A model generated the notes under the pieces. The model had not been told where the DNA came from. It saw only the letters and a program-made list of their open reading frames with translations, and ran no database searches. The position numbers and the translations under genes were made by a program. Source: Diphasiastrum complanatum (Eukaryota > Streptophyta > Lycopodiopsida > Lycopodiales > Lycopodiaceae). From it: DNA of 64,000 nucleotides. Shown here piece by piece: positions 1 through 64,000 of the stretch (position 1 is the first letter of the stretch; every line of letters begins with the position of its first letter). The stretch is taken from positions 35,088 through 99,087 of the forward strand of contig MU831874.1 of NCBI GenBank assembly GCA_029204225.1, written 5' to 3'.

Positions 1-25
1 AGCACTACTACTACTAAACATGTGA

Positions 26-2906
26 TTAAGACCTACTCAAGCTGATCAACAGGCACTACCTTTGAATCAACCAGTCTTCCAAAATGAGTACAATGTCATG
101 ATGTTTGCAGGAGTTCATCACGGATTTGAATTGAAAATTTGGCCATCGGGTGAGATGCACTCCAGGAATATCATCGTGGATGACGGTCTGGTGAGTTGAA
201 TGAGTAAAGTTTAAGAAAATAACATGCAATATCGTATGCAGTGTAAAACAAAATGCTACATTATTTTTCTTGTGGTCGGACTTTAGTCTTTGATTAGCTG
301 GAGAAATGAAAATAGATCAAGTGAATTGTAACCCTGTATCCGACCATTAGATTTAGGCTATGCCATCAATTTCATATACTTTATTTGTATCTATCCTTTA
401 CTAAACGATCTAGCAATAGCCTCGTTACCCGCCGGCCCGCTGTGGAAAACACTGGCGATTAGCGAGCTCAGAAAGGTGATTAAGCTCACTTATAAGTTAT
501 GACTGAGGAACTTTTATTGGGATACAAGTGTCCACCTTGAGTTGGTGCTTAGAGAGGATTGCAGGTCTCAACTCCCACACTTCGGACCCTCGACACTGTA
601 TATGAGAGCGTGAGTGTCCTTTGTTTTATCTCTGAATTTTGCGGCCTACATCTTGCTCTCACAGGAAGCCCAGGCTAGCGTAGAGCTCAACCCTGCTTTG
701 AAAATCTAGCTGCTATCCAACAGACATAGCTTCGGAAGAGGTAGAAAATAAAATTTAAATCATGAAAGAATTTAGCAGCCATAGTGCACAGGTGAACAAT
801 AAAATATGACGTCTATTTGAATACTCAAAGCCAATTCAGATCTGAAGCCATTCAATATAATCATGATACATGCACCTCACACATGTCTTCACAGAATGGA
901 GGAGGCATTGAGCCATTTTTTTCCAAGGAAAATCCCTCCCGTTTCATGTCCGTCATCACAGATTAATTTAGAGTCGTCAGCTATATTACTAGAACATTCA
1001 AATTATGGCACTCAGCGAAAGAGCAGAGTCTGAGGTCTGTCAGAACATGAAGGCGTTATTCTATATAAAGTCTGCAGGGCATCTTACGGCCAGTGTGAGA
1101 TCAGGATCCTCTAAACTATGGTGTCACTGTTTGCAAAAGGGATCAATTATCAAACGATTAATCGGGAAAAATTAAGGACATCAGGTGGAGCGTTTTTCGC
1201 TATTTTGGCTGAGCACAGTTTCAGAACAGATAAGTGACACCGTCGTAGATCATGATATCCCAGTCAAACATAGTTGGTCTAGTGCTTTAGCGGTTTAACC
1301 CTATGGGTTGGAAAGCGTTCCAATCTCGATTCTCGCTCCCTCCTCGAAGCGGCTCACAGGTATGGGGCCCTCCTGGCATCCAAATCTATATGATGCTGTC
1401 AGATGAAGATGATATGAATGATGACTAATGTTATATTCGATGCAGGACACAAGTGACAAGAACCTGCCCAATAGCGTTGTCAGCAGAAAACAACACGTGG
1501 CAATTCGCAGGTTAGGTTATTAATCAAGGATTTATTATGAATGCTGCATTTAATACGTTAACAAAAATTCTTGAGGGGAGTTGTACATTTTTTTAGATAT
1601 AGCAGCTAGCTTGCTCGTTGGGTTCTAATTGTCCAAGATGGATAGTAAGGAATTCCCCACTGCTTTTACTTGGCTGCTAAGGGGATATGGATGAATTTTA
1701 ATGTTTATGAATACGTATTCTTTTTTATATTATTACCTTTTGCAAGGTGCAACTTTTAATAAATTTGAGCAGTTCTTTGTGAAAGTTTTTGGTTCCATGC
1801 GATTCTCAGAGCTGTTTACATGTTATCAATTTAACTGGCAGCGGCAAAGTTATAGAACTGTACAATTCTACTACGTGATACCTTATCGCACTGCAAAGTT
1901 CTAAAGAAAATAAGAGACAAATTTATCTAAAGAAAAACAACCATGCTTTTCATTATAGAGCAATCATTTATTTATGCTCTATAGGTGCTATGATCATTTC
2001 AAGACCTAAGTTCAATAGGATCATTCATCTGTATCCTTGAAAGTACCAGCATTAGTTAAACAGTAGGCATGGCCGGTGTTCCCAATGTGAATATGTGTTG
2101 ATTTTCGCATTTTCAAACTGCACGTTGCTGCAGCTTAGTAAGTCCTAGTATGTATGCTAGGAAATTTCTGAAGGTACTTGAAAGTTGCAACCAAGGCGGG
2201 AAGTTTGTGATGAAAGTAATCAGTGGACGAACAAAATACCGCTATGACTAGGACAAATATTAGTGGAATTAATAGAGACACATTATATCATTTCTAACGT
2301 GTAGATCAGGACACATCATTGGAGTTTTTTTTTCTGTCAAATTGTCAATTTCTGTGAAGGAACATACAACAGCTGAAGACCTGTTTTCACTGTGCTAAAT
2401 TGTTTTTTTTTTTTTGAAATGGATACTTCACAAGAACGTAAACTGATGTCCACAAAGAACGTAAATTGGCAAAAGATGTGGGAAACTTAGGATGATATGC
2501 TTCCTGAACTGATGAAGTATTTGAAAAGAACGCAGGCTTTTTCTGCTAGCTTACTGTTGCTGGATTGACATCAGAAAATAACCAATGGATGAATGTGTTC
2601 AAATAAATTGGAATTAGGCCTGTTCTGCTTGATGCCTAAGAAACTATTAAACTGTTAAATTTTGCTAATGTCGTCCTTGCCTTCAGTGACACCTGGCAGG
2701 AGAACCAAGAGAAAGACCAGGTCAACATTCGAGCTGATAAATTGACATCTTCTGCTATTGGTGGATGTGATTCAAATGCACTTCGAATACATTCGATATT
2801 TGATTCCCATGTGGTATTCCAGTACCCTTACACTCTGGATGACATACTTGGAAAACCTTCAAATATCCTTGAAGGAAGAGCAACTTCTCCAAGATTGTAC
2901 ATTTAA
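26..2906 (+). CDS. 3' end of an unidentified spliced gene (three predicted exons)
   Basis: Three open segments join in one frame. Exon a lies within 26-190 (an in-frame TGA at 23-25 bounds it upstream) and ends at a consensus donor GTGAGT (191-196), phase 0. Exon b, 1446-1510, is 65 nt, follows TGCAG and is followed by GT. Exon c, 2687-2906, follows a strong polypyrimidine tract ending CTTCAG and ends in TAA at 2904-2906. Exon b leaves two bases of a codon and exon c supplies the third, so the phases agree at both junctions. The peptide is ordinary in composition, with pieces such as GVHHGFELKIWPSGEMHS in exon a and YPYTLDDILGKPSNILEG in exon c. I do not recognise the family. The gene starts left of the window. 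The splice model is an inference from sequence signals and frame continuity. Confidence 0.5.
1273..1440 (+). repeat. tRNA-derived SINE-like sequence
   Basis: An RNA polymerase III A-box-like motif TGGTCTAGTGC (1275-1285) is followed 32 nt later by a B-box-like motif GTTCCAATC (1317-1325), the order and spacing of a tRNA promoter. No cloverleaf can be drawn with confidence, and a tRNA-unrelated body runs on to about 1430. This is the usual head of a plant tRNA-derived SINE. It sits just upstream of predicted exon b, inside an intron. Ends and target duplication are not clear. Confidence 0.4.
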
Positions 2907-3685
2907 GTTGGCCAAAGCATGGAATCATAGCCATGTTCTTGTATATAAAAAAAAATTCATAAAGTTAGTGATTTGCAAGACGCAAAGAGATTTACCATTT
3001 ACACATGATGAATGTAAGTAACGTTTGTCTTCTTTGAAGGTTGTCAAAAACTTTTTTTATTTCTGAATAATGTCAAAGCTTCTTATGAGATGTATCTTTA
3101 AGCCTGCAGTCCCTGGTAGATGTTGCTTTTTTCACTTCTCACACAAGTGCGTAATATCTCATGAGTATTTTGAGACGCTGCTTGCTTGGTATTTGAAACA
3201 GAAATACACCCAGTGGGCAGCTAAATTGCCGTGTGAAAAACTTAAAATTTTTCTTCAGATGCGTATATGGGCTATTTTGGTTTAAACTTCTCTCATACGT
3301 TAGAAAACCAGTGAACAAAGAGAAGCTTCTCTCAAATTGTTGAAGGTGCTGTGTGACTTTTGAGGCTTTTGCAGGAGAAAAAAAGAAAAAAACAACTTAT
3401 AACTTTTGCACCCATAGCAATTTTTCTGTCCCTGCACAACTCCCCATGAATTCTATGATGCCGCATTTTTCAAGTTTCTACTTCCACCCCAGTGCAACTT
3501 CCCGCAACTTAGGCAATTGTCACAATGTTTGTGACTCTCATATTTTTGCAACTTTATGCTATATGCGATTTTTGGGACCCGAGTTTGCTGTACCTTAAAG
3601 TAGACAATAATAAATATGCGCTGTTGTGCCTAAAATATTCCGAGGGATTATTATAAGAAAAAATCTAAAAATTCAAAAAAGGCTT
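2907..3685. other. No gene seen
   Basis: AT-rich sequence downstream of the spliced gene. Short open frames here have no recognisable composition or motif. AATAAT/AAATA-type signals near 3607-3616 could serve polyadenylation, but nothing fixes the transcript end. Confidence 0.4.
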
Positions 3686-3732
3686 GGACATCGGATTCCG
3701 ACAGAAAATAAATATGTTGGAATCCGATGTCC
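3686..3732. repeat. Perfect 14-bp hairpin with nearby partial copies
   Basis: GGACATCGGATTCC (3686-3699) and its exact reverse complement GGAATCCGATGTCC (3719-3732) enclose a 19-nt loop. Degenerate copies of the arm follow at about 3753-3766 and 3780-3793. It may be the tip of a miniature inverted-repeat element or another DNA hairpin. Confidence 0.7.
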
Positions 3733-4044
3733 CATTTGTATAAAGTGGATGTAGGAATCCGACGGATTTTACAGATGTCAGAATTCGATATCCGTGATTG
3801 TACTCAAGCCATGTGAATTGTTTAGTTTTCTATTACTTTTTATTCTTGTAGAAGATTGTTGGAGATCAGCTTTTTGGTGCTTCTTCTCAACTCTATCAAT
3901 TCCATTTGTTTCATTCCAAGTATGATCATTTTGTTTTGTTATCTGCAACTAAGGCTTCTTTATTTGTAACAATTTTTGTATGCTATGTTCTTTGTAGTGT
4001 ATATTTTGTGTGGTTAGACCTAAGAATAAAACGGAATGGTACAG

Positions 4045-4275
4045 TTCCGTGGAAAATTTCCACGGAATGAGATTTATTTATTTTAAACTGTTTGTTTAAT
4101 GGCTTTTTAGTGTTTTTTTGGGCTTTTTGGACATTTTTTTTGGTAAAAAAAACAATTAAGTTCTGTGGTACAGAACCGTTCTGTACCACGGAACCGTTCC
4201 GTACCTTTTTTATTTATTTATTTTAAACTGTTTGTTTAATGGCTTTTTAGTGTGTTTTTGGGCTTTTTGGACATT
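4045..4275. repeat. Direct 64-bp duplication with two near-perfect palindromes
   Basis: The block 4072-4135 is repeated at 4212-4275 (offset 140 bp) with minimal differences. Two palindromes accompany it: 11-bp arms TTCCGTGGAAA/TTTCCACGGAA around one base at 4045-4067, and 10-bp arms GGTACAGAAC/GTTCTGTACC around one base at 4167-4187. Further TTCCGTGG/GTTCCGTACC variants lie between. The cluster abuts the upstream end of the X1 homology, so it may mark an insertion that cut gene X1. Confidence 0.7.
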
Positions 4276-4278
4276 AGT

Positions 4279-4542
4279 CTTATAATGGCAGTTAAAGCTT
4301 TATCATTTTATTTAGGAGGACATAAATTTGTTAAGACAAATAAGATCATTTTTGTCAAAAGATCTTATGTTTTGAACATTTTAGGCTTTACTGATGGGAA
4401 TGTTCCTTTAAGGAGCTCCCATTATTCGTTGTATTCCACTTATATTGAGCTTAGTGGAAATAAGGATAATGCACATCTATTAGATGCATACGCTAGCAGA
4501 GAATTTCTTCATGACAATACTACCTACTACCATAGAATCTGA
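4279..4542 (+). pseudogene. Gene X, copy 1 (C-terminal fragment), unknown function
   Basis: This is an open fragment of about 87 codons ending in TGA at 4540-4542. Its product is similar to the minus-strand product at 29645-29990: IMAVKALS versus IMAIRALS, KIIFVKR in both, NVPLRSS versus DVPMRSS, and a C-terminal REFLHDNT versus KKFLHDHT. Upstream the similarity stops at the palindrome and direct-repeat cluster, so the 5' part is missing or displaced. It lies tail-to-tail with gene Y copy 1, about 240 bp apart, the same arrangement as at the second locus. I recognise no domain. Confidence 0.55.
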
Positions 4543-4778
4543 TACAAGATCTGATGATGAATAGTTGACACTTTGTATAATACAATCAATACATTTACAT
4601 TGGGTATTGCTCCTCTCTTGTTCAATGAATTTGCAAAGCAATTCTGAACATGTCATGATGATCTTCTACTCAGCAATGATGATCTTCTACTCAACAATCA
4701 TCTAATTTTCTCTTCCTGTATGAACTTGCATGCTTTTCTAAACTTGTTGTATTGTGTGGAATTTGTTATATGTCGAAT

Positions 4779-6844
4779 CTAAACTCTGCGGTAGAACCAC
4801 TGAAACAATTGACAAATGTAGTTTCGTTTTTCATTGGTTCCTCCATATTGTGTATTTCGATGAAATGCTGCTCGTGCTTGCCCGTGTGACTTCTCCATCC
4901 CTTGTGGTGACCATACACTCAAGCTTCCATATGTATTTGCAGTAAATGTTGTATGATCTCTTAGTATGTGCTGCATATGTCAAAATCATAATGTTAGTCT
5001 TATGTTTAGATCTAAATATATATGAAAATTTGAAAGCATTTTGAAAATTTTATACTAACCATGTAATGAGTGATGTGATCTTCTCCCCATGCTTTTGATA
5101 TTGCATTAACAAACTCGACACAAGTCCTTTGGACAGCTTTCTTATCAATATCAGAGTATTTTTTTTCTTAAAATAGCAATCATACTATCAAGCTTTTTCC
5201 ATACATCAACTTTTAGTACTCTGCTTTTGCCATCTTTCTTGAAGTCTTGAGTGGCAGCAATAATATCTGTCTAGACTGAGTGTTGAATATTAGAAGCCCC
5301 TGGAACATTGAGAAATCCTCCATCCATATGGTCCTTGATGATCCTAGGATAAGATGTCCTTGAGAATATCCATGATAATATATCATGATCCTCTTTCAGC
5401 ACCTGTCCAAAGAATTAATCATACTTAGTTTACAATGTATTAATACTATTCAATGAATGTAATGTAATAATGAGGCTAGTTACTTGAAACGCTGCCAACC
5501 ACCATGTATCATTTTTAGACAAGACACTGAATTTGAATTCTTATTGGTTCTCTGTTTGGGATAGAGCACCATTCATGAGAGTTATACTAATCCTTTCCAT
5601 CTTCTGCCCTTTCACAATTTCTGACTCGTCCAACTTAAGTACTATGATTATTTTGCCATTCACCTTTTCATAGGTTATATCATAGAATGTGACGATGTAT
5701 CTCAGCAAGTAATTTAGATCAACAAATAAATTGTTTGATGATTATAGAATATCGATCTTCCATCAGTTTCATACACATCCTCAATATGAAATGGAGTTCC
5801 AGTGATCTTACACATACCTATGTTTAATGTATCCCTCTCTTTCTTCAAGTGGTATGTCCTAGGGATTGGGACTTTTCTAATTTGAACTTGCTTAAAAGCT
5901 TCTCTAATTAGTTTAAATATTGTTGCATATGCTTCCCTACTAATACCTGCAAAATCACAAGCACCCTGAACTATAGTTTTATCTAAAATATTTTGAATGT
6001 CACCATCAAAGACTCTGCTATTTTACACTTTACATTTGAAATCCTATTGTTCATCATAAGACGCTCAGTGGATTTGGAAGTCAATATTGTGCCCAATGAC
6101 ATTCCTAGTGAAGCATTGTCTTTAATATTCCGAGGAGCTACTAATGCAGATCTGCAAAAAAAACAGATGGTTAACAGAATATCACCATAGCTGAAATTAA
6201 ATCCAAATGTAATTGAAAAACCTACAAAATTTAGAATATGCTTACTTGAATGCACGAATCCTTCTATTTCAATAACCTCCTTTTGAAAGTGTTTGAATAT
6301 CCTTGCAACTTTGTCGCTTTCGCTTCTTACTTTCAACCTTCTTCTTTACCAAATCCACATCCTTCAGTAATTGTAAGTTTTCAATATGAATAGACTGTAA
6401 GACTGATTGCAGTTGCTCTAGTTCTGATTTAATATTGATTGCTATCTTCTGTAATGATTCATTATTTTTTTTAAGTTGTTCATTTTCTTCTAACGTCTTT
6501 TGGAGATGACAATCTCTATTCTGACAATAAGAGGATATCCGAATTAACTCACCTTCTAAAAAGTGAACTTTATTTATATAAAGTTGTTTTCCATGGTTTT
6601 GCAATCTTTCACAATATCCTAGTAATCCACTATGCCCATTGCATATCCATGTAACTAAATGAGTTACTGAAGAGAATGTGGGATGTGTCAAAGTGATTGG
6701 ATCTTGTGGATATAATGTTCCATCTGTCCACAAATCCACGTTTTTCTTTCCTTTTGCCCTGTAACGAGAACGATCTTCAGCAGATATTTGAACTCCTTTG
6801 CCTCCTCTTCTCTGCAAAGGTGCCAAATCAACAGGGATATCCAC
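4779..6844 (-). pseudogene. Gene Y, copy 1: spliced, decayed, coiled-coil and transposase-like
   Basis: Reading on the minus strand, a long first exon (about 6844 to 6246) encodes a basic N-terminal part (RRGGKGVQ, DLWTDGTLYP) and then a coiled coil rich in Leu, Glu and Lys. Exon b starts after TTTGCAG at 6151 (SALVAPRNI, later QGACDFAGISREAYATIFKLI). A third segment ends KNDTWWLAAFQ at 5484. Exon d runs 5402-5060 and contains KVDVWKKLDSM and DHITHYM. Exon e runs 4970-4779 and contains SLSVWSPQGMEKS and a C-terminal FQWFYRRV. The introns at 5403-5483 and 4971-5059 have GT/AG ends. A TAG replaces the Trp codon found in copy 2, and at least one frameshift occurs near 6000, so this is a pseudogene. 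The C-terminal H...G(S)LS.W..QGMEKS...R.T..GG pattern recalls, from memory, uncharacterised transposon proteins; family assignment is open. Confidence 0.55.
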
Positions 6845-6899
6845 ATGTAGATGATATCATGTCATCATCAAAAAAATAATAGAGTAATCAGTTGCATCA

Positions 6900-7351
6900 A
6901 AGTACTATGACCAGATTCTATGAAGCAAAACAAAATACTTATCTTTGATTATAGTATATACTATGTACGATCAATCCAATCTCCATGCTTGTATGCTTGA
7001 TTCAAATTTGGAAATGCCGCTCATTTTTTCATTCCAATAGGTAGTTGGCGCTCATATTTCCATTCTCGTGGAAGGAATGCATATGTAAACATTTTGCAAT
7101 TTTTCTTGATTCGAATTTGGGGATGGCGGTCATATTCTAGATCCAGTGCAAATATTGCCCTTTTCGTAACCAATGGAGGAAATATTTTTGAATTTAGTCA
7201 AGTTATACTGCGAACTGTTAACAGTTCTTAACTGTGACTATAGACACTGTGGTTAGATCATTGGGAGTTGGGGAGGCCTTGGGAGTGGTGTGGGCAAGCA
7301 AATAAACAATATTGTTTTATTTATTTTGATATTTTTGTATATCCTACATGG
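6900..7351. other. No gene seen
   Basis: AT-rich spacer between gene Y copy 1 and the repeats before copia element A. It contains two similar stretches carrying TTCGAATTTGG or CAAATTTGGAAATG with CATATT (about 7009-7140), suggesting an old internal duplication, and no coding signal. Confidence 0.35.
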
Positions 7352-7395
7352 CATTCCTTAAAGGGTCTTTTTGATATTGAGAACTCCTCTAATGA
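7352..7395. repeat. Short dispersed repeat shared with 54611-54654
   Basis: Both sites carry a CTTAAAGGGTCTTTTTG block followed about 14 nt later by ACTCCTCTAATGA, in the same order and spacing. The shared segment is about 44 bp and probably belongs to an LTR or other dispersed element family. Confidence 0.6.
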
Positions 7396-7536
7396 GAGTT
7401 TAACCATCTCATGTGCTTACTCATAAAAGAAAAATATTGATATACCTAGACAATTTAGACACAATATAAGCTTATGAGAAAATCGACATAAATCCAACAC
7501 ACTCAGTCCAAGGTTGTTATGATATATCATAGTTGC

Positions 7537-7600
7537 AGCGCGATTCTGAATCGCGATCAGAATTGCGATCCCGATTCGCGATTCGAGATTTTCTCAGAAT
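7537..7600. repeat. Degenerate ATTCGCGAT tandem or palindromic repeat
   Basis: Four to five variants of AATCGCGAT or GATTCGCGAT occur in both orientations within about 60 bp. It is a simple self-complementary repeat with no coding frame. Confidence 0.5.
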
Positions 7601-8377
7601 CATGTAGGATTGATTTTTTTTTTTTTGAAATTTTTTTGTACAATATGGGAATCAGATGAAAGCTCTGATCGAGGGGAATATGATTGTGTAGTTCGCCGAC
7701 TGTTTCAGGTGCAGGATGGTCCCTTTTAGGTGTATTAGTGTGGGCCTAAACTGCGCCCCTAGCTGATGTTTGCATGATGGTCCATGCCTAAACCCTAAAA
7801 AGTAAGGGCATGAAAATTGAAATTTGTGATGTGGACATAGACGGGCGGAACGGAGGTCATAGGAGTCTGTGCAGGCATGTGGAAATGCATTCTAGGCTCA
7901 GACATCACCTCACTCGGTGTTCAACAAGTCATTTTGAGAAAATGGCAAATATACACAAGCATTTGGAATGTGGTATTCAAATCTCGCTAGGCATGCCATA
8001 ACGGCTGAAACTGACGCTGTAGGAACTATTGTGGGCGTGAAGAAAGGTGGTCTAGAGCCAAACTATGCTCAATTTGGTTTAACAATTGCAAAAAATCAAG
8101 CCTACACTTACCAAATATAAAAAATCGGCCATTTTGCTCTCCATGAAGCTCAGACCCACCCAGCACCATGCACACCACTTCTGTATTGCTGAGTAGATGC
8201 CTACCAACTATTCACTTCCGAAGATTGGATGCCCACAGCTCTCAGAAATTTTTTTTGCCTCCTCTACTGTTGGCGCGGTTCTGTCTGCGAGGAGGAGGCC
8301 CGAAAGTTGTCAATCATCATATTGTATAAACTTTATGTTGAGCTAGGTTCTAGTTCTGCAATGTGAGAATCACAAGT

Positions 8378-8600
8378 GGTGCAAAACTCGAACATGGTTC
8401 ACGTTGTGTGCTGTGAGAACCAAAGGTTAAGTACTTATACAACTCGAACTAGGTTCGAGTTGTGTAGTACTACATTCGAAGGTGAGTGTGTGATATGAGT
8501 TGTATACTATAAAATTTCAAGAATGGTAGTGTGTGTCGTACAAATGTTAATTTCACACAATTGATAGTCACCTGAACTCGAACGAAGTTTGAGTTGCAAA
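8378..8600. repeat. Three spaced hairpins of the ACTCGAAC...GTTCGAGT type
   Basis: The best copy is ACAACTCGAAC (8439-8449), three bases, then the exact complement GTTCGAGTTGT (8453-8463). Related but imperfect arms lie near 8384-8407 and 8574-8596. They lie 3' of copia element A on its coding strand, where its 3' LTR would be expected, so they may be LTR regulatory repeats; no LTR boundary could be set. Confidence 0.5.
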
Positions 8601-8649
8601 GTGTTAACAATAGCAAAGCACCTTGGATTAAATCATCAAAAAACTTGTA

Positions 8650-9870
8650 ACTTAACATACACTACAAAATTTGACTCGAGCCAGGTTGGATTTGTGTTGT
8701 GCGACATCCAAAGATCACCAAGAGTGGATGCTTTCAATATTTTTGTGATGTGTCAACTTTTAGTTTTAGATATAAGTAGTGGAGCAAAGTGTGCATGCAA
8801 GACAAGATACATTAGTGATCCGATTAGCTTCATGTATGGTATATGTTCCATCAATTCTCTTTCCTCTTCAGTCTTCGAACAATCTTCATTCGTTAGGATT
8901 GTTCCTACAAGCATTGGAGTATTTTTCATCATCCCAAAACCTTCTAGGATTTTTTTGGGTATATCTGGACTGGTGAAGGTACAACTTTCTTTCGTTAAGT
9001 CTCTGTGAATCTGCAAGCCAAGATAACATCTAGCTTCTCCTAAGTTTGTAATCTCAAAATGTTACGAGATGTTGCACTTCAGTTCAGCAATAAGTTTTTC
9101 AATTTTGCAGAGTATCAGGGTGTTGTCCACATATACAGCTACAATGATGACCTTACCATCTGTAATTCTTACATAAACATTGGAATCAGCTATTAGTGGC
9201 TTGAATCTTAAGGATTTCATGGCATGATCTTTCTTTGTATACCATTGTCGCGATGATTTCTTTAGACCGTAGATACTCTTGTGCATTCTGAATGCATAAG
9301 TAGGAAGTGAATTCGAAATGTAGCTTGGAGGTTGATCCATGTAGACTTCTTCATCTAGATCACCATGTAAGAATGTTGTCTTTTCATCCATGATGTGAAT
9401 CCTGAGATCATAAGTGGCTACATATGCAAACAGTAGACGTAGGGACGAATGTTTTACGATAGGAGAGAAGGTCTCAGCATAGTCGATACTATATTTTTGA
9501 GAAAAACCCTTCGCTACAAGACTGGCTTTGTACTTAGAAACATTTCCATTCGGTCCATACTTCAGCTTGTATACCCACTTGCATTGTACAGTCTTTCGCT
9601 TATCTGGTAATGGCTGCAACATCCATACCCCATTCTTCTTTATGGATTCCATTTCTTCATTCATGGCTTGGATCCATCTGTCCTTGTTTGGGCATTCAAT
9701 TGCTTCTTTGAATGTTTGTGGTTCTCCACTCAATCCACAAAACTCTTCAAATGTAGAAGCTGAGCTACCTAGCACAAACCTTGCTGGTGCTCTTTGTTCT
9801 CTTGTTGATCTTCTGAGAGATCCTTGTGGTACTGCAATGTTCTTGTCTTTATATGTTCTGCTAGTCTAGA
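8650..9870 (-). pseudogene. Copia A reverse transcriptase / start of RNase H region
   Basis: The RVT_2-type reverse transcriptase fragment on the minus strand contains CKWVYKLKYGPNG, YKASLVAKGFSQ, DYAETFSP and SIYGLKKSSRQW. The catalytic YVDD box reads YVDN, losing the second Asp needed for polymerisation. A frame change near 9030 leads into a segment with MEHIPYMKLIGSLMYL, the expected continuation towards RNase H, which then decays before about 8650. A second frame overlap near 9769-9775 separates it from the post-integrase linker. It is non-functional by the catalytic-site loss and frameshifts. Confidence 0.85.
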
Positions 9871-11640
9871 ACCATTTCGGTTTACAAGTGTTGTAGCAGT
9901 AGGTTGGCTTGCGAATCTTTCTTCGTCTAATTCGTCGCTCGATTGAGGTGCGACTCGAACATCTTCATCTGAAAGTTCATGTTCTGCTCCCTCTGTCGCG
10001 GTTGGTAGATCATAATATTGTCTTCCAAGAACTTCATAACTGATAAAGTCATTGTTGGCCATTGTTCTGGTCTCATCAAACTTGGTGTCTCTGACTATCT
10101 TCACTGTGTTTGTCTCTGGCATATAGATTCTGTAGTATGACAAATGATTGTCATATCCTACAAGATATCCTTGTTCTACTTTCTCATCAAGCTTCTTTCG
10201 AAGCTTGTCAAGAACTTGTGCATATTATGCATAGCCAAAGATTCGAATATGAGTCAGATTGGGTTTTTTGCCCCATCATAGTTCGTGTGGTGTTGTATGA
10301 GGAACACCAGATTTTCTTGTCCTGTGTTGAATGTAGGCAGCTGTAGCTACTGTTCAGTCCTTCGAATAGGCCATCATGCACCTAGTGGCTTCCATGAGAG
10401 TCATGTTCTTCTTTTCTGCAACACCATTGTGCTGCGGTGTATAGGATGTTGTCCTTCTGTAAGTGATTCCTCGATCATTGCAGAAATCAGTGAATCAATT
10501 TGAGATGTATTTTCCACCTCGATCTATTTTGATCTGCCTCACCTTGTTTCATGTGCATCTTTCTGCCCAGTTCACATATTCTGTGACCTTGTCAAATGCA
10601 TCAGATTTATTGCGAATGAAGTAGACTCGATCGAACTTACTATAATCATCAATAAAGGTGATATAGTACTTTGAGCCTCCTACTGAGATCACATCGAAAG
10701 GTCCACAGATGTCTGAATGTACTCGCTCTAGAATCTTTGTAGTTCTGTAGGAGTCCTTAAAAAAAGGAGTACGTGACATCTTATCTTTTATACATGCATC
10801 ACAGGTCATTGAACTGGTTGCATTCAAGATGCTCACCCCTGTGATTGCTCCATGATGGCTTGCTTGATACAATGTCATTGAGTTCATATGGCATAGTCTC
10901 TTGTGCCATAGAATATCTGACGAATCATCATGGGTTTGATGTACTTGATTTGCAGGTAGGCGTACCTTCAAGTGATACAGGTTGCCTTTTCTTCTACCTT
11001 GTGTAATCAATGTACTAGTGCTTGCATCAATGACATTGCATGCTTTGTCTGAGAACATCACACACATTCCAGCATCTGCTATTGTTGCGACTGAAAGCAA
11101 GTCCTGCTGCAGTGTAGGTACAAACAGAACGTCTTCGAGTCGTCTGTCTCTGTCATTTCTGTTGAGCCACAATGAACCAATACCATTCACTTGATGCTTT
11201 GATCCGTCTCCAAGAATAATAAATCTTGATTGATCTACACTTCAAAAGTCAGACATTATTCTTCTTGATGTAACGAAGTGTGAGGTAGCTCCTGAATCAG
11301 GGATCACCTCTTGTGTGTCAGATGTGAATGCTGCACACAAGTCTGTATAGATGTAGGCGGTCGAATTTCCATGATTCGATCTTTCTTTGCCCATCTTCGA
11401 GCCTTCTGGCTCTTCGACATAGGAGGAACTATTATTGTTCTCCCATTTTCCTTCAGCTTGTTTGTTTCTTGGGTTCTGATAACAATCCATGGCTGCACGA
11501 CCCTTCTTGTGAAAATGGATACACTCAATCTTCGGGTTGAGTGGCATCACGAATCGATAGCATGTCCTTTGCGTCTGCATCTCAAGCATATCTTCTTGTT
11601 GCCATTCTAGTATTTCGGCTTTCCTTTGTTTTTCCATTTG
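9769..11640 (-). pseudogene. Copia A zinc knuckle, protease, integrase and linker
   Basis: On the minus strand a degraded zinc knuckle (CIHFHKKGRAAMDC; the second Cys is Phe) is followed by an aspartic protease site DSGATSHF near 11290. Then come the GAG-pre-integrase segment (LWHKRLCHMNS, CDACIKDKMS) and the integrase core (HSDICGPF, KIDRGGKYIS, NGVAEKKN), so all three D, D, E catalytic positions can be seen across frame changes. The linker 9769-10143 carries SYYRIYMPE and KIVRDTKFDE, typical of the region between integrase and reverse transcriptase. Stops and frameshifts near 11240, 10549 and 10143 break the frame. Confidence 0.85.
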
Positions 11641-11769
11641 CCTCTGTTGGCTCCCTCTACTTGCTAGTCTCGATCCCGCCTTTGGTCAGAAGACTCCCTC
11701 TTAGGCTTGAACTACTTATTTGTCTTTTCTCTGTTGTTGTAGAGAGCTTGGTCAGAAGCATCCTTGCGA

Positions 11770-12360
11770 TCAAGGTGCTCATGAGCTTTGACTTCTTCTC
11801 GAATCTCGATCACTGCCTTTTCGAGTGTCATAGTTGGATCCTTTGCTAGCAATGTTTGGGTTGTCTACAAAGATCTTGGTAAAGCTCTTAGCAGGTAGGT
11901 AAGCTGCTTCTCTGCTGATACTGCATTCTCTACTCTGACATTGTGTAATGAAAGGAACAGATCCTTCATCCTTCTGTAAAAGGAGGTGAGGTCTTTGCCA
12001 TCCCATTGCAAATTTGTCAGCTGATCTTTAAGAAGCATGATCTGACTACATGATTTTGTCTGAAATCTTGTGAGTAAACTATCCCACATCTCTCTTGCAT
12101 TGGAGAGTTTAGCCAGGTCAAATGTGAGACTATCTTCGATGGATGATTACAACACGGCTATTGCCTTGTTCTTCTTCTCTCTCCATTCGCGTAGCTCCTT
12201 GCCTGTAGTTGCTAGCATTTCTTCAGTGCCGTCTACCCAGGGAAATAATCCTTTTCTCTTTAATATAAGAGAGGTCTTAACCTTCCATGCTAGGAAATTA
12301 GACCCTGATGAGTCGAGGATTGTAAAGATCTTTGATTGTATACTGCTTATTGAAGCCATT
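11770..12360 (-). pseudogene. Copia A gag (nucleocapsid precursor)
   Basis: The minus-strand gag begins at the ATG at 12357-12359. Its N-terminus has SKIFTILDSSGSNFLAWKVKTSL and then a Trp-rich stretch EWREKKNKAIAVL. After a frame break near 12130 it continues with MWDSLLTRFQTKS, LTNLQWDGKDLTSF and EKQLTYLLRALP. The same motifs occur in fragments B (53.7 kb, plus) and C (63.5 kb, minus), which makes these one family. Gag would form the virus-like particle of the element; this copy is interrupted. Confidence 0.8.
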
Positions 12361-12479
12361 GTCGTGAGCCGTGCTCTGCTTGTTACTGGTTCTTTATCTT
12401 GAATGCTTTACCTCCTGGATTTGATAGCTTGTGGCTATTTTAGACTATAAGAAGTTTTGACTACAGACTCTGTAGCTAC

Positions 12480-13498
12480 CTACTATCAGACAGGTGAATG
12501 TTGGTTATTCCAGATTTGTTAGAAAGAGCCAGTTAAGTGATTTTCTACTAAGAATAGTATTGAAAGAACCCTTGCCAAGTTAACCTTCGTCAATATAGTT
12601 TTTAAGTTGTGATCTATCAAATCTAGCTACTATCAAATTTTTAAAACATTCATAATGATTCGATGCTGATTTCTGAAAAAAAATTCATTTTAGAATGTCA
12701 ATTTATTGATCAAGATCTATATTCTAAAATTTAGATTCTAATTGCCATCAAGTAATCAAGTTGTTACAATCAGATCAGAAGATTGTTGGGGAAATAGACC
12801 ATGGTGGATGAACAGGTCGAACAATTGGATCAAAACGATCCTAGTACTACACGAAGGCAATAATCGTCAACTGATTCCCTTGATGCATGCACTACTAAAA
12901 TAGTAGGCGAACACAAAATAGAGCTTAATTGCGATTATGTGGAAGAGGAAGATCAAACAGTCAAACAAAACAGTTAGAGAGTTAGACAGAAAGCGGAAAA
13001 CATGCAACACTGACAAAATTTGAACGCAAAACAAAAAAGTAATTTATTCAGATTGAATCTATGAAAATACAAGTTAGATGATGCTGGTGAGCACAAAACA
13101 ATAGTGGACAAAACTGCATGCTCACACTGCTCACTACGATCTGTAACAACTATGAGCTTATTCTGACAAACAGTCTAAAAAGAAAGAATCGATGCTTGAA
13201 AGCATCTACTATGTCTGTCTCTAATAAGTTGTCATCTCAGCGTCTATGTGCGCTCGAGCGTATGTGGATTCAACCTATCTTGTCTGGCATCGATTAATTT
13301 CTTACATTGGCATCCCTTTATTGATTACAAATGATTAATAGTATATAATTTACATGTGTGCAAATGTATGTACAAGAAGATGGCATGGATCAGTTGTGTC
13401 ATCTAGAGTAGATCGTGACTGTTGTTGCCATTGTCCAAGTAGTTGCATAGTACAGGAAGTGGCCGTGAGAAGGCTTCGACTATTCAGAGTTGAGTGTG
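12480..13498. other. No gene seen; probable LTR-derived sequence
   Basis: AT-rich stretch between the gag end of copia A and the broken RNase H end of element H1. The string TGTTGGGGAAATAG at 12785-12798 resembles an LTR terminus, but no partner end or target duplication was found. No coding signal. Confidence 0.3.
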
Positions 13499-13660
13499 TC
13501 ACTGCCGATAGTCAATGGAGTCAGGATAGTCATTTGATGGTCCCTGCCGATAGTCGGTTGAGTCGATAAGTTGGACTCTTCGATTAGTCGGCCAAGTCAG
13601 GTTTTCTCGATAAGTCGGCCAACTCCGATAAGTCGGGTGACCTCGACAAGTTGGACTGCC
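13499..13660. repeat. Degenerate tandem repeat of CGATAAGTCGGCCAA type
   Basis: About eight variants of CGATAGTCGG or CGATAAGTCGGCCAA follow each other over about 160 bp. Units are roughly 18-25 bp with substitutions and short gaps. It is a minisatellite-like array next to the broken end of element H1. Confidence 0.6.
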
Positions 13661-13759
13661 ATTCTCTTGCATGTCTTTGATAATAGAGTATTTCTGTAGA
13701 CTGTGCAAAAATGCGTGTAAAACTGTAGCAATATGAATGGAACTAGATTAACATGGGAT

Positions 13760-14890
13760 CTAGGGAGTAGCTTGAAACAACAATGTATTTCGCTTTTGTA
13801 GAGAAAAGAGCAACAGAGGTTTGATTACGACTATTCCAAGAGATAGGATCGTTGTTGAAGAAGAATGTAAATCCAGATGTGGATTTATGAGTATCTACAT
13901 CTCGTTCACAACTTGCATCTGAATATCCACTTAGCTGATGGAGATTGTCGTTGTTGACTTCTCCATAGGAGATGCACAGGTCCGTTGCGAATGTACCTCA
14001 TGACTCTGATAAGAGCCTTCTAATGTATGATTCCAAGATTAGCCAAGAAATGCCTTAATGAGCTAACTGCAAAAGCGATACCAGGTATTGTATAGACCAT
14101 TGCATACATGAGAGAGCCGAGTATCGATTGATATAGATACTCTCTCATTTTCTTCTTTTTCTGCTTTGTTTGAGGACATTGGTCATCATAGGTCTGGATC
14201 CATTGGTGAATGAGCTTCTTTGCAATTAATCAGATTATATCTGATAAAAGGTATTATGAAGATACCTTTGTTGAGTAATGTAGATCATTTGTCTTTCTCT
14301 GTCTTGATGAATTTGAATTCCAAGATAGTAGTGAGCCTCACCCAGATCGGTCATGCCAAATTCGGAGGACAACATCTGTTTAGCATTCTTCACCTAATCG
14401 GTGATGTTGCTGAAAAGAAATGTATCGTCGACATACAAGGTGATGATAATGAAAGAATGTTGCACTGATTTGAAGTAAATATTAGAATTGACAACGGCTT
14501 GGTTTGAAGCCATGTTGGATGAGGAATGTGTTGATCCTCTGAAACCAAACTCTTGTTGATTGTTTTAATCCATAAAGTGCCTTGTGAAATTTACAAACAT
14601 GATTATTCATATCTTTGAGAATGTATCCCTCAAGCTGTATCATGTAAATGTCTTCTTCTATAACTCCATTCAAATAAGCTGTCTGTTCATCGAGTTGATG
14701 TACTTCGAGGTCGGCTGTAGCAACAAAAGATAAGAGGACTCGAATCGATGAATGCTTGACCACTAGACTGAATGTCTCATTGTAGTCGATGTTTGGGATT
14801 TGAGAAAATCCTCTGGCTACTCTTCGGGCCTTCCTTCTGTCAATACTCCTGTCAGCTTTATAGTTGATATTGAAAGACCCATTCACAATC
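13760..14890 (-). pseudogene. H1 reverse transcriptase and RNase H fragment
   Basis: Minus-strand copia reverse transcriptase contains RRVARGFSQIPNIDYNETFS, HQLDEQTAYLNG and KALYGLKQSTRVW up to 14482. It continues in another frame with a YVDDT box (about 14420), LGSLMYAMVYTIPGIAFAV (about 14090) and an RNase H piece with TSVALFSTKAKYI near 13800. The RNase H C-terminus is missing, and several stops and frameshifts occur. Confidence 0.8.
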
Positions 14891-15495
14891 GATAAGATTG
14901 CTGCCGGTAGGTATTACGACCAATGACCATGTCTAGTTCTTGATCAGAGAGAAATACTCTCTATTCTCTCCAGAGATCAGAGTCTTATTAGCTAAGTGTC
15001 TCTTCGACTGTACTCGGCTTCTACATTAAAAGACATGCAGACTCATGAATGTACCTCGTGGGCTATGTGCACACTCGGTTTGATCTTCTTGGAGGTCATG
15101 TTGGCTAATGATCCATTCTATGGTCAGGTTGTTGCTGATTTACAACAATGTCCTCCTCTGATTTGTTGTTGAGTAGTTGGTCAACTGTAGGCACGATGGA
15201 TCCTGAGGCTCGAATTGTCATGTCTATGATAGGTGTAGAAGGTTTGCATGGAACTTTACCCTTGCCTTTGAAGTCAATAAACTGATCCTCGATAAAGACT
15301 GAATCCCTTCTGACTGAAATCTACCGGGTATCAGTGTCGTACAACTTATAGGTATTGTCGGAGGAAGTATAACCGATCAGGATGGTCGTTAGACTTTGAA
15401 AGTCAAATTTCTTCCTTGTCTCCTTTGGGATCTATGTGTAGACTCATACGTTCTTCACTGAAGGCTTAGATCCTGTCCAAACCTCATGGGGTGTT

Positions 15496-16600
15496 TGTTG
15501 GATTTATTCCCTCTAGCTCTCTTAAAATCCCATTTTAATCTGCCTCCATTCATGTTGCATATTTACTAACGTTGTCATGCAGTCTGCATATTGACGTGCA
15601 AATTCGCATAGACGAAGAAAAGACGAAAGAATCATGACACTATACATAGTTTAAGGTGATAGGCGAAAAGGGGACACTATCTTACAGAATGCCAAAAGTG
15701 CCCTAAAAGAGCCGGGCACCCTGTAAATCTTATCCTAAGGCCATTCGTAAGAGTGACGCACTCTTCGCATCATCACCAATGTTCACTTCAACACTGGTTG
15801 ACGTTGCACCCTTTTTCACGCTCACCCCATGCAGTTGCGCTAACTGATTGGAAAATGATTGCAGCCACCCACGATCTCCTACAGACAACACATCCACTCT
15901 GTACTACACGCCTGTAATATTATGTAATATATATATACTAGACACCATTCGTGTAAATGATGATGAAGAGAGCAGAAGAAGACGACATAAACGAAGTAGA
16001 TGCCTTGAGCATTGATTATTATTTTTGTCAGAATTAAGGTCTAATCCTTTTTTTACAGATTGAAATAAGCTTTGTAGGGCACGCGGTTTCGTCCGCTACT
16101 GTATTGTGCTCTACTGCATTATTGACATGTATACATGATATACTTAATTTGATACAGTTCATTGTTCTACATTCAGATCTATGTTAATATTGCTCTGCTT
16201 ATCATTCATTATGTCTGATCTTTCTAGTTGTTCTTACTGGTAATAGACGATTAACATTTAGTCTTGTCTTTCGCGAATCATTCGTGACTAATTATCAATC
16301 GAGCATAGTCTAGCTCTTCGCGAATCATTTGCGACATATAATTTGTCTTGCTATTTGCGACAAATTCTTCTTCTGGTGCTTCATCTATTAATGTTTGGCT
16401 ACGTAATCTAGAATGACCGTGATTTCTATCACTAAAGTTTTGCCATTTTGATAGGCGTAGTCATGCATACGGAGAGAGATGTATAGTTCATCCCGCTGCG
16501 CACAAACATTTTCTGTTCGAGTTCGTTTCTCGTTCGCTTCTTGTTCGAGTTCGTTTCTCGTTCGTGTTCGTCATAAATTCTTTCCCTCTCTCTCCCAACA
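15496..16600 (+). repeat. L1 5' LTR (1105 bp)
   Basis: TG...CA ends (TGTTGG...CCAACA) followed directly by the primer-binding site. The 3' half contains repeated CGCGAATCATTCG motifs and a tandem TTCGAGTTCGTTTCTCGTTCG near the end. Its last 460 bp match 17797-18256, and about 400 bp match 35024-35424. Confidence 0.85.
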
Positions 16601-16613
16601 TGGTATCAGAGCT
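16601..16613 (+). other. L1 primer-binding site
   Basis: TGGTATCAGAGCT lies immediately after the 5' LTR. It is complementary to the 3' end of plant initiator tRNA-Met, the usual copia primer. Confidence 0.85.
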
Positions 16614-16779
16614 ATCTTCATAGCTTGATTAGCTGCCACAGTACAAGACTCTACTAGCCAATAGAGTAATTATTTTCTTGTTTTGTAAATATCAGATTTT
16701 CATACTTAAGTCACTGATAGTTTCTCCTATCACTTAGACTAATTCTTCCACATTGATTCCCAAGGGAAAGCCAGTCCTA

Positions 16780-17797
16780 TCATGGACAAGCTTGATGGAG
16801 CCAATTACCATATGTGAAAATTTAAGATGAAAATTGTACTAATGGCAAAAGAATTGTACGACGTTGTTACAGGTGTAGAAGGGAAACCCGAAGCGGATGA
16901 CGCGACAATCGCCAGATGGAAGTTGAAGGATGGAAAAGCTTTCGCGCTGATCATCCTCAACATCACGGATACCCAGATCGGCCATGTATCCGAGGCTCAG
17001 ACATCGAAAGAAGCCTGGGACATCTTGAACACACTATACAAAGTGCGAGATATAGCTTCCAAGCTACATCTCAAGAAGAAATTCTACTCCCTCAAGATGA
17101 CGAATGGTGATTCTCTGCAGAATTACATTAATCAATTCAAGAACCTACTAAGACGGATGGCCGCTGTCGGATCTGTCATAGACGATCAAGATGCAATGAT
17201 GCAACTGCTTACAAGCTTGCCAAGTTCTTACGACACTTGGGTGATGATCATCACGACTCATCCAGAATTGACTCTTTCGAGAGTCATTACTATGTTGTTG
17301 TAGGAAGACATGCAAAAGAACGAAGCCTCGAGTTCTTCAGCTGATTCTCACGCCTTGTACACCAACAAGAGCATGACAAAGCAGAAGAAGAAGAACGGCC
17401 CGAAGCAATCAAAGCTAGACTAGAAACCAGCTCAGCACAAGGGACAGTCGAATTCGCAGACAAAGGAGAAGCTGTTTTGCAGATATTGCAAACGAAACAA
17501 CCACAAAATACAAGACTGTCGCATACTTCAAGCAAAGAACAACAACAAAGGGTAGTCGAATCAAGTGGCGAATGCAGCTGCAGAAGCTCCACAGCCTATT
17601 CAAGAAACGGATCATGATGCCTTCATGACCAACCATCAAGGAGCATCTGGCGACAGTTCTTGGTTCCTAGATTCCGGAGCCACTCAGCACATGACTAGTC
17701 TCATTGGCTATTTCGAGTCCTATACATGTTACAGTACTCAAAAATTCGTTCACCTTGGCGACAATAGCACACAAGCTATTAAAGGTGAAGGCACTAT
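16780..17797 (+). pseudogene. L1 gag-protease
   Basis: The reading begins with a MDKLDGANYH-like gag start at about 16781, has an early stop (TGA at 16816-16818), then runs open from the ATG at 16827 to 17300 with YDVVTGVEGKPE, LHLKKKFYSLKMTNGD and TSLPSSYDTWVM. After further single stops (17301-17303, 17420 and about 17552) it shows a zinc knuckle CRYCKRNNHKIQDC, matching CX2CX4HX4C (about 17480-17521), and the protease site WFLDSGATQHMT (about 17665-17700). The frame is cut at about 17797 by a direct junction to 3' LTR sequence. Gag would coat the RNA and the protease would process it; this copy cannot do so because of the stops and truncation. Confidence 0.8.
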
Positions 17798-18256
17798 ACT
17801 TAATCTGATACATTTCATTGTTCTACGTTCAGATCTATGTTAATATTGCTATGCTTATCATTCATTCTGTCTGATCTTTCTAGTTGTTCTTACTGGTAAT
17901 AGATGATTAACATTTAGTCTTGTCTTTCGCGAATCATTCGTGACTAATTATCAGTCGAGCACAATCTAGCTCTTCGCAAATCATTTGCGACATATAATTT
18001 GTCTTGCTATTCGCGACAAATTATTCTTCTGGTGCTTCATCTATTAATGTTTGGCTACGTAATCTAGAATGACCATGATTTCTATCACTAAAGTTCTGCC
18101 ATTCTGATAGGCGTAGTCATGCTTACGGAGAGAATCGTATAGTTCATTCCACTGCGCACGAACATTTTCTGTTCTAGTTCGTTTCTCGTTCGCTTCTTGT
18201 TTGAGTTCGTTTCTCATTCGTGTTCGTCATAAATTCTTCCCCCCTCTCTCCCAACA
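17797..18256 (+). repeat. L1 3' LTR, 5'-truncated (about 460 bp)
   Basis: Matches 16140-16600 of the 5' LTR with scattered substitutions and ends CCAACA. It is joined directly to protease coding sequence. The junction shares a CTATACTT/ATATACTT-type string with the LTR, which suggests deletion at microhomology. Confidence 0.8.
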
Positions 18257-18299
18257 TGTTTTGCCTGAGAGTCGAACATATGTTCTAGATGTAAGCTGT

Positions 18300-18766
18300 A
18301 GTGGAAACAGCTTTCAGCCCAGAAACTCTGGCAATGATGCATGTGCCAACATGCATTTGGCTGACTCAACTAGGGTACAATTCTTCCTCTCGGCTAGTCG
18401 TTTGATTGAGATGAATAGGGAGTAATAAATTCTTGTTCAATGCATTGGCTTTGGTAGTACTCCTTGAATTTAGTAGAGATATACTCTCCACCATTGTTGG
18501 ACCTCAGGGCTTTGATCTTTTTACTAGTTTCTTTCTCTACACGCTCTTTGAAGATTTTTAAGCAGTTGAAAGTTTTTGATTTCTTCTTGATAAAGTACAC
18601 CATCGTTCTTTTGGAAAATTCATCAATAAAAGTAACAAAATCCTTTGCATCCTTCAGTGAAAGATTTGGCATTGGGCCACAAATATCTGTATATACAATA
18701 TCTAACAATCCTCTAGCAAAATGTTGATGGCTTGATCTAGAAGGTTTCCTAGCCTGTTTACCGACT
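18300..18766 (-). pseudogene. H1 integrase fragment
   Basis: Minus-strand copia integrase core: VYTDICGPMPNLS (first Asp), FVTFIDEFSKRTMVYF, and ALRSNNGGEYIS, where the second catalytic Asp is replaced by Asn (usual RSDNGGEF). It then runs into FITPYSSQSND and stops. It lies between the two nested insertions: its 5' continuation is at 24898 and its 3' continuation at 15491. Confidence 0.8.
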
Positions 18767-18770
18767 ATAT

Positions 18771-19452
18771 TATTAAAAATTCACAATTCTAGCTTGACTA
18801 GTTTTGGTCATATGACTTGTAAATAGTTAGATGGTCATGATGTGGCTTGTCACACGTGCCAAATAGCATAGGATTCCATTCATAAGGATGTTCTCAAGTA
18901 GACCTAAGTGTTAGAAACTTTGGAATGAGTCCAAATTATGCTTAGATACAAGGGAGAAAAAATAGGAGCTATTTTTGGTAATTTTTGCATTGTTGAGGGA
19001 TCTCCAAGATTCCAACCCTAAATTTGTAGGGATGAAAGATCCACCAAAATTAGCATTAGGGATAGGTTTAGGGCTACTCATACCTGCCCAAAATCGTGAT
19101 GGATCATGTATATATAGGTGATGATATCTCACCAAAATCAATCAAGCAATTTCATGTTTTTTCTCTCATAATGGTGCAATTGCTCTCTATGTTCATAATT
19201 GTTTGAGTACTTGTGATTACTAATGATTATAGGATTGAATGTAGGTCTGGTGTACAGTACTCAGACTGTGGGAGGCCGTACTTTCACACGTGTGAAGCCT
19301 TCTTCAAGGATTTGGGCCATTTAGTGAGGTTCAAGCCTAGATTTTTGATGGATTTTGATGGTTCAACTTGTGCTAATCTTATGAAATCATAATCTATTGT
19401 TTCCCTCATCATTTCAAGTGTTTTAGGATCCTTATTTGCTGTAATTTTTACA
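18771..19452 (+). repeat. L2 5' LTR (682 bp)
   Basis: Ends in TTTTTACA; its first bases are TATTAAAA where the partner has TGTTAAAA, one change in the terminal TG. A TATA-like string GTATATATAGG near 19108 could be the promoter. Confidence 0.9.
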
Positions 19453-19464
19453 TGGTATCAGAGC
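19453..19464 (+). other. L2 primer-binding site
   Basis: TGGTATCAGAGC directly follows the 5' LTR and matches the complement of initiator tRNA-Met. Confidence 0.9.
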
Positions 19465-19964
19465 CTAAAGGCTGAAATGAGCTAAATCCTTGGTTTTCAT
19501 TCATTTTGATCACAATTTTTGATCTAAATCTTGTGTAGATTGGATCTTAGCATCTAGTATTGATTCTAGAACTCAAAGTGAGTTAAATACATTGGAGATT
19601 GGTGTTGTGTGACTTCATTTGCAGGTGTTTAGGTGTCTAAAACCAGAGGCAAAGTTGAATTCAATTCACATTACCAAGATAGCAAGTTTTGCTTGCTCCA
19701 AGCATTGATTTCTAAGCGAGTTTTGGAGGTGATTTCATAGAGGAGGCTTTCTAGCATTCAAGGAGAGGGAAGATCAGAGTTTTGGGGACTCTTCAAGGCT
19801 GTTCTAAGGTGTAGTAGACACCTCTTAAAGTGATTTAGGTTCAGTCCAACCATTGCTTGACTTATGCACCAAATTAGATCAATTTTTCATCAATTTTGAT
19901 CATTTTTTGCTTGTGATTGGATAGTAGATTGTGTTGCATCCTCATTAAGTTCCATTTAGATCTT

Positions 19965-22916
19965 TTACAAGTGATTTTGGAAGTATATTAGGTTTCTGAA
20001 ATTCACTCTTGATCTTGAGTTCCAAGATCTCGAGGCTTGCTTCAAGCCATAGATGCTTCTTTGGAGATGGCATACTTTGTTCTCCATTCCATGCTTGATG
20101 AACCCTTGTGGCTGCTCCATATAGATATCTTCTTCCAAAAAACCATTCAAGAAAGCATTAGAGACATCCATTTGACATAGAATCCATCCAAAATGTGATG
20201 CAAGTGCAATGATTAGTCTTATTGTGACCATATTGGCCACGGGTGCAAAAGTTTCCTCATAGTCTATCCCTCTCTCTTGAGCATAACCTTTTGCAACTAA
20301 TCTTGCTTTATGTTTGTTAACACTCCCATTTGCATTCAACTTAAGCTTGAAGACCCACTTGCATCCTATTACATTCCTTTGAGGTCTCTCAACAAGCAAC
20401 CAAGTTTCATTCTCAATCAAGGCATCATACTCATCCAACATAGCTTTATACCATTCTTTGGAGTTCAATGCATCTTCAACATTTGACGGTTCTTCAAAAC
20501 TAGATAAAGCATAAGAAGTGGATGAGATACCCTCAACTTGCTGTCCTTTGCCTTGATATGTGAGCCTTGATGGCTCCACTTTTGCCCTTGAAGATCTCCT
20601 TGGTGTGATAGGTGGGTTTGGTGCTTGCTCCTCCATGAGCTCCTCCTCAAAACCAAGATCTTGCTCCTCAGCCATCTTCTTCTTGATTGTTGGAGCACTT
20701 GAGCCTTCTTCAAGCATATGCATATGATGTTCATCAAAGATGACATCCCTTGAAACAACAAATTTGTTCAAGGATGGGAGATAGACTTTGTAGCCCTTGC
20801 TTGAGCTTGCATATCCAAGCATGATCCCTCTTGTGGAAGATGGATCCTCCTTGGTTCTTGTTTCCAATGGCACATGCACATAACATATACACCCAAAAAC
20901 TTTCAAGTGATTAAGATTGGGTTTCTTTCCATACAACATCTCATAAGGAGTTTTGCCTTCAATTGCTTTGCAAGACACCCTATTCATCAAGTAGTTTGCA
21001 CATACAAGAGACTCACCCCAAAAGGATTTGGGCAAACAAGCATCTAATCTTAAAGCCTTAGAACATTCACATAATGTTCTATTCCTTCTTTCAGCAACTC
21101 CATTTTGTTGAGGAGTGTAAGGACAAGAAGTCTCTTTCTTGATCCCTTCCTCCTCACAAAAGGTCTTGAACTCATTGGAGATGAATTCTCCACCATTGTC
21201 ACTTCTAAGAATCTTGATGCTATGATTATGATGCTTTTCCACAAACAACTTGAACTTTACAAAAGTATCAAATACTTGAGACTTGAAGGAAAGTAAGAAC
21301 ACCCAACAATATCTTGAGTATTCATCAATGAAGGTTAAAAACATGGATGAACCTCCATTAGATTTGGTGCTAGCAATGTGCACATCCGAGTATATGAGTT
21401 CAAGAGGATGAGATGACTTTGTGATGGAGTTAGGAAACACCTTCTTATGTGCCTTGGATAAGGCACAAGCTTCACAAACCTTGTCTTCCTTCCCAATAGA
21501 CCTTGGTAGGCCTAAAGCATATTCCTCCTTGATCATAGCCTCCATGGAACCCGAGTTGACATGTCCAAGTCTTTTGTGCCATAAAGTAAAGGTAGATATT
21601 TTGTTCTTCTCGGCCAACATGACAACATTAGTATCCACAAATGCATCCAGCTTATAAAGTTTGCCAAGTCTAGTGCCCTTAGCCACTATCTTACCCTTCT
21701 TCTTGATGAAACATTCATTTGAAGCAAAGTCAACATTGAAACCATTGTCTACCATTTGGCCAACACTTAGTAGATTCTTTGTTATTGTAGGAATGTACAA
21801 AACACCTTCTATGTTGATCTTTTTGGAAGATCCTAAGCAAAGGGGAATGGTACCAACTCCTTCAATCTTACAAGCTTCATCATTTGCTGTATAGATAGAC
21901 TTTATAGGTCCATCATAAGATAAGAGAGAAGAGAAAAACTCCCTTTTACTAGTCATGTGTGAACTAGCACCCGAGTCAATCCACCAAGGATCTTCTCCTT
22001 TGAAGCTTGTTGAAGAAAATATGGACATCATGAGAGAGTCCTCATGTGAACTCTCCTCCTCCTCCTCTTTGCTCATGTTGGCTTGGCTTTGATCTTGCTT
22101 CCTCTTGAAGCATTCCGAGGCATAATGCCCCATCTTGCTACAATAGTAGCACTTCACCTTTGATTTGTCCTTCTTGACTTTGGTGGTTGATGGAGATGCC
22201 TTTGGGGGTCCTTCTTGATCCTCAAGCTTTGTAGACTTCTTGAATGTTGATCCTTTGCCTTTGGACTTGCCTTTGCCTTTGGTGAAGAGAGCTTGGTCAT
22301 CTCCACCTTGGATGGAAAGCCTATCCATCCTCTCTTGCATTTGGCTCCTTCTTGATTCCTCGGCCATGAGTGTGCCTTGGAGTTCTTCAAGTATGGGTAG
22401 CTTACCCATAATTGCATATCCCTGAACCAAATTGTCAAATTCAAAGCTTAGTCCATTCAATATGAGTTGAACAAGCTCTTCATCCTTGATAGGGTCACCT
22501 ATAAAGGCTAGCTCTTTGTTCAATTCCTTTACTCTTAGGACAAAAGTATGTGCACTCTCTCCTTTCTTTTCATAGCTTCTATAGATTTGATTCTTCAAAG
22601 CTAACATTCTAGTTTGGTTCTTGGATTCATAGACCTTTTGCAAAGTCTCCCAAGCATCTTGAGCTGAAGTGCAATCTCCTACCTCTCTTAAGAGTTCATT
22701 TGCAACATTCATTTTTATGCAATGTAGTGCAACATTGCACCTCTTGATGTATTTGGCTTTTTCTTGAGGATGAATAGGTTCACCCTCCTTACCATTTACA
22801 ATTTCCATCAGATCTTGCATGATCATGATAGATTCCATTCTAACTTTCCATATGGAATAGTTAGTTTTGTTGAGCCTTTCATTAGTATCCAAAAGATATG
22901 CATTTATAGATGCCAT
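19965..22916 (-). CDS. L2 gag-protease-integrase-reverse transcriptase (N-terminal part), inverted
   Basis: One uninterrupted 983-residue minus-strand frame. Domains in order: gag (1-250, with LNKTNYSIWKVRMES); a zinc knuckle CYYCSKMGHYASEC (256-269); protease active site WWIDSGASSHMT (Asp314); GAG-pre-integrase with a His/Cys zinc site (LWHKRLGH, CEAC; 445-484); integrase core with Asp511, Asp573 (RSDNGGEF) and Glu609 (NGVAERRNRTL); and the start of copia reverse transcriptase (from about 820: CKWVFKLKLNANG, HKARLVAKGYAQ, QMDVSNAFLNG, SIYGLKQASRSW). The last ~18 residues leave the family consensus at the inversion point. All visible catalytic residues are present. The frame is antisense to the LTR promoter, so normal expression is unlikely. 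Confidence 0.9.
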   Translation of the reverse strand: MASINAYLLDTNERLNKTNYSIWKVRMESIMIMQDLMEIVNGKEGEPIHPQEKAKYIKRCNVALHCIKMNVANELLREVGDCTSAQDAWETLQKVYESKNQTRMLALKNQIYRSYEKKGESAHTFVLRVKELNKELAFIGDPIKDEELVQLILNGLSFEFDNLVQGYAIMGKLPILEELQGTLMAEESRRSQMQERMDRLSIQGGDDQALFTKGKGKSKGKGSTFKKSTKLEDQEGPPKASPSTTKVKKDKSKVKCYYCSKMGHYASECFKRKQDQSQANMSKEEEEESSHEDSLMMSIFSSTSFKGEDPWWIDSGASSHMTSKREFFSSLLSYDGPIKSIYTANDEACKIEGVGTIPLCLGSSKKINIEGVLYIPTITKNLLSVGQMVDNGFNVDFASNECFIKKKGKIVAKGTRLGKLYKLDAFVDTNVVMLAEKNKISTFTLWHKRLGHVNSGSMEAMIKEEYALGLPRSIGKEDKVCEACALSKAHKKVFPNSITKSSHPLELIYSDVHIASTKSNGGSSMFLTFIDEYSRYCWVFLLSFKSQVFDTFVKFKLFVEKHHNHSIKILRSDNGGEFISNEFKTFCEEEGIKKETSCPYTPQQNGVAERRNRTLCECSKALRLDACLPKSFWGESLVCANYLMNRVSCKAIEGKTPYEMLYGKKPNLNHLKVFGCICYVHVPLETRTKEDPSSTRGIMLGYASSSKGYKVYLPSLNKFVVSRDVIFDEHHMHMLEEGSSAPTIKKKMAEEQDLGFEEELMEEQAPNPPITPRRSSRAKVEPSRLTYQGKGQQVEGISSTSYALSSFEEPSNVEDALNSKEWYKAMLDEYDALIENETWLLVERPQRNVIGCKWVFKLKLNANGSVNKHKARLVAKGYAQERGIDYEETFAPVANMVTIRLIIALASHFGWILCQMDVSNAFLNGFLEEDIYMEQPQGFIKHGMENKVCHLQRSIYGLKQASRSWNSRSRVNFRNLIYFQNHL

Positions 22917-23158
22917 CTAGTCTCCTAATCAAGGACTTGACACAAATGAAGGTTACTTCTATTGATTTGATTGAAGGTCTACCTTATCCCACTTCTTAGG
23001 GACCTGAAAAGATCAGTAATAGACTTCCTATAAAGATCTAAGAATGATCTCTAACAAAATCAAATCATAGAATACTAGAAACAATGCACTTGCTTGATTG
23101 AAGTAGACAATACTAGTAGAATTGCCCCTCTTTCTATAAAGAACATTAAAGCTTCCAA

Positions 23159-24196
23159 ATGGTTCAAAGTGAATATGATCCCACTCTTTACATTAAGTTT
23201 GATGATGTTGGTATTGTATTTTTACTCATTTATGTAGATGACATCATCATTAGTGGAAATAGTGTTGATGGTATTGAAAAAATCAAGATAGATCTATCCT
23301 TAGAGTTCAAGATGGTAGATCTAGGGTGTCTTCACTTCATCTTAGGCATAGAAGTACTTAAAGCGTCTGATTTTATCTTTATAAGTCAAGTAAACTATGC
23401 TCAAAGTCTTTTGAAGAAGTTTAAGATGGAAGTATGCAAAAGTGTTGACACACCAATGGAGCAAGATGTAAAAGTGCCAAATGAAGATGATGAAAGATCC
23501 TTCATGGACATCACTTTGTTTAGGCAACTTATAGGTTCCTTAATGTGGATCACCATAACTAGACCAGATATTAGCTTTAGTGTATGTAGGTTGAGCCAAT
23601 CCATGCAAAAGCCATTGAATATCCATTGGAAAAAGGCTAAGAGGATTCTAAGATACATCTCGGTTACATTGGATTTTGGGATTCTATATAGAGGAGATGT
23701 GATTAACCTTCATGCATTTAGTGATTCAGATTTTGCAGGGGACAAGAGGGATAGGAAATCAACAAGTGCCTATTCAACTTTCATAGGAGAAGGTGTGGTT
23801 TCATGGCTTTCAAAAAAGCAAGAAACTATATCTCTATCTTCAACCGAGGCCGAGTACAAAGCTTTGACAACCACTACAAAGGAGGTACTTTGGATCAAGA
23901 GATTATTGGTGGAACTAAAGATCATGGATTCAGAGGAGGCACCAATCATCTACAATGACAATATATCAGCCCAAAACCTTGCATCTAACCCAATCTTCCA
24001 TGCAAGATCTAAGCACATTGAGATATGCCATCACTTTGTGAGAGAAATGGTGCAAGCCAAGGAGATTGCTTTGGAGCATGTTCCAAGCAATGAATGTGTA
24101 GCTGATCTACTTACTAAACCACTTCAAAATACACCTTTTATGAATTTCAGATCATCACTTGGAGTGATTAGTAAAGCAATGATTGAACCAAGCTAG
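23159..24196 (+). CDS. L2 reverse transcriptase (C-terminal part) and RNase H
   Basis: A 345-residue plus-strand frame. It starts within the copia reverse transcriptase just upstream of the catalytic box YVDDIIISGN and continues through LHFILGIEVLKASD and LIGSLMWITITRPDISF. The RNase H domain shows SDSDFAGDKRDRKSTS, SLSSTEAEYKAL, YNDNISAQNLASNP and the usual end VADLLTKPL. There are no internal stops. The ATG at 23159 is unlikely to be a real start: in an undamaged element this region is the continuation of the long frame at 19965-22916, which lies on the other strand here. The purine tract and the 3' LTR follow directly, as expected. Confidence 0.9.
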   Translation: MVQSEYDPTLYIKFDDVGIVFLLIYVDDIIISGNSVDGIEKIKIDLSLEFKMVDLGCLHFILGIEVLKASDFIFISQVNYAQSLLKKFKMEVCKSVDTPMEQDVKVPNEDDERSFMDITLFRQLIGSLMWITITRPDISFSVCRLSQSMQKPLNIHWKKAKRILRYISVTLDFGILYRGDVINLHAFSDSDFAGDKRDRKSTSAYSTFIGEGVVSWLSKKQETISLSSTEAEYKALTTTTKEVLWIKRLLVELKIMDSEEAPIIYNDNISAQNLASNPIFHARSKHIEICHHFVREMVQAKEIALEHVPSNECVADLLTKPLQNTPFMNFRSSLGVISKAMIEPS

Positions 24197-24210
24197 ATAG
24201 TGAGGAGGAG

Positions 24211-24892
24211 TGTTAAAAATTCACAATTCTAGCTTGACTAGTTTTGGTCATATGACTTGTAAATAGTTAGATGGTCATGATGTGGCTTGTCACACGTGCC
24301 AAATAGCATAGGATTCCATTCATAAGGATGTTCTCAAGTAGACCTAAGTGTTAGAAACTTTGGAATGAGTCCAAATTATGCTTAGATACAAGGGAGAAAA
24401 AATAGGAGCTATTTTTGGTAATTTTTGCATTGTTGAGGGATCTCCAAGATTCCAACCCTAACTTGGTAGGGATGAAAGATCCACCAAAATTAGCATTAGG
24501 GATAGGTTTAGGGCTACTCATACCTGCCCAAAACCGTGATGGATCATGTATATATAGGTGATGATATCTCACCAAAATCAATCAAGCAATTTCATGTTTT
24601 TTCTCTCATAATGGTGCAATTGCTCTCTATGTTCATAATTGTTTGAGTACTTGTGATTACTAATGATTATAGGATTGAATGTAGGTCTGGTGTACAGTAC
24701 TCAGACTGTGGGAGGCCGTACTTTCACACGTGTGAAGCCTTCTTCAAGGATTTGGGCCATTTAGTGAGGTTCAAACATAGATTTTTGATGGATTTTGATG
24801 GTTCAACTTGTGCTAATCTTATGAAATCATAATCTATTGTTTCCCTCATCATTTCAAGTGTTTTAGGATCCTTATTTGCTGTAATTTTTACA
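24211..24892 (+). repeat. L2 3' LTR (682 bp)
   Basis: TGTTAAAA...TTTTTACA, preceded by the purine tract GAGGAGGAG (24202-24210) and followed by the target duplication TATAT. It is about 99% identical to the 5' LTR by eye. Confidence 0.9.
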
Positions 24893-24897
24893 TATAT

Positions 24898-26060
24898 AGT
24901 CTTGACAGACATGTAATTCGACTTTACTATCTGAATAGTCGAGATCAAGTACAATAGGCTGCTTAGACATGTGATGTATAGAAGAATACTTCAAGTGACC
25001 AAGTCTATAATGCCAAAGTAAACTTTTATTGATTTGTATAGAAGTATTGAGAGCCTGATTAAAAATAGAAAAACAATAACTTAATTTGTACAAGTATTTG
25101 TGTCTCTTTTCTAGTGCTAGGATCTTGCCTATCCTATCGACTACTTTGCATTGATTAGAATTCTACTTTGTGTCCTAAATCTGTAAATTTGCTAACAAAG
25201 AGCAGATTTGTAGAAAGATTTAGTACATGAAGGACACTTGAGAGTAGTTTGGATTGATCATTTGCAAAGCTTAATCTCACTGTACCTTCACCTGTGATAG
25301 CTTGTGTGCTATTGTTGTCCAGGTGAACAAAATTATAGGTATTGTAAGGCGTATAGGATTATAAACAACCAACATGGCTGCTCATATGCTAAGTGGCTTC
25401 GAAATCAAAAAACCAGGAACTGTCATCTGATGTTTTTTGATGGCTTGTCATGAATGCATCGTGATCTGCTTCTTGATTTAGACGAGATTCTTCTACAGCT
25501 ATATTTTCCATCTGATTCGATTGTCCTTTGTTGTCATTTTTGGCTTGTAGGATGCGACAATCTTGAATCTCATGGTGGGTTTATTTGAAGTATCTGTAGA
25601 ACAACTTCTTTTTTGTCGACGACTTCGACTACTATGTTAGTTTCTAATTTAGCTTCTGTTTTTTTTAGTCTCTCTTCTTCTGCTTGCTCGAATTCTTGTT
25701 GGTGTATAAGACGTGAGAATTGACAGTAGATGAACTGGAAGGTTTATTCCTTCTTGTCTCTTCCTACCACAACATCGTAATGACTTGTGATAGAGTCAAC
25801 GCTAGTGTGTGGTGATCATCATCACCCAGTTATCATACGATATTGGCAAGCTTGAAAGCAGTGTCATTACTGCGTCTTGATCGTCTATGACAGATCCAAC
25901 ATCGGCCATTTGGTATAGGAGGTTTTTGAACTGGTCAATGTGATTATGTAATGCATCACCATTTGTCATCTTCAGGAAGAATTTTCTCCTAAGATGTAGC
26001 TTGGAAGATATGTTGTGCACTTCATACAGTGTGCTCAAGATGTCCCAGACTTATTTGCAT
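24898..26060 (-). pseudogene. H1 gag, protease and pre-integrase fragment
   Basis: On the minus strand: gag with LHLRRKFFLKMTNGD and VGSVIDDQDAVMTLLSSLP (25802-26038); a degraded region after it including DHDAFMT and a damaged protease site near 25400 (SSWFF, where the DSGA motif reads with Phe and Glu changes); and the GAG-pre-integrase LLWHYRLGHLKYSS near 25000-25050. The frame is interrupted by several stops. Sequence beyond about 26060 no longer matches copia gag, so the 5' LTR and gag start are missing. Confidence 0.75.
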
Positions 26061-26636
26061 TAGAGAAGTTACAAAATCCAAAAGGGTCGTCTAAGGAATG
26101 TCACGTAGGACAAAAAAATCGTCGGATTTTGGAAATCCAATGGACTTTCAAGTCCAATCTAGCTTAACCTTACCAATAATGTGTAGTTAACATGAGACTA
26201 TTATGACGCATGCAACTGCGACTTCAAAAACCTATGACGCTCATTAACTAACTTTTTCAAATTTGAAATTGAGATTGTGTCCCTCGTTTTAACTAGTGAG
26301 AGAATAAACATAGAATCTCGGTACGTCATGGAAGAAGAAGAGGATCTGATTTTTCCTGATCTGCCAACTGATATTTGCGGAGATGTCTCAGTTTCAACTA
26401 CATATTGTTCTCCCTGTCGAGAACGCTCCAATATCCAAAAGAGGAGCAGTGACCGGATCCGCAGTTTCTCCACTTGATATTATCGCTCATAGAATCAACT
26501 AAAAGAAAACTACGATTTTGTTTGACGAAAGTTTGTATCCATTGGATCTGCGCTCAATGCAATATCCACAATTTCAATCCATCACACAACTCATAACATT
26601 TTTGTGTGAAGGAAAAAATGTTTGACTGGGTAAAGA

Positions 26637-29568
26637 TTGAGGACTTATGGTGTTGCAAACTCGGTTCATAAAATCCAAAGCTTAGAATGTATGTTGAATG
26701 GTTTGCTTGCTGACTATAGAGAAAAAAAGACCACATTATTACAAACAAAAGAGGATAATGCACATTTTCATAATATTATCTTGAAATTAAATGAAAGTAA
26801 TGATCAACTGCAAGAAGTTGTTCAGACATTATGTATATCAAATGATCAGTTAAAAGAAGAAACTCACGTACTAGATAAGAAATTTAAAAAAAAAATAAGC
26901 GAAAAAGAATGTTGAAGGACATTGATGAGCTCTCACTAAATGGAGGCCAACACAAAAAAGGGATTCAAGAATGAGCATCTAAAAGACTATGCATATAAGA
27001 TAATATCCAATGTAAGCTTTGTAGGCCCAAAAGAGCTATTAGCCTTAAGAACAAGGCGGTTCTCTCTTTAAGCCCTTCAAAGTAACTAATAAGGACAATA
27101 GTCCAATAAGGGCCCAATGTAGTTTAAATAATACTTAACAAGGGATAACTATCCCTCAAGATAGTTAAGTTAAGTTAAGTAAGAGCATTGTCTATAACTA
27201 GACAAGAGACATCATTTTGTGAATCTTTTGGCTCATTTGCAAGTAAGAGCTTCTAGCTTCCTTGTGAATGCAAGCCATAGGGATCTCCATTGCTAGGTCT
27301 CATGTGCCCTATCCACATAAATCAATGCTCCATTTTCATTTATTGTACTCTTTCTTTCATTTCTAATGCAATTCCACTGTGATCCCATCATTTCTAGCTT
27401 TCTATTGATATGCTATCATGAATGTCTTGTTCTCTTCTTGCTTCTAGCTTTACTTCATTGCTATTGCTATTAGTTTGGGATTCGGCACATGACATTTCTT
27501 GGTATCAGAGCATAGATCCTAAATCCATGACGATTCTATGTGAATTTCATTAGATTTGATAAGTTTATTGCATTTGTAGCTTTCTTTTTACTAATTTTTA
27601 ACTTTGAATTTTTTAGTTCTGTTCAAAAGAATTTAGCATTCAATTTTGTTTTTTTATTTCTAATTGGATTCCATAGGTTTGTAGATCTTTGTTTCAGCTT
27701 TCATTTTCACCAATTTGCAAGCCATTTGGGTAAGAGATACAAAAGTTATTGCAATTTTCCCAATAGGTGTCAAAATAGGTGACTAGAATTTTCCTTTTTT
27801 GAATTTTTTAGATTTGATTTGAATTTTTATTTCAAGTTTCTTTACATAAGATTTTCAAGCATTGTCATAGCTTTGATTTGATTTATTGGTATCCAAAGAG
27901 TTATGACAATCCTTGATTCCTAGCTCTAGTTTTGTTAGTTTTCTTTCTTCAAAATTTTCAGACCTGTTCTGTGGTTAATGTGACCTATCAAATCACATTC
28001 AATCATTGATCTGATCCTAAACGCTGATAGAGCTTGTTGTTAGCTTTTCAGAGGTACTAAGTTTGTTTGATTTGGATCAATATTAAAAAAGTTATGATCA
28101 AATTAATGGAGATGGGTCAAAATTGCCAAAATTTTGAAAATTTTTGTTGAATTTTTTGTAAGTGAGAAGCACTTCAAATTTTCAATTTTGAAGTTTCGTT
28201 TCTGTTGTAAATTTTTTTCAAATTCTTCATTTTGAAGTTTAATCCAAAAAAAAAACTGACCTAGCCCTACCTGCGGCCTGTCCTAACCCTAAGAACTACA
28301 AGAACCAAATAATAATAAGAGAAACTCCCAGCCTCCCTACGAATTCACCTCGGCCTTCTCCCCACACATGTGAGCTCCCATTCACCTCCTGGCAATTTCC
28401 TTGCCGAATTCACTTTTGGCGATTTCTTAGCGAATTCAGATTTGGCGATTCTTTCTTCCCTTCGTGACTTCACCCCACCCTGCACGATTTCAGAATTCCC
28501 TTAGAATTCACGCTTCCCCCATGATTTCACCCCCCACGAATCCAGCCCCCTCTCGATTCACCACAAATTTAACCCCCCCTCATGATTGCCCATGTATCCA
28601 GCCCCCCTCGATTCCCCACGCGATTTTCCTCCATCGTTCCACAATTCCACACGCCCCCCCTCTTCGCCATTATTTTGTGAATCTTTTGGCTCATTTGCAA
28701 GTGAGAGCTTCTAGTTTCCTTGTGAATGCAAGCCATAAAGATTTCCATTGCTAGGTCTCATGTTCCCTATCCACATGAATCAATGTTCCATTTCCATTGA
28801 TTGTACTCTTTCTTTCATTGCTAATGCAATTCCATTGTTTCTAGCTTTCTATTGATATGCTATCATGAATGTCTTGTTCTCTTCTAGCTTCTAGCTTTAC
28901 TTCATTGCTATTGCTATTAGTTTGGGATTTGGCACATGACATAGGAGGAGCCAAAGCTTGTCAATTTTTATCAAATCATTCCAAAAAGTCAACAAGGATT
29001 CAATACTCGGTTTGGAAAGATATTATTTTTGCAACGCAAGACTTTGAAAATAAAGGAACATCAAGGCTTAAGAAGGTTGAAGTTTGGAAAAAGCTCGATA
29101 AGATGGTTGAAGTGCTTAGAAAAGACAAAATCTCGTATGCAGATGCACTCCTACTGGAGAAAACAACAACAAAGTTTGTTGATGCAGTTCACGTAGCTTG
29201 GGGCTTAAATCACATCACCCACTACATGGTAAGATACTTTCAAATTTTTAGTACAAATTTATTAATTCATTATAACTTGCTTGATAGATTCTAAATGCTT
29301 GTTTTTCTAACTAATGCATAAATCTTTGATATTGCAGTACATACTAAGGTATCATGCATCATTTTTTGTAAAAAAGTATGGCAGTTTGAGTATATGGTCC
29401 TCACAAGGAATGGAGAAATCAGATTGGCAGGCAAGAGCAACATTTCATTGAAATACACAACATGGTGGAACATCCTCAAAGAATAGTTACATCATTCAAC
29501 CATTCCAATGGTTTTATAAACGGGCTCAAGTTTTCAAAAAAGCATGTAAATTTATAAGCCAAAACTAG
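26637..29568 (+). pseudogene. Gene Y, copy 2, interrupted by an LTR element
   Basis: The coiled-coil exon (26637 to about 26975, plus strand) matches copy 1 in layout and in the basic end KRKRMLKDIDEL versus KRKRQSCKDIQTL. The middle exons are missing, replaced by an LTR element ending at 28941. Similarity resumes at about 28950 with RIQYSVWKDIIFATQDF, KVEVWKKLDKM and AVHVAWGLNHITHYM, up to a donor GTAAGA at 29229. The last exon starts after TTGCAG at 29338 in phase 0, the same intron position as in copy 1, and has SLSIWSSQGMEKS. A TGA stands where copy 1 has an Arg codon (CGA to TGA) before the C-terminal FQWFYKR. A stop near 29568 ends the longest reading. It is non-functional. It lies tail-to-tail with gene X copy 2. 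Confidence 0.55.
27010..28941 (+). mobile_element. Non-coding LTR element inside gene Y copy 2
   Basis: The segment 27213-27494 is repeated at 28671-28941 (both end GGCACATGACA) as direct LTR-like copies. The primer-binding site TGGTATCAGAGCAT (27500-27513) follows the first copy. The left LTR probably begins near 27011 (TGTAAGCTTTG); the right one is truncated at its 5' side at about 28671, next to a C-rich tract. The 1.15 kb between holds no gag or pol signal; a proline-rich open stretch at about 28464-28670 is compositional. No target duplication could be matched. It resembles non-autonomous large or terminal-repeat retrotransposon derivatives. Confidence 0.65.
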
Positions 29569-29644
29569 ATTGATGCATTAATTCAAGATAAAATGTGTGA
29601 TCAACAATTCTCATATCACATACATTCAATGAAAAAGAGTACAT

Positions 29645-29995
29645 TCAATTTTTTGCATTGTCTCTAAAGATAATTTGTGATGTGTGGTCATGGAGGAACT
29701 TCTTCCTATCATACGGATCCAAAAATCGAGTGAATCTTCTTTTGCTTAGATCTATATATCCTAATAGAATTGCCAAAGCAGATGATCTCATAGGAACATC
29801 TTCTGACACACAATTGAATACTCTAAAAGCAATGTCTCTTTTGACAAAAATGATTTTATATGTATTTTTTTGGATATTTATGCCCTTGAGAAAATAAAGA
29901 AAGGGCCCTAATGGCCATGATTATAGTTCTCGCATTCAAAAAGAACCTTTCGTGATGAATACAAATTTTGTTATCTACAAAATGTTTCAAGTAAT
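29645..29995 (-). pseudogene. Gene X, copy 2, frameshifted
   Basis: The minus strand ends with FLHDHTSQIIFRDNAKN and a stop at 29645-29647. It contains DVPMRSSALAILLGYIDLSK and, after a frameshift near 29870, HYLKHFVDNKICIHHERFFL and IMAIRALSLFSQGHKYPKK. These match gene X copy 1 (4279-4542) in order and spacing. Further minus-strand open pieces at about 30230-30350 (EFENFIAFNDGDLRDDIDYE, acidic) may be an upstream exon of the same gene; copy 1 lacks that region, so this cannot be confirmed. Function unknown. Confidence 0.5.
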
Positions 29996-30599
29996 GAGAC
30001 AAGGAGGCATCCTTCTGCCTTCTTGTCTCTCTCTCAAGCCTCCATGTCTGTCCGCAAAGGCATCAATTTCCAAGGTTTCTTGCAATACATAAATAAGTGT
30101 TTGTCAAACTATCAGATCAATCATCCGTTATACGAAAAATACTAAATGTATCTATGGCCAACAACAATGGTCGATGGATGGTCGGCTGGAATAATATGTG
30201 TGGGAGCTGGAGGCCTCTACAGGGCATCTGTCGCACTTGCCCATTCTTCTTGGTACTCATAGTCGATGTCATCTCTAAGGTCGCCATCATTAAAAGCAAT
30301 GAAATTTTCAAATTCAGTAATCATACTAGACAGAAGAGAAAGTATCTTATCTTCTCTGACTTCTTGTCTTGCTTACTAGCATTAGACTTTTTGTATTATG
30401 CATCAAACAGAAAGTATATAGTTCGCGAACAATTTCGTGTCGCGTCTTGTAACTTACAGATTAGAAAGATTAAACATCTACAACTAATTCGTCAAATTAC
30501 AAGAGTGGCAGATTAGCCACGATCTAGAACACTTCTGATGATGTTATAATATCAGATCAGATATTTGTACCCCATGGTACTTGGTTGATCTTCTTGGCT

Positions 30600-30900
30600 G
30601 TTCGTGGGGCACGACTGATTTCATGTCGTGTCGTGTCGTGTCGTCTTTTGTCAAAGGTTCATAATTGAAAGCTAGCAAAGCTTTGGCATTAGAAACAAAA
30701 TGTTTCTTCAAAACTGCTAAAGACAACTTCTCCAACTTTTAAGAGCACCTTCAATTTGTTTTAAAGGGCACCTTCGGCTTTCCCGAAAAGAGCAAAAGAG
30801 TTGAACTATTAAAGAGATCTTTGTCTTTTTAAGGGCACCTTCAACTTTCTAAGGGCACCTTAAAACTTGTTTAAAGGCACCTTCGACTTTTTCACAAAAC
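30600..30900. repeat. Simple repeats: TGTCG array and scattered GGGCACCTTC copies
   Basis: ATGTCGTGTCGTGTCGTGTCGTC lies near 30622-30645, four to five TGTCG units. Between about 30742 and 30890 the string GGGCACCTTC or a one-base variant occurs five times at 20-70 bp spacing. No coding frame of interest. Confidence 0.6.
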
Positions 30901-32016
30901 CCTGAAAGGAGAGAAAAAATGCCGAAGGTTATTTGTTTTGAAGAGTAACGTTCCTAGCCACTTCCGTAATTTACGAAGTGAGAGAAAACCACTTCACGTA
31001 AAATGCGAAGTGAGAGATTTTGCAACGTCCTCATCTGCGTCCACGATCCTGATCTGCTGACCATATATATACTATGTATAGTTGTCACAAAAGCCATATA
31101 CTTTCAAGTACAACAACTTTTCTGATCAGGTGACAAACATTCAATGTAATTAATACACAAATGAAATCTATAAATAGATCATCCAAGCACAAATTAGTGG
31201 TTGCTCTATCCATGAGACATATTATTTGAGCCTCCCAGTTATGTCGTCAATTTTTTGTTATAATTGCTATTTGTATTGTGCTTCAGTGTAATATAGCAGC
31301 AGTAGCTGTTCTATCTATGTATAACGTAGATGAATGCTTGTTGTGATTGAATGCACTCTATCGTTGTTTGATCACGCTTGTTTACTCACTCTGATCAAAA
31401 CAGGGACGTCTACAGATCCTCAATTTCTGATCAAACGATGGCTGTCTTTGATGCCTGAGAGGGAACTCGTGATGTTATACTGCTCTTCCATTTATTTTAG
31501 AACCGTACTTCACATTGAATTTGATTTTCAGTAATACCACACACAAACCATTTCTAATCTCTTCGATGGACTGTACTTTCATTTTTGAGAGTATGAATTA
31601 ATTTTTAAGATCATGTTGGCCAATGAGAATACTTAAAGCTGTGATTACATTTAGCATAAGTTGTCTATTAGACTGTTTTTGCATCTAGCAGCTGATTAAA
31701 ATGGGAGAGCTGTTCCGCAATATTCCTGCTCTCTTCTCCGTTCGCGTTCTTCTATCTTCCTTGCCCCATCAGATTTATACTACCGTTCAACAAAGGATAA
31801 ATCAAGGCATGTTGGTTCATATAAAATGAGACTCGGCAAATATTTTTTGACTCAATTCGATACATATGTTTGTCCCACACGTAACCAACATCATCAAAGG
31901 AATAAGCATTGATATTGTCATTTGTTTCCTTCTCACACCCAATGCATCATCATTATTAGAGGATGATATAATATCCTCCATGCCTCCAGATCTCATGTCA
32001 GTCAGATCAACCCTTG
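30901..32016. other. No gene seen; promoter-like TATA string at 31168
   Basis: AT-rich non-coding sequence. CTATAAATA at 31168-31176 is a good TATA-box match and is followed by a possible leader, but no coding frame or LTR boundary follows, so its use is doubtful. Confidence 0.3.
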
Positions 32017-32936
32017 TGTTACGCCGGCGCCTCAAAGGGCGCTGGGACTTGAGCGGTATCCCCAACACGTGCTTAAGTCTAACATTCATCCATCATGCAC
32101 TTACATAAAAGCCAACTCAGAAACGTAACAAGCTTAACCATTCAGACTTAAGAAAACTGGAATCCCAACCAACCCAAAAGCCAACTCAGAATCCGTCCCC
32201 AAAAGGTAACCAAAGGCAAAGACAAGCCACACATGAAACCCAAGGCATAGTGGTCGCCAAACTGACCAATTGGCATAGCGGCAAGCCCCATGTCGATGAC
32301 AGGGACCCCTAGGTGCCAGCGACGCAAAAAGGTTGTAGTAAGGGTCCTTCCACTTGGACCAGTCCCGGAGGCGAAACTGAAATGGTAATCATCCCCAAGG
32401 ATCAACTTTATTAGATTTGGAAGAGGTTACATTCATACATAGACTGACCGATCTCGGGGCCACCAACACGTGCTGGGCATTGTGCCTGGCTCGTGCTGGT
32501 AGAGGGAGCTGAGACCTGGCGACTGGATTCCTGGCGCTGGTTGAGCTGCCCAAGTTTCTGTCTGCCGGACTCCCCCTATAGTTCTGCTGTGATTCGGCGC
32601 ACCCCCTCTGGTTTGAAACATAGTGCTTTCTGGTAAAGCACGCTTTTTAGGACTTAGTTTTTATTTTGTTGACTAAGCCTGGCAAGCCTGGCAGAATCAG
32701 TTTGGCTCCCGGACATGGGTCCCGGGAGCCGTCCCGGCGGCCGAATCAACCTGCTTTCCTGACTAGGCCATGACTCGAGCTCCAGAGCTAGCTCATGACT
32801 TTGTGACTACTTGACTGGCTCACCACAGGTCGGAGGCTCAGTCCTTGACGTTCTAACTTGCTCTGGGACCTTAGGGAGTGTCACCCCTTTGAGTCTTACA
32901 GGGCACGCTGGGTGCACCCGAGTCAGCTTTACAACA
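32017..32936 (-). repeat. G/F-family 3' LTR (920 bp)
   Basis: Near-identical in reverse complement to 46924-47841. On the minus strand it has TGTTG at its start and AATAAAG (complement at about 32407) as a candidate polyadenylation signal. It is preceded by a purine tract, marking it as the 3' LTR. Confidence 0.85.
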
Positions 32937-33303
32937 TCCTCCCCTCGTTTGAGAAAGCTGATGTCCTCATCAGGGCCAAACTAGAACCTAAGACTCATGG
33001 CACGGGCTTAATTCACCGGCCAGACTTTAGTCACATATACAAGGGCACGGGCTTGATTCACCGGCCAAAGGAAACCAACTGTAAAGCAGAGTAATGATAT
33101 TGTGTTTTACACCCAGCACAGGAAAAGTGTGGATCTAGTTCACTTACGTAAAACCTGTGTGAAGCTGCTGCACTTAAACATCAAACTGAAGCTCACTCCT
33201 CAATGAGAAATGCGGCTTACTTTATTAGCATGAAAGAAAAAGGTACTCACGGCTCCCTTAAGCCTCAGATATGTCGTTGTCATTGCACATCTGGATGAGT
33301 CCC

Positions 33304-34977
33304 CTAGGACTCTAGATATTTCGTTTGGTCGTCCAGGTTGAGCTCCTTGAGCTCTGCATCGACACTTAGATTCACCTTTGACGTAGAAACCGCAGGCAAT
33401 GTTGGCTCCATTTGACCTCGCGTCAGCTGGTTTGTCACTGTTGGATGTCTTTCATTAAAAAAGTGATCTTTCGTTTGGTCACACAAGGTGAGCTCCTTGA
33501 GCTCTGCATCGGCACTTGAATTCACCTTTGATGTAGAGACTATAGGCAATGTTGGCTCCATTTGTTCCCGTGTCAGCTGGTCTGTCACTGTTGGTTGTCC
33601 TTCGTTAAATAGGTGAATGAGATTGGGAGGAATGGTTGGCTCAGGTTCATTTGTGTCGTTCTTTTCTAGTTGGTCCCCTGGCACAGCTCTGACGACACAA
33701 GGTCTCCTGCCATTATATAATAACACAAGGTTAACCCCTTTTGCCAAGAAGGCCACCACATGTTCGTTAAACCAGCTTAATGCCAAAATAGCGTCGAAGG
33801 CATCCATCTTCAAGATTGTGAACGTTAGTCGATTCTTCCAGGCTCCCAGAGAGATTGGTAAGTTGGTTGCCAATCTACAAGTGGTCATTGTACCTTTCGC
33901 GGTCTCCACACAAATAGGAGTCACATTTTCTTCACATTGGATGTCCAATTCTCCTGTCAGTTTTTCTGACAAGTAGTTATGTGACGCCCCTAGGTCTACC
34001 ATGAAGTAAATGATCCTGCCTTGAATACAGCCTTTCAGGTACAATAACTTGGATCCTCTTGCAGGAGTCGCCATAAGATGTTCACGATAAGCCGCAAGTG
34101 CCCCTATCTGTTGCAAGGCATTCAGGTCAGACTCCGTCAAATCCATTTCTGGGTCCTCTTCATCATCTTGTTCACCATCTTCTTGATCAAATGCCTCTCT
34201 CTCCATCCTATCAAATCCTTCAATGGCAGCCATGATTTGCTTATTCAATGGTTTGGGGCATGACCTCCAAGAGTGACCTTGCTGATGACAGTTGAAGCAA
34301 CACATGGAACTGCCCACTGTTGGTGAGTTGTTGCTGTGACTAGCTGAAGGTCCAACATTGTTTCTTCTCTGGAACATGTTCCCTCCATTGTTGCCTTGGT
34401 TGCCAAACCCTATTTTTGTTGGGAATTTATTCATGCTACTCGAGGCTTGGTTGCCATTTGGAGCTGAGTCCCCCCTTGAAAAGAAGTTCGGACTCGGTCT
34501 GGATCCACTAAATACTCTTGTTGAGGTTGCGGGAGCATCTGGTGCCAATGTGCTCTCATAATCACAAACCATTTCAGCCGCTCGAATAGTTGAATTGAAA
34601 TCATGGGGCATGTAGCTGTCTATCGCACGCCGGGTCCAGGATTGCATTCCAGACAATAGGTAATGAGTTTTGTCTGCCTCGGACATATCTTCAATAACCC
34701 ATACACTCTGTCTGAATCTATTGAGGTACTCTCGCAATGACCCTTTCTGTTTGAGCCCCGATAATTCTGTCCTCAATCTCATGTGTGAATCCTTCGGTAT
34801 GAACTCCTCTCGTAACGCGGCTTTGAATGCGTCCCATGTTTGAAAATGCATTCCTGCCATCCGGTACCAATTTGTAGTGTAGCCCTCAAAATATGCTAAT
34901 GCCAAGTCAGTTCTTTCTTCCTCAGGAGTGTTCATCAGACGGAAGTAATGGTCCATGTGAAACAACCAATCTTCCAC
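33304..34977 (-). CDS. Gypsy gag-protease of element G
   Basis: A 557-residue minus-strand frame; the frame is open upstream to about 35020, so the shown Met is probably internal. Gag (1-140) has WLFHMDHYF, YFEGYTTNWYRM and LREYLNRFRQSVWVIEDMSE, typical retrotransposon gag. The zinc knuckle CFNCHQQGHSWRSC is at 227-240. A retropepsin-type domain follows at about 310-420 with MVDLGASHNYLS, where the usual Asp-Ser/Thr-Gly reads Asp-Leu-Gly (Asp328). Residues about 455-557 contain a 50-residue segment repeated in tandem (150-bp units, 33319-33618). The frame stops before any reverse transcriptase. No stops interrupt it, so decay is recent or the protein was kept open by chance. Confidence 0.85.
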   Translation of the reverse strand: MEDWLFHMDHYFRLMNTPEEERTDLALAYFEGYTTNWYRMAGMHFQTWDAFKAALREEFIPKDSHMRLRTELSGLKQKGSLREYLNRFRQSVWVIEDMSEADKTHYLLSGMQSWTRRAIDSYMPHDFNSTIRAAEMVCDYESTLAPDAPATSTRVFSGSRPSPNFFSRGDSAPNGNQASSSMNKFPTKIGFGNQGNNGGNMFQRRNNVGPSASHSNNSPTVGSSMCCFNCHQQGHSWRSCPKPLNKQIMAAIEGFDRMEREAFDQEDGEQDDEEDPEMDLTESDLNALQQIGALAAYREHLMATPARGSKLLYLKGCIQGRIIYFMVDLGASHNYLSEKLTGELDIQCEENVTPICVETAKGTMTTCRLATNLPISLGAWKNRLTFTILKMDAFDAILALSWFNEHVVAFLAKGVNLVLLYNGRRPCVVRAVPGDQLEKNDTNEPEPTIPPNLIHLFNEGQPTVTDQLTREQMEPTLPIVSTSKVNSSADAELKELTLCDQTKDHFFNERHPTVTNQLTRGQMEPTLPAVSTSKVNLSVDAELKELNLDDQTKYLES

Positions 34978-35023
34978 AACTCGAATGTCACGCTCTCCTT
35001 TGAAAGTAGGTGGTGCTTTCTAA

Positions 35024-35424
35024 ATAATATTAGTCTAGCTGTTGACGACTAATATTTAGTCTTGCCTTTCGTGAATCATTCGCGATTGATTATCAATTAT
35101 CAGTCGAGCTTAGTCTAGCTCTTCGCGAATCATTCGTGACAAATAATTTGTCTAGTTGCTCGCGACAAATTATTCTTCTGGTGTTTTATTAATGTTTGGC
35201 TACGTAATCAAAACGACCGTGATTTCCATCACTAACGTTCTATTCGTTTCTGATAGGCGTAGTCATGCTTAGGGAAAGAGTAATATAGCTCATTCCACTG
35301 TGCACGAACACTTTCCATTCGAGTTCATTTCTCAATCGAGTTTCGAGTTCGCTCCTTTTTTGTGTTTGTTTTTTTTTCGAGCTATTTTCGTTTCTCACAC
35401 ACGACACACCCTCTTTCTCCAACA
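35024..35424 (+). repeat. L1-type LTR fragment
   Basis: Matches the last ~400 bp of the L1 LTR (CGCGAATCATTCG motifs, CTGATAGGCGTAGTCATGC, then CTTTCTCCAACA at the end). Its 5' end abuts the gag of element G, and copia pol sequence of element K follows directly. It is probably a 3' remnant rather than a complete solo LTR. Confidence 0.75.
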
Positions 35425-36770
35425 AACAGGAATGTGAATTTGAAGAATGTTTTGTTCATCCCATCAATCATGTTGTGCCTTTGGCATCCGCATCGGCTAT
35501 GGCTCCAACTAGATCGAGTTATGGCTTATCCCAACTAACTTTCACTAAGGCTTTCCCAACTAGCTTGGATATGGATACTAAGAAGACAATACAAGCATAG
35601 GATGAGTATTCCGAGGGTAAGATCCGCTCTTCTCTCGTTTCTCTACGTAGCAACTACAAATGACGGCTTAACCTAAATGATAAAACCCTAATCTAAATCC
35701 CCTCCTCTAAGGCTTACCCTACTAGAGAATGGAGGGCCTAGATTAACTAACTTGTTGCAAGATCAAGTAGTGTACAATACAATGTGAAGTTACACAATAG
35801 ATGAAACCACACAAGGGAGAACACTCAGAGAGAATAGATAGGCATATATTGCAAAAGAGGTTCTTCCCTTAAAATGGACTCTCCCCAATGGACCATAAAC
35901 AATTGAAATCACTTAAGTCGAACTTATTCAGACTAGTTTAAGTTCGAATCTTTTAGACTTAGGCTTAGAGCTAAATACCTTTAAGCCATTACAACATGGC
36001 GCAAAGGCCTAAACTTGACTAATCCAGTTCTAGACTTAAGTCTATATCCTTTTCAAGATGGCTCGAATATTCCTTAGAATATCAGACTACAAATCACTAA
36101 GAATCAATTTAGTGTTAGTCAAATGCTTGTGACAAGCGTTTCAAGGTGGAGTTTGATGGTGATGCTTTTTTGATCAAGAAGGAAAGTGAATTGATTGCAA
36201 AAGAGAAGAGGCAAGGTAGATTGTTCAAACTTCATGTTTGTGTTGTTGCTAACCAAGTTGGATGTATGGAAAAGGAGCAATTGTCAATGCAAGAGGTATG
36301 GCACAAAGAGATTGGGGAATCTCAACTTCAAGGCATTGGAGGTGAGGCAAAGAGACATGCTTTTGGTCTTCCTAAATCTCTAACTAGCATGAATCATGTT
36401 TGTGAGCAATGTGCTTTATCAAAGTCACATAGGTTACCTTACAAGAGATATACATTGAGATCAACTAAGCCTTTTTAACTTGTGCATTCGGATATTCATA
36501 GATTTATTACAATTAGCAATGGTGATGCTAAGATGTATGTGACATTTATTGATGATTTTAATAGATTTTGTTGGGTGTATCTACTAAAGAGCAAGTATGA
36601 GGTGTTTGATGTCTTTGTAAAGTTCAATATTGCAAGGGAGGTTTAATTTTCTACCAGAATAAAGTACTTGAGGAATGACAATGGTGATGAGTACATTTTT
36701 ACCAAGTTCAAAGCATTTTGTGATGCAAATGGGATCAAGATAGAGCTCAAAATTCGCGCACAACAAGGCA
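35425..36770 (+). pseudogene. Copia fragment K (protease-integrase), split by an LTR-like insertion
   Basis: The plus-strand piece NVNLKNVLFIPSI at about 35430-35468 is the usual protease-to-integrase link of copia pol. It resumes at about 36140 with FKVEFDGDAFLIKK, the GAG-pre-integrase (VWHKEIGES, CEQCALSKSHRLP) and the integrase core (VHSDIHRF, FIDDFNRFCWVYLL, RNDNGDEYIF). Stops occur, for example at 36476-36478. The intervening ~660 bp (about 35468-36130) is similar in reverse complement to 61592-61955 and is probably an LTR of another family. The fragment ends near 36770 at a CA-rich microsatellite. Confidence 0.7.
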
Positions 36771-36777
36771 AAAAGAG

Positions 36778-36808
36778 AGCGCACGCACACGCACGCACAC
36801 ACACAATA
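36778..36808. repeat. GCACAC microsatellite
   Basis: GCGCACGCACACGCACGCACACACACA, an imperfect CA/GCAC repeat of about 30 bp. Confidence 0.8.
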
Positions 36809-36876
36809 AGAATGTGAGGGAGTTTCTATATATATCCCCTCCCATTAATCTTTTAGAAACACTTATGGGATAACAA

Positions 36877-36896
36877 TTGGCTGCCTAGGCAGCCAA
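36877..36896. repeat. Perfect 20-bp palindrome
   Basis: TTGGCTGCCTAGGCAGCCAA reads the same on both strands. It lies 70 bp outside the left arm of the dirigent inverted duplication and is followed by a T tract. Confidence 0.85.
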
Positions 36897-37409
36897 ATTT
36901 TTTTTTTTAAATGTGTGGCTGAGAGCCCACCAGGGCCAAATGCCTCCCACGGCACCGCTTTGGAGATGCGAGGCCCCTTGCCCGTGGGTCTGGGTGGGAG
37001 GAGTGGCCTCTTTACATTTTTGTTTTGGTGTATTCATAACAGGCAGGAGAGCATCCCACGTCTACGACCCATCTTCCAGAGGCGATGGGACTGCGGCAAA
37101 GAAGCTAGAGCCTAGTAGCACGTAACTACACGTTTGTTGAACACCAACTCCAAGCTGGAGCTGTGGAGTTTGACACACAAGGGGAATCATTAATCTGTCA
37201 AAATCTTTAGAGCACATTGCCAAGTCAAATGCTGTCATAAAGGTTTGTTGATTTCTCAAAGTCATCAGCTCATCGCTTCCTGTAGATGATCAGCTGGCCT
37301 GTGTCCTGTTACAATTCTTTAATGTTTCAGTTAATCCTGCGACACGCACACCTTAACTCTTTCCGGCACACTTGTAAATACAATTCTAAAGTCAGAATCT
37401 GCATGCGCA

Positions 37410-37418
37410 TATAAAATA
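37410..37418 (+). promoter_or_regulatory. TATA box of dirigent gene 1
   Basis: TATAAAATA lies 75 bp upstream of the chosen start. A GCATGCGCAT string just before it resembles an RY (CATGCA-type) element. The mirror copy is at 45126-45134. Confidence 0.55.
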
Positions 37419-37492
37419 CGCAATGGAGCGATCTGATCACTACATTTGTTATTGCACAGTTGCTCGAAATATACACTTATCAGTGTATCACA

Positions 37493-38026
37493 ATGCAGCT
37501 CCTTAAAGCCATTTTGATGGTGTTCTTCCTTACTAGCTGTGTGCAGGGTGAGGTGGAATCAGAGAAGAAGGCAGTGTGGCTCCATTGGTATATGCACGAC
37601 ACACCTTACAGTGGGCCAAATTCATCTTCCGTAGCCGTTACAGGCTCTCGCGATTTTCGGACTGAAATTGCTAACAATTTGCTTGGACAGATCTACGTGT
37701 TCGACGATCCGCTAACCCAGGGTTGTTCTCTAACATCTGAAAGCTTTGGAAGATCTCAAGGCACTTATTTTTATGTTTCCAGGGAAGAAATAGTTGGATG
37801 CGTGAGCTACACAGTTAGTATCCGAACTGGAAAGTACAACGGCAGCACTCTCAACATCTTTGGAGCTAACCCAAATTCCAGAGTAATCAAAGAATATTCT
37901 ATCGTGGGAGGAACAGGACAGTTTACCCTTGGAAGGGGAATCCTCCGGGAAGAGGTTGTCAAACTTTTTGGACCATTCAGTGCATCAGCCACCTTATCAT
38001 ACAATGCCACTATCTATTTAGATTAA
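37493..38026 (+). CDS. Dirigent-family protein, copy 1
   Basis: An intronless gene of 177 codons. Dirigent proteins are secreted plant beta-barrel proteins that guide stereoselective coupling of phenoxy radicals in lignan and related phenolic synthesis; the substrate here is unknown. The ATG at 37493 is preferred over an in-frame ATG at 37460 because it gives a compact signal peptide (1-19, LLKAILMVFFLTSC). The mature part shows family blocks: HWYMHDTPYSG (31-41), GQIYVFDDPLTQGCS (65-79, with the Asp pair), FGRSQGTYFYVSREE (85-99), KYNGSTLNIFGANP (114-127) and VVGGTG-like IVGGTGQF (137-144). The end YNATIYLD matches the family's final strand. N-glycosylation sites lie at Asn43, 116 and 171. 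Length is typical (about 170-190). An almost identical copy is inverted at 44518-45051. Confidence 0.9.
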   Translation: MQLLKAILMVFFLTSCVQGEVESEKKAVWLHWYMHDTPYSGPNSSSVAVTGSRDFRTEIANNLLGQIYVFDDPLTQGCSLTSESFGRSQGTYFYVSREEIVGCVSYTVSIRTGKYNGSTLNIFGANPNSRVIKEYSIVGGTGQFTLGRGILREEVVKLFGPFSASATLSYNATIYLD

Positions 38027-38374
38027 GTCAGAAATTACATCTTCAATATAATTGCTTCTTTGGTTAGAATTTCCATATGCTGGCTACATAATTGATCAAG
38101 TTGAAAGCCATGTAAGGTAGATGGATGAGTTGCAGATCCATGCATGAAGAGAGTATTCCTATTCGTAAGTCACTATGAAGTGTAGCAGCCATTTTAATTC
38201 TACACAAGTGTATTACATAAAATATACTTTCATCATTCATTCTGATCACACTCAGCTTCGGAAAGACTAGGCTGTCAGGCCGATGCAACTTGCCTTTAGA
38301 TTTTATGTCTTGACTGTAAGACATTGTCTTGAAGGTAGTGAGTACTCTTAAAGATGAGAATTAAGTGGTCTTAA

Positions 38375-40015
38375 GTACTCTATTGAACTGACCAAAGTCC
38401 TTATTTCTAATACAACTATGAAATTACTTGGAATATCTTGTCCATAGAAGCTGATTAAGTGAACAACCTGCTTTTTATCAATAAATTACAAAAAATATAC
38501 CAGCCAAAAAGGTTAAATATATATGACATTGAGCTTAAGTCATTCCACTCCTATGACAGGTCTTGTCTATATATTACAAGAATGAAGTAAATTGCTCATG
38601 AAGATTAGCCTTAGTGTTCTTGACTAGTATTGTCATTTAAGTAGCCTAAGTACCATTTCAGACAAGTAGAATGTGGTACTGTATCACAAAGGCCTTGCCA
38701 TGTCACATTGTCGTATTTTTACTTTTATGTCAATCTTACAATTTTAGGATTATGGAAAGGCATTCCTGACATAATATGAGAATAATAAGTTGAATTCTTT
38801 GTGAATATTAAAATGATGTATATGACAAAATTTCAAAATGTGTGGAAAATTATTTTGTGCAATGGATTTATATTTTAATTTTGAAATATGAGTATGATTC
38901 TCATAAGTTTGGATTTTATAAAAAGAAATTTGATATCAATTTGTTGTAAGTTTTGTACAAATTGATACGATTTGTTGGTGATTATAGTTTTGTTGTATTA
39001 GAGACATAATTTATGGTTGATTATACATATGATTGTATATGTTGTTTTGAACATAGACGTTGTAGTTGATTTTGGTTGAAAAGATGTAAAAAATCAAGAA
39101 AATTACATAATGACTTTGTCCATTAGTAATGTTCTGTACTGTACACAAGTTGATAAAAGAGTTAGTCTACATTCAGTTGCCATATTATAGTTTGCTTAAT
39201 CTTCCATTTGCAGATAATGAATCAATGGGTTGAGGTGTACCCAACGATGGACAACAAACACTTTTTGCCTATTCTTTGTTTGCTAGTACCACTCTTACTA
39301 TTGAGTGATGGACAATAGGGGAACTCACTTTTTGATTATATATAATATAAATTGCTTGTTGTCCAGCGATGGACATCAAGCTAAACAAACTCTTTAGATG
39401 CTTCATTTGTACATAGCTTCTCTTATCTAACAATGGATAGAAGGTCACTTTTTGGCTCAACTCTAAAGTAAATGCATACACTCTCTAGTCTTCTCTAGTT
39501 TAGCAACGATTGCATACTCTCTAATACGATACTAAACGCTTATCGGTTGATGTGATAATGTAGGATTGATCGGTTACTATGGCTTGTTATCATTCACAGT
39601 CTGGTTCATATTGGAACTAAGCATCATCGTACTCCAAGCAAAGGTATGGTTGTTTACCGAGATTTCACAAAGCAAGCAGTTTAGCATACTCCATACACTC
39701 TATCTAAATGTTCTCTCATAACTCTTAAACATAGCTATGGACTTAAAAGACTTTCTTCTTCTTGTTATGATATAAAGAATAAGACCTTTACAAAAAAACA
39801 ACAATGGCAACTTCCCAAGAAGACATGTCTACATACCTTCAGGTATGACTTTTCACCATCAATTTTTATACGAATTCCACAAAACACGAACAAAAAAAGG
39901 ATGACCATCTCTTTATATCAACTTTCCTTCAACACAATTTCTTCTTTTTTTTTAAGAAAAAAAGACTAATGTAAAAGATACTATATCCATAATGCTGAAC
40001 GACCATGATTCCTTA
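38375..40015. other. No gene seen; spacer with repeated CGATGGACA-type motif
   Basis: AT-rich spacer of the inverted duplication. Between about 39240 and 39460 the strings CGATGGACA, TGATGGACA and AATGGATA recur near CACTTTTTG at roughly 60-90 bp intervals, an eroded tandem repeat. No coding signal. Confidence 0.4.
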
Positions 40016-40512
40016 AGCTCGAAAAATCGCGTAAAGCTCAAAAATCTTGAAAATGCACGAAAATGCGAAATAGCACGAGAAACTCGAAAAATCTCGAAAC
40101 AACACGAAAATACGAAAAAGCATGAAAATCTCAGAAAATCTCGAAAAAACACGAAAATTTACGAAAAAACGCGAACTCACGAAAAAATGTGAACTCACGA
40201 AAACAATGTGAAAAGTGACGAAAAACGAAAATAATCACAAAAAACGCGATTAGTCACGAAAAACGCGAAAAATCAGGAATAATCACGAAACAACGTGAAA
40301 AGTCACAAAAAATGCGAAAAATCACAAAAAGTCACGAGAAAACACGAAAAAAACGCGAAAAGTTACAAAAATGCTAAAAAAATCGAAAAACGTGAAAAGT
40401 AAAAAAAAGTTACGAATCACGAAAAAATGCGAAAAGTCATGGAAATGCTAAAAAAAACTCGAAAAATCTCCAAAAATTAAGAAAAAACACGAAAAATCAC
40501 GAAAACACGAAT
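40016..40512. repeat. Low-complexity array of CACGAAAAA / CGCGAAAAA units
   Basis: About 500 bp composed of short units such as ACGAAAAAT, GCGAAAAGT and TCGAAAAA, with strong purine bias on the plus strand (A- and G-rich). Unit length varies from 9 to 13 bp. The open frames across it are a by-product of its composition. Confidence 0.8.
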
Positions 40513-40859
40513 GAGGAATCTAGGACGGGAAGCAAGCAATCATTACCGAGCAAGGTCTTTTAAATTGGCTTGTATAAACGAGTTATGTGGATCGAAATTA
40601 TCAAAAGCAAAATGGCGCCAATGTTTGGATAAGTATCTAATTGCTCTATGTTTACGGATTTGCCTCTCTCTACTTCAACATCTGTTGACGCAACCACTCA
40701 ATGTTCGCGACTGATTTTACTGATCTATCAGCGCCTCCCAGAAATAAAAAAGAGCAGAATTGAAGCGAACCTTCATATTCGAACTATGTCGAAGACATAG
40801 TTCGAAGACAAAGTAGAATGCTCCAGAGCAGCAGAAGACAAGACGACAAGGAACTCAAC

Positions 40860-43085
40860 AGCTTATGTTAGTACTGATCTATGTTGTTCAATAAATTTAA
40901 TTCGAGAAGTAGTACTTGATTCAGGAGCCACCTCACATTTTGTTTTCTCGAAACAAATATTATTCGAGTACAAGAAGACAAATTATTCGATACTCATTAT
41001 ACTTGGAGACGGTTCTAAGCATGTGGGTTGATGGAACTGGTGTATTATGACTGGACACGAATCAGGATGACAAAAAACTAGAGGAAATTCTTTATGTCCC
41101 TACTCTTGACAAAGGTGTTCTATCCGTAGCTAAGATAGTCAATACAGGCATGTCAGTAACCTTCACAAAGAACTCTTGTAAACTATTTGAGGAAGATTAT
41201 GATAACCTAGTTGCTAAAGGCAATAGAGAAGGAAATTTGTATCACTTGAACATTCGAACTTGAATCGAACAAGCCAATCAAACTCAAGAATTGACAGATA
41301 TTCTGTGGCACAAGAGGCTATGTAACATGAACATCGAAGCCTTGTACCAAGACAACAAAAGTTAGAGAATCGAAGGAGTCAAAATCAACAGTAGAGATAT
41401 TCGAACTACCTACGAATCCTGTCTTAAAGGCAAGATGACTAGAACACCTTTCAGTAAGGATGTTTATAAAGCAACTAAGGTACTTGAAATTGTACATTTA
41501 GATATATGTGGACCATTTGGAGTATTGTCGTTGGGTGATGCAAAGTACTTTACGTTTATTGATGACTTCAACAAGTTTGCTATAGTATACTTTCTTCGTA
41601 CAAAATATGAGCTTTCGAGAAATTCGTTGAGTATACGAATTGGGCTGAGAAGCAGACATGCAATAAGTTGAAGCAGATTTGCACAGATCGTGGAGGTGAG
41701 TACATTTCCAACAAATTCAAGGCTTACTGTACTGATCGTGGTATTATGAATATGAAGACTATATCATACACACCTCAGCGCAATGAAATAGCTGAACGAA
41801 AGAATCGTACACTTATAAAAACTGCAAGGTGTATGTTGGCTTATGCGAAAATGTCAAAACAGTTCTGGACAGAAGCAGTGGCTACATCGAATTATCTTTA
41901 GAATCGTATTCTGAAATTTTGAATACCGGATAAAACTCCTCATGAGATATGGTGGAAGTTGAAGCCAAATCTAGCACATGTTTGGACATTTGGATGCGCA
42001 GTGTATATGCACAAACCAGACAAACTAAGAAAAAAACTCAATGAAAAGACAGAACAAGGTTTTCTGGTAGGATTCGAGTTACATTCGTCATATTACCGTG
42101 TCTATGTACCCGAAACTGGCAGAATAAAAATTGTTCAAGATGTTAAATTCGATGAGACAAAGTACATAGCAGACAGTGTACTAGTTGGCTATGAAATTCT
42201 CAAAAACTATCATGAGCTACCAATGACAACATAAGTAAAACAAGCAGAAGATGAAAGAGAATTACCAGATTCAGAGGGAGGTCAAGATCGAGTGCCTACA
42301 GTCCAATTAAAAACTAAGCTCATCCTATAATGTTGCACCATAGTATCAATAGACACTTTCAAAATTGCTTTTGGCAAATTCAGCAACCAGTTTTCATATG
42401 CCAATGTTAAAAGTTGACAATTTTTTAATAGTCTGTAAATAGTCATTTTGTTGTAGATCAAAATTCTGTTGTGGGTCAAGTTCTTGTAGATCGATGGATC
42501 AATTTTTATGAAGGACCTAAATTCTATTTCACCATGGATCGGAAAGGGCCATTCTAAATCGATTCGATGAAATCAGATTATTGAATACATAGTGACAACC
42601 TGGGTCATTAAGAATGAATCGATTTCTACAAGTGTTATTTTAAGTAGCGACCTCCTTGAGAAAGAAATAAAGGTCCATACCCTTGAACTCAGGGTGGCCT
42701 TGAACATGAGCCATGTCTTAAATGAGATACATCACCCTCAATTGCCGTGAGTAGTCATAGCTACAAGTGTGCTTTGACCAGATTCATTTAGAATGTTCCA
42801 GACACATCCTTTTGCATTCCAAACTGGAGTTCAAGTAAGTGGATATGCCTTATGCCTTAGTAAGAGCCCTTTACAATTTGGTTTGGGCTTACAATAATAA
42901 GTGCAACCTCAAAAGATAAATGTATGTCTTGAAAACATAAAAGCCGGGTCTAGTACTGCAAGTCGAAATAAGTGAGATGGCCTGTACAATCCATCCAAGA
43001 CTGCATTTAGCTAACACCTCAAATGTAAGTCTAGTGGCCGACATGGTTGATCATCTGACGAAACCATTTCTACATCCATAGCAAA
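40860..43085 (+). pseudogene. Copia fragment D (protease to integrase, RNase H trace)
   Basis: Plus strand: protease site VLDSGATSHFVFS (about 40917), LEEILYVPTLDKGVLSVAK, GAG-pre-integrase ILWHKRLCNMNIE (about 41300), and integrase HLDICGPFGVLS (first Asp), QICTDRGGEYIS (second Asp) and NEIAERKNRTL (Glu). It continues with the linker FGCAVYMHKPDK, SSYYRVYVPETG and VKFDETKY to about 42230. Frame changes near 41030, 41640 and 41900 break it. Beyond 42240 only a faint end-of-RNase-H trace (DMVDHLTKPF, about 43040) remains. The family is that of copia A. Gag and most of the reverse transcriptase are absent. Confidence 0.75.
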
Positions 43086-43089
43086 AAAA

Positions 43090-44169
43090 ACATTACTAAC
43101 CATAAAAACCATGATCACTAACAAACGACGTCAAGCAACGTTAACCACAAAAATTATAAGTTGCAAGAAGTAGTTAGCAAAAACATGTTTGTTTAAGTAG
43201 AAAATTCATAGCATAGTTATTTTTGGTACTGAAAAACAGAGTATTTCGACGAAGAATATGCACTCCCAAAATTTGAATCTAAATTCTCAAGCAATGGTAT
43301 CAAGGGATTATATTTTTTTCAACAAAAAGGACTTAAAGCTTCTAGAACAAAATGCTTGAGATAAAACAAAGCTAAAACATGGATCACTAGAAGCACAATT
43401 GCACATTCTTTAAGGACTCACTACATAGTGTACATAAAACATCTATTCTATAATTTAAGTAGCAAGCTAGGATAAGATTGAGCAAATGAGTGTCAACCTC
43501 ATCATGAATACGGTCTTTTATACAATTGAGGGGCTCAAGCATATATAGTTATTAGTTTTGCCTCTAATAACAATCACTTGGGCTGAGTCAACTGTCATGT
43601 TTTGTTAATTGCCATCCTCATCAAAGACCCTTGGACAATACATGCCCTCCACCATTCCCTCTCCAATATGAACGTCCCTGAAACAGGCTTCACCATTTTC
43701 AACCGTTAACAATACTCATTAGCACACATGTACATGATCCAATGTCTTGTTGCTTACTGTTCGACCATAAATCCATTGATGATTGGTAAGCAAAATATAA
43801 TTTCGGCACAAAGCTTTGCACCATTATATTGACTTCAATGCATGTGTATCTCATGTCCATGTTGTTCCTCAAAAGATTCTATTTTGGCATATGGCTCGTG
43901 TTTGACAATCAAGGTTAGAGAGACTGAAGAGATTTTTAGGGAATTCGAATGACTTATCTTAAGAATGCATTGACTAATGTTCAACAACCTCTATGCAATA
44001 TCAATAATATATATAATTCATAATCATTCATGGTTTTGTATATGGTGCAATATTCAAAATGCTCCACTAGATATGAAACCACGAATGAACTTAATTACAT
44101 TTTATCTCACATCATCAAGACACGAAGATGATTTTCATCACATCATCATCATCTTCCAATTCTCCAACT
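43090..44169. other. No gene seen
   Basis: AT-rich remainder of the spacer between fragment D and the right arm of the inverted duplication. No motif or repeat of note. Confidence 0.4.
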
Positions 44170-45563
44170 TTAAGACCACTTAATTCTCATCTTTAAGAGT
44201 ACTCACTACCTTCAAGACAATGTCTTACAGTCAAGACATAAAATCTAAAGGCAAGTTGCATCGGCCTGACAGCCTAGTCTTTCCGAAGCTGAGTGTGATC
44301 AGAATGAATGATGAAAGTATATTTTATGTAATACACTTGTGTAGAATTAAAATGGCTGCTACACTTCATAGTGACTTACGAATAGGAATACTCTCTTCAT
44401 GCATGGATCTGCAACTCATCCACCTACCTTACATGGCTTTCAACTTGATCAATTATGTAGCCACCATATGGAAATTCTAACCAAAGAAGCAATTATATTG
44501 AAGATGTAATTTCTGACTTAATCTAAATAGATAGTGGCATTGTATGATAAGGTGGCTGATGCACTGAATGGTCCAAAAAGTTTGACAACCTCTTCCCGGA
44601 GGATTCCCCTTCCAAGGGTAAACTGTCCTGTTCCTCCCACGATAGAATATTCTTTGATTACTCTGGAATTTGGGTTAGCTCCAAAGATGTTGAGAGTGCT
44701 GCCGTTGTACTTTCCAGTTCGGATACTAACTGTGTAGCTCACGCATCCAACTATTTCTTCCCTGGAAACATAAAAATAAGTGCCTTGAGATCTTCCAAAG
44801 CTTTCAGATGTTAGAGAACAACCCTGGGTTAGCGGATCGTCGAACACGTAGATCTGTCCAAGCAAATTGTTAGCAATTTCAGTCTGAAAATCGCGAGAGC
44901 CTGTAACGGCTACGGAAGATGAATTTGGCCCACTGTAAGGTGTGTCGTGCATATACCAATGGAGCCACACTGCCTTCTTCTCTGATTCCACCTCACCCTG
45001 CACACAGCTAGTAAGGAAGAACACCATCAAAATGGCTTTAAGGAGCTGCATTGTGATACACTGATAAGTGTATATTTCGAGCAACTGTGCAATAACAAAT
45101 GTAGTGATCAGATCGCTCCATTGCGTATTTTATATGCGCATGCAGATTCTGACTTTAGAATTGTATTTACAAGTGTGCCGGAAAGAGTTAAGGTGTGCGT
45201 GTCGCAGGATTAACTGAAACATTAAAGAATTGTAACAGGACACAGGCCAGCTGATCATCTACAGGAAGCGATGAGCTGATGACTTTGAGAAATCAACAAA
45301 CCTTTATGACAGCATTTGACTTGGCAATGTGCTCTAAAGATTTTGACAGATTAATGATTCCCCTTGTGTGTCAAACTCCACAGCTCCAGCTTGGAGTTGG
45401 TGTTCAACAAACGTGTAGTTACGTGCTACTAGGCTCTAGCTTCTTTGCCGCAGTCCCATCGCCTCAGGAAGATGGGCCGTATACGTGGGATGCTCTCCTG
45501 CCTGTTATGAATACACCAGAACAAAAATGTAAAGAGGCCACTCCTCCCACCCAGACCCATGGG
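44170..45563 (-). repeat. Right arm of the 1.4-kb inverted duplication
   Basis: Reverse complement of 36966-38374. The inner end is TTAAGACCACTTAA (44170-44183). The outer end is interrupted by LTR element E after GGGCAATG; the last 15 bp of the homology resume at 51493. Confidence 0.9.
44518..45051 (-). CDS. Dirigent-family protein, copy 2
   Basis: Intact 177-codon mirror copy of the gene at 37493-38026, with the same signal peptide, family blocks and glycosylation sites. The one amino-acid difference is at residue 56 of the preprotein, Gln here (CAG) and Arg there (CGG), in the segment SRDFxTEIA. Upstream (45052-45300) the promoter region, including the TATA string at 45126-45134, is conserved. 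Element E is inserted about 500 bp upstream of the start, so the distal promoter may differ from copy 1. The near identity suggests a very recent duplication or gene conversion between the arms. Confidence 0.9.
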   Translation of the reverse strand: MQLLKAILMVFFLTSCVQGEVESEKKAVWLHWYMHDTPYSGPNSSSVAVTGSRDFQTEIANNLLGQIYVFDDPLTQGCSLTSESFGRSQGTYFYVSREEIVGCVSYTVSIRTGKYNGSTLNIFGANPNSRVIKEYSIVGGTGQFTLGRGILREEVVKLFGPFSASATLSYNATIYLD

Positions 45564-45568
45564 CAATG

Positions 45569-46749
45569 TGTTGTAAATCTACCTTTACAAGCTTTATTTT
45601 CGGCGCCATCTATGTCCCCGGCGCCCGCAGCGCCCTTGTTGCTCCCGACGTCAACGGCATCGGCGCCGCTCCCGGCGCCACTGTGACCAGAATTCAGCCG
45701 GTGCCAAGTTCCTATGGCTGAAAATCTTTGATCGGTTCTAACGGAGTCCAGAGAGCTCAGATCGATGTGCAATCACCTCACACGATTTAGGCATGATTAA
45801 AGGAAGCCTGGGGATCAATAAAATCTAGAGAGAGAAAATGACTTTCTAGAAAGAGAAAATCCTAGAGAGAGAAAAACGTGCTTTACTAGCTTGGATAGAG
45901 TGCTTGGTATGAGGGGGGGGTGCCGAATCACACCAATACTATAGGGGAATGTGGGTTGCGACTCAGGACGAGCTCCAACCAAGTCTCAGCCTCCCTTGCT
46001 GGAATGTTGTCATGGCTCTCGCCTTGGCATGCTAGCACCCCAGAGACTAGGGTCGGTCACACACTTGAAATGTAACCTTCTCAGATTTATCAATAAAGTG
46101 GGATTTTCCTCAAGCGACTCTGATTACCTTCTGGGTTTCAGTGTTCGGTAAAAGCGCCAGTTGTAAGCCAGCGGTATGCCGTCGGGACCGTTCGGTCCGT
46201 GGCGCCAGCGGTATGCTGTCGGGACCATTTGGTCCAAGAACTGGTTCTCTCCATATTTGTCGCGGCTTGTGGTTCTGAGTGTTCCTTGCATGAACGTGAA
46301 TGGGTTAAGCTCTTGGGGAACGGGCTCTAACCTGTCGGCTGAGTTGGATGGCTTGCTTGGGTGGAAGTTACCTGTTTATGGCTGTCCAGTCTGGCGTGGC
46401 GCCAGGTTGGCTTCCAGCGCTCGTGACGAAGCTTTCAGTTGGTTAAGTCTGATGTAAGTCAGACCGCTTGCTTGGAATGGATGTTACTGGTTTGTAACGA
46501 GCTTCGAGTTGGTTAAGTTTGATGTATGTCGGGCGGCTTGCTTGGAGGGAAGTCACCCACATCGGGACCCCTGATCTGGCATGGCGCCAGGTTGGATCTC
46601 AATGTTGGCTTTCGAAACTTCAAGTTGGTTAAGTCTGATCGTTGTTGGCGAGTTGGCTGCTTGTATGTCAAGTGGGTTTGGATGGCAAGAGTTGAAGGCT
46701 GGGAAGCTAAGTCGTGGTTCCCGGCTCCCTTTGGGATGCCTGCGCTACA
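45569..46749 (+). repeat. Element E 5' LTR
   Basis: Carries repeated GGCGCC strings near its start, an AATAAAGTGGG polyadenylation-type signal at about 46090, and repeated GGTTAAGTCTGAT segments in its last 350 bp. It lacks about 55 bp present in the 3' LTR at about 50860-50915. Confidence 0.85.
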
Positions 46750-46751
46750 TG

Positions 46752-46764
46752 TGGTATCAGAGCC
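46752..46764 (+). other. Element E primer-binding site
   Basis: TGGTATCAGAGCC, complementary to the initiator tRNA-Met 3' end, two bases after the 5' LTR. Confidence 0.85.
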
Positions 46765-46835
46765 GACTGGCCGGTCAGCTATGCGGATCTCACGGAAATG
46801 GCCACGGTTTGGGGTTCATCAAGACAACTATTGTG

Positions 46836-48150
46836 CAAGGTGCTGCCCACAGTGTAAGCACAGGTACGTCCACGGTCGGGGTTTGTCGGCAGAACGGGGG
46901 ACTTGATGAGTCAAGGTGCTGCCTGTTGTAAAGCTGACTCAGGTGCACCCAACGTGCCCTGTAAGACTCTAAGGGGTGACACTCCCTGAGGTCCCAAAGC
47001 AAGTTAGAACGTCAAGGACTGAGCCTCCGACCTGTGGTGAGCCAGTCAAGTAGTCACAAGTCATGAGCTAGCTCTGGAGCTCGAGTCATGGCCTAGTCAG
47101 GAAGCAAGTTGATTCTGCCACCGGAACGGCTCCCGGGACCCATGTCCGGGAGCCAGACTGATTCTGCCAGGCTTGCCAGGCTTAATCAGCAAAATAAAAA
47201 CTAAGTCCCAAAAAGCGTGCTTTACCAGAAAGCACTATGTTTCAGAACAGAGGGGGTGCGCCGAATCACAGCAGAACTATAGGGGGAGTCCGGCAGACAG
47301 AATCTTGGGCAGCTCAACCAGCGCCAGGAATCCAGTCGCCAGGTCTCAGCTCCCTCTACCAGCACGAGCCAGGCACAATGCCCAGCACGTGTTGGTGGCC
47401 CCGAGATCGGTCAGTCTATGTATGAATGTAACCTCTTCCAAATCTAATAAAGTTGATCCTTGGGGATGATTACCATTTCGGTTTTGCCTCCGGGACTGGT
47501 CCAAGTGGAAGGACCCTTACTACAACCTTTTTGCGTCGCTGGCGCCTAAGGGTCCCTGTCATCGACATGGGGCTTGCCGCTATGCCAATTGGTCAGTTTG
47601 GCGACCACTACGCCTTGGGTTTCATGTGTGGCTTGTCTTTGCCTTTGGTTACCTTTTGGGGACGGATTCTGAGTTGGCTTTCGGGTTGGTTGGGATTCCA
47701 GTTTTCTTAAGTCTGAATGGTTAAGCTTGTTACGTTTCTGAGTTGGCTTTTACGTAAGTGCATGATGGATGAATGTTAGACTTAAGCGCGTGTTGGGGAA
47801 ACCGCTCAAGTCCCAGCGCCCTTTGAGGCGCCGGCGCAACACTGCCCTTGAGGTGTAAGCACGATCAGTTCTCGCGGTTCGGGCCTGGCGCTGTCTGCAC
47901 GTAGGACGGATGAGGCAAAGTGCTGCCTAGGGAGGTGAAAGCACGGTGTGTACCTTGTGGGGTGCGGGGTGACATATTCGAACTGTACGGGTTAACCATT
48001 GATACAGAGATGCTGTTCGAATTCGGGTGTAAAGCACGGGTGGTTAGGTGCCGGTGCGGGATAGCTGCCGATCGTTTAGCTATAAGGGCTATCGACCAAA
48101 AAGTGGTGGGGCGTGACTGAGGCAATGTGCTGCTTAATGGTGAAAGCACG
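46836..48150 (+). repeat. Four repeats of CAAGGTGCTGCC...GTGTAAGCACG in the element E leader
   Basis: Copies lie at 46836-46861, 46911-46923 continuing at 47842-47863 (split by solo LTR F), 47915-47945 and 48123-48150. Each pairs GTGCT with AGCAC, so each RNA copy could fold as a small hairpin. Their position just after the primer-binding site is where packaging or dimerisation signals sit in retroelements; that role is inference. Confidence 0.6.
46924..47841 (+). repeat. Solo LTR of family F (918 bp) nested in element E
   Basis: TGTTGTAAAGC...GGCGCAACA flanked by CTGCC on both sides (46919-46923 and 47842-47846), an exact 5-bp target duplication with no internal domain. Same family as the 3' LTR of element G (32017-32936). 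A candidate polyadenylation signal AATAAAG lies at about 47446. Confidence 0.9.
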
Positions 48151-48425
48151 GATAGTTGAAGGGGTGTCCTATGTGAGTTGATTCCGTGATCGATTTGTAT
48201 GGGCGCGGCCAGGCAAAGGTCCGTTGGCAGGACCATCTCAAAGGGGGACCTTGTCTTTGTTACTTGTTAGTAAACCTGCCTGAGTGTCTTACTTGTACGT
48301 ATTCGTGGTGAGTCTTAGTACTCGTGCTTTGCCTGGTTTGCATGATTGCTTGTGATACAAGGAGCTGATGGCTCGAGAAAGAACCTTTTCTTTTGAAGGC
48401 TGATACCATCAAACAAAGAGGACTA

Positions 48426-48927
48426 CAGAATTTGTGGGGCGGATTTGCAGTTCAAGTACTCGCACGTGAACGGCAACGAAACGACTCAATGTTTGCAAAG
48501 GATGGATGGCTAGCCTGTTTCTTGGGTTAGTTTCATTTGTGACAACGCCCACGAGACGCAAGCAGGAAGTCAAAAGTTGGAAAGGGCAATTTCAGGGGAG
48601 ATCTTCTATGGAGCAGTTGGTCTTCATTTTGAGACGGTCGCCTTCGGAACTGAAACTCACTGAGCATGGGTGATATCCAGAATCTGTGGGGCGGATTTGC
48701 AGTTCAAGTACTCGCACGTGAACGGCAACGAAACGACTCAATGTTTGCAAAGGATGGATGGCTAGCCTGTACTTGGGTTAGTTTCATTTGCGACAACGCC
48801 CACCAGGCGCAAGCAAGAAGTCAAAAGTTGGAAAGGGCAATTTCAGGGGAGATCTTCTATGGAGCAGTTGGTCTTCATTTTGGGATGGCCACCTTCGGAA
48901 CTGAAACTTACTGAGCATGGGTGATAT
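48426..48927 (+). repeat. Tandem duplication of about 250 bp in element E
   Basis: CAGAATTTGTGGGGCGGATT at 48426 recurs as CAGAATCTGTGGGGCGGATT at 48678, and the following 240 bp match closely (the shared part includes CGCACGTGAACGGCAACG). The second unit ends at about 48927, where a third partial start appears. An older, looser duplication of about 175 bp occupies about 49320-49690. Confidence 0.85.
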
Positions 48928-50262
48928 CCAGTATCAGTTGGGTTTTTCCTCAAAGGGGAAAGACTAGGATCCTCTTCAGAGATTGGCAACAAGTTGGATC
49001 GAGCCATAATCCTAGCAGATGGGAAGCAAAGTGTTGGAAAGGCTTTTTGTCCGAAGAACTCTACTCTAAGTCCGATCAGCTGATTTTATAAGTGGAGGGG
49101 AACTATCACACACACCTCTCTCTTGGGGCAAATTTTGAATGAAAGTTGATCAAAATGGGGGCAAATTCAAGGTGACCTAGCCATACTCACATGAGGAGAC
49201 TGGCGAACTTTGGACCTAATAAGTTGACATGTTTTTGTTGTGGAAAGGAAAGTTTGTTATAGGCTTTCTCTGGACCAGCAATGATGAGGAAACATATGAG
49301 TACGCTGGCTTGTGTTACGTGTAAGGCAGCTGATCAATGAAGAAACTGTGAAAGTTGAGTCTTGCATGAGAGACTTGGTATTTCGAACGGACGCTAAGGG
49401 ACAGTTCGCGTTGAGATCGGACTAGTGCAAACTCTGGGTGCATGTGTCTGATTCAAAGAGAGCTACTTGAAGCCAAGCTCGATGTACACTTCTTGTTTTG
49501 ACTGTGAGGCAACTGACCAGTGATGGAATTGTGAATGTCAAGTTTTGCGCGACGGACATGGTGCTTCAAACAAACGTGAAGAGATAGTTCGGATGCGGAT
49601 CAAACTGGTGCGACCCTTTGGCTTTCCACGAGGTCAATGGTTACATTTGGGCTGATTCAAAGAGTTACTTCAAGCTAAGTGAGAGGTGCATTGCGGAGTA
49701 CTCAATCTTTGCTTACTTTAAAGAGCCAAGATGGAAAAGTATCAAGATCAGGCTGGGACAAGGAGAGAAATCAAGGTGCAGAAGCAACAAGGCACAGAGT
49801 GGACCATAAAGTGGGCAATCAAACAATAAATCCTTTGGCTCAGGGAGCCCTGATACCTGTGCGAAACTGAACAAATCCGGAGCTCAGGGAGCTCAACACA
49901 AAGTGCATCAAGGACAAATTAGGAGCTCAAAGGAGTTCCAAAGTCGAAAGTCAGAAGCGACAGGGGTAAACATTTCAAAGAAAGGCCTCTGTCACCAGTT
50001 AATAAGGTTTTTGGGTTTTACGAAAGCGATATCAAATCTACGCTTTTACCAGACAAAGATATATTTTAAAGTTATGTAATCTTTCAGTACAAAGAGCTGA
50101 GCCTCCGACTTGTGGTGTGCCAGCTTCAATGCTAATAAAAAGTGGCCAGTAATTTGAGTACTGTGCCAAGTAGCTTAAATGTATAGTTATTTTAATTGGG
50201 AGACACCTTTACTTTAATCTGACATCTGATGACGACATCAGATTTTATAAAGGTGGGGTGGA

Positions 50263-51492
50263 TGTTGTGAAGCTACCTTTACAAGCTTTACTTCCGGCGC
50301 CATCGGCGCCAGCTATGTCCCCGGCACCAGCAGCGCCCCTGCTGCTCCCTGCGCCGCTCCCGGCGCCACTGTGACCAGAATCTAGTTGGCGCCAAGTTCC
50401 TATGGCTGAAAATCTTTGATCGGTTCTAGCGGAGTCCAGAGAGCTCAGATCCATATGCAATCACCTCACACGATCTAGGCATGATTAAAGGAAGCCTGGG
50501 GATCAATAAAATCTAGAGAGAGAAAATGACTTTCTAGAAAGAGAAAATACTAGAGAGAGAAAAACGTGCTTTACCAGTTTGGATAGAGTGCTTGGTATGA
50601 GGGGGGGGTGCCGAATCACACCAATACTATAGGGGAGTGTGGGTTGCGACTCAGGGCGAGCTCCAACCAAGTCTCAGCCTCCCTTGCTGGAATGTTGTCA
50701 TGGCTCTCGCCTTGGCATGCTAGCGCCCCAGAGACTAGGGTCGGTCACACACTTGAAATGTAACCTTCTCAGATTTATCAATAAAGTGGGATTTTCCTCA
50801 AACTGACTCTGATTACCTTCTGGGTTTCAGTGTTAGGTAAAAGCGCCAGTTGTAAGGCCGCTTTCAAAATTTTTAACTTGGCACATAGCTGAGGGTCGTA
50901 TCCCAGGACGCCAACGGTATGCCGTCGGGACCCTTCGGTCCGTGGCGCCAGCGGTATACTATCGGGACCGTTTGGTCCAGGAACTGGTTGTCTCCATATC
51001 TGTCGCGGCTTGTGGTTCTAAGTGTTCCTTGCATGAACGTGAATGGGTTAAGCTCTTGGGGAACGGGCTCTAACCTGTCGGCTGAGTTGGATGGCTTGCT
51101 TGGGTGGAAGTTACTTGTTTATGGCTGTCCAGTCTGGCGTGGCGCCAGGTTGGCTTCCAACGCTCGTGACGAAGCTTTCAGTTGGTTAAGTCTGATGTAA
51201 GTCAGACCGCTTGCTTGGAATGGATGTTACTGGTTTGTAACGAGCTTCGAGTTGGTTAAGTTTGATGTATGTCGGGCAGCTTGCTTGGAGGGAAGTCACC
51301 CACATTGGGACCCCCGATCTGGCATGGCGCCAGGTTGGATCTCAATGTTGGTTTTCAAAACTTCAAGTTGGTTAAGTCTGATCGTTGTTGGCGAGTTGGT
51401 TGCTTGTATGTCAAGTGGGTTTGGATGGCAAGAGTTGAAGGCTGGGAAGCTAAGTCGTGGTTCCCGGCTCCCTTTGGGATGCCTGCGCTACA
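50263..51492 (+). repeat. Element E 3' LTR
   Basis: Begins TGTTGTGAAGC directly after the purine tract and ends TGCGCTACA before CAAGG. Similar to the 5' LTR apart from substitutions and a ~55-bp length difference, so the element is older than L2. Confidence 0.85.
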
Positions 51493-51507
51493 CAAGGGGC
51501 CTCGCAT

Positions 51508-53174
51508 CGCTCCGAGGCTTGCCTTTGTGAATAAAAAGTTAAACTTTGGCAAAGCCTTTTGATTTGCGTATGGGCATTGCAACATGTGCAAATGCCCACC
51601 GATGTTTAGAACCAACCGAGACGACCACTGTAATAAGTGCATTACATGAGGAAGATTCGGGGGTCACACGTGTCCAGATTTTATGTTTCATTCTACAAGA
51701 GAAAAAGTTTTTTGGCTCGTAAACATAGTATTTTGTTTACATGCGGGTATTTGGATTAGATCACAACCATAGCATGTACGTACCCCAACCCATGTTGTTA
51801 AACATTGCGGTTTTTCGAGTACTACCTCGTGCACGATTGTTATGAAAATTCCCTGTTTGGTTGACATCTATGTTTATTTTTTCATGATTTTGAAGCATGA
51901 GATACGTACATATGTTTGCAAAACATGTACTTGTTGATGGTCATGTTCCTAGAGAAAACTGGTCATGTGCATGACGGTTCATTGCCAAGGGTAACATTGT
52001 AAGACATGCCTATACAAGTGCTATTAAAAATCTCAATGCTATATACTTTCTGATCACAAGAGTGAAATAAGACAATGATCTAAATATTGACAAAGATAAT
52101 GAATAGTGGTAATAGATCATCACATGAATGACCATTGGTTGGTTATAGATAATCACATGTTGAATGAGAAGGACATGTGATCATCTTAAGTAGAATCTCA
52201 ATTCTTTTTGTTTGATGTGTGATTTTTGAGTTTGTCTTGTCATAATAGAATGTGTATAAATGCTCTCTTCCAGAAAATGTGTATAAATGCCCTCTTGCAC
52301 ACAATCTCACCCTAGAGGCATGGCCAATATATATGTTCTTAGGCCCTTGACTCGCAACTATGCAAATGTGGGCCCCATTGATCAAGGGTTCCACTACAAA
52401 TTACAATGCCTAAAAAAATAAATGTGACTCCAATTTTTATCAGCCTTGGGATATCCAAAAAAATGCTAAAATTTGAGAAAATATATCAAGAAAGAGAGTT
52501 TAAATGTGACCCCAAAGTAGTGGGCCCAACATTGTCCCATGACCTAGATTTAGAGTGGCCTATGTTTTCATTTTCATCGATCGCTGCTCAAATGTGGACA
52601 AACTTTTTATCCCTTACACAAGTAATCTAGTTGGACTAGGGTGGATTTTGCTTCCATGTTGAAAGCCATACATTGCTTTCATCAAGAGAAGAATTGAGAC
52701 AACGAAACTAGACTAAGGAGCATATTTATGCTTCACTCATTAGAAGAGAATTCATCAATATTAACATCAATTGGATGCATGTTTCACGTGACGCATTATG
52801 CAAAAATTTGACCATGGCAATTTTCAAGCTTGCCTAATATAACTAGGCAAAAAAGAAAATATATTTTGTAAGTCAATTCCAAAAAAAAATTGCTCTTTCA
52901 AGTGGTTTCTGTTGAGGGTATTCATTCCAAGATAGGTGGTGGTGAACCATAAGTTTCTTATTAGACATAGCAAATTCATCTATTAATTTGTGGTCTCCAC
53001 TTCATTTTGGAAGAACTTGAGTTTCAAGATTGTTTATTTTGATGAGCACAACACACAAATATCCACCCTGAATTTGCATAGATATAGACATGCATACTAT
53101 CGCATGGAACATCCACATGAACATCAATTCCAAAAATGGCCATATACTCGTGGTCGGAAATCAAAAAATTTAAG
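51508..53174. other. No gene seen
   Basis: AT-rich single-copy-looking sequence right of the dirigent duplication. Short open frames at about 52400-52630 and 53000-53240 have no motif or family signature. Confidence 0.4.
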
Positions 53175-53385
53175 TTGCATGGATTATCCACATGTGGACC
53201 TTCCATGCAAAATATTATGGAGAGCGTTGTCCACCAACAAATAATACTCCGGCTACTGGCACAGGCAATAGCAGTTTTGCATGGACAATCCACACCATAA
53301 TAAATAAATAAATAAGGGAAAGGGTTTTGTGTGTATAACACTGAATATTGTGTGGATAGATATCTACATGTGGATAATCCATGCG
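53175..53385. repeat. MITE-like inverted repeat
   Basis: GCATGGATTATCCACATGT (53177-53195) and its exact reverse complement (53365-53384 region) bound a ~210-bp segment. Internal copies of CATGGACAATCCACA and an ATAA microsatellite (53297-53316) lie between. A partial arm also occurs near 53103. The size and structure fit a miniature inverted-repeat element; no target duplication was set. Confidence 0.55.
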
Positions 53386-53635
53386 TTATCCAAGAAATTT
53401 CCAGTGAGTTGGGGTCATGGATAACGCATGGAAAAAAAGAATTTTGGCGGGGCAACCAAATGGTTTGCTTTTTGTGTGACGTTTTTTTTTTTCTAGAGAC
53501 TCTACTCTTTTGTGTGTGAGGGAAAAGAAGAGAGAAGAGATGGGAGTGAGATGTGAATGAAAATGAGTGACATTTTTCTTATTGTTAGTGTTTTGCTTGT
53601 GATAGTGACATTTTCCATATTGTTGGTGTTTCCCC

Positions 53636-54460
53636 TGGGTGGATGGCACAAAGGAGATGCCTACAACATCAGGCAAAGAGCTACTTGAATGGAGGGAGTA
53701 AAATGACAAGGCAGTAGCCTCGCTATCATCATCCATCGAGAATAGTCTCACACTTGACCTGGCTACACTCTCCAAAGCAAAGGAGATGTGGGATACACTA
53801 CTCACGAGATTTCAAATGAAATCACGCAGTCAAATGATGATGCTAGAAGATCAGCTGACAAATCTACGGTGGTGGGACGACAAAGATCTCACTTCTTTTG
53901 TAAGAAAGATGAAGGATCTATCATTGTCACTACACAATTCTGGAGCAGAAAATGCAGTGTCAACAGAGAAACAGCTCACTTACCTATTGAGAGCCTTACC
54001 CAGATCTTTTCAGACAACCAGAACCATGTTCGCGAAAGATCCTACAATGACCCTCGAAAAGACAATTGTCTAGATTCGAGAGGAAGTTGAGGCGAGAGAG
54101 CATCTTGATCACAAGGATGCTTCTGACCAAGCCTCTACAGCAACAAAAAAGAAGACAAAGTAACAATTCAAGCCTAAGAGGGAGTCAAATCAAAGGCAGA
54201 ATCATGATCAGCAAGCAGAGGGGACTAGCAAAGGCAAAAGGAAGAACAAAGAGAGGTCAAACGCAAATATGATGGACATACAGTCGATACGTGTTGGCTC
54301 AATCCAAAAATTGAGTGTAGCCACTGTCACAAGAATGGTCATGCAGCCACGGATTGCCGTCTGAACCCAAGGAACAAATCTGCACAGAAGAGACAGGAGA
54401 ACAACAATAGTTTGTCCTATGTCGAGGAGCCAGAGAGCTTGAAAATGGGCGTAAGTCCGA
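53636..54460 (+). pseudogene. Copia gag fragment B with double zinc knuckle
   Basis: Plus strand: KELLEWRE, LSSSIENSLTLDLATLS, MWDTLLTRFQMKSRSQ, DLTSFVRKMKDLSLSLHN, EKQLTYLLRALP and EEVEAREHLDHKD. These are followed by a second-frame stretch with two zinc knuckle remnants: YDGHTVDTCW and the complete ECSHCHKNGHAATDC (CX2CX4HX4C). Stops (54070-54072, 54162-54164) and a frameshift near 54270 break it. The reading ends near 54460 in dispersed-repeat sequence, before the protease. Same family as copia A. Confidence 0.8.
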
Positions 54461-56168
54461 ATTTAGCGGAGTTTGGTGCATCGGAAAGAGCTCAAAAGGG
54501 CTTTCCAATGATGTGTTAGATGACACACTTTTGAGCTACGATTAAAAAGTTATGGAAAGTCAAAATATTAGTGTTATAATATTTTAATAATATAAACTAC
54601 ATCTTGCACCAATTCTTAAAGGGTCTTTTTGGAGCTCAAAACTCCTCTAATGACACAACACATCATAAATTCATCCCTACTACAACATTGTTCACAATCA
54701 AGTCCATACGACACACTCTACATATCTAGATCTGCCATCATTTACAACCTACAACTTACTGTCTACCACGTTCGTAAATAATCTAATTCTGTTTCCTAAT
54801 ATCAATCATGAAGCACAAACTTGTCGAACAACAAAACATGCATCTGTTTTGAACCACCTGCTGTTCTTGAACTACCTTTTGTAGATATCATGCACTAACC
54901 AAACTACATCTACACATCTGAACTAACCAAATCACATTCATCTTGGCTCACCAACCGACTTCCCCTCCTCTCTCGACTGAATTATGCTTATCTTCTCTCT
55001 CAACTAAATACACCATTGCTCTGCAAACCGGACTGACTCCACAACTTGCTCCACATACATAGCTTGATCTGCCGCCGAGCCGAATACATAGCTTGCTCTG
55101 TAATTGAGCCGAATACCTAGATGGATCACTGACCAAACCGACTGATCACTTCAGTTCTAACCTAGATATCACACCATGCACCTGGCTCCTTCACTAACTG
55201 AGCTGAATAGCATTCCATCAACAACCAAGCCATATTGCATTCCATTAACAACCGAGTTGAATAGTAGCTCTTTCTCCAATTGAGCTAACCTAGCACCCAG
55301 CTCCTCACTAGCGGAGCCACCCAGCTCTTCATCCAACCGAGCCAACTTATTTTAACTTCTTCTCCAACCGAGCCCACATGACTCATTCATTTGACCGGGT
55401 CGAGCCCTCATTCAATTTTCTCTCAACCCAGTCCTCGCTACTTCTCATCCAACCAAACCGACTCTTTTTCATTCCTAACCGAACCGACCACATTAGGCTA
55501 TATCTGTCCACAATAGCCCTCATCCGATTGCAACATACCACAACAACTCACTCCCAAACGCAACAAACTGCATGAGAATGCATCAACCACATTTGACCAC
55601 ACATGAACCGTAGTTGTACATCGCATACAACTCACCCACCAGCTAAACGACAAGACACCTCTGCTGCACCACACCTAGATCGCATCAAACCGCATTTGAC
55701 TCCATACACTTTGTCATCCAACCAAGCTGAGTCCCACCTGCCTCCATCCTCCACCGAATCATTATCCACCGCCGCTACACTACACCTAGACCACATTGGC
55801 TCCATACACTTTGTCATACAATTGAGCCGAATTTGCACCTGAATCATCATCCAATCGAACCGACCCTTTTTCATTCCTAACCGAATCGACCACATCCGAC
55901 CTCAATCGACCGCATCAGTCGCATTCAACTACACATGAACTGCAGCTGTACATGGACTACAAACAAACCGCAAACAGATGGTTTGCAATGGTTTGAGGTT
56001 CGGTTGCGATTTGTAGTTTGCAGTCATTTGTGGTCCCAGTTGTGGTTTGCGGCCATTTGTGGTATGGTTGCGGTTGCGGTTGCAGTCTATTTGCAGTTGC
56101 AGTTTCGTACAATGTTTTGGAGAGGGGCAGGGGAAAGATCCGAAAAAGGCCTGAGGAGACACCAAAGT
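54461..56168. other. No gene; C/A-rich low-complexity sequence
   Basis: Starts with a repeat stretch (GTTTGGTGCATCGGAAAGAGC, about 54475) and the 44-bp repeat shared with 7352. From about 54950 to 55920 the plus strand is rich in ACCGAGCC / CCAACCGA variants, and at 55950-56110 in GTTTGCGGTTGCAGT variants. Both look like eroded tandem repeats; the open frames across them are compositional. Confidence 0.5.
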
Positions 56169-57139
56169 TGTTGAGAACAACGAGACAAGAATTTTTTCAA
56201 AGAAAAGAACAATAGAAATATTGATTTGTGAATAATTCGATCAAGTTATCCCAAAGTTTAAGATCCAAGTCCATGATGTTATCTAGACTTTCAAATAACT
56301 ATTCAATTACTAAGGGATAAACTACCAAATGTAATGCATCTAGATTATCTTCTACACATGATCACTAACTTGAATTTAATACATAGTCCATGTCTAGAAC
56401 ACCTGCTTTTCTTAATGTTCATCAATAAACATCCTATTTATAGTGTTAAGAACCCATGTATATAACCTTCTAGACTAGATTGACACTTGGTCAAATGTTT
56501 ATCTTAGCCATCTACTTACATCAATGGTCTACATGCATCCAAATCTTGCCAATAGAATTACTTACCTTCTATATTAAGTAAATAAATGTTATTGGTGGGC
56601 AAAAATTTGACCTATCACTTGTTGAAATTCACACATGTGAGGCCCCCCATTTGGCAAGGGGTGTGTCCCCAAGCTTGTTCTCAATATTGGCCTCTAAAAT
56701 TTCATTAAGTTTATTCATATACATAGTGGGTCATTAGAATACAATCAAAGATTGAATCACTATGGTATGTGTTAGGAATAATGTAACCACGTCGAATGCA
56801 AAGCTAGTCTGATCCACCTAGCCAACGCACTCTCTTAAAGGATGCCCCTCTTAACCCAGTGTGAGTTTGCATGAATGTGGTAGGTGGCAGTTACTGTTGA
56901 CACCCACTGTTCATGTTACATGCATGGGTTAATGATGCATGTGGGGTCCCAGTCCATCATTGAAGGACTGCATGGCCCGCTACTATCATGCATGTGTCTT
57001 ATGGGCCTCATACCTAATGCATGTGTCTATGGGCCTCATACCTAATGTATGGTTTGCATGCATGCCTCTGACTCACATTGTCCTCTGCCCTTGGTGGTTA
57101 GTTGCACCTAGATGTGTATTGTTGGGTCGGTACTATTTA
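56169..57139 (+). repeat. Element M left LTR-like repeat
   Basis: About 970 bp with TGTTGAGAAC at its start. It contains GGGCCTCATACCTAATG repeated in tandem near 57003-57050 and CATGCATG-rich segments. Highly similar to 60073-61031. Confidence 0.7.
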
Positions 57140-57524
57140 TGGTATCATAATGTTCCCCTCTATTCTGATGTAGATGATGAGGATTCAAATGATGAATTTG
57201 AAAAATCTGATCAAGAATTTGTTGAAACAAAATAAGGCGCAACAACAAGAATAAATTTATGGAGTCAGCCATACGTGAGATTCATGGCCATACCCAGGCC
57301 AGCATGACTGGGAAGGATAATTATGTCCAATTTCTATAGAGCTAATTGAACTTGCACCTGGAAGATTTTGTCCATGTTTGAAGTCCCTTGGAGAGATTGA
57401 ATTAGCAGAATTTACTGAACTATTGAAAGAAGTACCAAGATGTATCTGCACGGTCGCTCGAAGATTTGAAAGGGATATCTCTAAAATTTGATGAGCACCG
57501 CATTGATCTTAAGGAAGATGCAGT

Positions 57525-58470
57525 TCCTGTCAACAGAGACAATATCGTCTTAATCCAAAAAGTACTCTCTAATAGTGAAAGATGAACTCAACAAGCATAT
57601 TAATGCATGTATTATTTATCTTGTCTTAAGTAGTGAGTGGGTATCTCCTATTGTTTAGTTTCAAAGAAGAAGACTGGCAAAATACGAATTTGCCAGGATT
57701 TCCGGAAGTTGAATGCCTGAAACAAGAAAAGATCACCACCGATTACCTTTCACGGATTCCATTTTTTAGGACCAGGTTGCTGGGCAAAAACATTATAGTT
57801 TCTGCGATAGTTTCTCTAGTTACAATCAAGTTGCGAGTGAGGAAGGAGGATCGACCAAGACTACCTTTACTACTGATTGGGGCACTTATGCCTATAATAA
57901 AATGCCCTTTGGTCTTTGTAATGCACTAGCTACTTTCTAGAGAATCATGATATTGATTTTCGCTGAGGCAATTTTCGAAATTTTCATTGATGATTTCTAT
58001 GTATACAGTAATATCAAGACCTAAAGCTTACATTGCAGAGGTGTCGAGACACTTGTTTGTCACTTCACCCCGAAAAATGTTTTTTGGGTATGAGAGAAGG
58101 TATACTTCCTGGTCACAGAATATCGAATAGAGGAGTTGACAAAGATAAGTCGAAGTTATCAAGAATCTATTGATACCAAAGAATCTATGTATTAATGAAA
58201 GGTTGTTGACCATTGAAGAACTATCTGAATCATGAAACAATTCGAAGGAGACTACAGGCAGAGCGAAAGAAAAAGCATAATACTTGTATCAAAATTGTTA
58301 ATCTTAAACTTGGTGATATGCTTTTTAATACATGACAATCGACATCAGAAATTCCCTGAGAAGCTACATATGAGATGGATGGGGCTGTATAAAGTTATTG
58401 AAGTATTTGGAAATGCATTAACGGTTCCAGACTGAAAAAATATTATCTTTGACAAAGAATTTCGAGGGGA
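57525..58470 (+). pseudogene. Gypsy reverse transcriptase and integrase remnants of M
   Basis: Reading across frames: YRLNPKYSLIVKDELNKHI and SSEWVSPIV (start of reverse transcriptase), FCDSFSSYNQV, TKTTFTTDWGTYAYNKMPFG, LCNALATF and the catalytic box FIDDFYVYS (about 57990). After a deletion that removes the rest of reverse transcriptase, RNase H and most of integrase, a segment with LGDMLF, RHQKFPEKLHMRWMGLYKVIEVF (split by stops) and RLKKYY (58280-58450) is the integrase C-terminal end. Multiple stops and frameshifts make it inactive. Confidence 0.8.
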
Positions 58471-59159
58471 GAACCTTTCGAGTATCTTTTAAAAACGTTT
58501 CAAGAATCCTTCCATCACGAGTTTTTTTTTTCATCGAATTTTTTTAATTTTTGTCCTTGCAAAATTTTCTTTTTCTTTTCTTTTTATTAGTTTTAAAACT
58601 AATTGTTATTTATTATTTTTTACTTTTAGATTTAGTAAATCCTTTTTAGATTAATGCATATATTTACATGTGTTATATAACGTCATTCACATTTAAGTTC
58701 AGTATTTATGACCACTTAGAAACTGCGTAGCATGATTATATATTTTTAAAATTGAAAACTGTCTTAATTTATTATTTCTTAGTCACCGCTTTTTAATTTA
58801 TGAATGTGACAATTGTCAAATTATGTTGCCACGTGATGATCGTCTCCACTGTGTCATTGTTAAAACCTCTGATTTTCTAGTCACCGTATTCTATTTATGA
58901 ATGTGACAATTGACAAATCATGTTGTCCACGTAATCATCATTACTATTGTGTCATTGTTAAAACCTCTAATTTTCTGGTTTCACTTCACACTTTCTTTTG
59001 TACCTCCTTGCTCTCTATCGCTCATGCTTTTGTGCTCGCTACCACACTTTTGTCAATCTGGGATCATATTTGTAATCAAAATGGATGCAAGTACGAGCAC
59101 CAGCGCAACCATTAACTGGAAGATACAAGCATCTATCTACCTTGCTTCAATTCATCTCT

Positions 59160-59571
59160 ACTAGATCGTTGCAGGATTGGAAATTTGAAAGTGGACCCCT
59201 CTATTGTGTTGTCAGAGGTTAGCACCAAGTTCGTTCACTCTATCCATATGGTGGCTGACTTTGATTTCTAGGTTTCATTGCAGAACACTACTTTTTCAGT
59301 GAATGAAACTATATTTTTTAAAGCTCTTGGTTTGCCAACTGATGGGGTAGCCAATGTTATGACCAAGAATGCTATTGATGATTCGACTTATTTTTTGTCG
59401 AACTGCTACGTACCTAGCAAGAGGTATAAGATCACCATGGTGAAGGACGCGCAGATGAAGTTTTTCTGCAATTACGCCAACCAGGTGCTTGTTGACAACT
59501 TAATCAAACTGCAATTCATTCGAGTTACTCTGATATCATTTTACATACAAAACATTTTATCTTCAGTTTGA
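59160..59571 (+). pseudogene. Unidentified coding-like remnant inside M
   Basis: One frame reads VDPSIVLSEVSTKFVHSIH, one stop (TAG at 59269-59271), then NTTFSVNETIFFKALGLP and STYFLSNCYVPSKRYKITMV to a stop at 59569-59571. Composition is protein-like and the frame is open on both sides of the stop. I do not recognise it; it may be an accessory frame of element M or a captured fragment. Confidence 0.35.
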
Positions 59572-60072
59572 TAGAAGGAGACTGTTGTTTAGCATTCATT
59601 ACCTATATTCACCTTTCCTAAAAGTGGTACTGGCTGCTTACAAAATGTCTGTTGACAACCAGATTTTCTCTCGACTCCATTTCATTCGAAATAAGTTAAT
59701 CATATATCAACTTAACATCATACTTAAGTGAGTTTTTCAAGTTCTTGTTGAGTTTATATCTTCTATGTGTAATAGATGCAAGATTTCTACATTGTTAATG
59801 ATGCTAGATGTGCTTTCCTGCCAAGCCAAAGATCAAAGGGCATAATTAGTTCTTTGTGATCTGATATTTCCCAAACAATATGGTGTACTCTCAAATAGAA
59901 ATTGAATTTATTTTTAGGGTAAATTATATAGCATCCACTTGTTAGAATTCCTTGTCATTGATTTTTTTAGGTTACATGTTTTACTTTGATTTTGAAAGGA
60001 TGGAAAATTTTAATCTTCATATTCTACTTCTATTCTATTATGCTCTCCATTGTATAAAAAAGACACCAAAGC

Positions 60073-61031
60073 TGTTGAGAACAATGAGACACATACGAAT
60101 TTTTTCAGAGCAAAGAACAATAGAAATATTGATTTGTGAATAATTTGATAAAGTTATCTCAAAGTTTAAGATCCAAGTCCATGATGATTTCTAGACTTTT
60201 AAATAACTACTCAATTACTAAGGGATAAACTACCAAACATAATGCATCTAGATTATCTTCCACACATGATTACTAACTTCAGTTTAGTACACAGTCCAAG
60301 TCTAGAACACTTGCTTCTCTTAATGTTCATCAATAAACATCCTATTTATAGTGTTAAGAACTCATGTATATAACCTTCTAGACTAGATTGACACTTGACC
60401 AAATGTTTATCAATGGTCTACATGCATCCAAATCTTGCCAATAGAGCTACTTACCTTCTATATTAAGTAAATGAATGTTATTGGTGGGCAAAATTTGACC
60501 TGTCACTTGTTGAAATTCACAGATGTGAGCCCCCCCATTTGGCAAGGGGTGTGTCCCCAAGCTTGTTCTCAATATCGGCCTCCAATATTGCATTAAGTTT
60601 ATTCCTTTCTTACACATAGTGGGTCATTAGAATACAATCAAAGATTGAATCACTATGGGATGTGTTAGCAACAATGTAACCACATCGAATGCAAAGCTAG
60701 TCTGATCCACCTAGCCAACACACTCTCTTAAAGGATGCCCCTCTTAGCCTAGTGTGAGTTTGCATGAATGTGGTAGGTGGCTATTACTATTGACACCCAT
60801 CGTTCATGTTACATGCATGGGTTAATCATGCATGTGGGGTCCCAGTCCATCATTGAAGGACTGCATGGCCCCCTACTATCATGCATGTGTCTTATGGGCC
60901 TCATACCTAATGCATGTGTCTATGGGCCTCATACCTAATGTATGGTTTGCATGCATGCCTCTGACTCACACTGTCCTCTGCCCTTGGTGGTTAGTTGCAC
61001 CTAGATGTGTATTGTTGGGTTGGTACTGTTA
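60073..61031 (+). repeat. Element M right LTR-like repeat
   Basis: About 959 bp, highly similar to 56169-57139, missing a short block (GTTTATCTTAGCCATCTACTT-like, near 56500) of the left copy. Confidence 0.7.
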
Positions 61032-61591
61032 TGGTATCGTAATGCTTCCTACTCCTTAAGAATTGTCTTGGTTCTCTAAGACAACATCTGGATATAATTG
61101 TCGAAGTATGTTTCCCTTTTTCCAAGTGGCATTCTCAATTGACTGATCCTTCCATTTGATTAAATGTTCTTGATATAAGATATGACGTGTGTGCGTCTCC
61201 TTGGAATTGACTCAATACTTTCTGACTCATGTGGAAGTTGTTGAGAATCCACGGAGGGAACTAGACCACTATATCTTACTAGATTTTTTGACCTCTGAGT
61301 GGAGAACACATATTATTAGAATCACATTAAGATAGACTAGATAGGTGTAGATAGCCTAGTTTCTCTTTGGTTGCTTAGTAATAATTCTTAATTAGTTTAG
61401 ATAGCAATAGGTCAGGACCAACGTTAGCAAGTTAGATCGAGTAGGATAGAGCTTAGATGATCAGAATCTAGGCACTAAGATCAGTTAGATTAGGCCTAGA
61501 TTAAGTCCTATATGTTGTAGACTAACTCAGTTAAGATAGCTAGAGTAGGTTGATCTCAAAGGGCTTCAACAAGGCAAAAGAGAAAATGGCT

Positions 61592-61955
61592 GTAGGTTGA
61601 TATTCTAAGGAATATTCAAGCCATCTTGAAAAGGATACAAACTTAAGCCTAGAACTGGATCAGTCAAGTTTAGGCCTTTGCGCCATGTTGTAACGACTTA
61701 AAGTTGTTTAGTTCTAAGCCTAAGTCTAGAAGATTGGAACTTAAACCAGTCTGAATAAGTCCATCTTAAGTGATTTCAGTTGTTTATGGTCGATTGGGGG
61801 TTTGTCCCATGGTACCAATTTAATTAAGTTAAGCCTATGTGGTCTATTTGTCCCATAGTGCCTTTTTGTAAGTGACCACCACTCCAAGAGTCCATTTGGA
61901 AGAAGAACCTCATTTGCATAATAGAGCTTTATCTTCTTTCATTGAGAGTTCTCCT
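61592..61955 (+). repeat. LTR-type repeat shared (inverted) with 35815-36090
   Basis: Shares long blocks such as ATTCTAAGGAATATTC, GCCATCTTGAAAAGGATA, TCAAGTTTAGGCCTTTGCGC and GAGAGTTCTCC with the reverse complement of 35815-36090. It has about 80 bp of extra sequence at 61795-61880. It is probably part of an LTR whose internal region follows on the right. Confidence 0.65.
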
Positions 61956-62109
61956 CTGTGACGATTTATAACCAGTGTCATTCACACGAGGCAAGGAAGC
62001 AGAGTTAGAGTCACAGCGGTTAAAAGAGCATGCCCATAGCCAACACACAAAAGAACATTCAGAGGTCCACACACAAGGTAAAGACTCATCCAGTAGCAGC
62101 AAATAGCAC

Positions 62110-62934
62110 TTGTGCACATCCACCACCCAAGGGCATGGAAATATCAACGAAATGGAAGACACAACACAATCGCCCTATCGAATGCCTAAAGACACTTCAA
62201 CAGTGAAAATCACAGAAGCCATTGAAGAAGAATTGACCACAACATCAAATCCTTTGATGAGACATCCTGAGGCAAAGGAGACAGAGGTTGAACCGGGTGG
62301 TGTCCCACCTATGTCATTCATGGTAAGTGACCCACCAATTACCTTCTCATCAATTCCCATCACATCAACCATCAGCGTCACACTACCCATCACACTCACC
62401 CTCACCACTAAATCCCCTATTGTCTCCACAAACACACTCCCACTCTCCACCGCACCAGTCACAACCACCTCTATGCAATCTCCAATGCATTTTCCAAATG
62501 TCTTTGACACACCCTTCAACATTAAAGAATTCTCACTTTCACTATTAAACACGCCACCTACTACCACCACACCATTTCCTACACCCACCACTATCGCTAC
62601 CACCACCACTTCCACAATACTTTCTATTTCTCGATCACAAATGCCGACACATCTCCAATCCCTATCACCATCACTCAAACATCACACCCTCCATCTGCTC
62701 AGTCCGTCCATCATGAACAGTACACCACATTGTATCAAAACGTACAACAAAATCTCCCACCATCCCATGCACCTACCTCTCAGTAGTATCCTCCTATTCG
62801 GGAGTGGCAGTAACTTTCAGAAAATGTGTGACGGGCCATCAATGCTCAAAGTGATGCCATGCATTACCTCTACTCTTCAATCAATGAGTATCAAAATTGG
62901 TGCAACTTCTCAAAAGAGAAAAACGTGCAGTTGA
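62110..62934 (+). CDS. Ser/Thr/Pro-rich open frame, possibly retroelement gag leader
   Basis: A 274-codon open frame beginning MCTSTTQGHGNINEMEDTTQ. The middle (about residues 75-190) is low-complexity Ser/Thr/Pro, the end is basic. It lies just downstream of an LTR-type repeat and is cut by copia fragment C at about 62935, so it could be the start of a gag frame of that LTR family. A different frame near its end reads DAMHYLYSSINEYQNW, more gag-like. No zinc knuckle or other domain is seen. Confidence 0.3.
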   Translation: MCTSTTQGHGNINEMEDTTQSPYRMPKDTSTVKITEAIEEELTTTSNPLMRHPEAKETEVEPGGVPPMSFMVSDPPITFSSIPITSTISVTLPITLTLTTKSPIVSTNTLPLSTAPVTTTSMQSPMHFPNVFDTPFNIKEFSLSLLNTPPTTTTPFPTPTTIATTTTSTILSISRSQMPTHLQSLSPSLKHHTLHLLSPSIMNSTPHCIKTYNKISHHPMHLPLSSILLFGSGSNFQKMCDGPSMLKVMPCITSTLQSMSIKIGATSQKRKTCS

Positions 62935-62944
62935 TTTCTCTTGT

Positions 62945-63951
62945 CTGTTCTGTGCTGATTTGTTCCTCAGGTTCTAGCGGCAATCCATGGCTGCGTGACC
63001 CTTCTATGGCAATGGATACACTCAATCTTGGGATTGAGCCAGCATGTATCTACTGTATGCCCGTCTCTTCTACATCTCACACAAGTCTTCTTGTCTGCAC
63101 CTTGCTGCTTTGACCTCCCTTTGCTCTTGCAGTTGCCCTTGCTTGTCCCCTCTGCTTGCTGATCACGATCTTGGCTCTCTCTGATTCGACTCCCTCGTAT
63201 GCTTAAATTATTTCTTGAATTTTTCTTTGTTGCCGTAGAGGGCCTGGTCAAAATCATGTATCAAGATGTTCGCTGGCCTCGACTTCCTCTCGAATCTCGA
63301 CAATCGCCTTTTCGAGGTTCATGGTAGGTCTTTCGCGAGCAGGGTTCTTGTTGTCTAGATTGATCTGGGTAAGGCTCTCAATAGGTACGTGAGCTGTTTC
63401 TCAGTTGACACTGCGTTCTCTACTCCAGAGTTATGTAGTGATAGAAATAGATCCTTCATCTTTCTCATGAAAGAAGTAAGGTCTTTTCCATCCCACTGTA
63501 GGTTCGTCAGTTGATCTTCCAGCATCATGATTTCATTTGAAATCTGGTGAGCAATGCATCCCACATCTCCTTAGCTTTGGAGAGTGTAGCCAGGTCAAGT
63601 GTGAGACTATCTTCGATGGAAGACGATAGCAAGACTACTACCTTGTCATTTTTCTCTCTCCATTTGCGTCGCTCCTTGTATGATGTCGTAGGCATTTATT
63701 CTGTGCCATCCACATAGGGGAAGAGTCCTTCACCCTTGAGTATCAAGTGATGTCTTAAATTTCCAGGCTAGAAAGTTAGATCCTGAAGAATCAAGTACTC
63801 TACAGATCTTGCTCTGCATGCTACTGATTGAAGCCCTTGCTTCTTGGAGTTTGTTCCATCGTTGATGGTTTTTTCTGAATGTTTGGCCTCCTGGATCTGC
63901 TAGCTTCTTGGCTATGTCAGAACATGTCAAGACATGTAGGCTCTGATACCA
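62945..63951 (-). pseudogene. Copia gag fragment C, 5' end of an element leaving the window
   Basis: Minus strand: primer-binding site (complement of GGCTCTGATACCA, 63939-63951), then gag from about 63837 with SISSMQSKICRVLDSSGSNF, a frame break near 63735, LTLDLATLSKAKEMWDALL, LTNLQWDGKDLTSFMRKMKD and EKQLTYLLRALP. The first zinc knuckle CVRCRRDGHTVDTC is complete, and the second is frameshifted after CIHCH. The match ends near 62945 at the Ser/Thr/Pro-rich frame. The LTR of this element would start at about 63952 and run off the window. Confidence 0.8.
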
Positions 63952-64000
63952 CTGATGAGAAATGATTTCGCGGTCGTGAAGGTGAAGCAACACGATCCTC

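Follow-up and report, generated by a model that had tools for sequence, protein, structure and literature searches.

The convergent pair of genes X and Y present in the 64-kb stretch of DNA analyzed here (hereafter, the window) is a worn fragment of a large and abundant plant DNA transposon. In full, this element measures 8-10 kb, is bounded by terminal inverted repeats (TIRs) of up to 35 bp and has three conserved genes: Y, X and a gene for a histone H3-like protein. Read from the Y-side end, complete copies carry Y (pointing inward, with four exons), X (running towards Y) and the H3-like gene (in the same direction as Y). The first-pass annotation of the window had proposed a two-gene unit; X and Y indeed belong together, but the complete element has the H3 variant as a third conserved gene. 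The far-end ~2.7 kb (L029:7559-10000 and L013:1-230) holds only short open frames, of up to 94 amino acids, and a small fourth gene is possible there. The assembly searched has 1.74 Gb in 5176 contigs, with C1 to C23 measuring 42-102 Mb where shown.

Within the window, the pair had been reported twice, in mirror orientation, and both units were located by tblastn with opposite polarity (Table 1). In unit 1, Y lies on the minus strand in four pieces, from 6865 to 4701; X, on the plus strand, is represented by its C-terminal piece. The span originally given to this unit, 4279-6844, does contain the pair, but the element extends to its true end at 7394. As most other copies continue well past window position 4276, the window copy is truncated on that side and lacks the distal part, which would comprise the H3-like gene, the second terminal repeat and the 5' half of X. 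Neither of the two window copies is intact. Unit 1 contains in-frame stops and has lost ~474 bp of Y exon 3, a deletion that takes out the second conserved D together with the CxxC motif (LAGDLK...HPCLYC); 442-475 bp are present at this place in 19 of the 20 genomic copies fetched, and the remaining one (L010) does not span it.

Unit 2 has Y on the plus strand, from 26368 to 29571, and X on the minus strand, from 30357 to 29678. Here too the pair was found where it had been placed (26637-29995), with limits that had to be moved outwards: its start is at 26368 or earlier, and it extends to 30357 or further. The insertion inside its Y is flanked by direct repeats of ~280 bp, 91-92% identical to each other. 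A predicted GT...AG intron after HITHYM lies at the same place in both Y genes, as had been noted from the sequence. When family-1 queries were compared with unit 2 by tblastn, matches were obtained for Y exon 3 (from L018, E 9e-33), Y exon 4 (the window's own, E 5e-28), Y exon 1 (from L027, E 3e-12) and X (from L027, E 9e-11), a resemblance that, judged by these scores, is far beyond chance. Since Y exons 3 and 4 share only ~54% protein identity between the units, we assign them to two families, 1 and 2; they did not arise by one recent duplication. Relatives of family 2 number at least 150 in the genome (67-100% identity). No H3-like match was detected by tblastn in the window, unit 2 included. 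A CATTAGAG-like stretch at 26058 was considered as the end of unit 2 and dropped; the same bases fit, by eye, a decayed copia gag.

Table 1 Features of the two units in the window (positions are those of the window)
Feature	Position	Strand	Basis
Left-truncated family-1 element copy (given Y strand)	4276..7394	-	Limits of blastn matches to 20 genomic copies
Y-side terminal inverted repeat, ...GGGTCTTTTTGATATTGAGAACTCCTCTAATG|, exact element end	7363..7394	-	Common end among copies and inverted match at far end of four copies
Y exon 1 (coiled coil), in-frame stops in window copy	6246..6865	-	tblastn with open exon 1 of L027, 92%
Y exon 2, first conserved D (LKLDESE), broken in window copy	5484..6151	-	tblastn; intron borders seen in copy L018
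Y exon 3, deletion of ~474 bp at 5298/5299	5060..5402	-	Gap relative to other copies; exon content from L018 and L055
Y intron after HITHYM, unit 1	4971..5059	-	GT...AG borders, same position as in second unit
Y exon 4, GSLSVWSPQGMEKS with conserved E	4701..4970	-	tblastn, sequence comparison
Gene X, C-terminal piece, ends FLHDNT...IESDTRSDDE	4276..4563	+	tblastn, 95% with X of L027
Unit 2 as a whole (family 2, strand of Y)	26368..30357	+	tblastn
Unit 2 Y exon 1 match	26368..26631	+	tblastn; coiled-coil-like frame continues to about 26910 by eye
LTR-like insertion of ~1.7 kb inside unit 2 Y	27210..28942	.	Direct repeats 27210-27495 and 28668-28942
Unit 2 Y exon 3 end	28941..29228	+	tblastn
Unit 2 Y intron after HITHYM	29229..29337	+	GT...AG borders
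Unit 2 Y exon 4	29338..29571	+	tblastn
Unit 2 gene X, broken	29678..30357	-	tblastn, 31-42% against family-1 X

Other features were observed in the window. A copia element at 18773-24512 has 300-bp direct repeats, 99% identical, and carries gag-integrase-RT (19965-22916) on the minus strand and RT-RNase H (23150-24196) on the plus strand, as if inverted internally. Two inverted copies of 1.4 kb, 99% identical and 5.8 kb apart (36978-38374 and 44170-45566), contain two genes that we take to be dirigent-like; further inverted matches lie near them, 32016-32936 pairing with 46924-47842. A sequence resembling the right end of the element occurs at 54621-54652 (26 of 32 bases in a pattern scan, end at 54652) with no recognised body adjoining.

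The mobility of the X/Y pair was established by comparing its genomic copies. A DNA search of the genome with the reported span returned at least 78 matches from the best 40 of 4713 candidates; among the matches listed, those covering the main part were 92-97% identical, the window's own match set aside. For comparison, 20 copies (9.9 kb each) were selected for their similarity to the reported X/Y span, irrespective of H3 content. Their matches to the window stop at 7377-7398, and 20 of the 21 copies (window included) have the terminal 13 bases on the Y side in common, with one change in L009; the 20 copies sharing this end have 12 different 20-bp flanks, and copy L025 is without it. Ten copies were extended in search of the far end: four, with differing flanks, reached an inverted end and thus have both terminal repeats (L009, L013, L016 and L017), and none was present in the stretch examined of the other six. 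The lengths of the four insertions are 9257, 10010, 7753 and 8865 bp (7.8-10.0 kb), and their terminal repeats match over the first 32 bases at 32 positions in L016 and L017, where the repeat reaches 35 bp, at 30 in L013 and at 25 in L009. Inverted repeats at both ends were thus found together with dispersed insertions, exact ends and empty sites, as in class II TIR DNA transposons.

No target-site duplication was found in any of the four copies with both ends; of the TIRs and target duplications that the first-pass annotation had advised looking for in full-length copies, these four have the TIRs alone. The joined flanks of L009 gave 40 scored genome matches, all running across the junction, and the four empty sites fetched read TTTTACTTAAAA/GTAGG, compared with TTTTACTTAAAA/GTAAG in the joined flanks, i.e., one substitution and no base gained or lost. 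Likewise, the 40 scored matches of the joined L016 flanks cross the junction, and the four sites fetched read GGGAG/ATAGC like the flanks. The target junctions are therefore TTAAAA/GTARG (L009) and GGGAG/ATAGC (L016), and empty sites without gain or loss indicate that these two insertions added the element and nothing else. Because most L009 matches exceeded the query length by 6 bp, a CATATG target split by the element was also considered; the fetched sites, in which the 6 bp lie elsewhere in the flank, spoke against it and it was discarded.

These results bear on one rival explanation, namely that X and Y are host genes spread through segmental duplication. Common flanks do make it probable that several copies arose by segmental duplication (L011-L015; L016 and L019; L017, L020 and L022; L023 and L024). 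Against this possibility, 12 flanks are joined to one exact end, inverted repeats occur at both ends, and the empty sites, located in repeats elsewhere, already refute it; we attribute practically no probability to it. The X/Y pair is real and mobile: the idea that X and Y travel as one unit is borne out by the shared Y-side end, the 12 flanks and the inverted far end of four copies, and the finding that would have spoken against it, X and Y lying mostly apart with no shared ends, was not obtained, Y exon 1 being present in all 20 copies and X in 18 of them.

The third gene was recognized at L020:622-1164 (minus strand), where the predicted product matches the Pfam Histone profile (E 3.9e-29) and H3 chains in PDB (E 4.5e-22), so that its sequence is that of an H3-type histone fold. 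The frame continues some 200 residues past the fold in L018 and L023; for this extension, DUF6870 was a weak match (E 0.02-0.03), under the Pfam/NCBIfam cut-offs. The H3 core is present in 18 of the 20 copies picked by X/Y similarity, the other two (L010 and L025) being truncated before it. Relative to L020, only two of these 18 cores, those of the near-identical L020 and L022, are free of frameshifts and stops, a count that is too low because the reference L020 is itself frameshifted near its end. Open H3-like frames of ~331 amino acids without stops do exist elsewhere, e.g., at C7:71814475 and C10:35033675. A genome search with the H3-like sequence, in which the best 150 of 7420 candidates were scored, gave 150 matches with 85-100% identity. 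The H3 domains of the element are 47-55% identical to the canonical H3 of the host.

We further analyzed whether the association of Y, X and H3 recurs beyond family 1. Among the matches listed by the genome search with the Pfam Histone profile (best 150 of 6325 candidates scored, 153 rows), 13 rows scored 164-165 bits, 137 scored 95-110 bits and three partial ones had 83-84 bits. The 13 small histone loci fetched comprise one canonical H3, two canonical H3 exons, L049, L044 and eight loci of a family that we call A. The H3 of L049 is distantly related to that of family 1 and has the same continuation. Next to an open exon 3 of a family-2 Y, locus L053 contains X (E 1e-18) and an H3-like frame, 46% identical to that of family 1 (E 2e-30) and followed by a homologous extension (E 1e-31 over 324 columns) that carries stops. 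In a third family, two exons of Y were found upstream of L049, in locus L052: exon 1 (40%, E 3e-50) and exon 2 (E 2e-13). An X-like piece of 25 residues, with an E value of only 0.03, lies on the opposite strand of L052; L052 and L049 were compared as separate stretches, 1.7 kb apart. The starts of the H3-like frames of families 2 and 3, MARTKQT and MARTEST, resemble the H3 N-terminus. The gene content of these loci indicates that families 1 and 2 share the order Y, X, H3, and that family 3 shares the order of Y and H3, with X as a weak fragment.

The same association was observed by position. When 137 of the 150 listed H3-like rows (the 13 canonical ones left out) were set against the 150 listed family-2 Y rows, seven H3-like positions were found 3.1-3.5 kb downstream of a family-2 Y, on the same strand, where random positions would give 0.12 pairs within 5 kb. 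One of these pairs is the L053 locus, and three with equal scores (on C5, C289 and C1254) are probably duplicates of one; the other pairs in the count were one on opposite strands at 2.3 kb and two at 24-36 kb. This is countered by 134 H3-like positions of the Pfam Histone search (153 rows, with the 13 canonical and six others left out), none of which has a listed family-2 Y closer than 15 kb; those fetched are mostly of family A. Family A (L040-L043, L045-L048 and L054; eight loci fetched) includes L054, whose upstream frame starts with MARTKQTARG and has a proline-rich stretch before the histone fold. The 2.4 kb upstream of one family-A H3 are without X or Y, so this family may belong to something else. 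L044 represents another H3-like type (IKKYQKSTRLLLLRAPFMRIIKK...), 48% identical to canonical H3. The recurring order of Y, X and H3, together with the seven Y/H3 pairs, identifies H3 as a long-kept component of the element.

It could be argued that the H3-like gene is a passenger, i.e., a host H3 that was captured and copied along with no role for the element. Such a capture, by a hAT element, has been documented in Dothideomycete fungi (PMC6710886), and the H3 copies of family 1 have evolved almost neutrally among themselves. In samples of 10-14 copies per gene, with near-identical ones dropped, the H3 core had a dN/dS of 0.75 and its extension one of 0.89; X gave 0.47-0.58 and the Y exons 0.60-0.96. 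These values indicate that most copies are dead and decaying neutrally. A different picture emerges between families. In the 125 codons compared between families 1 and 2, identity is 51, 68 and 41% at codon positions 1, 2 and 3, as in a protein under selection. In addition, the H3 domains are far from the canonical H3 of the host, a homologous extension is fused to them in families 1 and 2, and their place and strand relative to Y are kept in three families. The H3 domain evolves faster than Y, yet its fold is kept in the sequence. For these reasons we regard a mere passenger as decidedly improbable.

Another possibility is that the H3-like protein derives from centromeric CENH3 and is used to reach, or to act at, centromeres. 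The shared residues LLIPRAPF and KDF, Ser at the position of H3 Thr107, the extra loop 1 residue of family 1 and the Trp of family 2 are reminiscent of plant CENH3. The hallmarks of CENH3 are a longer loop 1 and the loss of Phe84. Family 1 has one extra residue in loop 1 and keeps Phe; family 2 has a loop of the same length and Trp instead of Phe84; and family 3 has the same length and Phe. Counting against this origin, no lengthening of loop 1 is seen in the aligned families other than family 1, and families 1 and 3 retain Phe84. When the identity and Pfam Histone searches are combined, H3-like copies occur on each of C1 to C23, among the matches listed. In PDB, a segment of Arabidopsis CENH3 likewise has its best scores with H3/CENP-A chimeras and H3, so the nearest matches do not decide. 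A host CENH3 was not recognized among the 150 rows listed in the H3-like genome search, the best ones being canonical H3. On balance, we consider a centromeric origin and use rather unlikely, while giving it more weight than the passenger explanation.

As to the enzyme that moves the element, Y is probably a transposase, judging from its conserved residues. By eye, these are a D in LKLDESE, a D followed by CxxC in LAGDLK...HPCLYC and an E in GSLSVWSPQGMEKS; Y proteins of families 1 and 2 are 55-69% identical, and all these candidate catalytic residues are kept. An hhalign comparison of two Y sequences with one RAG1 core (checked against PDB) gave a score of 26.0 and a P value of 0.015 with a probability of only 3%, whereas 30 shuffles reached a maximum of 19.8 and the reversed sequence 17.1; the alignment places the second D/CxxC and the E of Y onto those of RAG1, with the first D just outside. 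This likeness suggests a lead rather than membership. Y had no relative in Pfam, NCBIfam, PHROGs (exon 3) or PDB, apart from one chance PDB row (E 0.85); exons 2-4 had no Pfam match and hence no recognised hAT domain; and exon 3 found no relative among 43 pattern stretches of IMG/VR. Neither did X have a family in Pfam or NCBIfam, a weak row for Baculo_LEF5_C (E 0.08) lying under the cut-off. The initial statement that neither protein could be placed in a known transposase superfamily is thus in line with these searches. The term "undescribed", also used then, is likely, though not proven, to be right on the basis of the databases compared.

DDE transposases usually leave target duplications, which counts against a DDE reading of Y. 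Accordingly, we also weighed that Y is not a DDE enzyme and that a recombinase of another type inserts the element without duplication, the active protein being X or an unseen gene. All four sites without duplication, the exact empty sites at two of them and the lack of database matches for X and Y speak for this alternative, as do the short open frames, the only ones in the far-end 2.7 kb. On the other hand, the D, D+CxxC and E of Y are kept, the last two align in order with the catalytic residues of RAG1, and TIRs are typical of DDE elements. We therefore think it unlikely that Y is not the DDE enzyme, although this alternative deserves slightly more credit than H3 as a passenger.

The best explanation as a whole, which we hold with fairly good confidence, is that of an X/Y/H3 transposon whose Y would be a DDE enzyme inserting without duplication and whose H3 would be part of nucleosomes. 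According to this model, Y would cut at the terminal repeats and join the element ends to bonds that face each other directly in the two strands of the target; with no gap to be filled, no duplication would result. With weaker inference, the H3 variant might be incorporated into nucleosomes, either those of the element itself or those at chosen targets; the H3 extension or X would be candidates for the specificity of such nucleosomes, and it is tempting to speculate that the element H3 helps to escape silencing or to choose sites. These observations suggest that selfish elements may bring their own chromatin protein along, the role of the predicted H3 being a guess. A more far-reaching proposal is that of a new superfamily of eukaryotic DNA transposons, without target duplication and with a long-kept H3 of its own, perhaps derived from CENH3, whose private C-terminal extension would mark element or target chromatin to escape silencing or guide insertion; we put it forward tentatively, as a possibility that may well not be upheld. 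Histone H3 is a DNA-packaging protein, and plant transposons are silenced via histone marks. If a lineage keeps its own H3 variant beside a transposase, it would represent a direct molecular case of a selfish element acting on nucleosomes, and the co-evolution of transposons and chromatin would become testable. Duplication-free insertion by a possibly RAG1-like enzyme would also be of mechanistic interest.

Several known systems share part of these traits. Transib elements have a 5-bp target-site duplication and ends starting with CACWRTG, and RAG1-RAG2-like elements carry two convergent genes. The element described here resembles them in the order D, D+CxxC, E within Y, a likeness with weak sequence support, and in the two convergent genes between TIRs. 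It differs from Transib in that no 5-bp duplication was found (none of four copies, with two empty sites) and its ends start with CATTAGAG, and from both in the presence of an H3 gene and of an X without match in Pfam or NCBIfam. The Spy group (PHIS superfamily) has TIRs and inserts in AAATTT without duplication. TIRs and the absence of duplication are common to both, whereas the target junctions of L009 and L016 bear no AAATTT. Helitrons lack TIRs and insert between A and T; in contrast, TIRs are present here and the insertions lie between A and G, and between G and A. VANDAL plant transposons carry VANC, a DNA-binding anti-silencing protein; they would be similar as plant transposons with an accessory gene for chromatin, although VANC is not a histone.

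In the literature searched, in one case by a rather specific phrase query that makes a weak test, no closer precedent was found than the capture of H3 by fungal hAT elements. The hAT elements of Pyrenophora, Pseudocercospora and relatives contain a captured host H3, generate 8-bp duplications and encode a hAT transposase (PMC6710886). Unlike them, the plant element shows no duplication at the four insertions with both ends, and no recognised hAT domain. What they have in common is a DNA transposon with TIRs, an H3 sequence and many copies, that of Pseudocercospora being ~9.5 kb according to the same text (PMC6710886); what sets the plant element apart is an H3 that is highly diverged, has a C-terminal extension and is kept across diverged families.
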